DNA from: Cytophagales bacterium
Lineage (GTDB): Bacteria; Bacteroidota; Bacteroidia; Cytophagales; Thermoflexibacteraceae
Assembly: GCA_013298985.1 (NCBI GenBank)
Contig: JAAFJS010000018.1
Coordinates: 1-42,485 of the forward strand
DNA length: 42,485 bases
Direction of reading: 5' to 3'
The translations under genes were made by a program, and so were the position numbers. A model generated the notes under the pieces. The model made no database searches, was not told where the DNA came from, and saw nothing but the letters and a program-made list of their open reading frames with translations. Each line of letters begins with the position of its first letter. Within the stretch, counting starts at the first letter, position 1. Of the stretch, positions 1-42,485 are shown in pieces.

Positions 1-52
1 CACCAATACATCATTGCCTTCACCAAAATAATGATGTATTGGTGTTTTTTTT
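1..52 (+). terminator. Rho-independent terminator of a gene left of the window
   Basis: A perfect 15-bp stem (1-15 pairs with 30-44) with a 14-nt loop is followed by a run of eight T at 45-52. The T-run direction shows that it ends a plus-strand gene lying outside the window. It may also work for the convergent minus-strand gene at 69-269, but the bases that would follow on that strand are not visible. Confidence 0.85.
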
Positions 53-68
53 ATAAAAAAGCCTTTCC

Positions 69-269
69 TCAAACCGTCTTTTTTTTCTGAAAAGCGGTAA
101 TGATTAGCAATACAAAGATAGAGATAAAAGGAAGCAAGGCACTGATGAGCAACCATTTTTTGAAAGATTGTTTCAAAGTTGCTTGTGCATAATACGCCGC
201 AACGAGGGTGATGACCACATAGAGAAACAGGAGCATCGGGTAAATGATAATTAAACCATTGAGTACCAT
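69..269 (-). CDS. Small two-helix membrane protein, unknown function
   Basis: A 66-residue protein from the ATG at 267-269. The frame can be extended to a TTG at 318-320, giving 83 residues, but the added residues are polar and the ATG start puts the first hydrophobic segment right at the N terminus. Two clear membrane segments are visible, around residues 4-25 and 37-58, separated by a short basic turn (QSFKKW), and the protein ends in a lysine-rich tail. This suggests a hairpin inner-membrane protein with both ends in the cytoplasm. I do not recognise the family. It lies alone between a terminator and the icd terminator, with a possible promoter and palindromic operator just upstream. Short length leaves some doubt that it is translated. 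Confidence 0.5.
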   Translation of the reverse strand: MVLNGLIIIYPMLLFLYVVITLVAAYYAQATLKQSFKKWLLISALLPFISIFVLLIITAFQKKKTV

Positions 270-362
270 ATTTTTATGAGATTTAGTTTGAGATATATGA
301 AATTTAGAATCTTTTGACAAGTCAAGTTTATGCTTTCTTTGTTGTTCTTATTTTAATATACG

Positions 363-385
363 CAAAATTAGAACAAATGTTCTAA
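363..385 (-). promoter_or_regulatory. Possible promoter -7 box overlapped by a palindromic operator
   Basis: On the minus strand 370-363 reads TAATTTTG, matching the Bacteroidota -7 consensus TAnnTTTG. The perfect inverted repeat TTAGAACA-AA-TGTTCTAA (368-385) overlaps its upstream edge, where a repressor would block polymerase. No convincing -33 TTTG is seen at the usual 19-21 bp. The box points toward the small membrane protein at 69-269. AT-richness makes chance matches possible. Confidence 0.35.
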
Positions 386-409
386 TTATTCTAAAAAATC
401 ATAAAAAAT

Positions 410-442
410 AAAAATAGCAGGCTTAGGAAGACTGCTATTTTT
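410..442 (-). terminator. Terminator downstream of icd
   Basis: An 11-bp perfect stem (410-420 with 432-442, core ATAGCAG/CTGCTAT) has an 11-nt loop. A/T tracts on both sides give a T-rich tail on the minus strand. It lies 60 bp past the icd stop codon and separates icd from the small membrane gene. Confidence 0.7.
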
Positions 443-502
443 CAATACTGGTTGAACTTTCTCGTTGCGTTCTATTTATTTTCAATCCCTAAAAATACTA
501 TA

Positions 503-1945
503 TTATTGTCCTTGTGCGAGTGTGTAGCCTTTTTTGCCTTCGAACAAGCACAAGTTTTCTGTTTTAATAAAATCAAAACCTGCCTCATTTACTTTGCTCA
601 GTAATTCAATGATGTCAGTGTGCATGATTGGCTTACTGTCAGGATTCTCGAATCTACATCTCCAATGGTCAGTACAGAAGGTTTCGGGCATACCGTCTGG
701 ATATACTTTGACTCCCCTGTTGCTAATAACCACCAGTTTTAGCTTATCTGTACTGCAAAGCCTTACTTTATCGCCGAGTTCGTTGGCACTGCTTCCGTCC
801 CAGTTGAGGAATACATCTACGCCAATGGTGTCTTTGTGGTAGCGCGGGCGGCTCTTAATTTCTACTTTGATTCTCTTGCTTTCTGCGGGGTAATCGATTG
901 TTTTGAGGGTAGTTGGCTTTTGTCCGAGTCGGGCAATGACCGCTTGGGCAAATTCCTTCGTCCCTACTTTTTGGGTACTTACGCCTTCGGCAAAAACATC
1001 ATACGTATGCACGCCGTCTTCCATAGTTTTGAGCCAAGCATTATGCACCTTGCTGGCAATGTTGCCCTGCCCAATGTGGTTGAGCATCATCACGCCACCC
1101 AGCAATAAGCCCGAAGGATTGGCGAGGTTTTGCCCTGCCCTGCGTGGTGCAGAACCATGAATCGCCTCAAACATCGCGCAATGGTCGCCAATATTTGCCG
1201 AGCCTGCAAGACCCACAGAACCAGTGATTTGTGCCGCTACGTCAGAGAGAATATCGCCGTACAGATTTGGCATCACAATCATGTCAAATATTTCTGGTGT
1301 GTCTGCCAGCTTTGCCGCGCCAATATCCACAATCCAATGCTCTTTTTCTATCGTGGGGTATTCTGCGCCTATCTCATCAAAAACCTGATGGAAAAGCCCA
1401 TCAGTCATTTTCATAATATTGTCTTTGGTAAAGCAAGTTACCTTTTTGCGGTTATTTGCTATCGCATACTCAAAAGCATAACGCACGATTTTTTCGCAAC
1501 CTGGGCGAGAAATAATCTTCAAACACTGATACACTTCGCTGGTCTGGCGGTGTTCTATGCCTGCGTAAAGGTCTTCTTCGTTTTCGCGTATAATCACCAC
1601 GTCCATTACGGGATGCTTGCTTTTCACGTAAGGGTGATAAGAAACGCAAGGGCGGACGTTAGAATACAAACCAAGCGTTTTGCGCGTGGTTACGTTCAAA
1701 CTTTTGTAGCCACTACCCTGCGGTGTAGTAATCGGTGCTTTCAAAAAAACTTTGGTACGACGCAAGGACTCCCATGCAGAATCTGCGATACCTGTAGAAA
1801 CGCCCTTCAAATATACTTTTTCGCCAATCTCGATTTCTTCGATGGCAAGCTGCGCGCCCGCCGCAATCAAAATATCCAAAGTGGCTTGCATAATTTCAGG
1901 ACCAATGCCGTCCCCGTAGGCTACTGTGATGGGTGTTTTAGACAT
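503..1945 (-). CDS. icd: Isocitrate dehydrogenase, NADP-type, long form with C-terminal extension
   Basis: A 480-residue cytoplasmic enzyme that oxidatively decarboxylates isocitrate to 2-oxoglutarate in the TCA cycle. The isocitrate/isopropylmalate dehydrogenase signature NLYGDILSDVAAQITGSVG is present, as are the substrate-binding segment around SGYKSLNVTTRKTLGLYSN and the coenzyme loop EAIHGSAPRRAGQN. In this family an aspartate after HGSAP marks NAD use and a basic residue favours NADP, so the Arg-Arg pair suggests NADP; this is inference. The length fits the Thermus/Rickettsia-like subfamily, which carries a roughly 140-residue C-terminal domain absent from the E. coli enzyme. The ATG start gives the usual family N terminus (TPITVAYGDGIGPEI). 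It is monocistronic, with its own terminator at 410-442, and is divergent from the TsdA-like gene. Confidence 0.93.
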   Translation of the reverse strand: MSKTPITVAYGDGIGPEIMQATLDILIAAGAQLAIEEIEIGEKVYLKGVSTGIADSAWESLRRTKVFLKAPITTPQGSGYKSLNVTTRKTLGLYSNVRPCVSYHPYVKSKHPVMDVVIIRENEEDLYAGIEHRQTSEVYQCLKIISRPGCEKIVRYAFEYAIANNRKKVTCFTKDNIMKMTDGLFHQVFDEIGAEYPTIEKEHWIVDIGAAKLADTPEIFDMIVMPNLYGDILSDVAAQITGSVGLAGSANIGDHCAMFEAIHGSAPRRAGQNLANPSGLLLGGVMMLNHIGQGNIASKVHNAWLKTMEDGVHTYDVFAEGVSTQKVGTKEFAQAVIARLGQKPTTLKTIDYPAESKRIKVEIKSRPRYHKDTIGVDVFLNWDGSSANELGDKVRLCSTDKLKLVVISNRGVKVYPDGMPETFCTDHWRCRFENPDSKPIMHTDIIELLSKVNEAGFDFIKTENLCLFEGKKGYTLAQGQ

Positions 1946-2248
1946 AACTATTTTTTGTTGAGTTTTTTATTAAAATTGCATGAATAAGTTAAACAAGACT
2001 AAATTTATCAGTGATTTGACAATAGAAAAGGAAACGATGTTTTTTTAATTTTTACAAAAGTATTTCATTTGTTTATATTTTGTATGTTTTAGCAAAAAAA
2101 CATTAAACAAAAAACACATAAAAAGTAAACTATTGAACCTTTGAAATTGTTTAGAATAAGTCTAAATTTATTTCTTGTTTGTATAAAGTATCTTAAAAAA
2201 ACGATTACAGGCATCTTAAAAATAGCAACAAAAACTAAATCTTGATGT
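1946..2248. other. Divergent intergenic region icd / tsdA-like gene
   Basis: About 300 bp of very AT-rich DNA between two divergent genes, so it should hold both promoters. On the minus strand CAAAAGTA at 2055-2062 is the complement of a TAnnTTTG box facing icd, but without a well-spaced -33. I see no clear box for the plus-strand gene. No repeat, RNA or credible small gene was recognised. Confidence 0.5.
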
Positions 2249-3295
2249 ATGGATTCAAAAGACCATTCTTTTTCCAGTATATTTTCCAAAACCCTTTTAC
2301 AGCTTTTATTGGTGATAGGGCTTCTGATGGTCTTGATTTTGACCACGCTTGTTCCATGTTTTTTAGAAAAGATTAATTATCAATTAGTTAGCCCACGTGC
2401 AATATTACCCAATAAAGTGTTAATGTCTGCGAGCAAAGATGATTTTTGGAAAGCCCCAGACCTGAGTACACTGGAAAATCAAGCCAATAAAAATCAAATT
2501 TTGTATGGAAAAGAACTCATTGCCAATACTTCTTTTTACTTAGGCAAAAAAGGAACAGTTGCCCAAATCTCCAATGGAATGAATTGCCAAAACTGCCATT
2601 TGGAGGCAGGAACTAAGGTTTTTGGAAATAATTATGGGTCAGTTTTCGCTACTTATCCTAAGTTTAGGGCGCGGTCGGGTACGGTCGAGAATATCTACAA
2701 GCGCGTGAATGATTGCATAGAACGCAGTCTGAACGGGCAAGCCTTAGATTCGCTTTCCAAAGAAATGCAAGCCATCAAAGCCTACATCGAGTGGCTCGGC
2801 AAAGACGTTCCCAAAGGACAGAAAGCAAAAGGTGCAGGGCTGAAAGAATTGGCTTTTTTAGACCGCGCCGCAGATACATTGAAAGGAAAAATCGCTTACC
2901 AAATGCACTGCCAGCGTTGCCATCAGGCAGATGGGCAAGGGCAAGCAGACGCGCAAGCCAATACCTACATTTATCCGCCGCTTTGGGGAGAAAATAGCTA
3001 CAATATTGGTGCAGGACTCTATCGAATCTCTAATTTTGCCAAATACGTCAAATACAATATGCCGCAGGGCGTTTCGCACGAAAATCCTATTTTGACAGAT
3101 GAGGAGGCTTGGGACATTGCCGCCTACATCAATGCTCAAAGCCGCCCTCGCAAAGATTTTACCAAAGATTGGTACAAAATTGAGGCAAAGCCGTTCGACC
3201 ACCCTTTTGCGCCTTTTGCAGATAATTTTGGCGAAGCCCAGCACAAGTTTGGTCCCTTTAAACCAATATTGGAGCAGGCAAAAAAAGCAAATTAA
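2249..3295 (+). CDS. Membrane-anchored dihaem cytochrome c, TsdA (thiosulfate dehydrogenase) family
   Basis: A 348-residue protein with an N-terminal membrane segment (about residues 15-36) and two cytochrome c domains: CQNCH at 113-117 and CQRCH at 221-225. Between them lies the TsdA-type segment ending RVNDCIERSLNG. Cys156 there corresponds to the cysteine that, in characterised TsdA enzymes, is the unusual distal ligand of the active-site haem. The second domain has the family features PPLWG, YNIGAG and a Met in NMPQG (Met271) as likely haem ligand. Known relatives catalyse periplasmic interconversion of thiosulfate and tetrathionate and pass electrons to a cytochrome. The anchor replaces the cleaved signal peptide of soluble forms. 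No tsdB or sulfur genes are nearby. Its stop lies 4 bp from the stop of convergent folD. Substrate is inferred from family only. Confidence 0.82.
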   Translation: MDSKDHSFSSIFSKTLLQLLLVIGLLMVLILTTLVPCFLEKINYQLVSPRAILPNKVLMSASKDDFWKAPDLSTLENQANKNQILYGKELIANTSFYLGKKGTVAQISNGMNCQNCHLEAGTKVFGNNYGSVFATYPKFRARSGTVENIYKRVNDCIERSLNGQALDSLSKEMQAIKAYIEWLGKDVPKGQKAKGAGLKELAFLDRAADTLKGKIAYQMHCQRCHQADGQGQADAQANTYIYPPLWGENSYNIGAGLYRISNFAKYVKYNMPQGVSHENPILTDEEAWDIAAYINAQSRPRKDFTKDWYKIEAKPFDHPFAPFADNFGEAQHKFGPFKPILEQAKKAN

Positions 3296-3299
3296 GGTT

Positions 3300-4178
3300 T
3301 TAAAGTGTGTTTTTAAAGGCAAGTAAGGTATTCTTAATCAGCGAGGTAACTGTCATCAAGCCCACACCGCCAGGCACAGGGGAAATATAGCTACATTTGG
3401 GCGCAACTTCCTCGAACTTGACATCACCTTTGATGGCAAATCCCGTTTTTTTGGTGCTGTCTGGTACGCGAGTTGTGCCTACATCAATCACCACAGCGTC
3501 TTGCTTTACCATGTCGGCAGTAATAAAATCTGGCTTTCCCATTGCCACTATCAGAATATCGGCAGAAAGGCAGACCTCTTTCAAATTTTTGGTTTTGCTG
3601 TGTGTCAGCGTAACTGTACAGTTTCCAGGGTACGCATTTCTGCCCATCAGTATGCTCATAGGCAATCCAACAATGTGGCTACGCCCCACCACTACGCAGT
3701 GCTTTCCTGCTGTTTCAATCGCATATTTTTCTATCATTTGCAAAATGCCAAAAGGCGTGGCGGGGATAAAACTGGGCATATTCAGCACCATTTTACCAAT
3801 ATTGTCAGGGTGAAAACCGTCCACATCTTTTTGAGGGAGAATGGCTTTGATGACCTTTTGCTCGTCAATGTGCTTAGGCAGAGGCAACTGGACTATAAAG
3901 CCGTTCACAGACTGCTCGCGATTCAGCTTTTCGACTGTATCGAGCAGTTCCTTTTCACTCACGTTTGCGTCCAATCGAATCAAAGATGACTCCATGCCTA
4001 CTTTTTCACAGTTTTTCATCTTGCTATTCACGTAGGTTTCGCTTGCGCCGTCATTACCGACCAGAATTGCCGCCAAGTGAGGTGTTTTACCAAATTTATT
4101 TTTCAAAAGCGCAACTTCGGCAGTGATTTCTTCTAAAATCAGTGCCGAAACCCATTTACCGTCCAATAATTTCATCAT
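3300..4178 (-). CDS. folD: Bifunctional methylenetetrahydrofolate dehydrogenase / methenyltetrahydrofolate cyclohydrolase
   Basis: A 292-residue cytoplasmic enzyme of one-carbon metabolism converting 5,10-methylene-THF to 10-formyl-THF with NADP. Key family residues are present: Tyr49 and the catalytic Lys53 in the YVNSK motif, Gln97 in QLPLP, and Asp120 in KDVDGF. The Rossmann-type cofactor segment [12 protein letters not shown] and the C-terminal signature [11 protein letters not shown] are also present. Length is normal. The start is one of two adjacent ATGs (4176-4178 or 4173-4175). A small conserved hypothetical gene ends 31 bp upstream on the same strand and may share its transcript. 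The stop codon faces the TsdA-like gene with a 4-bp gap, leaving no room for a separate terminator. Confidence 0.95.
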
Positions 4179-4209
4179 ATTTCGTCAAATTTGGCGCAAA
4201 TATACACAA

Positions 4210-4452
4210 TTAGGCGATACCAGTCTTGAAAAAAGCATGATAATCTTCCATAGATTGGGAAGAAGAGGTGATTTTGATGTCTTCTACTACATCATTTCGT
4301 CGGTTATAAAAAACCTCCACCAAGGCATTATTGAGCAAATACAAGCTCACTTTTGCGCCTTGCAAGGTTCTTTTGCAGAGGTAAGTTCCACCGTTCCAAA
4401 GCAACATCGCTTTATGAGAAGTCGATAGTTGCGAAAAATTTTGGTTTAACAT
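4210..4452 (-). CDS. Small conserved hypothetical protein upstream of folD
   Basis: 80 residues from the ATG at 4450-4452; a TTG four codons upstream is less likely. The protein is soluble, with no signal peptide or membrane segment. Its centre (GAKVSLYLLNNALVEVFYN then DVVEDIKI) has alternating beta-strand character and resembles short uncharacterised proteins common in Cytophagales. That resemblance is from memory of the pattern, not a search. It sits 31 bp upstream of folD on the same strand and could be co-transcribed with it. No function can be assigned. Confidence 0.6.
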   Translation of the reverse strand: MLNQNFSQLSTSHKAMLLWNGGTYLCKRTLQGAKVSLYLLNNALVEVFYNRRNDVVEDIKITSSSQSMEDYHAFFKTGIA

Positions 4453-4643
4453 GACTAAAAACAATTATAAGGTTAAAAAATAAAGTCTAAGTCATCTGAA
4501 TATTAAATGGCACGCGACAAGCAAAAAATGAGTAACTTTATCACATCTATTTTAGCATATTTTTTCAGAAAAAGGCTTTTTTGGTTATATGCTACAAATA
4601 TTCGTAAAAAAAAATGACATTAAAGAAAAATATCAGTTAAATC

Positions 4644-4781
4644 TTTATTAAAATAGTTGTGATTAGTTATAAATTATAAGTTATGAATTATGAATTAATA
4701 CAAGTAATTGATAATCAAATTTTTATGTAAATAATTATAACTTTAACTAATTTTGTGTAGCTGTTTATTTATTAAAATAGT
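4644..4781 (+). repeat. MITE-like intergenic repeat, copy A, flanked by a 14-bp direct repeat
   Basis: The core (4658-4767) resembles copies at 5583-5693 and 15359-15465. It has a head of TATGAAT units (two tandem copies, 4682-4695), a middle AT-rich part containing ATAATCAAAT, and a tail AACTAATTTTGTGTAG. It is bounded by a perfect direct repeat TTTATTAAAATAGT at 4644-4657 and 4768-4781, which looks like a target-site duplication. The tail contains TAATTTTG (4748-4755), a -7-like box facing trmN6. The rest of this ~360-bp gap (4453-4816) is plain AT-rich sequence with nothing else recognised. Confidence 0.6.
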
Positions 4782-4816
4782 CATCTTTGGAGAAACAAGT
4801 AATTTGTATATTTTTT

Positions 4817-5551
4817 ATGCCCAATACCTATTTCCAATTCAAGCAGTTTCGAATCGAGCAGGACAAATGTGCGATGAAAGTAAGCACTGATGCTTGCATT
4901 TTGGCGGCGTACATAGCCCAACGCCACGCACCTCTGGCGCAGAATATATTAGACATTGGTGCGGGAACGGGCTTGCTTTCGCTGATGCTCTCGCAGGCTA
5001 CACAAGCGCAAATCACTGCTATTGAGATAGATACAAATGCCTACGAGCAGGCGAAGGAAAATTTTGAGAAAAGTGCTTGGGCTAATCGCTTGCACGTTTT
5101 TCATCAATCTATCCAAGCCTATCATGCGCCAAATCGCTACGACCTTATCGTGTGCAATCCTCCGTTTTTTGTCAATAGCTTAAAATCTGCAAAAAAAGAA
5201 AAAATATTAGCAAGGCATACAGACAGCTTGTCTTTTGAGGATTTGCTGGAATCTGCTGAAAGATTGGCAGAGGCGCAAGCGACATTTGTAGTTTTGCTAC
5301 CTATCAAAGAATCACAACTATTTGAAAATGAAGTTAATAAAAGAAAAAATAAATTTTATATTTCAGAAAAACTATTTATTCGAGATAATCCAAGTAAATT
5401 GCCTCATAGAGTTATATTAGTTTTAAAATCGCCTGTGGAGCGGCAAATAGAGCCAACATTGACAGAGAAAATACTGTTTGTCAAGGATTTGGCTACTGAT
5501 TATACGTCAGATTTTGTAGATTTGATGAAAGCGTATTACTTACATCTCTGA
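4817..5551 (+). CDS. trmN6: tRNA1(Val) (adenine37-N6)-methyltransferase, TrmN6/YfiC family
   Basis: A 244-residue SAM-dependent methyltransferase. The family N terminus FQFKQFRIEQDKCAMKVSTD is present, followed by the SAM-binding loop DIGAGTG (46-52) and the N6-adenine catalytic motif NPPF (114-117). The ATG at 4817 is preferred over a TTG at 4787 because homologues begin with a short lead into YFQFKQF. Family members methylate A37 of tRNA-Val in E. coli; the exact tRNA here is inferred. The gene is bracketed by copies A and B of the MITE-like repeat. No co-directional partner is closely linked. Confidence 0.85.
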   Translation: MPNTYFQFKQFRIEQDKCAMKVSTDACILAAYIAQRHAPLAQNILDIGAGTGLLSLMLSQATQAQITAIEIDTNAYEQAKENFEKSAWANRLHVFHQSIQAYHAPNRYDLIVCNPPFFVNSLKSAKKEKILARHTDSLSFEDLLESAERLAEAQATFVVLLPIKESQLFENEVNKRKNKFYISEKLFIRDNPSKLPHRVILVLKSPVERQIEPTLTEKILFVKDLATDYTSDFVDLMKAYYLHL

Positions 5552-5582
5552 ATCGGAAAGTTTTTTGCTTGTAAATAATAAG

Positions 5583-5693
5583 TAAGTAGTTATGAATTAT
5601 GAATTATGAATTATGAATTATGAATTTGTTAAATTGCTAATAACCAATGTTTTATAAAAAATGCAATATAAACTAATTTAGTTTAGTTACTTA
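5583..5693 (+). repeat. MITE-like intergenic repeat, copy B, with five TATGAAT tandem units
   Basis: The ends are TAAGTAGTTA (5583-5592) and TAGTTACTTA (5684-5693), an 8/10 inverted repeat. Inside are five tandem TATGAAT units (5591-5625) and the same AT-rich middle and AACTAATTT tail as copies A and C. The last base of the element is the A of the start codon of the next gene. Its -7-like box is degenerate (TAATTTAG), unlike copies A and C. Confidence 0.65.
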
Positions 5694-6658
5694 TGAAAAT
5701 TAATACTGTACTATTATTTGTTTTTTTCGCTACTTCCGCCTTTGCTCAGGTCAAGGAAAAGCCGCCTGTGGACTTGTATTTGCAGGTAAGTGGGAGCATG
5801 AATGCCTACAAAGGCGATTTGAATCCTGCCTATCAAAAATGGTCTTCTGCCTTTCATCTTGGCGTTTTTTCTAATCGCAGTCGTTGGATAAATCCTATGG
5901 CGAGCCTTTCTTTTGGTAGCCTAACAGGGCAGAAAACAGATTATAATTACCTTGCTGCGCCACCGCGACCTAATACTTTTTTCAAAACCAATTTTGCTCA
6001 ACTCTCTGTGGGGCTTCGCCTAAACTTCATCAAATCAGACTTTTTGACCATTTATCTCAACCCCAATATTGGTGTGATGCGCTTTACGCCGCGCGATATT
6101 CGCAATCAAAAATTAGCTGACCAGCCCGAAACGAGGGCTTTGGGCGAAACTCTACCTGCGACTTCGGTAACTTTTCCCGTCAATCTGGGGGCAATGTATC
6201 GATTCAAGGCAAGTGATATAGGAATTGGCGTGGAGGTAGGGCTTTTGAACCCCATGACCAAGTATTTGGACAATATTGGCGAATATGGAAATGGCGGAAG
6301 GGACAATAGTATGCAAATCAAACTCTCTGTTTATGTGCCACTTACACGCGTAGACGCAGAGGCAGAAAGAAAAAAACAGGCAGAACGCGACGCACGCAGG
6401 GAAAAATGGCTGAAAAGTAAAGGACTGCTGAAAGAAAAATCAGCGCAAGAAAAACAGGAAACTGAAAAAGTAAAAACAGCGCAGAAAAAACTTACTCCTG
6501 CCCAGCGCAAACGCCAAAAAGCAAAGGAAAAAGCGGCTCGCGAAAAAGAAAAAAATGCCGCAAAAAAAGCGAAAGTATTGGAAAAGAAAAAAAAGGAAAG
6601 CGAGCAAAAAAAGAAAAAAGCGCAAGAGGAAAAGAATAAAAAAACAAAGGCAAATTGA
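5693..6658 (+). CDS. Outer-membrane beta-barrel protein with a long basic C-terminal tail
   Basis: 321 residues. A signal peptide (residues 1-18, ending SAFA before QVKEK) is followed by about 195 residues of alternating strands typical of a small barrel (for example NFAQLSVGLRLNFI, FPVNLGAMYRF, IGIGVEVGLL, QIKLSVYVPL). From about residue 214 to the end the protein is almost entirely Lys, Glu, Ala, Gln, Arg and Asn with heptad-like spacing. This is predicted to be one long, strongly basic helix. A barrel normally ends at its last strand, so the tail would project into the periplasm or out of the cell. The tail is encoded by a ~300-bp purine-rich, A-rich stretch (6361-6655). The family is not recognised; the N-terminal half resembles general porin-like proteins of Bacteroidota. 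Confidence 0.72.
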   Translation: MKINTVLLFVFFATSAFAQVKEKPPVDLYLQVSGSMNAYKGDLNPAYQKWSSAFHLGVFSNRSRWINPMASLSFGSLTGQKTDYNYLAAPPRPNTFFKTNFAQLSVGLRLNFIKSDFLTIYLNPNIGVMRFTPRDIRNQKLADQPETRALGETLPATSVTFPVNLGAMYRFKASDIGIGVEVGLLNPMTKYLDNIGEYGNGGRDNSMQIKLSVYVPLTRVDAEAERKKQAERDARREKWLKSKGLLKEKSAQEKQETEKVKTAQKKLTPAQRKRQKAKEKAAREKEKNAAKKAKVLEKKKKESEQKKKKAQEEKNKKTKAN

Positions 6659-6820
6659 GTGTTTTTTTTAATTGTTTTTTTAACTTAATATTTTAGACAC
6701 TAAGTTTGTAATCTATGTTGAATAATTTGCGGTCTAATGCAAAGTAATTATTTGATAGTCAATATTTTATCAATTAATCCTTCGAAGAAGTGATGCACGA
6801 AAATATTAGCTTCCCTGACT

Positions 6821-7948
6821 TTATTTGACCATCATAAAAAAACCATTGGGTTTCAACCTAAAAATGCGAGAGCCAATTTTCAGAATATCATTCGCCTGCA
6901 TAGTAGCCAAGTTATCAATGTCTTCCTCGATGGTATGAATCGAACCTTTGGTATATTTTGCCAAGTTTACGTACTGAGGATTCACGCGCCCGCCTTCTAC
7001 GCCGCAGAGAATCACGCGCACAGGTTTGGTGATTTGGGGGGTGAGTTTGATATCGCGAATGGGGCTATTGTTATCCGCAATCAACACCACTTCCTGAATG
7101 TCTTGGTACTGGTTAATGCCCGCCAGAATAGCCTCAATGTCGTTTTCTGGGACATCACCGCCACTCCCATTTTTGAGAGCCTGCGTCATCACCTCTATAA
7201 TATGGTTAATATCATTGGTTTTAGTAAAATAAATTCCACCTGTTTCCCCTATTTTTTTTTCTTTGTCTTTTTTGTCATCACCATCATTAAAGAATACAAA
7301 ATGCTTAATCACGCCATCTTTGAGGTGAAGCTTGTGCCAGTTCACGATTTGTGAAGAAAAAGGGTAAATGCTCCCCGTCCAATCACCCACGACCAATACA
7401 TTTTTCCATTTTTTCTGGTTGCGTTCCATGATTTTATAAACGACCGAATCTTTGAAAGTTCCATTGAAAACGTAGTTTCGTACTTTTTCTATTTCTCTAT
7501 CTACGGTGCTTCGCGAGGTTGTTTCCTCAGTAAATTTTACTACCACCCCATGAAACATTCTGGTTGCATGGTAATAGTTTTTGGTGTCCGTTTGCTTAAC
7601 CAGTCGCCAACTAACATCCTGTCTTTTAGCCAACTCAGGAATTAATTGTAGCATTTTTCGCACGCGGCTTGTATTGAGTTTGTCAAAGTTCTTATTTTTA
7701 GGATAATCTGTATAGACTACATCAATTTGCATAATTTTCCGATTTTGTAGGGTCGTAATCACGTGCTGGTCAGGGACTTCCTCGCTGGCAAAAGACATTT
7801 TTAGATAAACCATATTGGGGTTTTCTTGCTCCACCAAATAAGTAGAAATAAATTCTCGCTTCATTACCCTAAAAATAGAATCTGCCGCCTGCGCCCAAGC
7901 GTCTAAACTACTGGTAATGAGTAAAATAAAAAAAATAAAATATCGCAT
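6821..7948 (-). CDS. Secreted VWA-like protein, unknown function
   Basis: 375 residues with a cleavable signal peptide (about 1-20, ending AWAQ). The N-terminal part (25-180) is not recognised. The second half looks like a von Willebrand A fold: a strand NVLVVGDWTGSIYP supplying a MIDAS-like D189-x-T191-x-S193, a helix, the strand KHFVFFNDGDD, a GGD...END segment where the third metal loop should be, and the strand EVVLIADNNSP. The DxTxS form is a variant of the usual DxSxS. Such domains bind a divalent metal and a protein partner. It has no lipobox and no membrane anchor. It is alone, divergent from the ABC-F gene and convergent with the barrel gene. Confidence 0.65.
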   Translation of the reverse strand: MRYFIFFILLITSSLDAWAQAADSIFRVMKREFISTYLVEQENPNMVYLKMSFASEEVPDQHVITTLQNRKIMQIDVVYTDYPKNKNFDKLNTSRVRKMLQLIPELAKRQDVSWRLVKQTDTKNYYHATRMFHGVVVKFTEETTSRSTVDREIEKVRNYVFNGTFKDSVVYKIMERNQKKWKNVLVVGDWTGSIYPFSSQIVNWHKLHLKDGVIKHFVFFNDGDDKKDKEKKIGETGGIYFTKTNDINHIIEVMTQALKNGSGGDVPENDIEAILAGINQYQDIQEVVLIADNNSPIRDIKLTPQITKPVRVILCGVEGGRVNPQYVNLAKYTKGSIHTIEEDIDNLATMQANDILKIGSRIFRLKPNGFFMMVK

Positions 7949-8085
7949 AAACTTGTTTGTTTTAGGCTATTACTTTTGACTGATTCACACTAAAAGAGGT
8001 TATCCTCCTCAAATTCCAATACTATGCCACTTTCCTTGTAAAAAGAACGTAATTGAGGAAGTATTCATTTCAAAGTTAAAAAATA

Positions 8086-8117
8086 TTTGCCAAATCTGCG
8101 ATATTCGCTTACCTTTG
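8086..8117 (+). promoter_or_regulatory. Sigma-A-type promoter of the ABC-F gene
   Basis: TTTG at 8086-8089 and TACCTTTG at 8110-8117 are separated by 20 bp, matching the Bacteroidota -33/-7 consensus (TTTG, 19-21 bp, TAnnTTTG). Transcription would start around 8124, leaving a leader under 10 nt before the ATG at 8132. Confidence 0.7.
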
Positions 8118-8131
8118 CAAAAAAATTTTAG

Positions 8132-10039
8132 ATGAACATTCTTTCCGCAGATAGCATTTCCAAAGCCTTTTCAGAACGCTGGCTTTTCAAAAACATTTCT
8201 TTTGGCATTAGTGTAGGCGAAAAAGTAGCCTTAGTGGGTGCAAACGGCTCAGGCAAGACAACCTTGATGAACATTTTGTCAGGATTGATTCCTACCGACG
8301 AGGGCGTAGTTTCTACGCGCAAAGGCATTACCGTTGGCTACCTTCCTCAGCAACCAACTTTTGATGAAAATGCGACCATCTGGCAAGCCATCTTTACGGC
8401 TGAAAATGAGGCAGTTGCTGCTATCAAAGACTATGAAAATGCCTTAAAACACAATGACGAAAAAGCACTTCATAGGGCAATAGAGAGCATGGAAAGGCTA
8501 AACGCTTGGGACTACGAAGCGAAAATAAAGCAAGTGCTGGGGCGGTTGGGGATTCCTGACGAGGAAACGCCTGTCAAAGTGCTTTCAGGTGGACAGAAAA
8601 AACGCGTAGCACTGGCAAAGCTGCTTCTCCAAGATGCTGATTTGCTGATTCTTGACGAACCTACTAACCACCTTGATATTGAGGCGATTGAGTGGCTCGA
8701 AGGCTGGTTAAATACCCAAAAACAAAGCATTTTGCTCGTTACACACGACCGCTATTTTTTGGATAGCATTACCAATGTCATTTTAGAATTAGAAGACGGA
8801 CAGATTTTTAAATACAATGGCAATTACAGCTATTTTTTGGAGAAAAAGGCAGAAAGAATAGAGCAAATGACCACCGAAGTCAGCAAGGCTAAAAACTTGA
8901 TGAAGAAGGAGTTAGACTGGATTCGGAGGCAACCCAAAGCGCGAGGCACAAAAGCAAAATATCGCGTAGAAGCCTTCGAAGACATCAAAGACAAGGCAAA
9001 TACCAAAGTAGGCGCGCAAGCAGGCATAGAAATCAATGTGGGCATGAGCCGCATGGGTAAAAAGATTTTGGAAATAGAAAATCTGACCAAAAAATATGAT
9101 GACTTGGTGTTAATCAAGGACTTCGAATATACTTTTAAGCGTGGAGATAGGATAGGGGTGGTAGGGAAAAACGGCATTGGTAAATCTACTTTTCTGAATC
9201 TACTCACAGGCAAAGAGCAGCCTGACAGTGGTACAATTTCCAAAGGCGACAATACCATGTTTGGCTATTTTACACAAACTGAATTGGTGGTAGATGAGAA
9301 CAAGCGCGTGATTGAAGTGGTCAAAGATGTGGCAGAGGTTTTGCAAACAGGCACAGGTGAGGTAATTACAGCCACTCAACTGCTCAATTTGTTCAATTTT
9401 CCACCCAAAACGCAGTACGACATTGTGAGCAAGCTCAGTGGGGGCGAGAAAAAACGCTTGCAACTCCTCCAAATCTTGATTCGCAACCCCAACTTTCTGA
9501 TTCTCGACGAGCCTACCAATGACTTGGATATTCAGACGCTGAACATCTTGGAAGACTTTTTGATGAGTTTTGGTGGGTGCTTGCTGGTGGTTTCGCACGA
9601 CCGTTATTTTATGGACAGGCTGGTCGACCACATTTTTATCTTTGAGGGCGAGGGGAAAATTCGTGATTTTGCAGGGAATTATTCCGATTACAGAACTGAA
9701 AAACTCGAAGAGGAAAGATTGGAAATGGAAAAAAACAAAGTGGGCAAATCATATAAACAGGAAAATGTAAAAATAGAAAGCCCAAAAACGAATAATGTCA
9801 GCACCTCAAACGGCAAAGAAACAAAACGCAAAGTTTCCTTCAAAGAGCAAAAGGAATATGAAAATTTGGCGTTGGAAATCAGTAAGTTAGAAACTGAAAA
9901 AACGGGTGTCATCAGCAAACTGAATGGTGGCAGTGGTTCGCACACAGAGCTTACGCAGTGGAGCGCGCGTATAGGTGAGCTGGACGGTATGATTGAGGAA
10001 AAAACGTTCCGATGGCTGGAACTGGCAGAGTTGATGTAA
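8132..10039 (+). CDS. uup: ABC-F family ATPase, Uup type
   Basis: 635 residues with two ABC domains and no membrane segments. The first has Walker A GANGSGKT (36-43), signature LSGGQKKR and Walker B LLILDEPTNHLD. The second has Walker A GKNGIGKS (345-352), signature LSGGEKKR and Walker B FLILDEPTNDLD. The linker between them is charged and helical, as in ribosome-binding ABC-F proteins. The C-terminal ~75 residues (FKEQKEYENL to RWLELAELM) form the coiled-coil domain that distinguishes Uup from EttA. ABC-F proteins act at the ribosome on stalled or colliding states, and E. coli Uup also affects precise transposon excision. A lipoprotein and a radical SAM gene follow on the same strand after 22 bp, so a shared transcript is possible. 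Confidence 0.88.
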   Translation: MNILSADSISKAFSERWLFKNISFGISVGEKVALVGANGSGKTTLMNILSGLIPTDEGVVSTRKGITVGYLPQQPTFDENATIWQAIFTAENEAVAAIKDYENALKHNDEKALHRAIESMERLNAWDYEAKIKQVLGRLGIPDEETPVKVLSGGQKKRVALAKLLLQDADLLILDEPTNHLDIEAIEWLEGWLNTQKQSILLVTHDRYFLDSITNVILELEDGQIFKYNGNYSYFLEKKAERIEQMTTEVSKAKNLMKKELDWIRRQPKARGTKAKYRVEAFEDIKDKANTKVGAQAGIEINVGMSRMGKKILEIENLTKKYDDLVLIKDFEYTFKRGDRIGVVGKNGIGKSTFLNLLTGKEQPDSGTISKGDNTMFGYFTQTELVVDENKRVIEVVKDVAEVLQTGTGEVITATQLLNLFNFPPKTQYDIVSKLSGGEKKRLQLLQILIRNPNFLILDEPTNDLDIQTLNILEDFLMSFGGCLLVVSHDRYFMDRLVDHIFIFEGEGKIRDFAGNYSDYRTEKLEEERLEMEKNKVGKSYKQENVKIESPKTNNVSTSNGKETKRKVSFKEQKEYENLALEISKLETEKTGVISKLNGGSGSHTELTQWSARIGELDGMIEEKTFRWLELAELM

Positions 10040-10061
10040 AATATAAATTAATAAATTGATA

Positions 10062-10634
10062 ATGAGAATTTTAAGTGTAAATTTATTTATGTTTTTTGCT
10101 GGTTTTTTAATTTGTTCTTGTCAAAAGACACAAGAGCAAACTTCTTTTTACCAAGTAAAAACCTATCGCTATATGCAGGGAAATCCCTACGAGCCAAGCA
10201 TAGTTAATTTAGATTTACAGATTGATAATCAAGGAGATACATTAGTAAAATATGCTTATTCTCAGCAAGATACCATCACAAAAGCAAGGCGAGTTTTGAT
10301 GGACATCGAGGTTAAGAATGATTCTATACTTTTGATGAAAATAGGTGATTATCTGCCAAATACACTCCGCGTATTGCAGGCAAAGAAAATTTTTTATGCA
10401 GGAAGTAAAGAAATAGAAGTCAGCAAATTTGTGCGTGTAGAAAAACAGCCTGACAAAGATGATGCTGTCTTTATTGCGCGGGAGTTTGGCATTGTCAATA
10501 TGCTTTCTTACTCCCTCAAAACCAAGGTATTATATAAAATTTCGGCTGACAAAGCCGCCGCCAGCATGGTCAATAAAATCAATACGTACTTGGAAAAAGA
10601 TACATTAGGGTTCTACCATCAGCCAAACCAATGA
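10062..10634 (+). CDS. Putative lipoprotein coupled to a radical SAM gene
   Basis: 190 residues from the ATG at 10062; a TTG two codons upstream is less likely. A hydrophobic N terminus ends in the lipobox-like ICSC, giving Cys20 as the lipidated residue. The mature part (QVKTYRYMQG onward) is predominantly beta, with many short strands. I do not recognise the domain. Its stop overlaps the start of the radical SAM gene by 4 bp (ATGA at 10631-10634), so the two are translated together. This suggests a shared process at the envelope, but no function can be read from the sequence. Confidence 0.72.
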   Translation: MRILSVNLFMFFAGFLICSCQKTQEQTSFYQVKTYRYMQGNPYEPSIVNLDLQIDNQGDTLVKYAYSQQDTITKARRVLMDIEVKNDSILLMKIGDYLPNTLRVLQAKKIFYAGSKEIEVSKFVRVEKQPDKDDAVFIAREFGIVNMLSYSLKTKVLYKISADKAAASMVNKINTYLEKDTLGFYHQPNQ

Positions 10635-11650
10635 GCAAGTTAGCAGATTCCATGAATTTGTTTTCCAAACTTACTTTCCAAAAAAGTAGCAATGCCTTGC
10701 GTGTGCTTTCCTCTTATTATTTTTCCAAATATTATAAAAAACTGATTCACAAAGGTTTACCTATTAGTATAGCCATAGAGCCAACTACTTCCTGCAACCT
10801 GCGCTGCCCCGAATGTCCGAGTGGTTTGCGCTCATTTACGCGCCCAACGGGAATGTTAGAAGAAGATTTGTTCAAAAAAGTGATTGACGAACTCAAAGAT
10901 ACGCTGCTTTACCTGACTTTTTATTTTCAAGGCGAGCCTTACCTTCACCCGCAGTTCACAGACTTGGTGCGCTATGCTTCGGAAAGAAATATTTATACGG
11001 CTACCTCGACTAATGCTCATTATTTGACGGACGAAAATGCCAAAAAAACAGTGGAATCGGGACTGGACAGACTGATAATCTCTATTGATGGAACTACGCA
11101 AGAAACCTATCAGGCGTACCGAGTAGGGGGGAAACTGGAAAAAGTGATGGCAGGAACGAAAAATATATTGGCTTGGAAACAAAAATTGAAATCAAAAACG
11201 CCTCATGTTATTTTCCAGTTTTTGGTCGTCAAGCCTAACGAACACCAAATCGCAGAAGTACAAAGATTGGGCAGAGAAATGGGCGTAGATGAGGTAAAGC
11301 TCAAAACTGCCCAAATTTATGACTATGAAGATGGCTCACCTCTGATGCCTACCATTGAGAAATATACCCGTTATCAAAAAAATGAAGACGGTAAATACTT
11401 CATTAAGAATAGTTTAGAAAATTCCTGCTGGCGAATGTGGCATTCCTGCGTGATTACTTGGGACGGCGCAGTAGTGCCTTGCTGTTTTGACAAAGATGCA
11501 CACCACAAACTCGGTCAGATGAAAGATACCAATTTCAAAGCCATTTGGCAGGGTGCTGATTATCAAAATTTTAGGCGACAATTATTGAAATCGCGTACTG
11601 AAATAGAGATGTGCAAAAACTGTACGGAAGGAACAAAAGTATTTTCCTGA
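10631..11650 (+). CDS. Radical SAM / SPASM domain protein
   Basis: 339 residues. The radical SAM motif is C55-NLR-C59-PE-C62, followed by the usual GEP (FYFQGEP) and SIDG motifs of the TIM-barrel core. A C-terminal SPASM-like region holds Cys266, Cys273, Cys284, Cys285, Cys328 and Cys331, enough to hold an auxiliary Fe-S cluster. This arrangement is found in peptide-modifying enzymes and in anaerobic sulfatase-maturase-like proteins. No short precursor-peptide gene is visible next to it, so the substrate is unknown. The start overlaps the stop of the upstream lipoprotein gene. There is no signal peptide, so the enzyme is cytoplasmic while its coupled partner is probably exported. Confidence 0.85.
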   Translation: MSKLADSMNLFSKLTFQKSSNALRVLSSYYFSKYYKKLIHKGLPISIAIEPTTSCNLRCPECPSGLRSFTRPTGMLEEDLFKKVIDELKDTLLYLTFYFQGEPYLHPQFTDLVRYASERNIYTATSTNAHYLTDENAKKTVESGLDRLIISIDGTTQETYQAYRVGGKLEKVMAGTKNILAWKQKLKSKTPHVIFQFLVVKPNEHQIAEVQRLGREMGVDEVKLKTAQIYDYEDGSPLMPTIEKYTRYQKNEDGKYFIKNSLENSCWRMWHSCVITWDGAVVPCCFDKDAHHKLGQMKDTNFKAIWQGADYQNFRRQLLKSRTEIEMCKNCTEGTKVFS

Positions 11651-11751
11651 ACATACCCACTATTTTGCTCGTCAAAAATAAAAGCAATTTTCTTTCATTT
11701 CTTTAACAATTTTTAGGCTTGTGTAATCCACCCAAATCATTTTATTTTTTC

Positions 11752-11759
11752 TACTTTTG
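11752..11759 (+). promoter_or_regulatory. -7 promoter box upstream of the 47-residue gene
   Basis: TACTTTTG matches TAnnTTTG, 43 bp before the ATG of the small gene at 11803. No TTTG lies at the expected -33 spacing. It would drive both the small gene and the symporter. Confidence 0.45.
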
Positions 11760-11802
11760 AAAATTCAAAATTATCTATTTTTCATTTTTTTTTAATCAGA
11801 CA

Positions 11803-11946
11803 ATGGAAAATCAGCCTATTCAAGAAGATGACAATCAAGGCTTGCCTCCACTTTTTAAAACATGGAAGCAACTTTACATCACACTGGTTGTATATCTTTT
11901 AGCATTAATAGTTTTATTTTATTGGTTTACAGTATTTTTTAGATAG
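11803..11946 (+). CDS. 47-residue single-span membrane protein preceding a symporter
   Basis: The open frame starts with ATG at 11803 and stops at TAG 11944-11946. Residues 1-13 are acidic and polar, then LPPLFKTWKQLY leads into one hydrophobic helix (about 26-45). Short proteins with a PLFKTWKQLY-like motif and one helix occur beside sodium:solute symporters in other Bacteroidota, as far as I recall; this needs a search. The symporter starts 70 bp downstream on the same strand, and a -7 promoter box lies 43 bp upstream. It may be an accessory subunit comparable in position to the small DUF4212 partner of other symporters. The gene is small enough for automatic pipelines to miss. Confidence 0.65.
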   Translation: MENQPIQEDDNQGLPPLFKTWKQLYITLVVYLLALIVLFYWFTVFFR

Positions 11947-12016
11947 CTTTTGAGTCGTTGAGTCTATTTTTTCAGCCCTCAAAAGCCCTAACTACCAAAC
12001 CACAAACCTCAACTCA

Positions 12017-13729
12017 ATGCAACTTTTAGATTGGATTGTTCTTGTAAGTACGATTGCTTTTATCACCATTTATGGCATTTGGAAAAGCAGAAAAGAAAAG
12101 CATGACATAGAAAGCTATCTTGTTTCCAAAAAAATGAATTGGTGGACGATTGGTCTTTCCATCGCGGCTACGCAGGCGAGCGCGATAACCTTTCTTAGCA
12201 CGCCAGGGCAGGGTTTTTCAGATGGAATGCGCTTTATCCAATTTTACTTTGGCTTGCCTTTGGCGGTCATTGTGCTGTCCATCACCTTCGTACCGATTTT
12301 CCAGCGACTCAAAGTCTATACTGCCTACGAGTTTTTAGAAGGACGTTTTGACCTCAAAACCAGAACGTTATGTACCTTCCTTTTCCTTACACAACGCGGG
12401 CTGGCGGCGGGCTTGACCATTTATGCACCTTCACTGATTTTGTCGATTATCTTTGGCTGGGATATTTTTTGGACAAATTTCTCGATTGGCATGGTCGTCA
12501 TCATTTATACTTATTTTGGCGGGACTACTGCCGTCAGTGAAACCCAAAAGCAACAAATGGCGGTCATTTTTTTGGGCATGATTACGGCGGGCGTGATGCT
12601 CATGCAGCTTTTGCCTGACCACATAGGCTTTGGCAAAGCGGTAAGTTTGGCAGGGAAAATGGGCAAACTCAATGTGATTGATTTTACTTTTGACTGGAAC
12701 AGTCGCTATAATATTTGGTCGGGGCTGATTGGCGGCTTCTTTGTTTCCATGTCGTATTTTGGTACAGACCAATCGCAGGTACAGCGTTACTTGGGTGGAA
12801 AAACCACCGCAGAGAGTCGTTTGGGGCTAATTTTTAATGGATTTATCAAAATTCCCATGCAGTTTTTTATTTTGCTTTTGGGGACACTGGTCTTTGTTTT
12901 TTATCAGTTCAATACACCTCCTATTTTCTTTAACCAAGTAGAAGTTGGCAAAATTTATCAAACCGCAGATAGCCTCAAATTCAGGCAGTTAGAAGCACAA
13001 TACAGCGAAATTGTCAGCCAAAAAACGGCAAAAGTTGCTGAATTATCTGATGCGATGGACACTGACAGTGAAAGTTTGATTGCAGAAAAACAACAATCTT
13101 TCCAAGAAGTAGAGGCGCAGGCACAAAGTGTTCGTAAAGAGGCGATTGCACTTATCCATCAAAACAATGAAAAAGAAGGAAAACCCAAAGCCACAGACAC
13201 CAATTATATTTTTTTGAGCTTCGTTATCAACCACTTACCTGCGGGCGTGATTGGTTTGCTGATTGCAGTTATTTTCTGCGCGTCCATGTCTGCGACTGCC
13301 TCCGAACTCAATGCACTTGCCTCTACTTTTGTGGTCGATGTCTATAAACGCATCATCAAAAAGGACGGTTCTGGCACGCATTACTTGAATGTTTCCAAAA
13401 TCTCGAATATCGCTTGGGGGTTGTACGCTATCTTGTTTGCGGAGTTTGCGGGTGCGCTAAGTGGTAGCCTGATAGAAGCGGTAAACATCTTAGGTTCACT
13501 GTTTTATGGAACAATTTTAGGCATTTTCCTTACCGCATTTTACCTCAAATTCGTCAAAGGAACGGCGGTATTTGTGGCAGCAATCTTGGCAGAAATCACC
13601 ATAATTTACTGCTGGCAATACACCAATATTTTCTTTCTTTGGTACAATGTGATTGGTTGCGGTTTGGTGTTGGGCATTTCCGCATTGCTGAGTTTGAAGG
13701 ACATAAACCTTACTAAAACCGTTTCTTAA
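12017..13729 (+). CDS. Sodium:solute symporter (SSS family)
   Basis: 570 residues with about 13 membrane helices, the LeuT-type SSS fold. Characteristic features are the N-terminal helix followed by ESYLVSKKMNWWTIGLSI, the segment AATQASAITFLSTPGQG, and GTDQSQVQRYLGGKTTAESR in the middle. A long hydrophilic, coiled-coil-like insert (about residues 309-398, rich in Glu, Gln, Lys and Ala) interrupts the helices before NHLPAGVIGLL. Family members use the sodium gradient to import sugars, amino acids, vitamins or inositol; the substrate is not predictable here. A 47-residue membrane protein is encoded just upstream and may be its partner. No catabolic gene is nearby to hint at the substrate. Confidence 0.85.
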   Translation: MQLLDWIVLVSTIAFITIYGIWKSRKEKHDIESYLVSKKMNWWTIGLSIAATQASAITFLSTPGQGFSDGMRFIQFYFGLPLAVIVLSITFVPIFQRLKVYTAYEFLEGRFDLKTRTLCTFLFLTQRGLAAGLTIYAPSLILSIIFGWDIFWTNFSIGMVVIIYTYFGGTTAVSETQKQQMAVIFLGMITAGVMLMQLLPDHIGFGKAVSLAGKMGKLNVIDFTFDWNSRYNIWSGLIGGFFVSMSYFGTDQSQVQRYLGGKTTAESRLGLIFNGFIKIPMQFFILLLGTLVFVFYQFNTPPIFFNQVEVGKIYQTADSLKFRQLEAQYSEIVSQKTAKVAELSDAMDTDSESLIAEKQQSFQEVEAQAQSVRKEAIALIHQNNEKEGKPKATDTNYIFLSFVINHLPAGVIGLLIAVIFCASMSATASELNALASTFVVDVYKRIIKKDGSGTHYLNVSKISNIAWGLYAILFAEFAGALSGSLIEAVNILGSLFYGTILGIFLTAFYLKFVKGTAVFVAAILAEITIIYCWQYTNIFFLWYNVIGCGLVLGISALLSLKDINLTKTVS

Positions 13730-13762
13730 AAGTATTTTTCAAAGAAAACAAAAACAATTATT

Positions 13763-13796
13763 TTTGAATATATAAATCAGAAATTAGGTAATTTTG
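13763..13796 (+). promoter_or_regulatory. Promoter of gpmI
   Basis: TTTG at 13763-13766 and TAATTTTG at 13789-13796 are spaced by 22 bp, close to the Bacteroidota consensus. The start codon lies 44 bp downstream. Confidence 0.5.
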
Positions 13797-13840
13797 GGTT
13801 TTAAATCTTTCCTGAATCTATCATTTTACTTTAAAAACAA

Positions 13841-15361
13841 ATGAACAAGCGAGTTCTTTTAATGATATTAGACGGCTGGGGATTGGGCTTAGACCCCAAA
13901 ATATCGGCGGTAGCTCAGGCGAAAACGCCTATAATGGATAGCCTCAATGCCAAGTATAAGCACAGCAAACTGGAGGCTTGCGGGCTGGCGGTAGGCTTGC
14001 CCGCAGGTCAGATGGGCAATTCCGAAGTGGGACACATGAATTTGGGCGCAGGCAGGGTGATTGACCAGATGTTTGTCAAAATCAATAAAGCAGTGGAAAA
14101 CAAGGCTTTAGACCGCAATCCTGTATTATTGAACGCCTTGAAATATGCCAAAGAAAACAATAAAGCCTTTCACCTGATGGGCTTGGTGTCTGACGGCGGC
14201 GTTCACTCACACCTCAATCACGTAAAGGCTCTTTGTGATATTGCTAAAAATGAGGGACTTACTAATATTTTTATCCATGTTTTTACTGACGGCAGAGATA
14301 CAGACCCGCAGTCGGGCTTGGGCTTTGTAAACGAATTAGAAAATCATTTGAAAAACTCGGTAGGGACAATCGCCTCTGTTACAGGACGTTACTATGCAAT
14401 GGACAGGGACAAACGCTGGGAACGAGTCAAACTTGCCTATGATGCACTCGTCAAGGGTGAGGGCGAGCAGTTCGGGTCAGCAGAAGAAGGCATCAAAGCC
14501 TCCTACGCCAAAGAGGTTACAGACGAGTTTATCAAACCAATTATTTGTGTTAATGCTGATAATCAGCCTGTTGCTACTATCAAAGAAGGTGATGTGGTGA
14601 TGTGTTTTAACTTCCGCACAGACCGCGGCAGGGAAATTACAATGGCACTTACGCAGCAGGATTTCCATGAGCAAAATATGCACAAAATGAATTTGCACTA
14701 CCTCACCATGACGCGCTACGACGAAAGTTTTAAGGGAGTAAACATACTTTTTGAGGAAGATAATACCAAAATGTCCTTGGGCGAAGTATTGGAGATGGCA
14801 GGGAAAACGCAAATTAGGATTGCAGAAACAGAAAAATATCCACACGTTACCTTCTTTTTCTCAGGTGGGCGCGAGGAAGTTTTCCAAGGAGAAAAACGCC
14901 TGATGTGTCCTTCTCCCAAAGTGGCTACTTATGATTTGCAACCTGAAATGAGTGCTAATGACCTTAAAAATAGCATTATTCCTGAAATTAATCAAAAAAG
15001 TGCAGACTTCATCTGCCTGAATTTTGCCAATCCTGACATGGTAGGGCATACTGGCGTGTTTTCAGCAGTGGTCAAAGCCTGCGAAACCGTAGATACGTGC
15101 GCGGGCGAGGTATTAAATGCCGCATTAGCCAATGGATATGCCTCTATCGTGATTGCTGACCATGGAAACGCTGATTATATGCTCAATCCTGATGGCTCAC
15201 CCAATACCGCGCACAGCCTAAATTTAGTGCCTTGTATCTTGGTAGATGATGACTTCGCAGGAGAAATCAAAGACGGCAAGCTGGCGGACGTAGCGCCTAC
15301 GATTCTCAAGCTGATGGGCATAGCGCAACCCGCAGAAATGACTGGTGAAAGTCTGATTTAA
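13841..15361 (+). CDS. gpmI: 2,3-bisphosphoglycerate-independent phosphoglycerate mutase
   Basis: 506 residues, the normal length for iPGM. It interconverts 3- and 2-phosphoglycerate in glycolysis and gluconeogenesis using two Mn ions and a phosphoserine intermediate. Visible motifs are the N-terminal metal site ILDGWG (Asp11), the nucleophile Ser61 in GNSEVGHMNLGAGR, FTDGRDTDP, TGRYYAMDRD, FNFRTDRGREI, NPDMVGHTG and the C-terminal metal motif DHGNADYM. The protein is cytoplasmic. Its stop codon is also the first bases of repeat copy C, and a strong two-way terminator follows. Confidence 0.96.
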   Translation: MNKRVLLMILDGWGLGLDPKISAVAQAKTPIMDSLNAKYKHSKLEACGLAVGLPAGQMGNSEVGHMNLGAGRVIDQMFVKINKAVENKALDRNPVLLNALKYAKENNKAFHLMGLVSDGGVHSHLNHVKALCDIAKNEGLTNIFIHVFTDGRDTDPQSGLGFVNELENHLKNSVGTIASVTGRYYAMDRDKRWERVKLAYDALVKGEGEQFGSAEEGIKASYAKEVTDEFIKPIICVNADNQPVATIKEGDVVMCFNFRTDRGREITMALTQQDFHEQNMHKMNLHYLTMTRYDESFKGVNILFEEDNTKMSLGEVLEMAGKTQIRIAETEKYPHVTFFFSGGREEVFQGEKRLMCPSPKVATYDLQPEMSANDLKNSIIPEINQKSADFICLNFANPDMVGHTGVFSAVVKACETVDTCAGEVLNAALANGYASIVIADHGNADYMLNPDGSPNTAHSLNLVPCILVDDDFAGEIKDGKLADVAPTILKLMGIAQPAEMTGESLI

Positions 15362-15465
15362 GTAGTTATGAATTATTAGTTATAAATTATGAATTATTGC
15401 AAATGCCTCATAATCAATATTTTATGCGATAACTATAACATAAACTAATTTTGCGTAGTTACTTA
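15359..15465 (+). repeat. MITE-like intergenic repeat, copy C
   Basis: The ends are TAAGTAGTTA (15359-15368) and TAGTTACTTA (15456-15465), identical to those of copy B. The head has TATGAATT and TATAAATT units. The tail AACTAATTTTGCGTAG includes TAATTTTG (15446-15453), a -7-like box pointing out of the element. The left end overlaps the gpmI stop codon. Confidence 0.65.
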
Positions 15466-15487
15466 GAGTATTTTAACTGTTTTATTT

Positions 15488-15533
15488 AATTTTCCACCAT
15501 GATTGCTATTCTTTGCAATCATGGTGGAAAATT
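15488..15533. terminator. Strong bidirectional terminator between gpmI and the CHAT gene
   Basis: A perfect 19-bp stem (15488-15506 with 15515-15533, core CCACCATGATTGC/GCAATCATGGTGG) has an 8-nt loop. T/A tracts lie at the base on both strands. It lies between two convergent genes and would end transcription from both sides. Confidence 0.88.
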
Positions 15534-15559
15534 GATATTTATTTTTTACTTTATCATTT

Positions 15560-18397
15560 TTAATTCGTAACCAACACGAATGCACCCCAAAAGTAGGGGA
15601 ATTTGTATTTTGCCTTAATGGTATTTTGTGCAGTGATAAAAGCCTTGTTTTTATCATTGGTTTTCAGCCAGTTAGCATAGAAAGTTTGCATCAGTTCTTT
15701 GGTGGCATTGTCATCTACTTTCCACAAACTCATAATGATAGACCTTGCACCCGCAACCTGAAAAGCTCTTTGCAAACCATACACCCCTTCTCCATGCTTT
15801 ACATCACCAAGCCCTGTTTCACAGGCACTTAGCACGACTACGTCCGTATCGTCGAGCTTCATGGTCATAGCTTCGTAAGCCGTCAAAATGCCATTGTTTT
15901 GTCCTTTTGTTTCAGTGCTATTTTGCTGATTCATAGCACCTTCCGCACCTGCGAGCATGAGTCCTGCGCGTAGGAGAGGGTTTTCCTTTGCTCTCGAAGT
16001 TTCCACCCCAAAAATTTTATCTTGCCCAAAATTTTCTAAGTCCGCCAAGAAGAAACCATGCGTGGCTATGTGCAAGATTTTGGGATTATCTGCCTTTTTG
16101 ACTGATTCCTCGGCGGCGGCGGCAGAGAGTAGCATATTAGTTTGTAACTTATTGGTTTTCAATACTTGGTTAATAGTTTCAACTTCTATTTTGGTGCCAG
16201 GCAAATCCACTATCGTATTGGCACTACCATAGTCAGGAAAACCTATCAAAATTGCGTTTTTACCTTTCAAACTGCTGCTTGGATTTTTGATTTGGGGAAT
16301 GAAGCGTGAGTTGGCAACCATCTCTATTTCGCGTTCTTCGACCACAAATTTCCCTGCCGTATTCTTTAATGTATTGACATTGATTTGGTTATAGATACCA
16401 TCAGAAGAAAGATAGACCACTTTTTTGTTTTTGACCAGCTCATTGATTTTTTCCCAATAGGCATTATAAGATTTGTTGTCCTCTATTTTGGTACGAATCC
16501 CGTTTTTATACATCTTAAAACTCTGCCCTTCCAAAGTCCTTCCATTTTCCAATACTGCAATTTCAGGATTTTCTTTGTCCTTACTCAGTACCAGTGCCAC
16601 ATACAACACATTGTCTGTGAACTTCTTATCAAACTTTTGCACGCGAATTATCTCTACTGCGGCTTCCTCTGGGGCAAGCACTTTTTTGATGTCGTCCAGT
16701 TTATAAATTAGTTGTTCGTAGCCTTTGGCAAAAAGCGCAGACTTTTGTGAAAGCGATTTTTCCGTTTGGTTCGTCGCATTTTCCAAAGAATCCAAATTGA
16801 TATTCTCCTCTGCCAATTCCTCACGACTCATCATGTAGTAATTGCCAAGCATTTCTTTTTGGTCAGTCCATGTTTTGTATTCCTCCACCAGTGCCGCGTC
16901 CGAGCTATTCAAAATCTGATTTTTGATTTTTGTACTTTCACTGAGCAAAAGACCTTTGAGATTTATGTGGGCATTATACATTTCATTCAAAAGACTTTTA
17001 TCTTGCGGATATGCCTGAATCACCAGTGAATAAAAAATCTGGAATTTAGGACTAACCAAATCCCAAAACTTGGTTTTTTCATACTCACTCAGGGCGGGAA
17101 AATTGTTTTGAACAATGTCCATATTTTTCTTCAAAACCTCACGAAATCCAGCCGTTGCTTTTTTCAAATCACCTTTCTGCCAGTAAAGCAACGCCAAATC
17201 TTCCTCGGACTTAATCATGTCGGGGTGCTTTTCGCCCAAGACCGACTTACGGATACTCGCCACTTTCGCAAGTAGGCTTTCCGCCTTGTCCAGTTGGTCA
17301 TTTATCCGATAAAAATTCCCTAAGTTGCTGATAGTGTTTGCATAAGAAGGGTGATTTTCGCCAAACTTACTCTTGTAAATGTCTGCTGCTTGATTGAGTA
17401 ATTTTTCCACCTCATCATTTTTGCCTGTTTCCAAATAAAAAGCGGCTAAATTGTTGAGCAAATGCGCGTAATCAGGGTGTTTTTTGCCTACTTTTTTTTC
17501 CAAATTTGATTTTACATCTGTATAAATTTGTGATGCTTCCTCATATTTTTTCATGTCTTGGTAAAGCAAACCCAAATTCATTTGCAAACGCGTGTAGTTC
17601 AACGATTTTTCCTTCAACAAAGGCTGTGCAATCGCCAAAGAAGATTTGAAAATTTCCTCTGCCTTGTCATATCGACCTATCGTCTGAAAAAGTATACCCT
17701 TGTTATTCAGGCAGATAGCATACGGAAGGCTATTTTCTCCTTTACTTTGTTTGATAGCGGTGAGTGCTTGCTCCATCAGGTTTTCTGCTTCCAAATATCG
17801 CCCTAAGTCCTTGTAAAGCACCGCCTTATTGTTCAGAGATGCACCGTAGGCAGATAAAGTTGGGCTATTTTTGCTTGCTTCTAAGCCCGCCTCCGTAAAT
17901 TTTTCCGCCTGCGCGTACCTGCCCGTTGTGTGGTAAAGCAAGCCCAGATTGCTCAAAGTCTGTGCATAAATAGGGTGTGAACTCTCGCCAATGCCTTCCA
18001 GCAATAGTTTAGTGCCTTTGAAGCTGACCTCTGCCATCTTATATTTATTGTTGGCATAGAGCATTTCCGCCATGCCATTGCTTTCTCGCGCATTGTCTAT
18101 GGGACGTTCTGCGCGTTGGTCAGCCCTATATACTCCCTTGATTAAGAGGACTTTCTGCTTGCCAAACCGTTCTTTATTCTGAAAAAGGGCGGCATTATCA
18201 CTCAGGGCAATCGCGTAGTTAAAGCTGGTCGTGTCGTACTCCTCACGCATCTTATTGAGTTGGAAAAATCCTTCCTCTTTGGCAGTGCGTGCGGCATTAT
18301 TGGCGGCTTGTTTTGCCTTGTTTTTCAGCCTGTCCAAGATTTGTGCCTGCACCTGCACCCCCGAAAGTATCAGCAGTAATAATACTAATTTTTTCAT
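15560..18397 (-). CDS. Secreted TPR-CHAT domain protein (caspase-like peptidase family)
   Basis: 945 residues. A signal peptide (1-19, ending VQAQ) comes first, then a helical lead and a series of about seven to eight TPR repeats (roughly 115-430) recognisable by phrases such as NLGLLYHTTGRYAQAEK, NLAAFYLETGKNDEVEK and NLGNFYRINDQLDKAE. A helical linker follows. The C-terminal CHAT domain has the catalytic dyad His780 in HIATHGFF and Cys859 in LSACETGLGD, followed by GVYGLQRAFQVAGARSIIMSLW. CHAT is a caspase/separase-related cysteine peptidase fold. Here both dyad residues are intact, so proteolysis is plausible. The signal peptide places it in the periplasm or outside. Neighbours give no target. 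It is a single gene behind a two-way terminator. Confidence 0.88.
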   Translation of the reverse strand: MKKLVLLLLILSGVQVQAQILDRLKNKAKQAANNAARTAKEEGFFQLNKMREEYDTTSFNYAIALSDNAALFQNKERFGKQKVLLIKGVYRADQRAERPIDNARESNGMAEMLYANNKYKMAEVSFKGTKLLLEGIGESSHPIYAQTLSNLGLLYHTTGRYAQAEKFTEAGLEASKNSPTLSAYGASLNNKAVLYKDLGRYLEAENLMEQALTAIKQSKGENSLPYAICLNNKGILFQTIGRYDKAEEIFKSSLAIAQPLLKEKSLNYTRLQMNLGLLYQDMKKYEEASQIYTDVKSNLEKKVGKKHPDYAHLLNNLAAFYLETGKNDEVEKLLNQAADIYKSKFGENHPSYANTISNLGNFYRINDQLDKAESLLAKVASIRKSVLGEKHPDMIKSEEDLALLYWQKGDLKKATAGFREVLKKNMDIVQNNFPALSEYEKTKFWDLVSPKFQIFYSLVIQAYPQDKSLLNEMYNAHINLKGLLLSESTKIKNQILNSSDAALVEEYKTWTDQKEMLGNYYMMSREELAEENINLDSLENATNQTEKSLSQKSALFAKGYEQLIYKLDDIKKVLAPEEAAVEIIRVQKFDKKFTDNVLYVALVLSKDKENPEIAVLENGRTLEGQSFKMYKNGIRTKIEDNKSYNAYWEKINELVKNKKVVYLSSDGIYNQINVNTLKNTAGKFVVEEREIEMVANSRFIPQIKNPSSSLKGKNAILIGFPDYGSANTIVDLPGTKIEVETINQVLKTNKLQTNMLLSAAAAEESVKKADNPKILHIATHGFFLADLENFGQDKIFGVETSRAKENPLLRAGLMLAGAEGAMNQQNSTETKGQNNGILTAYEAMTMKLDDTDVVVLSACETGLGDVKHGEGVYGLQRAFQVAGARSIIMSLWKVDDNATKELMQTFYANWLKTNDKNKAFITAQNTIKAKYKFPYFWGAFVLVTN

Positions 18398-18546
18398 AAA
18401 GCGTTGATTATTAGTGTATAAAAATAATTAAGTAGTTTTAATCCTTTGGAAACAGCTACCAGTTTTTTCGATATGTATTTATATTTAAACGAAAAATTTT
18501 GAGAATAGATATAAAAGAGTATGAATCAAAAACGTGCATTTTTCTC

Positions 18547-18554
18547 TATATTTG
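18547..18554 (+). promoter_or_regulatory. -7 promoter box of the beta-helix lipoprotein gene
   Basis: TATATTTG matches TAnnTTTG and lies 22 bp before the start codon at 18576. A well-spaced -33 TTTG is not seen. Confidence 0.45.
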
Positions 18555-18575
18555 GCGTATCAAAACAAATAAGCC

Positions 18576-19967
18576 ATGTTTTTAAAAAATATAATTAAGT
18601 ACATTATCTATTTTTCCTACTTTATTTTAGTGCTTTATTCCTGTACGCCACCTAACGAAATAATTACAACGGAAAGTGGGGCAAGGCTTTCTTTTTCGCG
18701 AGATACTATTTTTTTTGATACGGTTTTTACGTCCCAGCCCACTTTTACGCGACGATTGATGGTCTTTAATAATAATCGCAATGCTATCAATATCAGTGAG
18801 ATAAGCATTGCGGGTGGGCAAAACTCGCCTTACACCATGACAGTCAATGGAGAAACGAAAAATAACATTCAGAATATTCGACTCTTAGGCAAAGACAGCT
18901 TGCTTATCTTGATGACTGCAAAAATAAACCCAAAGCAAGCAGATTTGCCTTTCATTGTGCGCGATTCTTTGCTTTTCAGAGTGAATGATAACAGGCAAGA
19001 GGTCAAGATTTGGGGCTGGGGACAAGATGCCAACTACCTTCGCAGTCAGCGCATCAGGCAGAATACGGTCTGGGCAGGCAAAAAACCTTACGTGATTTTT
19101 GGAGTTTTAACCGTAGATTCTTTGGTAAATTTGACCATAGAAAAGGGCGTAACGGTGTATATGGACATGGGCGCGGCAATGCTGATAAAAGGAAACTTGA
19201 CCATCAATGGTACGCTACTCGACAAGGTAAATTTTCGTGGGGTGCGCTTGGATAGGCAGTACGCAGACGTGCCAGGGCAGTGGGACGCAATTTATTTTGA
19301 TGTAGGAAGCAAAAACAACCAAATTCGCCACGCGCACCTGCGAAATGGAAACGTAGGTTTGCGGATTGGCGCGCCGCCCGACAATGACACTATTCCTGAA
19401 TTGGTGGTGGAAAATACCATCATTGAAAATATGCGCTTGCGTGGGCTAATCTCTTTTAGCTCAGATGTTTACATGGTCAATACGCAGATTAATAATTGCA
19501 CACAAAACGCAGTTGCTTGCTTGGCAGGTGGCACATACACTTTTCTGCACTGCACTTTTGCCAATACAGAAACGCGGTTTTTCACTGAAGACCCCACCGT
19601 TTTTATGTCTAACTTTTATCAATTACCAGATGCAAGTGTCTTAAAATCACCACTTTCCTTCCAGATGACCAACTGCATAGCTTGGGGCGATAGAATGAAC
19701 GATTTTCAGGTCATAAATCAACCAGGCACTCCTGCGCGCTGGTTAGTAAGAAACTGCTTGCTCAAAACCACTGATAATCAGTTTAATAGCAACAATAATA
19801 TCTTGAATCAAAGACCGCGCTTTCGCAGTGCTTTTCGCTTGGATTTTCGTTTAGATTCTCTCAGCCCTGCCCTTGGCAAAGGGTTGAATATTGGTGTTTT
19901 AATTGATATTGGAGGAGTTGTGCGCGCAAACACGCCTGACATTGGCGCGCATGAGAGAAAAAAGTGA
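18576..19967 (+). CDS. Right-handed beta-helix lipoprotein
   Basis: 463 residues. The N-terminal hydrophobic stretch ends in the lipobox LYSC, so Cys23 would be lipidated. Residues 30-150 form a beta domain of the type often preceding helices in this family (FFDTVFTSQPTFTRRLMVFN). The rest has repeated short strands with the sequence style of parallel beta-helix rungs: GNLTINGTLLDKVNFRG, then NQIRHAHLRNGNVGLRIG and VVENTIIENMRLRGLI. It ends with PDIGAHE, a closing motif of Bacteroidota lipoproteins with this fold. Members are exposed on the cell surface and some bind or cleave polysaccharide, but no lyase residues can be assigned here. It stands alone. Confidence 0.75.
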   Translation: MFLKNIIKYIIYFSYFILVLYSCTPPNEIITTESGARLSFSRDTIFFDTVFTSQPTFTRRLMVFNNNRNAINISEISIAGGQNSPYTMTVNGETKNNIQNIRLLGKDSLLILMTAKINPKQADLPFIVRDSLLFRVNDNRQEVKIWGWGQDANYLRSQRIRQNTVWAGKKPYVIFGVLTVDSLVNLTIEKGVTVYMDMGAAMLIKGNLTINGTLLDKVNFRGVRLDRQYADVPGQWDAIYFDVGSKNNQIRHAHLRNGNVGLRIGAPPDNDTIPELVVENTIIENMRLRGLISFSSDVYMVNTQINNCTQNAVACLAGGTYTFLHCTFANTETRFFTEDPTVFMSNFYQLPDASVLKSPLSFQMTNCIAWGDRMNDFQVINQPGTPARWLVRNCLLKTTDNQFNSNNNILNQRPRFRSAFRLDFRLDSLSPALGKGLNIGVLIDIGGVVRANTPDIGAHERKK

Positions 19968-20315
19968 GTGTGTTTTTAGATTAAAAGAAAAGTTAAGGAC
20001 TGAAAAAATACTCGGCGTGCATAATATTTTTTGCTAAAAATTTTCTAATCATAAAATTGCTTTCTAATTTCGCACTATTGATACAAGAAAAAAGTAAAAA
20101 AGGGTCATACTGATATGATTTACACCCAAAAAACCATAAAACAATTCTATATGTATAATCGTTTTGAAATAAACGTCTTGATAAAACAGCTTTTCTCTTG
20201 CATTGTGTAGACTGCCCTCTTGATTGATATTCAGGAAATAAATGTTCTTTATTTTGGGGAGTTCCTACCATTAATTGACATTCAAGAAATAAGCATTCTG
20301 TAATTGTAATTGTTA

Positions 20316-20400
20316 GCTCCACGCCTTAAAAGGCGTAGTTAAAGATAACCCCTCTCTTTAGCGGGGGGAACTTTCTACAAAATTGTCAGGCAACAAAAAC
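20316..20400 (+). repeat. Structured element E1, resembling an IS200/IS605-type end
   Basis: Two consecutive stem-loops are present: ACGCCTT-AA-AAGGCGT, then ACCCCTCTC-TTTA-GCGGGGGG. They are followed by a tail GAACTTTCTACAAAATTGT. The same order of parts, TCCAC, first stem, ATAAC or TTAACCC, second stem with TTTA loop, TCTAC, AAAATTGT, occurs at 25951-26046. Hairpins with a TTTA-type loop near the end are common in IS200/IS605 elements and in TnpB-associated RNAs. No tnpA or tnpB gene is present, so this would be a remnant or a stand-alone element. Confidence 0.45.
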
Positions 20401-20475
20401 TTGATGATGTAATTTTTTTTGATGGAGCTACATGGCAAACTGGGAATCTAAAAGTGTATTAATTATCTCATACCC

Positions 20476-20501
20476 TTTTTCATGAGTTTTCACATGAAAA
20501 A
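20476..20501. other. AT-rich hairpin upstream of etfB
   Basis: A 9-bp stem TTTTTCATG/CATGAAAAA with an 8-nt loop lies 52 bp before etfB. It is symmetric, so it could act as a weak two-way terminator or be part of the etfB leader. Confidence 0.3.
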
Positions 20502-20553
20502 CTTAATTTTTGAATTAAATATAACATATATATAACCATTCATTTTTATACGC

Positions 20554-21285
20554 ATGAAAATCTTAATTTGTATAAGCCACGTTCCAGATACGAATGCCAA
20601 AATTCCTTTCAAAGATGGTAAACCCGATTTGGCAGGGCTAACCTTTGTGATTGCTCCTTATGACGACTTTGCGCTGGCAAGGGCGGTGGAGTTGCGCGAC
20701 CAAACTGCGGGCAAACTTACGGTGCTTTGTGTAGGCAAGGCGGAAACTGAAGCGACAATTCGCAAGGCATTGGCAATAGGTGCGGACGACGCTATTCGCG
20801 TAGATGCCGAGCCAACAGATGCCTTTTTTGTTGCTACCCAAATCGCAGATATAGCCAAGAAAAACCAGTATGATATGATTTTAACAGGTAGAGAATCAAG
20901 CGATTACAATGGTGGGCAGGTGCATGGCATGGTAGCGGCAATGTTGGGAATCCCTTGCGTAGTACCTTGTATGAAGTTAGATTTGAATGGAAATGTAGCG
21001 ACAATGTACCGCGAAATTGAGGGTGGAAAAGAGGTCGTACAGCTTCCTACGCCTTTTGTGGCAGGTTGTCAAGAACCCATCGCAGAGTGGAAAATTCCAA
21101 ACATGAGAGGCATTATGACTGCCAAAAGTAAACCTTTGCAAGTAGTTCAACCTGTGGGTGTTACAGTGGCAACACAAGTGGCAAGTTATGAAGTACCTGC
21201 CCCAAGAGGCAACTGCAAAATGATTGATGCAGGCAATGTGGCGCACTTGGTAGAAATGCTTAAAAGTGAAGCAAAAGTAATTTAA
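20554..21285 (+). CDS. etfB: Electron transfer flavoprotein subunit beta
   Basis: 243 residues, the normal length. The N terminus MKILICISHVPDTNAKIPF, the segment FALARAVELRD, and the conserved AMP/FAD region TGRESSDYNGGQVHGMVAAMLG identify EtfB. With EtfA it forms the soluble FAD/AMP heterodimer that takes electrons from acyl-CoA dehydrogenases and passes them to ETF:quinone oxidoreductase. etfA follows 112 bp downstream on the same strand, with a repeat fragment in the gap. The lysine-free AMP-binding details were not analysed. The start is an ATG giving the exact family N terminus. Confidence 0.95.
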   Translation: MKILICISHVPDTNAKIPFKDGKPDLAGLTFVIAPYDDFALARAVELRDQTAGKLTVLCVGKAETEATIRKALAIGADDAIRVDAEPTDAFFVATQIADIAKKNQYDMILTGRESSDYNGGQVHGMVAAMLGIPCVVPCMKLDLNGNVATMYREIEGGKEVVQLPTPFVAGCQEPIAEWKIPNMRGIMTAKSKPLQVVQPVGVTVATQVASYEVPAPRGNCKMIDAGNVAHLVEMLKSEAKVI

Positions 21286-21320
21286 TGAGTTAGGAATTAT
21301 TAGTTATGAATTATAAATTT
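21283..21320 (+). repeat. Fragment D of the MITE-like repeat
   Basis: The sequence right after the etfB stop codon resembles only the head of the repeat (GAATTATTAGTTATGAATTATAAATT). The tail AACTAATTTTG part is not recognisable, so this looks like a decayed or truncated copy. As in copy C, the left end coincides with a stop codon. Confidence 0.4.
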
Positions 21321-21397
21321 TTATTATTTGAATAATTCAATAACTAACGATTGAACTACTAACAATTTAACAACCAAAAATTAATAATTTAATAAAA

Positions 21398-22333
21398 ATG
21401 AACGTATTAATATATATAGAATCTGAAAATGGTGCGCCTAAGAAATCTGCACTCGAAGCAGTAGCCTACGGTGCAGAAATAGCAAAGGGTCAAGTAGTTG
21501 CGCTGGCTTCAAGTGATACAGCTACGGCAGACTTGGGTAATTATGGTGCGGATAAAGTCCTACAATTTGCAGTTTCTGGCAAGTTAGAGGCGAGCCAAGT
21601 TGCGGAATTGGTGGCACAGGCGGCAGAGGCACAAAATGCAGAGGTCGTGATTTTTGCAAAGTCAATTTTGAATGACCTTGCTGCGCCCATGGTGGGCATC
21701 AAGTTAGGTGCATCAGTTGCCTCTAATGTGATAGAAAAGCCTGATTTTAGCAAGGGGTTTGTGGTCAAAAGAAGCGTTTTTTCAGGAAAAGCATTTACAG
21801 AAGTAGCCCTGAATAATGCCAAGAAAGTATTGACTATCAAGAAGAACGCAGTAGCAATGACTGAAAAAGGCAAAACGGCAGCAGTGGAAAGTTTCAGCCC
21901 TGCTATCACAGCCTCTCCTGTCCAAATCAAAGAAACAACACAAAAAACAGGTGATATTTTATTGACAGATGCCGATATTGTAGTTTCTGGCGGTCGTGGT
22001 TTGAAGGGACCTGAGCATTGGGGTATGATTGAGGAATTGGCAAAAACCTTGCACGCCGCCACAGGTTGCTCAAAGCCTGTTTCTGACATGGATTGGCGAC
22101 CACACCACGAACACGTAGGGCAGACGGGCATCAAGGTAAGCCCAAATCTCTATGTAGCGGTAGGTATTTCGGGCGCAATTCAGCACTTGGCGGGCGTGAG
22201 TTCTTCCAAAACCATCGTGGTTATCAACAAAGATGCTGATGCGCCTTTCTTCAAAGCGGCGGATTACGGAATCGTGGGTGATGCCTTTGACATTATTCCC
22301 AAGCTGACAGAAGCTCTGAAAAAAGCAATGTAA
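21398..22333 (+). CDS. etfA: Electron transfer flavoprotein subunit alpha
   Basis: 311 residues. The N-terminal half matches the EtfA alpha/beta domain. The C-terminal FAD-binding domain is clear: VVSGGRGLKGPEHWGMIEELA, then AATGCSKPVSDMDWRPHHEHVGQTG, then YVAVGISGAIQHLAGVSSSK and a final INKDADAPFFKAADYGIVGD. These segments hold the FAD-contacting Arg, Ser, Gln-Thr-Gly and Ala-Gly residues of the family. It pairs with etfB just upstream. The gene order etfB-etfA is the usual one. Downstream is a palindrome that may end the transcript. Confidence 0.95.
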   Translation: MNVLIYIESENGAPKKSALEAVAYGAEIAKGQVVALASSDTATADLGNYGADKVLQFAVSGKLEASQVAELVAQAAEAQNAEVVIFAKSILNDLAAPMVGIKLGASVASNVIEKPDFSKGFVVKRSVFSGKAFTEVALNNAKKVLTIKKNAVAMTEKGKTAAVESFSPAITASPVQIKETTQKTGDILLTDADIVVSGGRGLKGPEHWGMIEELAKTLHAATGCSKPVSDMDWRPHHEHVGQTGIKVSPNLYVAVGISGAIQHLAGVSSSKTIVVINKDADAPFFKAADYGIVGDAFDIIPKLTEALKKAM

Positions 22334-22355
22334 TTTATTGATTTTCAAAATATTA

Positions 22356-22488
22356 TATAAGTTGTTGGTGTCAAAACAAATTTATCGGACACTTTTAAAG
22401 TGTCCGATAATTGATTTTTAAGGAGTTACAAAAATAAAAAAGCACTTTTGTTTTGGGCATTTACTTATAAGTTGTTGGTGTGAAAACA
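22356..22488. repeat. 23-bp direct repeat flanking a palindrome
   Basis: TATAAGTTGTTGGTGT-S-AAAACA occurs at 22356-22378 and again at 22466-22488 with a single mismatch. The interval between them holds the 29-bp palindrome at 22382-22410. The spacing (110 bp from unit to unit) and the inner palindrome suggest a small mobile or duplicated element. Confidence 0.55.
22382..22410 (+). terminator. 29-bp palindrome after etfA, terminator or REP-like repeat
   Basis: The arms TTATCGGACACTTT and AAAGTGTCCGATAA are perfect complements of 14 bp around one central base. The following sequence has T-rich TTGATTTTTAAG, so it could terminate etfA, which ends 50 bp upstream. Without a strict T-run it may equally be a dispersed palindromic repeat. 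Confidence 0.55.
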
Positions 22489-22518
22489 TCTACAAATTTT
22501 TTATTGGTAAATTTTGCC

Positions 22519-22526
22519 TACCTTTG
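22519..22526 (+). promoter_or_regulatory. -7 promoter box of the acyl-CoA reductase gene
   Basis: TACCTTTG matches TAnnTTTG, identical in core to the ABC-F promoter box, 37 bp before the ATG at 22563. The -33 region is only a T-run. Confidence 0.5.
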
Positions 22527-22562
22527 CCCTAAGAATATCATCATTATAAAAAACCTGCCCAA

Positions 22563-23570
22563 ATGAACTTAACAGCACGAAAAAATGCTTTTTTATCCTT
22601 AAAAACAAGTCTTGAAAATTTAGAAAAAGACGAGTTAGCAGATATTTTTCAGCGTGCAGCGTCTGATAATCCTTGGTTCACTCCCGACAATGTACTTTTT
22701 GCCTTCCAAGGTCTGCTTCATTATTTGGACGAAAATACTTTTAACGCATGGTTAAATCAATATACCGAAATCAAAAATCCATGTAAAATAGGAGTCGTTA
22801 TGGCAGGAAATATTCCTATGGTGGGCGTGCATGACCTGATTTGTGTGCTGGTCAGTGGGCATCATTTGCAGGTAAAGCTCAGTTCGCAAGATAGTTTTTT
22901 GATGAAATTTCTGATAACCAAATTGATACAAATTGCCCCTGAGTTTGCTCAAAAAATAGAAATAGTGGAAAGGTTGAAAGATTTTGATGCAGTGATAGCC
23001 ACAGGCAGCGACAATACGGCGCGCTACTTTGACTATTATTTTAGCAAATATCCTACGATTATTCGCAAAAATAGAACTTCGGTAGCCGTCTTGCATGGAG
23101 AAGAAACCACAGCGCAGTTGGCGGAATTGGGCAAGGACATTTTTACCTATTTTGGGCTGGGTTGCCGAAATATTACCAAGCTGTATGTGCCTGAAAACTA
23201 TGGTTTTAGCCTATTTTTTGAAGCCATAGAACCCTATAAAAATATCATTCATCACCACAAATACATCAATAATTACGACTACAATAAGTCTGTTTTTTTG
23301 GTGAGAACTATTCCACACTTGGACAATGGATTTTTGATGTTACTCGAAAATGAAAGCCTTTTTTCCTCAATTTCTGTGATGCACTACGAAAAATATACAG
23401 ATGTTGCTGCTTTAACACAGAAACTGGGCGATGCACAAGAAAAATTGCAGTGCATTGTTGGTGATTATCAGCGTTTTCCATCATTTATAGACTTTGGCAG
23501 GGCGCAACTTCCATCTATGAATGACTATGCTGATGGTATCGATACCATGAAGTTTTTGGTAAATCTTTAA
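22563..23570 (+). CDS. Acyl-CoA reductase, LuxC-like
   Basis: 335 residues related to the LuxC acyl-CoA reductase family (aldehyde dehydrogenase superfamily), which reduces fatty acyl-CoA to aldehyde with NADPH. Visible features are the nucleotide-binding strand KIGVVMAGNIPMVG, the segment AVIATGSDNTARYF, and the catalytic-type cysteine Cys201 in FGLGCRNITKLYVP. This form is somewhat shorter than LuxC itself and is common in Bacteroidota outside any light-producing context. It follows etfBA by 230 bp, with its own promoter box. A role in lipid or aldehyde metabolism is inferred. No acyl carrier or lux-like partner is nearby. Confidence 0.8.
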   Translation: MNLTARKNAFLSLKTSLENLEKDELADIFQRAASDNPWFTPDNVLFAFQGLLHYLDENTFNAWLNQYTEIKNPCKIGVVMAGNIPMVGVHDLICVLVSGHHLQVKLSSQDSFLMKFLITKLIQIAPEFAQKIEIVERLKDFDAVIATGSDNTARYFDYYFSKYPTIIRKNRTSVAVLHGEETTAQLAELGKDIFTYFGLGCRNITKLYVPENYGFSLFFEAIEPYKNIIHHHKYINNYDYNKSVFLVRTIPHLDNGFLMLLENESLFSSISVMHYEKYTDVAALTQKLGDAQEKLQCIVGDYQRFPSFIDFGRAQLPSMNDYADGIDTMKFLVNL

Positions 23571-23625
23571 GTAAATAAGTTGGAGAACATTATTTTTGCG
23601 CGTGTATGAATAAGACTTTTTTTCT

Positions 23626-24156
23626 TTACTCTTTAATGCCAATTTCCGTTAGGATTTCCTTGTCTTGATTGTACTTTTCCAAGATTTCTTCTTTGAGAAC
23701 AACGCGGTTTTTTAAGGCATATTCTTTCATTTGCTTATTGACTTCGACAGGATTTGGTGAAACCAGCCAATGCGACTGAATCAAAGCCTGAATCGCTTTT
23801 TGAGAGTTCAGTTTTTCTAATGTGTAGCCATCAGGCATCTGTTGTGTGGTGTCTGCGACAATAATGCCAACCAGCGTATTTAATGTATCTTTCTCACTAT
23901 CAGGGTTTATAAAATGATAAACAGAAAAAACACCATTTATTTGTTTGTTTTTTACCAAATCTGCAGTTTCGTTTAGTAACTTTGTATAGGCTTTGTTATT
24001 ACGCTTTCCTGCATATTTCTTCCCTGCTAACCAATACGTGTCTGTTGTAATTTCTTTTATTTCCACGTTTTTAGTCCCACCCAAGCGCACGTATATGCTT
24101 CCTGAGATTGCTAAAATGATGATGACAATAAAAATAATAATTTGTATTTTTCTCAT
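23626..24156 (-). CDS. Membrane-anchored protein, possibly GyrI-like
   Basis: 176 residues. An N-terminal hydrophobic anchor (about 4-24) is followed by a soluble domain outside the membrane. The order of elements, a strand YWLAGKKYAGK, a long helix KAYTKLLNETADLV, the strand NGVFSVYHF, the strand NTLVGIIVADT, and a final mixed region, resembles the GyrI-like small-molecule-binding fold. This is a weak fold-level guess from the pattern alone. The gene starts 10 bp after the stop of the upstream FG-GAP/ASPIC gene on the same strand, so the two are almost certainly one operon. Confidence 0.6.
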   Translation of the reverse strand: MRKIQIIIFIVIIILAISGSIYVRLGGTKNVEIKEITTDTYWLAGKKYAGKRNNKAYTKLLNETADLVKNKQINGVFSVYHFINPDSEKDTLNTLVGIIVADTTQQMPDGYTLEKLNSQKAIQALIQSHWLVSPNPVEVNKQMKEYALKNRVVLKEEILEKYNQDKEILTEIGIKE

Positions 24157-24166
24157 TTTTTTAATG

Positions 24167-25858
24167 CTATTTTTTCCACTTTTTCCTGATAAATATAAAT
24201 CCTACAATGACAATTCCCAAGGCAATAAGCCAATAATAGCTAAATTTGGGTTTTTCATCAGGAGTTTCTGTAATTTCAATGACTTGATTTATTTTTTGCT
24301 TTGCTAATACCTGCTTTTTTCCACCTGTCCAGTGGACAGTGATTTTTTCAATCTCAGTGGCATTGCCCACGCCAAAGTGCGTGATGGTTGAGTTTTGCGA
24401 CAAATGGCTTGACCCACCACCATCAATCTCGCGAATCATTGTTTTCCCATTAGCTACGATTTCAATTTTTGACCCAATCCCATGCGTTTCAGCTTGAAGA
24501 CCATGCAGTTTTATTTTGACCCAATTCCCTTTTGCGGCATCATTTCTGAATAATCGAGTTTGCGATTCAACAGGATAAGCCAACACTGGCGTTTGATTGA
24601 CCACCAAAATATCCAAATCTCCATCATTGTCCATGTCAAAAACGACAGAACCCCTACCTATTCCGTAGTCGTTTAGCCCCATTGCCCGCGCATTTTCTTT
24701 GAAAGTGCCGTTATTGTTTTCGAAATAAAAATTTGCCATGGGCATACAGTTTGGGTTCAAATCTCCATTGGCAACGAATAAATCGAGGTCGCCGTCGTGG
24801 TCAAAATCGGCAAAATTTGCGCCCCAGCTAATGGTCATATAGTACAACCCCAATTCTTGGGTTTTGTTTGCGAAAACATTTTCTTTGCCCGTATTGACCA
24901 TGAAATGATTAAACCGAATGTTGGTAATGAAATAATCCATCAGTCCATCATTGTTGTAATCACCTACTGCTGAACTCATTGCATTGATTCTCAAATCCAT
25001 TTTTAGTTTTTCTGCCACATTGGTAAATTGAGAGGAGGGGTACTGGTTTTCTAAAAATAAATTAGGCGTGCGTTTGTAGCCAAAGTCGTGATTGACCAAT
25101 AAGTCTTGGTCGCCGTCATTGTCATAATCTGTAAACAAGCCACCAAAACCAAACCCTCTGTGAGTCAATCCATATTCTTCGTAGGTATTTTCGAGTTTTT
25201 TCCCTGCGCTGTTTATTAACAAATGACCTTTGGCGATTTGGTTTGCGCCTACTATCGTGGCATCGCTGATGGTGTTTAGTTTTCCTTGATATTCAGTAAA
25301 ATAATTGCCCACATACAGGTCAGGAAAACCGTCAGCGTTTACATCTCCAAAACTCGCGCCTGTGCTAAAAGAACTGAGTGCTGACAGCCCATATTCCTGC
25401 GTCGCGTTGCGAAAAGTGCCGTTTCCATTGTTGAGAAACAGCAAGTTTTCTGCTCTTGGTATGGGTTTAATCACGTCTTTGGTGCTGATGGTGGTGATGA
25501 AAATATCTACAAAACCATCTCGGTTCACATCAGCGGCTACTGCGCCTTGGGTGATAAATTTGCGGCTTGGCGTAAGTCCTGAACTACCATAAATGTCTGT
25601 GAAAGAGCCATTTCCATTGTTTTTATATAATCTATCCTCATTCATTCCGCCCGTTAAGAATACATCTTCGAAGCCATCATTGTTGTAATCCAGTACGCAA
25701 GCTCCCCCTCCAAAAAACCCCTCAAAAACCTTGAAAACGTGGTTAATCCCAGCCTCTTTGCTAATGTCTTTGAAAGGTGTTTGGGCGCGGGCGGTGGGTG
25801 AAAAAATGCCAAAAAAAACGACCAAAAAAGCGTTGATTATAAATGATTTGTATTTCAT
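24167..25858 (-). CDS. FG-GAP / ASPIC-UnbV repeat protein with C-terminal membrane anchor
   Basis: 563 residues from the ATG at 25856-25858, which starts a good signal peptide ending TARAQ; the longer TTG frame adds 14 unlikely residues. Seven calcium-loop motifs of FG-GAP/VCBS type follow (for example DYNNDGFED, DVNRDGFVD, DYDNDGDQD, DFDHDGDLD, DMDNDGDLD), indicating a beta-propeller. Then comes an ASPIC/UnbV domain around residues 435-515, with GIGSKIEIVANGK and STITHFGVGNAT. A last helix (about 536-557) with a lysine-rich end anchors it in the membrane. Related CRTAC1-type proteins are extracellular and bind calcium. A small anchored gene follows within 10 bp. Confidence 0.85.
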   Translation of the reverse strand: MKYKSFIINAFLVVFFGIFSPTARAQTPFKDISKEAGINHVFKVFEGFFGGGACVLDYNNDGFEDVFLTGGMNEDRLYKNNGNGSFTDIYGSSGLTPSRKFITQGAVAADVNRDGFVDIFITTISTKDVIKPIPRAENLLFLNNGNGTFRNATQEYGLSALSSFSTGASFGDVNADGFPDLYVGNYFTEYQGKLNTISDATIVGANQIAKGHLLINSAGKKLENTYEEYGLTHRGFGFGGLFTDYDNDGDQDLLVNHDFGYKRTPNLFLENQYPSSQFTNVAEKLKMDLRINAMSSAVGDYNNDGLMDYFITNIRFNHFMVNTGKENVFANKTQELGLYYMTISWGANFADFDHDGDLDLFVANGDLNPNCMPMANFYFENNNGTFKENARAMGLNDYGIGRGSVVFDMDNDGDLDILVVNQTPVLAYPVESQTRLFRNDAAKGNWVKIKLHGLQAETHGIGSKIEIVANGKTMIREIDGGGSSHLSQNSTITHFGVGNATEIEKITVHWTGGKKQVLAKQKINQVIEITETPDEKPKFSYYWLIALGIVIVGFIFIRKKWKK

Positions 25859-25950
25859 ATTCTGTATAAAACCCTGTAAATCAATGTATTCATCTGACAA
25901 TTATCACTTTGGCTTAAAAACAAAGTTTCTCTGACAAAAAGCCCACCCCC

Positions 25951-26046
25951 AGTTCCACTGCGGGCATAAAGCGAGGTGTTATTTTTAACCCACCGTTTTA
26001 ACGGTGGGGATTCCTCTACCACAAAAATTGTTATACAATCAAAACA
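25951..26046 (+). repeat. Structured element E2, second copy of the E1 type
   Basis: The element begins TTCCACTGCGGGC and includes AAGCGAGGTG. The perfect stem-loop CCCACCGTT-TT-AACGGTGGG follows, then GATTCCTCTACCACAAAAATTGT. Part order and many bases match E1 at 20316-20400. It lies between two divergent-side genes without any transposase. An upstream hairpin GCCC...GGGC at 25941-25964 may belong to it. The interpretation as an IS200/IS605-like end or a guide-RNA-like remnant is inference. Confidence 0.45.
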
Positions 26047-26081
26047 AGAAGCACCAAACCATTCACCATAGTTTGATGCTT
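26041..26081 (-). terminator. Terminator downstream of the DUF2911 gene
   Basis: The stem AAGCACCAAAC (26049-26059) pairs with GTTTGATGCTT (26071-26081) with one G-U pair. On the minus strand it is followed by CTTGTTTT. It ends 17 bp after the DUF2911 stop codon. The plus strand also has a short T run. Confidence 0.6.
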
Positions 26082-26097
26082 TTTGCGAATAAATTTT

Positions 26098-26619
26098 TTA
26101 TCGGATAGGCACAAGTACCTTTGCCTTGTCCCACTCGATACTCATATCTGCGCCAGTTTCAGCCTCTTGGAAGGAAAAAGTGAGCTTTTCCAGCACTTCA
26201 GGACGTTCGCTTACAGGCACATCTACGCGCAGAATATCATCTTCTTGGTCGTATTGCGTTCCCCATATCCCTATACTTTTGTTAAAAATGATAGTCCACT
26301 TATCTTGGTTTGGAATGATAAAAACAGAGTAACGACCTGCTTTTAAGGCACTTCCGCCCACAGCAACATCTTTGCTAATCTCTATTTCGGTTGCTTCGTT
26401 TGCGCCAGCGCGCCACACCTTGCCATAGGGGAGCAAGCCACCAAAAATATCCCGTTCTTTTTTGGAGGGCTGTGAGTAAAAAACGCCAATTTTCAATCCA
26501 TTTTTATCAAACTGTGCAGAGGTTTCGGGGCTTGCCATCTTGGTAAAAGTGAGAAAGCCAAAATATACTGCTATTACAATAACGATAAGGCTAACTATAA
26601 TAATGAGAATTTTTTTCAT
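26098..26619 (-). CDS. DUF2911 family membrane-anchored protein
   Basis: 173 residues. An N-terminal membrane anchor (about 3-26) is followed by the DUF2911 domain with its hallmark YSQPSKKERDIFGGLLPYG, then KVWRAGANEATEIEISKDV and AGRYSVFIIPNQDKWTIIFNK. The family is widespread in Bacteroidota, usually secreted or lipid-anchored, and has no established function. The domain is complete here. The gene is monocistronic with a terminator just downstream. It has no relation visible to its neighbours. Confidence 0.88.
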   Translation of the reverse strand: MKKILIIIVSLIVIVIAVYFGFLTFTKMASPETSAQFDKNGLKIGVFYSQPSKKERDIFGGLLPYGKVWRAGANEATEIEISKDVAVGGSALKAGRYSVFIIPNQDKWTIIFNKSIGIWGTQYDQEDDILRVDVPVSERPEVLEKLTFSFQEAETGADMSIEWDKAKVLVPIR

Positions 26620-26813
26620 ATATTTTGTGGTTTATTTTTTTAGAAATTAGTGTTAAAGGTATAATTAATTTCTTAAAAATAAAATGTTTTGATTGAATAT
26701 TAAATAATCGTAAATCTTGTTAAAGAAATAAAAAGGATTTGCTACTTCTATCCTAATCTACTTAGCTTGCTTATGGATTAGCGCGTAAGCGTGCTGTAAA
26801 CCTCAAAATACTG

Positions 26814-27119
26814 ATGTTCAAACAACTAAAAGCTATCTTTCATTTTTACAAGGGTTTTGCATTGATTACCTTACTTGTAACCCTTACAAATACATATTTA
26901 ATCTACAAGTCAGGGGTAATCAACTCTTTAAGCATTATTTTAGTTACAAAAATAGCTGTAAATGGTATTATTTGGTATTTCTATCAGATTTTTTGGGCAA
27001 AAGAATTTTACTTTTATCACAACTGCCATTTAGGGCAAAAACAGCTTTGGGCAGGTGCGCTGGGGATTGATTTTTTGATAATGATATTTTTATTTACCAT
27101 TGTAACTTATTTAAGATGA
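26814..27119 (+). CDS. Three-helix membrane protein coupled to an ABC ATPase
   Basis: 101 residues. Three hydrophobic helices are visible (about 14-32, 37-57 and 80-99), with basic ends and a conserved-looking loop AKEFYFYHNCHLGQKQLW. It starts with ATG at 26814 and its stop overlaps the start of the ABC ATPase by 4 bp (27116-27119), giving translational coupling. It is far smaller than a normal ABC permease, so if it is the partner of the ATPase it must act as an oligomer or with another protein. I do not recognise the family. Confidence 0.72.
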   Translation: MFKQLKAIFHFYKGFALITLLVTLTNTYLIYKSGVINSLSIILVTKIAVNGIIWYFYQIFWAKEFYFYHNCHLGQKQLWAGALGIDFLIMIFLFTIVTYLR

Positions 27120-27793
27120 GTATTTTAGAAATAGATAGTGTTTGGCTTTCTTACAAACTCACCAAGATTTTGCAAAATGTGTATATGAAATGTGAAACGG
27201 GCGAAGTGGTAGGGCTGTTGGGTAGGAATGGGGCAGGAAAATCGTCTTTGCTACAGCTATTGATGGGCTTCATGGAAGAAACTTGGCTCGGTACATTAGA
27301 AGGCACACAGGTAGGGAAGTCTGTCAGGGTGAATGAAAAGTATGTACAAAAGCCCTTTCGAGTGAACGGTTTGATTAACTATCTTCCTCAAAATGAGTTT
27401 ATTCCTAAAAGTCTAAAAGTAAAAACTGCGCTGGATTGGTATGAGGTAGCACCTGAAACCTTATTTGTCGATTTTCCTGAATTAGCAACCTTACTTTCTT
27501 TTCGCTTTGGGGAACTTTCTGGCGGTCAATGTCGCTGGATAGAAACTTTATTGGTGCTAAAAGCGAATACTCAATTTACCATTTTGGACGAGCCATTCAC
27601 CCATGTAAGCCCGCTACAAGTAGAAAAACTAAAGCAAATCATTGATAATGAGAAGAAAAGAAAAGGAATAATTATCACAGACCACCTACATAGACACATT
27701 ACAGAAATAAGTGATAGGATTTATTTTATCAAAAATGGGATGATAATTCCTATAAACACGCCTGCGCAATTAGGCGATTTAGGCTATATTTGA
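27116..27793 (+). CDS. ABC transporter ATP-binding protein without an obvious permease
   Basis: 225 residues with one complete ATPase domain: Walker A GRNGAGKS (36-43), signature ELSGGQ, Walker B FTILDEPF and switch histidine in ITDHLHRH. The Walker B glutamate is intact, so it should hydrolyse ATP. It has no membrane segment. The only linked membrane protein upstream is the three-helix gene, coupled by a 4-bp overlap. Downstream the frame of eboC, if read from a TTG, would overlap its stop by 4 bp. The ATPase resembles single-domain LptB/LolD-like subunits in size. Substrate is unknown. Confidence 0.85.
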   Translation: MSILEIDSVWLSYKLTKILQNVYMKCETGEVVGLLGRNGAGKSSLLQLLMGFMEETWLGTLEGTQVGKSVRVNEKYVQKPFRVNGLINYLPQNEFIPKSLKVKTALDWYEVAPETLFVDFPELATLLSFRFGELSGGQCRWIETLLVLKANTQFTILDEPFTHVSPLQVEKLKQIIDNEKKRKGIIITDHLHRHITEISDRIYFIKNGMIIPINTPAQLGDLGYI

Positions 27794-27816
27794 TACCTTT
27801 GTCAAAAAAGAATTTG

Positions 27817-28734
27817 ATGAAACCTTATTTACAACTGATGCGCCCTGCCAATATCGTTACTGCCGTAGCGGACATCATCGCAGGTGCGTCCCTTAGTTAT
27901 TACGTTCCTCCTCATGCTTCTATCGTGGGCAATTTGGCGCAGTCGGCATGGAATATCCTAAGTTTTCCTGTGTATGATTTGCCCTTTCTGATGCTTGCTA
28001 CGGTGGGTTTGTACGGTGGTGGCGTAGTGCTAAACGACGTTTTTGATGCAGAATTAGACAAGATAGAACGCCCTGAACGCCCGATTCCGAGTGGAAAAGT
28101 AAGTAAACAAAACGCCAGCTTGCTGGGCTTTGGTTTGCTCATCATAGGGATTTTGTGTGCTTTCAAGGTTTCTTTGCTCAGTGGAGGCATTGCGTTTGTG
28201 GTGGCTGGTTTGGCTGTTTTGTACGACTACAAGGGCAAACACCATGCTTTTTTTGCACCTCTGAACATGGGCTTGTGTCGCGGTGGAAACTTATTGCTTG
28301 GCGCGAGTATAGTAACTTCTAATGTGTCAGATTTTTGGTTTTTAGCGTTTATTCCTATCGTTTATATTGCGGCAATCACTACGGTCAGTCGCGGGGAAGT
28401 GCATGGAGGCGATACGAAAAACTTGCGGTGGGGCTTTGCGATGTATGTGGCGGTGGTTATTTCTTTGGCATTATTGCTGTTTTTCTTTTCCAAAAATGTA
28501 TTTGCCTTGCCTTTTTTATTGCTTTTTGTGTATTTTATTTTCCCGCCCTTGCTCAAAGCCATCAAGCAGCCTATCCCCGCCAATGTGATGAAAGCGGTGA
28601 AAAGTGGCGTGATTTCCCTGATAGTGATGGACGCAACGCTGGCAACTATCTTTGCGAATTGGTATTTAGGCGGTATTGTCTTATGTTTGCTTTTTGTATC
28701 GCGCTATTTGGCAAAAACCTTTGCAGTAACGTAA
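27817..28734 (+). CDS. eboC: UbiA-type prenyltransferase, EboC-like
   Basis: 305 residues from the ATG at 27817; a TTG at 27790 would overlap the ATPase stop. About eight to nine membrane helices. The first Asp-rich prenyl-diphosphate motif is NDVFDAELD, followed by ERPERPIPSG. The second region VLYDYKGKHH and then PLNMGLCRGGNLLLGAS and SRGEVHGGD are features of the EboC subgroup, known from ebo clusters of cyanobacteria and some Bacteroidota. It is not a haem O synthase (CtaB), whose motifs differ. None of the other ebo genes lies here; instead it sits between a lone ABC ATPase and ferrochelatase. The assignment is from recalled motifs. Confidence 0.7.
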   Translation: MKPYLQLMRPANIVTAVADIIAGASLSYYVPPHASIVGNLAQSAWNILSFPVYDLPFLMLATVGLYGGGVVLNDVFDAELDKIERPERPIPSGKVSKQNASLLGFGLLIIGILCAFKVSLLSGGIAFVVAGLAVLYDYKGKHHAFFAPLNMGLCRGGNLLLGASIVTSNVSDFWFLAFIPIVYIAAITTVSRGEVHGGDTKNLRWGFAMYVAVVISLALLLFFFSKNVFALPFLLLFVYFIFPPLLKAIKQPIPANVMKAVKSGVISLIVMDATLATIFANWYLGGIVLCLLFVSRYLAKTFAVT

Positions 28735-28809
28735 TTGCTATGTTTTTATTTTTTATCTTGCAAATAAAACCAAGTTAGTACATAAGTTCTCCCTTCTAAA
28801 AAAACTCAA

Positions 28810-29820
28810 ATGAAACTCAAAACAGGCGTTTTATTAGTCAATCTTGGCACTCCTGACAGCCCTTCCATTCCTGATGTGCGTAAATATTTGCGCGAATTTC
28901 TGATGGACGGCAGAGTAATTGATATAAATCCAATCCTTCGTTTTTTATTGGTCAATCTCATCATTGCGCCTTTTCGTTCGCCCAAGTCCGCCAAGATTTA
29001 CAAGAAACTCTGGACAGAAAAAGGCTCTCCATTGCTATTTTATGGGGTGGAACTGGCTGATTTACTACAAGATGCGCTGGGTGATGATTATGTAGTTTCG
29101 CTGGCAATGCGCTACCAAAGTCCAAGCATGGAATCTGCGCTCGCAAAGCTGAAAAGTCAAGCTATCAAAAAAATAATCGTATTGCCACTTTTCCCCCAAT
29201 ATGCCTCTGCCACCACAGGTTCGGTACATGAAAAAGTGATGCGCCTCCTCAGCCAGTGGCAACTGATGCCGCAGGTGGTACTGATTGATAGCTATCCCAA
29301 CAATGCAGAAATGATTGAAACTTTTGCGGCATTAGGCAAAAAATATCTCGCTTCGCATCAGTTTGACCACGTTATTTTCACTTTTCATGGCTTGCCCCAA
29401 CGCCAGCTTCGTAATGCAGACAGCCGATGCCTGACAAGTGGGTGTTGTGATGAGTTTTCTGAAAAAAATCGCCTGTGTTACCGCGCCCAGTGTGTAGAAA
29501 CCGCCCGCCAATTAGCTCAGACATTGGCACTTACCAGCCAAGACTACACAATTTCCTTCCAATCTCGGCTTGGGAGTGACCCTTGGATTCAGCCTTACAC
29601 AGACGCTACTATCGAAAAATTAGCGAAAGAAGGCAAAAAGAAAATCTTGGTTTTTACGCCTTCCTTTGTAGCGGATTGTCTGGAAACGACTATCGAAGTT
29701 GGTGAGGAATACAAAGAACTGTTCGAGGAAAAAGGGGGCGAACATTGGCAGATGGTAGAAAGCCTTAACACAGACCCGCGCTGGGTCAATGCGCTGAAAA
29801 ACATGGTTTTAGCAAATTAA
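28810..29820 (+). CDS. hemH: Ferrochelatase with internal cysteine-rich segment
   Basis: 336 residues. It inserts iron into protoporphyrin (or coproporphyrin) in the last steps of haem synthesis, on the cytoplasmic side of the membrane. The N terminus GVLLVNLGTPDSPS, the segment YRMG-equivalent AMRYQSPS, the active-site His193 in FTFHGLPQR and the late YIVFTPSF-like motif VFTPSFVADCLET identify the family. Shortly after the active site are five cysteines (207, 212, 213, 223, 228) in a pattern known from a class of bacterial ferrochelatases thought to carry a [2Fe-2S] cluster. The start lies 75 bp after eboC on the same strand. Confidence 0.93.
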   Translation: MKLKTGVLLVNLGTPDSPSIPDVRKYLREFLMDGRVIDINPILRFLLVNLIIAPFRSPKSAKIYKKLWTEKGSPLLFYGVELADLLQDALGDDYVVSLAMRYQSPSMESALAKLKSQAIKKIIVLPLFPQYASATTGSVHEKVMRLLSQWQLMPQVVLIDSYPNNAEMIETFAALGKKYLASHQFDHVIFTFHGLPQRQLRNADSRCLTSGCCDEFSEKNRLCYRAQCVETARQLAQTLALTSQDYTISFQSRLGSDPWIQPYTDATIEKLAKEGKKKILVFTPSFVADCLETTIEVGEEYKELFEEKGGEHWQMVESLNTDPRWVNALKNMVLAN

Positions 29821-29851
29821 AAATATGAAAAAATTATAGATTTTATTGTAG

Positions 29852-29898
29852 AAATCAACCAAAACAATAGTTTGAGTTTGTTTTTTGTAGGTTGATTT
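29852..29898 (+). terminator. Possible terminator after hemH
   Basis: A 9-bp stem AAATCAACC/GGTTGATTT (29852-29860, 29890-29898) has a 29-nt loop that itself contains a T-run. The loop is long and the tail weak, so confidence is low. It is the only such structure between hemH and the next repeat. Confidence 0.35.
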
Positions 29899-29904
29899 GA
29901 TAAA

Positions 29905-29999
29905 TTAGGCACGCTGATAACGCGGATTTAACAGATTTTACGGATAAAAATTTAAAAATCCGTATTTTATTCGTAAAATCAGCGTTATCTGTGTGCTAA
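29905..29999. repeat. 95-bp imperfect palindromic intergenic repeat
   Basis: The left half GCACGCTGATAACGCGGATTT and ACGGATAAAAAT pairs with the right half ATCCGTATTTTATTCGTAAAATC then GCGTTATCTGTGTGC across an AT-rich centre. Repeats with GATAACGCGGATTT and its complement are spread through many Bacteroidota genomes, to my recollection. No gene or transposase is linked to it. It could form a long hairpin in RNA from either direction. Confidence 0.65.
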
Positions 30000-30062
30000 A
30001 AGCATTAATTTCCTCAACTAAACAAGTCCGTTTTAATAAAAAATTAAAAACTTCCTTTGAAA

Positions 30063-32243
30063 ATGAAAAAACGAATCAAACAAACTACTTTTTACGCGTT
30101 ACTATTTGCATCTTTTCAGTTGATGCTTTCTAACTGCGGCTCGCCCACCGACCCAAGTGCCAATGTGGATTGGACAAACTATGGTGGTGATAAGGAATCT
30201 ACGCGCTACTCCCCTCTAAATCAGATAAATAAAGAAAATGTAAAAAACCTGAAAGTGGCATGGACGTACCGCACAGGTGATGCTGATACTGCTAAAAATC
30301 GTTCGCAAATCCAATGTCAGCCGATTGTGGTAAACGGAGTTTTGTATGCGTCTTCGCCTATGAAAAAGTTTTTTGCCTTAGAAGGCGCAACTGGAAAACA
30401 AATTTGGCTTTTTGACCCTTTGAAAGAAATTTCGGAAGGTGAATATGCCTGGGCAGGGACAAATCGCGGGCTTACTTACTGGGAATCAGGCAATGACAAG
30501 CGGATTTTGCTTACAGTTGGTGCTTATCTTTTTGCATTGAATGCCCAAACGGGCGAGGTCATTCGCAGCTTTGGGACGAATGGGAAAGTAGATTTGCATG
30601 AAGATTTAGATTACGACAAAAAAGATTTTTTTATTGTTTCCAATACACCTGCGATTGTTTATAAAAACTTACTTATTATGGGTATGCGCCTTTCCGAAGG
30701 AGCTGACGCAGCACCTGGACACGTGCGCGCCTATGACATACGTACAGGCAAGCGTACATGGATTTTTCATACCATTCCGCACCCAGGCGAGCTTGGCTAT
30801 GATACTTGGGAAGACAAAGAGGCATATAAAAAAGTAGGTGGTGCAAACAACTGGGCGGGCATGAGTTTGGACGAAAAGCGAGGAATCGTTTTTGTGCCTA
30901 CTGGCTCGGCGGCAGCAGATTTTTATGGGGGAAACCGCAAAGGTGCTAATTTGTTCGCTAACTGCCTGATAGCACTCAATGCCGCCACTGGCGAAAGGAT
31001 TTGGCATTTCCAAACGGTACATCACGACATTTGGGACAAAGATTTGCCTGCCAACCCTAATTTGGTTACGGTTACTAAAAATGGCAAAAAAATAGAAGCT
31101 GTCGCCCAAATTACCAAACATGGACTTATTTTCCTATTTGACAGAGAAACAGGTGAACCTATTTTTCCGATAGAGGAAATTCCTGTACCGCCTTCTGACC
31201 TTGCAGGCGAGCAGGCACACCCCACACAGCCTGTACCCACCTTGCCTGAACCTTTTGTGCGTCAAGTATTTACAGAAGATGAAATCACCAATATTTCTCC
31301 TGAATCACACGATTACGTCAAAGCAATTTGGCAGACCACCAAAACGGGACAGCGATTTATTCCACCGAGCAAACAAGGCACGATTATTTTCCCAGGATTT
31401 GACGGCGGCGGCGAGTGGGGCGGCGCGGCTTTTGATAAAGAAACAGGCGTTTTTTACCTCAATGCCAACGAAATGCCTTGGATTCTCAAAATTATAGACA
31501 TTGAGCAGTACGACCAGCTTGACTTTGCCAAAATGGGCAAGGGCGTTTATACGCAAAACTGTGCGGCTTGTCATGGAGAAAACCGAGAAGGAAATACAGG
31601 GGGCAATTATCCATCTTTGATTGATTTGAAAAAAAAATACAAGCAAGCTGAGGTATTGAAATTTATCAACAATGGCAAAGGCATGATGCCCGCCTTCAAG
31701 CATATTTCGGACAACGAAAAAGAGGCATTAGTTTCTTTTTTGTTAGAAATAGAAGGCAAACAAGAGGTGGTCAAAAAAGAAATTAGCGACAAAAAACAGA
31801 AAGTTCGCCGTGCTGAAACTCCCTATACGACCACAGGCTACAATCGCTTTTTTGACCAAAATGGCTATCCCGCAGTGCGCCCGCCTTGGGGAACGCTTAA
31901 TGCCGTAGATTTGAGCAGTGGCAAAATCTTGTGGAAAGTGCCTTTGGGCGAGTTTGAGGAACTGAGCAAGCAAGGCATCGCGCCCACAGGGACTGAGAAT
32001 TACGGTGGGGCAATTGTTACCAAAGGCGGCTTGTTATTCATTGGCGCAAGCAAAGACGAGAAATTTCGCGCCTTCGACAAAGAAAACGGCAACATCTTAT
32101 GGGAAACTCAGCTTCCCGCGGGTGGATATGCTACGCCCTGCACCTACTCGGTGAGTGGGAAGCAATATGTAGTCATCGCGGCAGGCGGTGGAAAGATGGG
32201 AACGAAGTCAGGGGACAGCTATGTAGCTTTTGCTTTGGAGTAA
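30063..32243 (+). CDS. PQQ-dependent dehydrogenase lipoprotein with embedded cytochrome c domain
   Basis: 726 residues from the ATG at 30063; a TTG two codons upstream is less likely. The N-terminal hydrophobic stretch ends in LSNC, so Cys25 may be lipidated, though Asn before the Cys is unusual. The sequence NVDWTNYGGDKESTRYSPL starts the eight-bladed PQQ propeller. Blade features are TGKQIWLFDP, NLKVAWTYRT and TGERIWHFQTVHHDIWD. A cytochrome c domain (CAACH at 500-504, Met in GKGMMPAFKH) is inserted, then the propeller resumes with GTLNAVDLSSGKILWKVPLG. Such enzymes oxidise sugars or alcohols in the periplasm. No pqq synthesis genes are here, so PQQ must come from elsewhere in the genome or medium. 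Substrate is unknown. Confidence 0.85.
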   Translation: MKKRIKQTTFYALLFASFQLMLSNCGSPTDPSANVDWTNYGGDKESTRYSPLNQINKENVKNLKVAWTYRTGDADTAKNRSQIQCQPIVVNGVLYASSPMKKFFALEGATGKQIWLFDPLKEISEGEYAWAGTNRGLTYWESGNDKRILLTVGAYLFALNAQTGEVIRSFGTNGKVDLHEDLDYDKKDFFIVSNTPAIVYKNLLIMGMRLSEGADAAPGHVRAYDIRTGKRTWIFHTIPHPGELGYDTWEDKEAYKKVGGANNWAGMSLDEKRGIVFVPTGSAAADFYGGNRKGANLFANCLIALNAATGERIWHFQTVHHDIWDKDLPANPNLVTVTKNGKKIEAVAQITKHGLIFLFDRETGEPIFPIEEIPVPPSDLAGEQAHPTQPVPTLPEPFVRQVFTEDEITNISPESHDYVKAIWQTTKTGQRFIPPSKQGTIIFPGFDGGGEWGGAAFDKETGVFYLNANEMPWILKIIDIEQYDQLDFAKMGKGVYTQNCAACHGENREGNTGGNYPSLIDLKKKYKQAEVLKFINNGKGMMPAFKHISDNEKEALVSFLLEIEGKQEVVKKEISDKKQKVRRAETPYTTTGYNRFFDQNGYPAVRPPWGTLNAVDLSSGKILWKVPLGEFEELSKQGIAPTGTENYGGAIVTKGGLLFIGASKDEKFRAFDKENGNILWETQLPAGGYATPCTYSVSGKQYVVIAAGGGKMGTKSGDSYVAFALE

Positions 32244-32304
32244 TAATCACATTTTCATCAATCATGTAAGTTTTTGTTTGTTTTAAACTTGTAATTTAAG
32301 GCTG

Positions 32305-32337
32305 TAAAGTGTAAAATAGCACTTTAAGGTGTTTTTT
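32305..32337 (+). terminator. Weak terminator after the PQQ dehydrogenase
   Basis: A 7-bp stem TAAAGTG/CACTTTA (32305-32311, 32320-32326) is followed by AGGTG and a run of six T. Weak base composition makes this tentative. The rest of the 411-bp gap (32244-32654) is AT-rich with only the -7 box at 32558 recognised. Confidence 0.4.
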
Positions 32338-32557
32338 ATTGCACTTTATTGAGTATAGTCAAAAGAGATATTACTTAACACTCACTCAAAGCTATCTTAT
32401 TGATTTTTAGGTGTGAATATTGCGAGAAATGTTTTTGGTTATTAAGTAAATTTTGTATGTTAATATTGTTTAAAAAAAACTTCATTAAAATTTAAAACTT
32501 ACATGAGGTTTTAACACTAACCTTTGTGCTTATCCTCACGTTTAATAGAATATTCAT

Positions 32558-32565
32558 TATATTTG
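32558..32565 (+). promoter_or_regulatory. -7 promoter box of the giant surface protein gene
   Basis: TATATTTG matches TAnnTTTG and would give a leader of about 80 nt before the first ATG at 32655. No -33 TTTG is found at the right spacing. Confidence 0.4.
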
Positions 32566-32654
32566 CATACTATAAAAATTTGTGTATTGATTTTTAAACA
32601 TAAGACGACTAAAAATATTTTAATTAAGCAACGTAATTTAGAAATAAGAAACAG

Positions 32655-35600
32655 ATGGGAACTATGCATAAAAATACTTACTTCGAAAATAATATGATTT
32701 CTATTCAAAAACTCTTTGCAACTTTTGTTTTTTTTACTTCCTTTTTGTGTATAGGTAATATCTATGCACAAACAATAGGCGATTACAGAACTGCCAGTAC
32801 CAGTGGTGGGCGCACTTGGTCGATTCCCTCTGACTGGGAAACCTATAATGGGACTACTTGGGTTACAGCAACTTCGTATCCTGGACAGCTGCCTCCCAGC
32901 GCAAGCCAAAAGGTTACTATTCGCGGAACAGTGAATATTACACTGGGAATTGCACCCATAGAAAATATAGGAGGTTTAGAAATACTTGATGTAACAGGAA
33001 CAAGACTTACTATCTCTCCGAACATGAGTTTGCGCTATCAAGGTGTTCTTTCTGGCGTAAATGCAACTTCCTGCCCTGTTTGTACCGCTCAATTATTCCA
33101 AGTGAATGATGGAGACCATAGAAGTAATGGTTCGGGAAATTGGAGTGATTTTACAACTTATTGGCAGCGATTTGACAATGCGACAAAAGCATGGATTACT
33201 GGTATAGACTATCCAGGTCAGAGTGCGCCTGTTGCAGGACAGAAAGTATTTATCACCAATACAAGCAATATGTTCCTTGACCTTTCTCCTGTCCGTGAAG
33301 TAGGTAGGTTGATAGTAGAAAACGTAGGCAATGTTTCGCAAAATGGCTGTGCAAAGCTACAAATCCTGGGCGCGCTGACCAATTTTAGTGGAACAACTAT
33401 TCCCGCGGATAGATTTGCTGTTATCAATGCAGGAGATTATAGAACGACAGGAGGCGGAACGAATTGGACGGACTTAAATGCTTGGGCAAAATATGACGGT
33501 ACAGTTTGGGTAACGCCTGCAACAGACTATCCAGGACAGGTAGCTCCTTCAGCTACCCAAGATGTGATTATGATGCACGATATGACTACCAATGTAACGA
33601 TTCCTGCGGCTACCAATGTGGGCGACTTGTTTGTAGCAAGTGGGGTTACGCTGACAGCTACCTCAAACGCGATTGCAGTGAGGGTTTTGAAAAATTGTGG
33701 GACGATTGTTACACCTGCTAATGTTACCTCAGCCATTGTTGCTTATCGTTCTGTAGGGACAGGTAGCTGGAGCAATGTAGCAAATTGGCAAATAAATACA
33801 GGCTCAGGTTTTGTGGCTGCTACGGATTATCCTGGTGCAGGCGAACCAAGTGCTACTCAAACAGTTACGATACAGGCAGGGCATACCGTTACTTTAAACA
33901 TTACACCCGTAGAGGATATTGGCTCGCTGAATGTAGTAGGTAGCTTGGTTACTGCTGGTACACATACACTGAGGAGCAGAGGTACAACTACGGTTACAGG
34001 TTCGTGTACAAGTAGCTGCACGAAGGTAATTCCAGTGTTAATTAATTATTATCGCAATAATACTTCAGGAAACTGGTCTTCAGTGGCTAATTGGCAGAAA
34101 TACAATGGGACTGCTTGGGTAGCCTCAACAGACTATCCTGGTCAGAATCCAACAGTGGCTAATCAGCGAATTTTTGCGAGGTCTGGTACTGTCGTTTCAG
34201 TGGATATTACGCCTCCCAATGAGATTGGAACCAGTTTTTTTATAGAAAACGGGTCTATTTTACGCATCAATACTTGTGAAAATTTAAAAATTCTTCTCAA
34301 TGGTCCTATCATTAACGGGAGTTATTCTCCAAACAACGGCGTAATTACTACTATCAATAACAACGATTTTAGAAGTGTAGCCTCTGGAAATTGGTCAAGT
34401 AATACCACATGGCAAAAATTTAATGGGACTACATGGGTAGCGGCGGGTGCAGGCGAATATCCTGGTGTAAATGGTACTTTTTCAGGAATAGATGTATTTA
34501 TTCGTGCTGGACACACCATTACCTTAGATATTACCCCTCCCGAAGATGTCCAAAACTTTGTCATTGAGACTGGTGGAACTTTTAACATCAGTAGCAATTT
34601 TAATATTCGCTACCGAGGCACTTTTGTAAACTGCGTAGGTACTTATAACCCCAATTTAGGCAATGCTTTCCCTGTACGTACTGGAGATTTTCGCACCATA
34701 GGCTCTGCAAATTGGAATAGTGCAACTGTCTGGCAAACTTGGAATGGTATTGCTTGGGTAGGTATTGCAAACGGACCAGGACAAACAGCGGCGATGACGG
34801 CAGGTCATGTATTTATTCGCCCTGGACATACTATTACGGCTACAGCTACTGTCCCCAACAATATTTTTAGAACGGTTATTGAAAATACAAGTACACTAAC
34901 CATTAATAATGCAGTAGTTATCAATGCCTCTGAACAAGTTTTTATTTATGGAACGCTTAATCAGATAATGACAGGCATAATAAACTATCCAAATACAGGT
35001 GATTACCGCACACGCACTTTTACAGCAGCAAATCCATGCTTTACTGCGCTATTGAGTGGTACAGATGTAGCAGGCGATTATCGCACACGATTAGCTTCTG
35101 GCAATTGGAATGACTTTAACACTTGGCAGGTGTATAATGGTGCAGTTTGGAATAACTGTGCGGCAGGAAATTTTCCTGGTGCTTCTCCTATGGCTTCTGG
35201 CAGGGTATCCATCAGGAGTGGACACACCGTAACCTTGACTAACACACCCAATAATATTTTTAATCTTCAAATTCTGACTGGTGGTGCTTTGGTACTGAAT
35301 GCAGGGAACACACTTACTGTTACCAATGCTTTCCGCGACATCAATGCAACTCCTGCACTGAGTGGTACGGGAAGGTTGCTTGCCAATAACTGGAGCAATC
35401 CATGTTTTTGGGAAAGATATTCAGGAACGGTATGGGTGGCGGCTACTGATTATCCTGGTCAGAACAGTTCTGTTATTGCCCCGCGCGTAATCATACGTGC
35501 CAATCATTTTATTACTACGAATGTTACGCCTTTCCATGATTTGCAAACTATTTCGATAGTCAATACTGGCAGGCTAAACTTTATAGGAACGATGGGAACA

Positions 35601-38600
35601 AATGCAACGACCTTGCGACTACGTACTGCCGCCTCTGTAGTAGGTAGCTGTACTGAATGCGCCACCAATGCGATTCTCTTGGCAAATGGAGATTACAGAA
35701 GTGCTGCTTCTGCTGCTTGGGGAGTAGCCAGTACATGGGAAGTATATGGAAGTTCTATTTGGCAACCTGCTACGGAGTACCCTGGGCAAACTTCTGCCCC
35801 AGCTTCTAACACCCAAAGAGTATTCATCAGAACACCACATACAGTTACTTTGGGCTTAACACCCTGCGAGGACATCGGACTTGCCTTTATAGAAAGAAGT
35901 GCGACCTTGGAGATGGCTACCAGTGGTACTTACAGCCTCCGCGCAAGGGCAGCCATGGTCAAAAACGGAACATTCACTGCCAATGGAGGAAGCTATATTA
36001 CCGTAGCCAACGGAGATTTGAGGAGTGCTGCTACAGGAGACTGGGGAACAACTGCCACTTGGCAACAATTTGATGGAACTACTTGGAACGCTTTGGGCGC
36101 AGGCTATCCAGGTTCAGCTCCCGCCACAGCAAACAAAAATATTTATATCAGGTGTGGGCATACAGTTACTTTAGATGTAAATCCACCAGAAGACCTCGGC
36201 AATTTATTGGTAGAAAGAGCAAGTACCTTAAATGCAAGTGATTGCTTTATGGTAACTCTTACAGGCAATACCTCTTTTTTAGGAACAGTTACTACAGAAG
36301 CAAAGTTTAGTGGTCGTTCTGACCAGTTTATCAAAGTCAAAAATGGAGATTACAGAACCACAGGTGCAGGTACAAATTGGAGTTTAGCCGCCAACTGGCA
36401 GCGATTCAATGGTACTACTTGGGTAAGTGCAGACTTCCCTGGTGCATCAGATTATGTGAGTGGGCAAAACATTGTAGTAAGACACAACATAGATTTTAAT
36501 GCAGCACTGGCAAGACCAATTATTAACGTATTCATACTTTCTGGAGCTACCTTAACTAAAAGTGTAGGCGGTAATATTCAAGTATTTGGGCGTGATTTAT
36601 CTTCTGCTAATCAGTGTGGAGCAGCTACAGGACTGAATGGTCCAACTACTTCATCTCCAATTAGTTATTTAAGTAATATATGCTATTGCTCTAACAATCC
36701 AACTGGAGGTAGCTGGAGTAAAAAAGCAGATTGGGCTTTGTCTAATGACGATTGTGCGACCATTTCAGGTCCCGCTACGGACTATCCTGGATTGAATCCT
36801 CCTGCTCCTGATAGAACTGGTCCAACAATCCCTGGACAAAAAGTATATATTCGCAGTGGCTTCCCCATGACAGTCGATATTACCCCTGCTGAAGATATTA
36901 GGCAACTCACTATCAATGCAGGTGCAGTGCTTACTTTTCTAAATACAGCAGGTATAGGATATAACCTCAAAGTATGGTCAACTGGTGTAGGAGGAAGCAC
37001 AGGAGTAATAAACAATGGAACTATTAATAACATCAATAATATTTCAGGCATTGGTGGTACTGTCAATCAGCTATTTACAGGAAGCACCATTACTTTTATA
37101 GAAGATGGAGATTATAGGACGGCAGGGAGTAGTGGCAACTGGACAGATGTAAATACTTGGCAGGTTTTTGCTACTGACAGATGGGTAAATCTGTCTGGTC
37201 AGGTGCCTGGGCAATTGAATCCTTCTACTTCACAATCCATTATTATTCGTAAAGGCAGCACCATCAATGTAGATATTAGTATGCCTTTTGATAATAATGG
37301 CACTAATACAAGTAATATTACAGATTTAATCATAGAAGATAGTACTATACTCAATCCTTTGGCAAACTCTAATATCAGCATTCGCCAGCATTTAGTTAAT
37401 CATGGTACACTACAAGCGACTAACGGAAGTATTACCTTTGAAAACAATGTAAATAGTATTATCTTAGGAGCAACTGAGGTTGATAACTATCGTTTTTATA
37501 ACTTTGTAATGTCAAAACCCTCAATGACTGCGGTTACAGTTACTACCCAGAGAGATTTCAAAGTAAGAAATGATTTTGTTCAAAATAGTGCAGGAACTGG
37601 TGCTTTTACAGCAAGTAATCCCAGCACCATTTGGTTTGATGGAGATATAAGCCAAGATATTCGCGGAAGTGCTACTACGCTCACCAATACCTTCCATGAT
37701 ATTCAAGTTGACCAAGGTGCTACTGTGCTAAATATCAGCCGACCAGTTACAATTACCAATGACCTTGACCTGACTAATAACGCCAAAGTAACTAATACAA
37801 GCACTGTAAATGCCTTAAATACACTTTCCAACACTGACGGAATGGCTAATGGGGCAGCTCAGTTTATCAATGCTACCAATGGAACATTGAATTACAGTGG
37901 AGCAACTATTCCATTTGCCAATCAGTCTAACAAATTGATTGCCATTGCCAGCAATAATATTGTGGTTTATGACAGAAATGGAGCGCAAGGTATATATCCT
38001 ACCAACTATTTTAACCTAAATATTGGTACTGTAGCAGTTACAGGAACGAAAACCTTAGATGTAACGAATACTAATTATGAAGTAACAGGGACACTTTCGT
38101 TGGCAGGTAATGGAACTCTTTTTGAGGTAAACGGAACAACAGGACGTTTGCTTAATCAGAAAACAAATATTGGGATAGGCACAAAATATATTTATAATGC
38201 AAACACCAATACCATAGGCTTAGGTGGCTTACCAAACTTCAACGGACCTGGTAGCTCAGCAGACAGCTATGCAAGCAATTTTTCTGGAAGATTTAATAGC
38301 ATTAACGTTTCAAATAATCCAGGAAACAGCATTAGCTCAAGTAATCTAAATGATATTCGCTTCACATTAGGAACAGTAAATGGTGGCGCGAGTAATGTAT
38401 ATGCAGTTCGTAATGCAACAACACTTTCTGCCGCACCTATCCCAGATGTACCTAACGCTGCAGTGGTAAGGTTTGACATTGTGGGTTCTATCAATAACAA
38501 CACGACAACTTCTGTAGCCTCCATGCTCGTAGGCAATGGCTTTACAGATAACTCGGCAATTTCTGGTACGATTGCAGGTCGCTTAGATTTCAACTTCCGT

Positions 38601-41600
38601 AATAACAACGAAATGAGTATTACCACAAGTAGTACATCAAGTACCACTATCAATAATACAATCATGGGTAATTTCCCTTCCAATACAGGGTCAAGAAGAA
38701 AAAGAATTACTTGGGTGATTAATACAACAGTTGGACCCCCAATTGATTATACAACTCCATCAGGCACCACAGATGCAGTCCCTGCCAATACAATGGACGT
38801 GTGGGATGGGGCAAATCGTGTAGCGGATAACATATTGGTTATCAATAATGGAGCACCCATCAATGCCCTGAAAATTCTACTGACAGGTGGACAAAATGGC
38901 AGTACCAACAGCTTTACCTTAGAAAATATCAAAATCAATCCTTTGGCTCTGCTTACTACTAACAATTACGTACAAGGTGCTGGTACAGTAGTCCCTAATT
39001 TTAGTTCGGATATTGCCGCTGCGACAAATGTGGGCGGTTTTAATCAAACACCCTCTATTTGCTTACCTGTAGGGCAAGATTTTGCAGTGGGTGGTACTCC
39101 TGCGTATTTTTATACAAAAAGTTCAGCAGATTTTGTATATAATCCTAATAATCAGTTTATTGTACAGCTTTCCAGACCTGATGGTAGTTTTAATTCATTC
39201 ACGACCATAGGAACACTTAATGCCACTTCTTTGCACAATGGTGTGCCTTTGGTGATTCCTGCGACCATCTTACCTGCTATGGCATCAGGAACAGGTTTTA
39301 GAATGAGAATAATAAGCACTGACCCACCCATGGTGTCACAAAGTACACCTACCAACCTCAGTATTTCCTCCGCAAGCGTTGTACAGTTTGTCAGTGGAAC
39401 GGTAGCTTCTCCTGTTACTGCCGCTTTACCTACGATACAAGCAATTACTACCACCTCACCCAATCAACTTTCTCTAAACATGATAGTTTCGGGGATTACA
39501 GGCGGAGGACTTAGTTATCAGTGGAAAGCACGCAAAATACGCCAAGCCTCACCTTTGTCCTATAGTGGAGCCGCAATTAATATTAATGGTGCAACAGCAC
39601 GCGATTTCCAAGCAGATGGTACAAAGACAGGCATTGATAGTTTAAATACCCTTTCTACAAATCATTTCCGCAAAAACGTAGGTTTGTATGATGTATTCTG
39701 TGAGATTACAGGTGGAGTCTGCTCGCCTATTAGCACACAGCCTGTAAGAATAGCAGTAGAATGTGAGGGTTGTTCCAAAAACCCTCGCCCCTATGTTCTA
39801 CCCGATTCCCTTTGCGCTACCAATTTAGTCTTTAATGGGTCATTTGAATTGGGAACAAGGGGTGCTCCTGCTTCTCCTGTGTATCCTGCTTCCATGCCCG
39901 ACCCCACAGACCCTGATTCTGAAGGCGTGATTCCTTTTGATGGCAGTGGTGGGTATGGTCTGCCCAATCCTTCTATTGTTTTTGCAAGTAATGCCTATAA
40001 TGTTTATACAAGTGGCTCTTTTAGGTTTAATACGCCTTATGGGTTCAGTACAGAATATGGCGGCACAAATACGGGTAATTTCAATGCGAATATGGGCTTG
40101 GAGTCTTCTCCATCAGCTTCTAATAGCACTTGCGAATGTACTATGTGTCCAGAAAATACATGGACAGTAACCTCTAACCCAGGTCTTTTCCATGGCAATT
40201 TCTGTGATGCCACTGGGTTAGACAACTGCGGGCGTCGTAACAGAGCAGACTGGACTTCTGATGCTGGTGGCTCAGGTACTGCTGGTGTGCCTTTTTTGAA
40301 TTTTCCTACCAAAATAAGTGTAACTGCTCCTGCTGCTACCGCACTACAATTCCCTGCTGCGCCTAATGGAACTTATAATTCCTCTCCAAGTGGTGGGCGT
40401 ATGCTTATGGCAAATGGTAGCCCTTTTACGGCAAATAAAATGTGGGCGCAACGCTTCAAAGTAAGAAAAAATACAGACTATGTATTTAGCTTTTGGGCGG
40501 CAAACATGAATGATATTCAGGCAATCTATGGACTATTTGCCAACTGTACACAGATAGGCAATAACTTGAACCTCAATGGAGTAGGTGACCGTTGCATTTG
40601 GAGACAATATACATTCCTTTGGAACAGTGGTGAACTTTCTACTGTAGAGTTTTCTATTCGTAACGTGAGTACCATTAGGTCAGGAAATGACTTTGCTGTA
40701 GATGACATCATGTTCTATCGCTGTACAGCCAATACTAATTTTTTCCCTACGCCTAACAAATTTGTGTGGAGAGGATTAAATACAGATTGGTTTAACGCAG
40801 ATAACTGGGGCAACTGTGTGATTCCTGATTGTGATTCAGATGTAATTATTCCAGCAACTTCTACGAATCCCGCTGCAAATACAGCAGCAGGTACATATTA
40901 CTTCCCTATTTTGCAAAGGAGTGATGCAACTACAGACCCTAACCCTTATGACCCAGCACACCCTGCGCTTGTAACCACTAACGCAAGAAATAGGGCTAAT
41001 GCAAACTTGGCAAGTGTGCGTAGCATTACGATAGATTATGGTGCATCTTTTAATGGTTTAGCTGTACCAAGCCTACAGTTTAAGAGTGGGTGGAATCTCA
41101 ATGTCTGTGGTAACTTTATCAATTCCAGAGACCAGACTGTACCTGTAGGTATGCAGCAAGGCATAAGAACTGAAGCTGGCTCAAGTATTACCTTTACTTC
41201 TATCTCTGCTACACAGCAACCTTTGATAGCTAAAATCGAAGGAAATCTGATAGATACTATTGGGGGGAATAACAGTTTTGCTACTGTGATTGTTCGCAAA
41301 AATTCAGTGAATCAAGTGGTACAAATGAAAGATGACATGGATATAACAGGAGATTTTGGGATTGTAGATGGCACTTTTGATGTCAATGCAAAAAATCTTA
41401 TTTTTGGAGGAGATAATTTTGTGAATGGTCTGGTAGGTGTGCCAACCGTAGGCAATGGAGGAGATGCGACAGATATTGCAGGAAACCCGCTCTATACAGC
41501 AGCTAACATACAAAACACAATCGATGGAGCAAGTTTTGACCATGGGAATGGTACAGTAGAGTTCAGCAAATCTGCTTCCTCCATAGGAAATCAAAATTAT

Positions 41601-42485
41601 TATAGAACCTTGCTGGGTGGCTGTACGGTCTGTCAAGAAAATTTCTATAACCTGATAGTTGACGAACAAGCAATGCCTATAGCCCAAAATGTTAATTTGA
41701 TTAATAGAAGTATGATTATAGAAAACACCTTATCCTTGAAGCGAGGGAATATATTTTCTACTGTTCAAGGCAACAAAGAAGTTTATCTCAAGAATCCTTC
41801 TCCTACTTCTCTGATAAATTATGGCGATGGTAGCTATATTGTTACGACCAATACAGGCTTTACACCCACAGAAGATAATTTGAAATTCAGGAGAGAAATA
41901 GACAATGTGGGTACTTATCATTTCCCTGTGGGCGGAACTCCATCAGGCAATAATTCTGGAACTGCTGAGTACAGGTTATTGAGTATGAACCTTAATCAGC
42001 GTTTCCCCAATAATGCGAATAGTGTGGTGGGGTATTTTGATACCAGAGATGAAACATTTCCTATACCTATATTCCCTACAGTGAAACCGCTACCCAATGC
42101 AACACTCATGCCTTGTTCAGGTAGTTCCTTGCTTTACAGTTTTGTAGTCTGTACAGGCGGTTACTGGGATTTAAAACCACTTGATGGGAATGGCAATTTG
42201 ATTTCACTTGCCTCTGGGGTGCTTTATAACCTAAATATGCCATCAATTCGCGCCAGTTTTGGTTGTGCGGGTACGGTGGCAACCTTTATGAAGCGTACAA
42301 ATGATGCGGGTGATTGGAGCTATGACAATAGCTGCTATATCGACCCAAGTACGCGCAATGGCTTTACTTCATTTAGTAAGATTGCTCCAATTAGTGAGAA
42401 TGTGATATTACCCGTGGAGTTCTTGAGTTTTGATGCTTTCAAAAACAATCAAACCGTAGATGTAAAGTGGGAAACTGTTTCCGAA
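32655..42485 (+). CDS. Giant T9SS-type multi-module surface protein, 3' end outside window
   Basis: One uninterrupted frame of 3,277 codons runs from 32655 to the last base; the frame was checked at several points. In-frame ATGs also lie at 32664 and 32694; the last starts a tight signal peptide ending IYAQ. Residues 42 to about 1,600 hold some 14 diverged repeats of GDYR...GNW..W..NGT.WV..DYPG....IR.GHTVTLDITP type. Then come beta-rich regions, an Ig-like domain (about 2,271-2,372), a jelly-roll-like segment starting NLVFNGSFELG (2,390) and ending DDIMFYRC, a WRGLNTDWFNADNWG module, and finally ILPVEFLSF (from about 3,252) leading into WETVSE. That segment normally precedes the T9SS C-terminal sorting domain, which must lie beyond the edge. 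Likely a secreted adhesin or gliding/biofilm protein; exact role unknown. Confidence 0.88.
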   Translation, partial: MGTMHKNTYFENNMISIQKLFATFVFFTSFLCIGNIYAQTIGDYRTASTSGGRTWSIPSDWETYNGTTWVTATSYPGQLPPSASQKVTIRGTVNITLGIAPIENIGGLEILDVTGTRLTISPNMSLRYQGVLSGVNATSCPVCTAQLFQVNDGDHRSNGSGNWSDFTTYWQRFDNATKAWITGIDYPGQSAPVAGQKVFITNTSNMFLDLSPVREVGRLIVENVGNVSQNGCAKLQILGALTNFSGTTIPADRFAVINAGDYRTTGGGTNWTDLNAWAKYDGTVWVTPATDYPGQVAPSATQDVIMMHDMTTNVTIPAATNVGDLFVASGVTLTATSNAIAVRVLKNCGTIVTPANVTSAIVAYRSVGTGSWSNVANWQINTGSGFVAATDYPGAGEPSATQTVTIQAGHTVTLNITPVEDIGSLNVVGSLVTAGTHTLRSRGTTTVTGSCTSSCTKVIPVLINYYRNNTSGNWSSVANWQKYNGTAWVASTDYPGQNPTVANQRIFARSGTVVSVDITPPNEIGTSFFIENGSILRINTCENLKILLNGPIINGSYSPNNGVITTINNNDFRSVASGNWSSNTTWQKFNGTTWVAAGAGEYPGVNGTFSGIDVFIRAGHTITLDITPPEDVQNFVIETGGTFNISSNFNIRYRGTFVNCVGTYNPNLGNAFPVRTGDFRTIGSANWNSATVWQTWNGIAWVGIANGPGQTAAMTAGHVFIRPGHTITATATVPNNIFRTVIENTSTLTINNAVVINASEQVFIYGTLNQIMTGIINYPNTGDYRTRTFTAANPCFTALLSGTDVAGDYRTRLASGNWNDFNTWQVYNGAVWNNCAAGNFPGASPMASGRVSIRSGHTVTLTNTPNNIFNLQILTGGALVLNAGNTLTVTNAFRDINATPALSGTGRLLANNWSNPCFWERYSGTVWVAATDYPGQNSSVIAPRVIIRANHFITTNVTPFHDLQTISIVNTGRLNFIGTMGTNATTLRLRTAASVVGSCTECATNAILLANGDYRSAASAAWGVASTWEVYGSSIWQPATEYPGQTSAPASNTQRVFIRTPHTVTLGLTPCEDIGLAFIERSATLEMATSGTYSLRARAAMVKNGTFTANGGSYITVANGDLRSAATGDWGTTATWQQFDGTTWNALGAGYPGSAPATANKNIYIRCGHTVTLDVNPPEDLGNLLVERASTLNASDCFMVTLTGNTSFLGTVTTEAKFSGRSDQFIKVKNGDYRTTGAGTNWSLAANWQRFNGTTWVSADFPGASDYVSGQNIVVRHNIDFNAALARPIINVFILSGATLTKSVGGNIQVFGRDLSSANQCGAATGLNGPTTSSPISYLSNICYCSNNPTGGSWSKKADWALSNDDCATISGPATDYPGLNPPAPDRTGPTIPGQKVYIRSGFPMTVDITPAEDIRQLTINAGAVLTFLNTAGIGYNLKVWSTGVGGSTGVINNGTINNINNISGIGGTVNQLFTGSTITFIEDGDYRTAGSSGNWTDVNTWQVFATDRWVNLSGQVPGQLNPSTSQSIIIRKGSTINVDISMPFDNNGTNTSNITDLIIEDSTILNPLANSNISIRQHLVNHGTLQATNGSITFENNVNSIILGATEVDNYRFYNFVMSKPSMTAVTVTTQRDFKVRNDFVQNSAGTGAFTASNPSTIWFDGDISQDIRGSATTLTNTFHDIQVDQGATVLNISRPVTITNDLDLTNNAKVTNTSTVNALNTLSNTDGMANGAAQFINATNGTLNYSGATIPFANQSNKLIAIASNNIVVYDRNGAQGIYPTNYFNLNIGTVAVTGTKTLDVTNTNYEVTGTLSLAGNGTLFEVNGTTGRLLNQKTNIGIGTKYIYNANTNTIGLGGLPNFNGPGSSADSYASNFSGRFNSINVSNNPGNSISSSNLNDIRFTLGTVNGGASNVYAVRNATTLSAAPIPDVPNAAVVRFDIVGSINNNTTTSVASMLVGNGFTDNSAISGTIAGRLDFNFRNNNEMSITTSSTSSTTINNTIMGNFPSNTGSRRKRITWVINTTVGPPIDYTTPSGTTDAVPANTMDVWDGANRVADNILVINNGAPINALKILLTGGQNGSTNSFTLENIKINPLALLTTNNYVQGAGTVVPNFSSDIAAATNVGGFNQTPSICLPVGQDFAVGGTPAYFYTKSSADFVYNPNNQFIVQLSRPDGSFNSFTTIGTLNATSLHNGVPLVIPATILPAMASGTGFRMRIISTDPPMVSQSTPTNLSISSASVVQFVSGTVASPVTAALPTIQAITTTSPNQLSLNMIVSGITGGGLSYQWKARKIRQASPLSYSGAAININGATARDFQADGTKTGIDSLNTLSTNHFRKNVGLYDVFCEITGGVCSPISTQPVRIAVECEGCSKNPRPYVLPDSLCATNLVFNGSFELGTRGAPASPVYPASMPDPTDPDSEGVIPFDGSGGYGLPNPSIVFASNAYNVYTSGSFRFNTPYGFSTEYGGTNTGNFNANMGLESSPSASNSTCECTMCPENTWTVTSNPGLFHGNFCDATGLDNCGRRNRADWTSDAGGSGTAGVPFLNFPTKISVTAPAATALQFPAAPNGTYNSSPSGGRMLMANGSPFTANKMWAQRFKVRKNTDYVFSFWAANMNDIQAIYGLFANCTQIGNNLNLNGVGDRCIWRQYTFLWNSGELSTVEFSIRNVSTIRSGNDFAVDDIMFYRCTANTNFFPTPNKFVWRGLNTDWFNADNWGNCVIPDCDSDVIIPATSTNPAANTAAGTYYFPILQRSDATTDPNPYDPAHPALVTTNARNRANANLASVRSITIDYGASFNGLAVPSLQFKSGWNLNVCGNFINSRDQTVPVGMQQGIRTEAGSSITFTSISATQQPLIAKIEGNLIDTIGGNNSFATVIVRKNSVNQVVQMKDDMDITGDFGIVDGTFDVNAKNLIFGGDNFVNGLVGVPTVGNGGDATDIAGNPLYTAANIQNTIDGASFDHGNGTVEFSKSASSIGNQNYYRTLLGGCTVCQENFYNLIVDEQAMPIAQNVNLINRSMIIENTLSLKRGNIFSTVQGNKEVYLKNPSPTSLINYGDGSYIVTTNTGFTPTEDNLKFRREIDNVGTYHFPVGGTPSGNNSGTAEYRLLSMNLNQRFPNNANSVVGYFDTRDETFPIPIFPTVKPLPNATLMPCSGSSLLYSFVVCTGGYWDLKPLDGNGNLISLASGVLYNLNMPSIRASFGCAGTVATFMKRTNDAGDWSYDNSCYIDPSTRNGFTSFSKIAPISENVILPVEFLSFDAFKNNQTVDVKWETVSE
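32778..37500 (+). repeat. About 14 tandem protein modules inside the giant gene
   Basis: Modules begin near 32778, 33111, 33432, 33738, 34041, 34362, 34683, 35073, 35361, 35688, 36012, 36345, 36681 and 37107, so the period is about 290-430 bp, mostly 303-333 bp. The conserved core is W-x5-(N/T)-W-Q-x-(F/Y)-N-G-T-x-W, then YPG, then a GHTVTL strand. Modules have diverged strongly at DNA level, so they are old and not recent duplications. An extra half-module at 34998-35070 precedes the one at 35073. Confidence 0.8.

What the first reader, a model, noticed from the sequence alone, without database searches (positions are those of the whole stretch)
26814..29820. Compact cluster: 3-helix protein, lone ABC ATPase, EboC prenyltransferase, ferrochelatase
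The first two genes overlap by 4 bp (ATGA) and the third starts 24 bp after the ATPase stop (or overlaps by 4 bp if its TTG is used). hemH follows after 75 bp. The ATPase has no normal permease; its only membrane partners are a 101-residue three-helix protein and possibly the UbiA-type EboC. EboC normally sits in a six-gene ebo cluster whose other members are absent here. The arrangement suggests an uncharacterised membrane system in which a prenylated or haem-linked compound is made and moved across the inner membrane. The function is inference.
Basis: partly seen in the sequence, partly recalled or inferred. Interest (0 to 1): 0.62.

Follow-up and report, generated by a model that had tools for sequence, protein, structure and literature searches.

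The report
Mini two-gene ABC membrane module
A tiny three-helix membrane protein and its own ATP-driven motor protein travel together as a nearly inseparable gene pair across one bacterial phylum, which suggests an unusually small, uncharacterised ABC-type membrane machine; the two genes behind it are unrelated neighbours.

Summary
The 101-residue protein (26814-27119) and the ABC ATPase (27116-27793) form a two-gene module. Of 33 profile matches to the small protein in 395 genomes of the phylum, 32 abut the ATPase. All 41 ATPase matches of 166 bits or more, and one at 154 bits, have a small membrane protein directly upstream. The 48 paired ATPases form one clade (100/99). The small protein has no Pfam, NCBIfam or PDB-sequence match. 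Its most conserved part is the cytoplasmic TM2-TM3 loop, E-YxFYxNxGxSKxxL, placed like the coupling helix of LptF/LptG; the ATPase is closest to LptB.

EboC and ferrochelatase do not belong: eboC adjoins hemH in 0 of 21 other genomes, and neither is found in the 49 other pair regions read.

Best reading: a minimal LptB-like ABC system whose membrane part is an oligomer of 3-TM subunits. The partnership is strongly supported; oligomer, transport and substrate are inference. Homology to ABC2 or LptF/G permeases was tested and not found.

The parts
26814..27119 (+). 101-residue three-TM protein, N-in/C-out by the positive-inside rule; partner subunit of the ATPase
   Evidence: no Pfam/NCBIfam/PDB-sequence match; AF2 three helices; K/R inside > outside in 39 of 39 family members
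27003..27047 (+). conserved cytoplasmic TM2-TM3 loop (residues 64-78, EFYFYHNCHLGQKQL; family consensus E-YxFYxNxGxSKxxL), candidate coupling element
   Evidence: N70 in 38 of 38, Y68 34 of 38 (aromatic 38 of 38), G at 72 in 35 of 38, L78 34 of 38. The window protein is atypical: H72 where 35 of 38 have G, G74 where 28 of 38 have S
27116..27793 (+). ABC ATPase of the pair-specific clade, LptB-like, 4-bp ATGA overlap with the small gene
   Evidence: clade support 100/98 and 100/99 with ten more members; LptB among the best-matching solved chains
27221..27244 (+). Walker A GRNGAGKS
   Evidence: G36, G39, G41, K42, S43 in 38 of 38
27389..27391 (+). Q-loop glutamine Q92 (38 of 38), followed by P97 (37 of 38)
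27515..27529 (+). ABC signature LSGGQ
   Evidence: S135 and G137 in 38 of 38
27587..27592 (+). Walker B aspartate and catalytic glutamate D158-E159
   Evidence: 37 and 38 of 38
27683..27685 (+). H-loop histidine H190
   Evidence: 36 of 38
27782..27790 (+). C-terminal G-Y-I; Y224 is in 38 of 38, G223 in 25 of 38, L or I at 225 in 36 of 38
27817..28734 (+). NOT part of the module: EboC, UbiA-type prenyltransferase, unrelated neighbour
28810..29820 (+). NOT part of the module: ferrochelatase HemH, unrelated neighbour

Best explanation
The first two genes are a self-contained two-gene ABC module. SHOWN by comparison: the small 3-TM protein and the ATPase are near-obligate partners, adjacent and usually able to overlap by 4 bp, with an ATPase that keeps its catalytic motifs. 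INFERRED: the ATPase dimer docks under an oligomer of the 3-TM protein. The conserved cytoplasmic TM2-TM3 loop (E-YxFYxNxGxSKxxL) sits in the ATPase groove as a coupling element, with TM1 to TM3 laid out as in the N-terminal half of LptF/LptG. ATP binding and hydrolysis then move the helices to extract or export a hydrophobic or amphipathic molecule. The substrate is unknown; EboC and HemH are incidental downstream neighbours.
For: Small to ATPase: 30 of 30 fetched loci and 38 of 39 larger regions. ATPase to small: the 9 ATPases of 166 bits or more missed by the small-protein search plus one at 154 bits, 10 of 10 (four of the ten small proteins are divergent and only probable), and 10 of 10 in the order, one cut by a contig end. 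A start codon overlapping the small gene's stop by 4 bp is available in 26 of 38 pairs. The ATPases form one clade: 38 rows 100/98, 48 rows 100/99, with an LptB-like control (G385, no small gene) outside. Distance correlation r = 0.87 over 38 pairs (0 of 2000 shuffles) and 0.54 over 20 hand-picked representatives (0 of 5000). Neighbours change between lineages. Catalytic motifs kept. Topology N-in/C-out in 39 of 39. The order TM2, coupling helix in the LptB groove, TM3 is described for LptF/G in passages of PMC5548808, with crucial glutamates E84/E88 in passages of PMC5082905.
Against: No detectable homology to ABC2 or LptF/G permeases: hhalign probabilities 0.1-0.6%, against 0.1-0.2% for reversed profiles and EboC controls. 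The LptF/G coupling-helix profile puts the loop first in only 8 of 39 and is significant in none. PDB sequence and fold searches gave nothing useful. The association of the loop's acidic residue with K/R at ATPase position 98 (12 of 23 against 1 of 15) has only 4 independent pairs and is not significant. The window's own loop departs from the consensus. One small gene (L150) stands without an ATPase. No transport data exist. Co-divergence can partly reflect shared ancestry.
Confidence: 0.55

Rival explanations
1. The small protein is a membrane anchor or regulator of the ATPase, and the complex does mechanical or regulatory work rather than transport.
For: Three TM helices are few for a translocation path; the neighbours annotated suggest no substrate; no homology to permeases was detected.
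Against: The strongest conservation lies in one cytoplasmic loop placed like a coupling helix, with further conserved positions in the TM1 region (F11, Y12; N in 24 and S in 28 of 38), more than a plain anchor needs. At 101 aa with three TM helices there is no room for a periplasmic domain that could transmit force.
Confidence: 0.25
2. The pair is part of a larger transporter whose main permease is encoded elsewhere in the genome.
For: Split ABC systems exist (recalled). The genome has 57 ABC_tran matches and permease genes that could serve (3 ABC2_membrane and 2 LptF/G matches).
Against: The pair recurs in different neighbourhoods, and no third gene recurs across host families apart from three small clusters of common families (3, 3 and 2 of 39 regions). 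A dispersed third subunit would have had to be present each time.
Confidence: 0.15
3. One reading: a four-gene system that makes and moves a prenylated or haem-linked compound.
For: Close packing in this window. [quoted passage not shown]
Against: eboC-hemH adjacency in 0 of 21 other genomes. No other window gene flanks 29 other hemH loci, and the only extra hit at 21 other eboC loci is one ABC-domain cross-match. No EboC or HemH relative in 49 other pair regions. EboE lies on another contig. The pair's ATPase was not found in the 12 other genomes of the family sampled, while EboC is over the cut-off in 7 of them.
Confidence: 0.03

Closest known systems
LptB2FG (LPS extractor), LptB with the TM1-TM3 half of LptF/LptG
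   Same: LptB is the best NCBIfam match of the ATPase (TIGR04406) and among the top PDB chains. Layout N-in, TM1, TM2, cytoplasmic coupling loop, TM3, C-out as in LptF/G before the periplasmic domain (passages of PMC5548808). The spacing acid-x7-G-x-S/T is present in 19 of 39 family members, the window protein not among them, and E-x7-G-x-S in 20 of 24 LptF/G sequences.
   Different: No jellyroll domain, no TM4-6; LptB cut-off not met (105 of 240 bits); no profile homology to LptF/G. Where the LptB-like outgroups have F-R behind the Q-loop, the pair ATPases have P and a variable residue.
ABC2-type (6-TM) exporters
   Same: Coupling element between TM2 and TM3 (recalled); proposed to descend from a duplicated 3-TM element (passages of PMC3654945, abstract included).
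   Different: 101 residues and 3 TM; hhalign finds no relation. All 39 members share one topology, so a parallel oligomer cannot simply copy the inverted halves of a 3+3 duplicate.
EboC / ebo cluster
   Same: The neighbour at 27817-28734 is a true EboC by NF035940.
   Different: Not linked to the pair in the other genomes read; the only other ebo gene sought, eboE, is on another contig.

Membership tests
ABC transporter ATPases (PF00005) | Walker A, Q-loop, LSGGQ-like signature, Walker B-Glu, H-loop | tested here: met
   PF00005 60.7 bits over 25; key residues conserved in 36-38 of 38
LptB (TIGR04406 equivalog) | Score over the curated cut-off of 240 bits | tested here: not met
   105.1 bits; separate clade, 100/98, 100/99
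LptF/LptG permeases (PF03739) | Profile match or detectable profile-profile homology of the small protein | tested here: not met
   No Pfam match at E up to 1 (members of A1, none LptF/G); hhalign 0.6%; coupling-helix profile not significant
ABC2 permeases (PF01061) | 6-TM ABC2 fold or profile match | tested here: not met
   No match; hhalign 0.1-0.5%; three helices only
Working ABC transporter (two NBDs plus a translocation path) | ATPase and membrane subunit form a complex that moves a substrate | not testable with these tools
   Only single chains could be folded; no experiment
ebo cluster system | ebo genes linked, eboC within the cluster | tested here: not met
   eboC without other ebo genes in the window; eboE on contig C207. 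eboA, B, D, F were not searched for in the genome

The most novel reading that the evidence does not exclude
A present-day ABC transporter whose whole membrane part is an oligomer of ~100-residue, 3-TM subunits: possibly the smallest ABC membrane subunit, and a living model of the unduplicated 3-TM element that has been proposed as ancestor of ABC2 permeases.
Probability: 0.3. Interest if true: 0.75.

Novelty: new variant of a known kind. Interest (0 to 1): 0.52.

Why it matters
A protein family without a match in Pfam, NCBIfam or PDB sequences, but found in at least 41 of 395 sampled genomes of the phylum and tied to its own ATPase clade, gives a small and cheap system for asking how little membrane protein an ABC motor needs. 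PMC3654945 (passages) says ABC2 permeases arose by duplication of a 3-TM element and that only the ABC3 family still shows unduplicated forms. A working 3-TM ABC membrane subunit would make that idea directly testable.

Tried and rejected
The four-gene system was rejected on synteny. Homology of the small protein to ABC2_membrane, ABCG-like and LptF/G proteins and, as a control, EboC was tested by hhalign with reversed sequences as null: nothing. In that call one ABC2 row (L205) was plainly the wrong open frame and one ABC2_C row (L207) was a 51-residue fragment; they were not removed. The LptF/G coupling-helix profile was not significant. The salt-bridge idea (loop residue 64 with ATPase position 98) gave Fisher p = 0.005 without phylogeny but only 4 independent pairs, median p 0.5.

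Foldseek against the PDB: 19 matches, none at E <= 0.001. Viral contigs: none. Plasmids: none. The single scan of named genomes, with the ATPase alone, found 2 distant ATPases at 24% identity, so no organism is named. PADLOC: ATPase-domain matches only, best mad3 at 7e-16; none for the small protein. Single members of alignment A1 gave weak Pfam or NCBIfam hits, best E 0.008 (HIG_1_N), none shared by two members. A Bacteroidota-type promoter pattern (recalled): 3 matches in the window, 3.3 expected, none near the pair. Literature searches for a 3-TM or minimal ABC permease listed 2, 0, 0 and 1 papers; by title and start of abstract none describes this pair. Searches gave the ebo, ABC2-evolution and LptB2FG papers, of which only passages were seen.

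Rows dropped: L064 (contig-cut) from the set of 39; 5 of 28 outgroup loci from the trees for short or missing matches; 7 loci left out of alignments A2 and A3 (L146, L148, L151, L164, L165, L172, near relatives of kept rows, and the lone gene L150). The EboC reference began one codon early (27814, TTG, instead of ATG 27817).

Full report
OBSERVATION. The ORFs are at the stated places: small protein 26814-27119, ATPase 27116-27793 with an ATGA overlap, EboC to 28734, hemH 28810-29820. The ATPase is an ABC_tran protein whose best NCBIfam score is LptB, far below that family's cut-off (105 of 240 bits). EboC and HemH pass their NCBIfam cut-offs. The small protein matches nothing in Pfam or NCBIfam at E up to 1.

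IS IT ONE CLUSTER? No. In 59 related genomes EboC scores over the cut-off in 22, the window's own included. HemH was searched in the same 59 genomes. In all 21 other genomes with EboC the two genes lie on different contigs or at least 300 kb apart; most assemblies are drafts, so flanks of 1.5 kb were compared as well. Around the 29 other hemH loci fetched no other window gene is found. Around the 21 other eboC loci the only extra hit is one ABC-domain cross-match to another window ATPase (a few loci are cut by contig ends). In 11 larger eboC regions the neighbours differ, and eboE lies near in 3 (L109, L111, L112). EboE of this genome is on contig C207. The pair's ATPase was not found in the 12 other genomes of the same family sampled, where the best hits are about 4e-21 or weaker (three of these genomes are under 90% complete). 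EboC over the cut-off is present in 7 of those 12. G+C is 29.7% and 38.2% in the pair against 45% in eboC and hemH, which fits a separate arrival but does not prove it.

THE PAIR. A search of 98 genomes (own included) with the ATPase shows 10 strong matches outside the window in 9 genomes (E 2e-54 to 8e-34), then a gap to 9e-26 and weaker. All 10 have a ~93-110-residue membrane protein just upstream, one truncated by a contig end. A profile of ten small proteins (A1) found 33 matches in 31 of 395 genomes of the phylum. All 30 fetched loci have the ATPase adjacent. Of 39 larger regions 38 do. The exception, L150, is a solitary small gene at a locus where two other genomes (L161, L168) have the full pair; no ATPase remnant was found.

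The converse test used an ATPase profile (A2) on the 395 genomes (only the best 7 candidates a genome were scored and weaker matches are not listed, so counts are lower bounds). The listing shows 41 matches of 166 bits or more, then a dense group from 158 bits down. Thirty-two of the 41 are the pairs already known. The other nine, one match at 154 bits (G274) and, as a control, the one at 158 bits (G385) were fetched. The nine and G274 have a ~95-130-residue membrane frame abutting upstream; G385 has none. In four of the ten (G299, G384, G239, G274) the small protein is so divergent (E 1e-5 to 1e-2 in a tiny search, motif [FY]DNL) that I call it probable. A profile of those four found no further clear member in the 395 genomes. 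The module is thus in at least 41 of 395 genomes, G274 included. Nothing outside the phylum could be sampled, except plasmids (none) and viral contigs (none).

EVOLUTION. The 38 paired ATPases form one side of a branch (100/98) against 23 other ABC ATPases. With the ten further ones added, all 48 do so (100/99), G385 falls outside, and the four divergent ones are a subclade (100/98). Long branches meet at the join with the outgroup, as the program warns. Members of one host family (f26) fall in several places of the tree, and the neighbours differ between lineages, so the pair has probably moved or been duplicated as a unit. Flank gene families do recur within groups of close relatives (up to 10 regions, all in one genus-level group). 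Across host families only three do: an amidohydrolase (3 regions), a short-chain dehydrogenase (3) and a sigma-70 region 4 protein (2), all common families. Pairwise distances of the two partners correlate (r 0.87; 0.54 on 20 representatives; no shuffle as high); shared ancestry contributes to this. Ten flanking genes annotated (esterases, a PD40 repeat protein, an endonuclease-family protein, an RDD protein, an M23 peptidase and others) show no common theme.

ANATOMY. Positive charge is higher in the N-terminus plus TM2-TM3 loop than in the other loop plus C-terminus in 39 of 39 proteins (means 6.3 and 0.9), so N-in, C-out. AlphaFold2 on the single sequence gives three helices with modest confidence, and Foldseek finds nothing at E <= 0.001. 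The most conserved stretch is the cytoplasmic TM2-TM3 loop, E-YxFYxNxGxSKxxL, with N70 in 38 of 38; an aromatic pair F11-Y12 lies at the start of TM1. The window protein is an outlier in the loop (H72, G74). The ATPase keeps its catalytic residues and has an invariant C-terminal Y224 and a near-invariant P97 behind the Q-loop.

MECHANISM. In LptB2FG the coupling helices lie between TM2 and TM3 of LptF/LptG in a groove of LptB; glutamates E84/E88 there are crucial, F90 and R91 of LptB take part, and TM1 residues also touch LptB (passages of PMC5082905 and PMC5548808). The small protein has the same order of elements as that N-terminal half, and 19 of 39 members, not the window's, share the spacing acid-x7-G-x-S/T (a motif chosen after the fact). 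Formal tests of homology failed. I therefore claim 'works like', not 'is a member of'. The step from partnership to transport is inference, as is the oligomer.

NOVELTY. A new variant of a known kind: an ABC ATPase with a miniature, unlisted membrane partner. Four literature searches in the open library list nothing that by title or abstract describes it; most subscription papers are not covered. The link to the proposed 3-TM ancestor of ABC2 permeases (PMC3654945) is a hypothesis, weakened by the uniform topology and the absence of profile homology.

Noticed in passing
G000:C207 (L103) 2347-3549: EboE lies on a small contig between a dinucleotide-binding reductase-like gene and a Gfo/Idh-like gene (types judged by eye); eboC is on another contig, while in L109, L111 and L112 eboC and eboE are near each other.
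   Followed up: partly
L150 5955-6245 (-): A lone small-protein gene without its ATPase at a locus where L161 and L168 carry the full pair; the same genome has a complete pair elsewhere (L149).
   Followed up: partly
window 32655-42485: A 3277-residue frame reaching the last base of the window contig, with a G8 domain as its only Pfam match at E up to 1e-4.
   Followed up: no
window 15560-18397 (-): A 945-residue TPR-CHAT protein, a caspase-like type often seen in signalling or defence (recalled).
   Followed up: no
window 20554-23570: Two ETF subunits followed by a weak LuxC-type acyl-CoA reductase match (25.5 bits).
   Followed up: no
window 30057-32243: A PQQ-dehydrogenase-like beta-propeller with an inserted cytochrome c domain, downstream of hemH; not within 1.5 kb of hemH in the 29 other loci compared.
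   Followed up: no
L290, L291, L292, L294: A divergent subfamily of the small protein with a [FY]DNL motif, in genomes outside the class of the window genome; rare in the sample (4 of 395), with ATPases that form their own subclade.
   Followed up: partly
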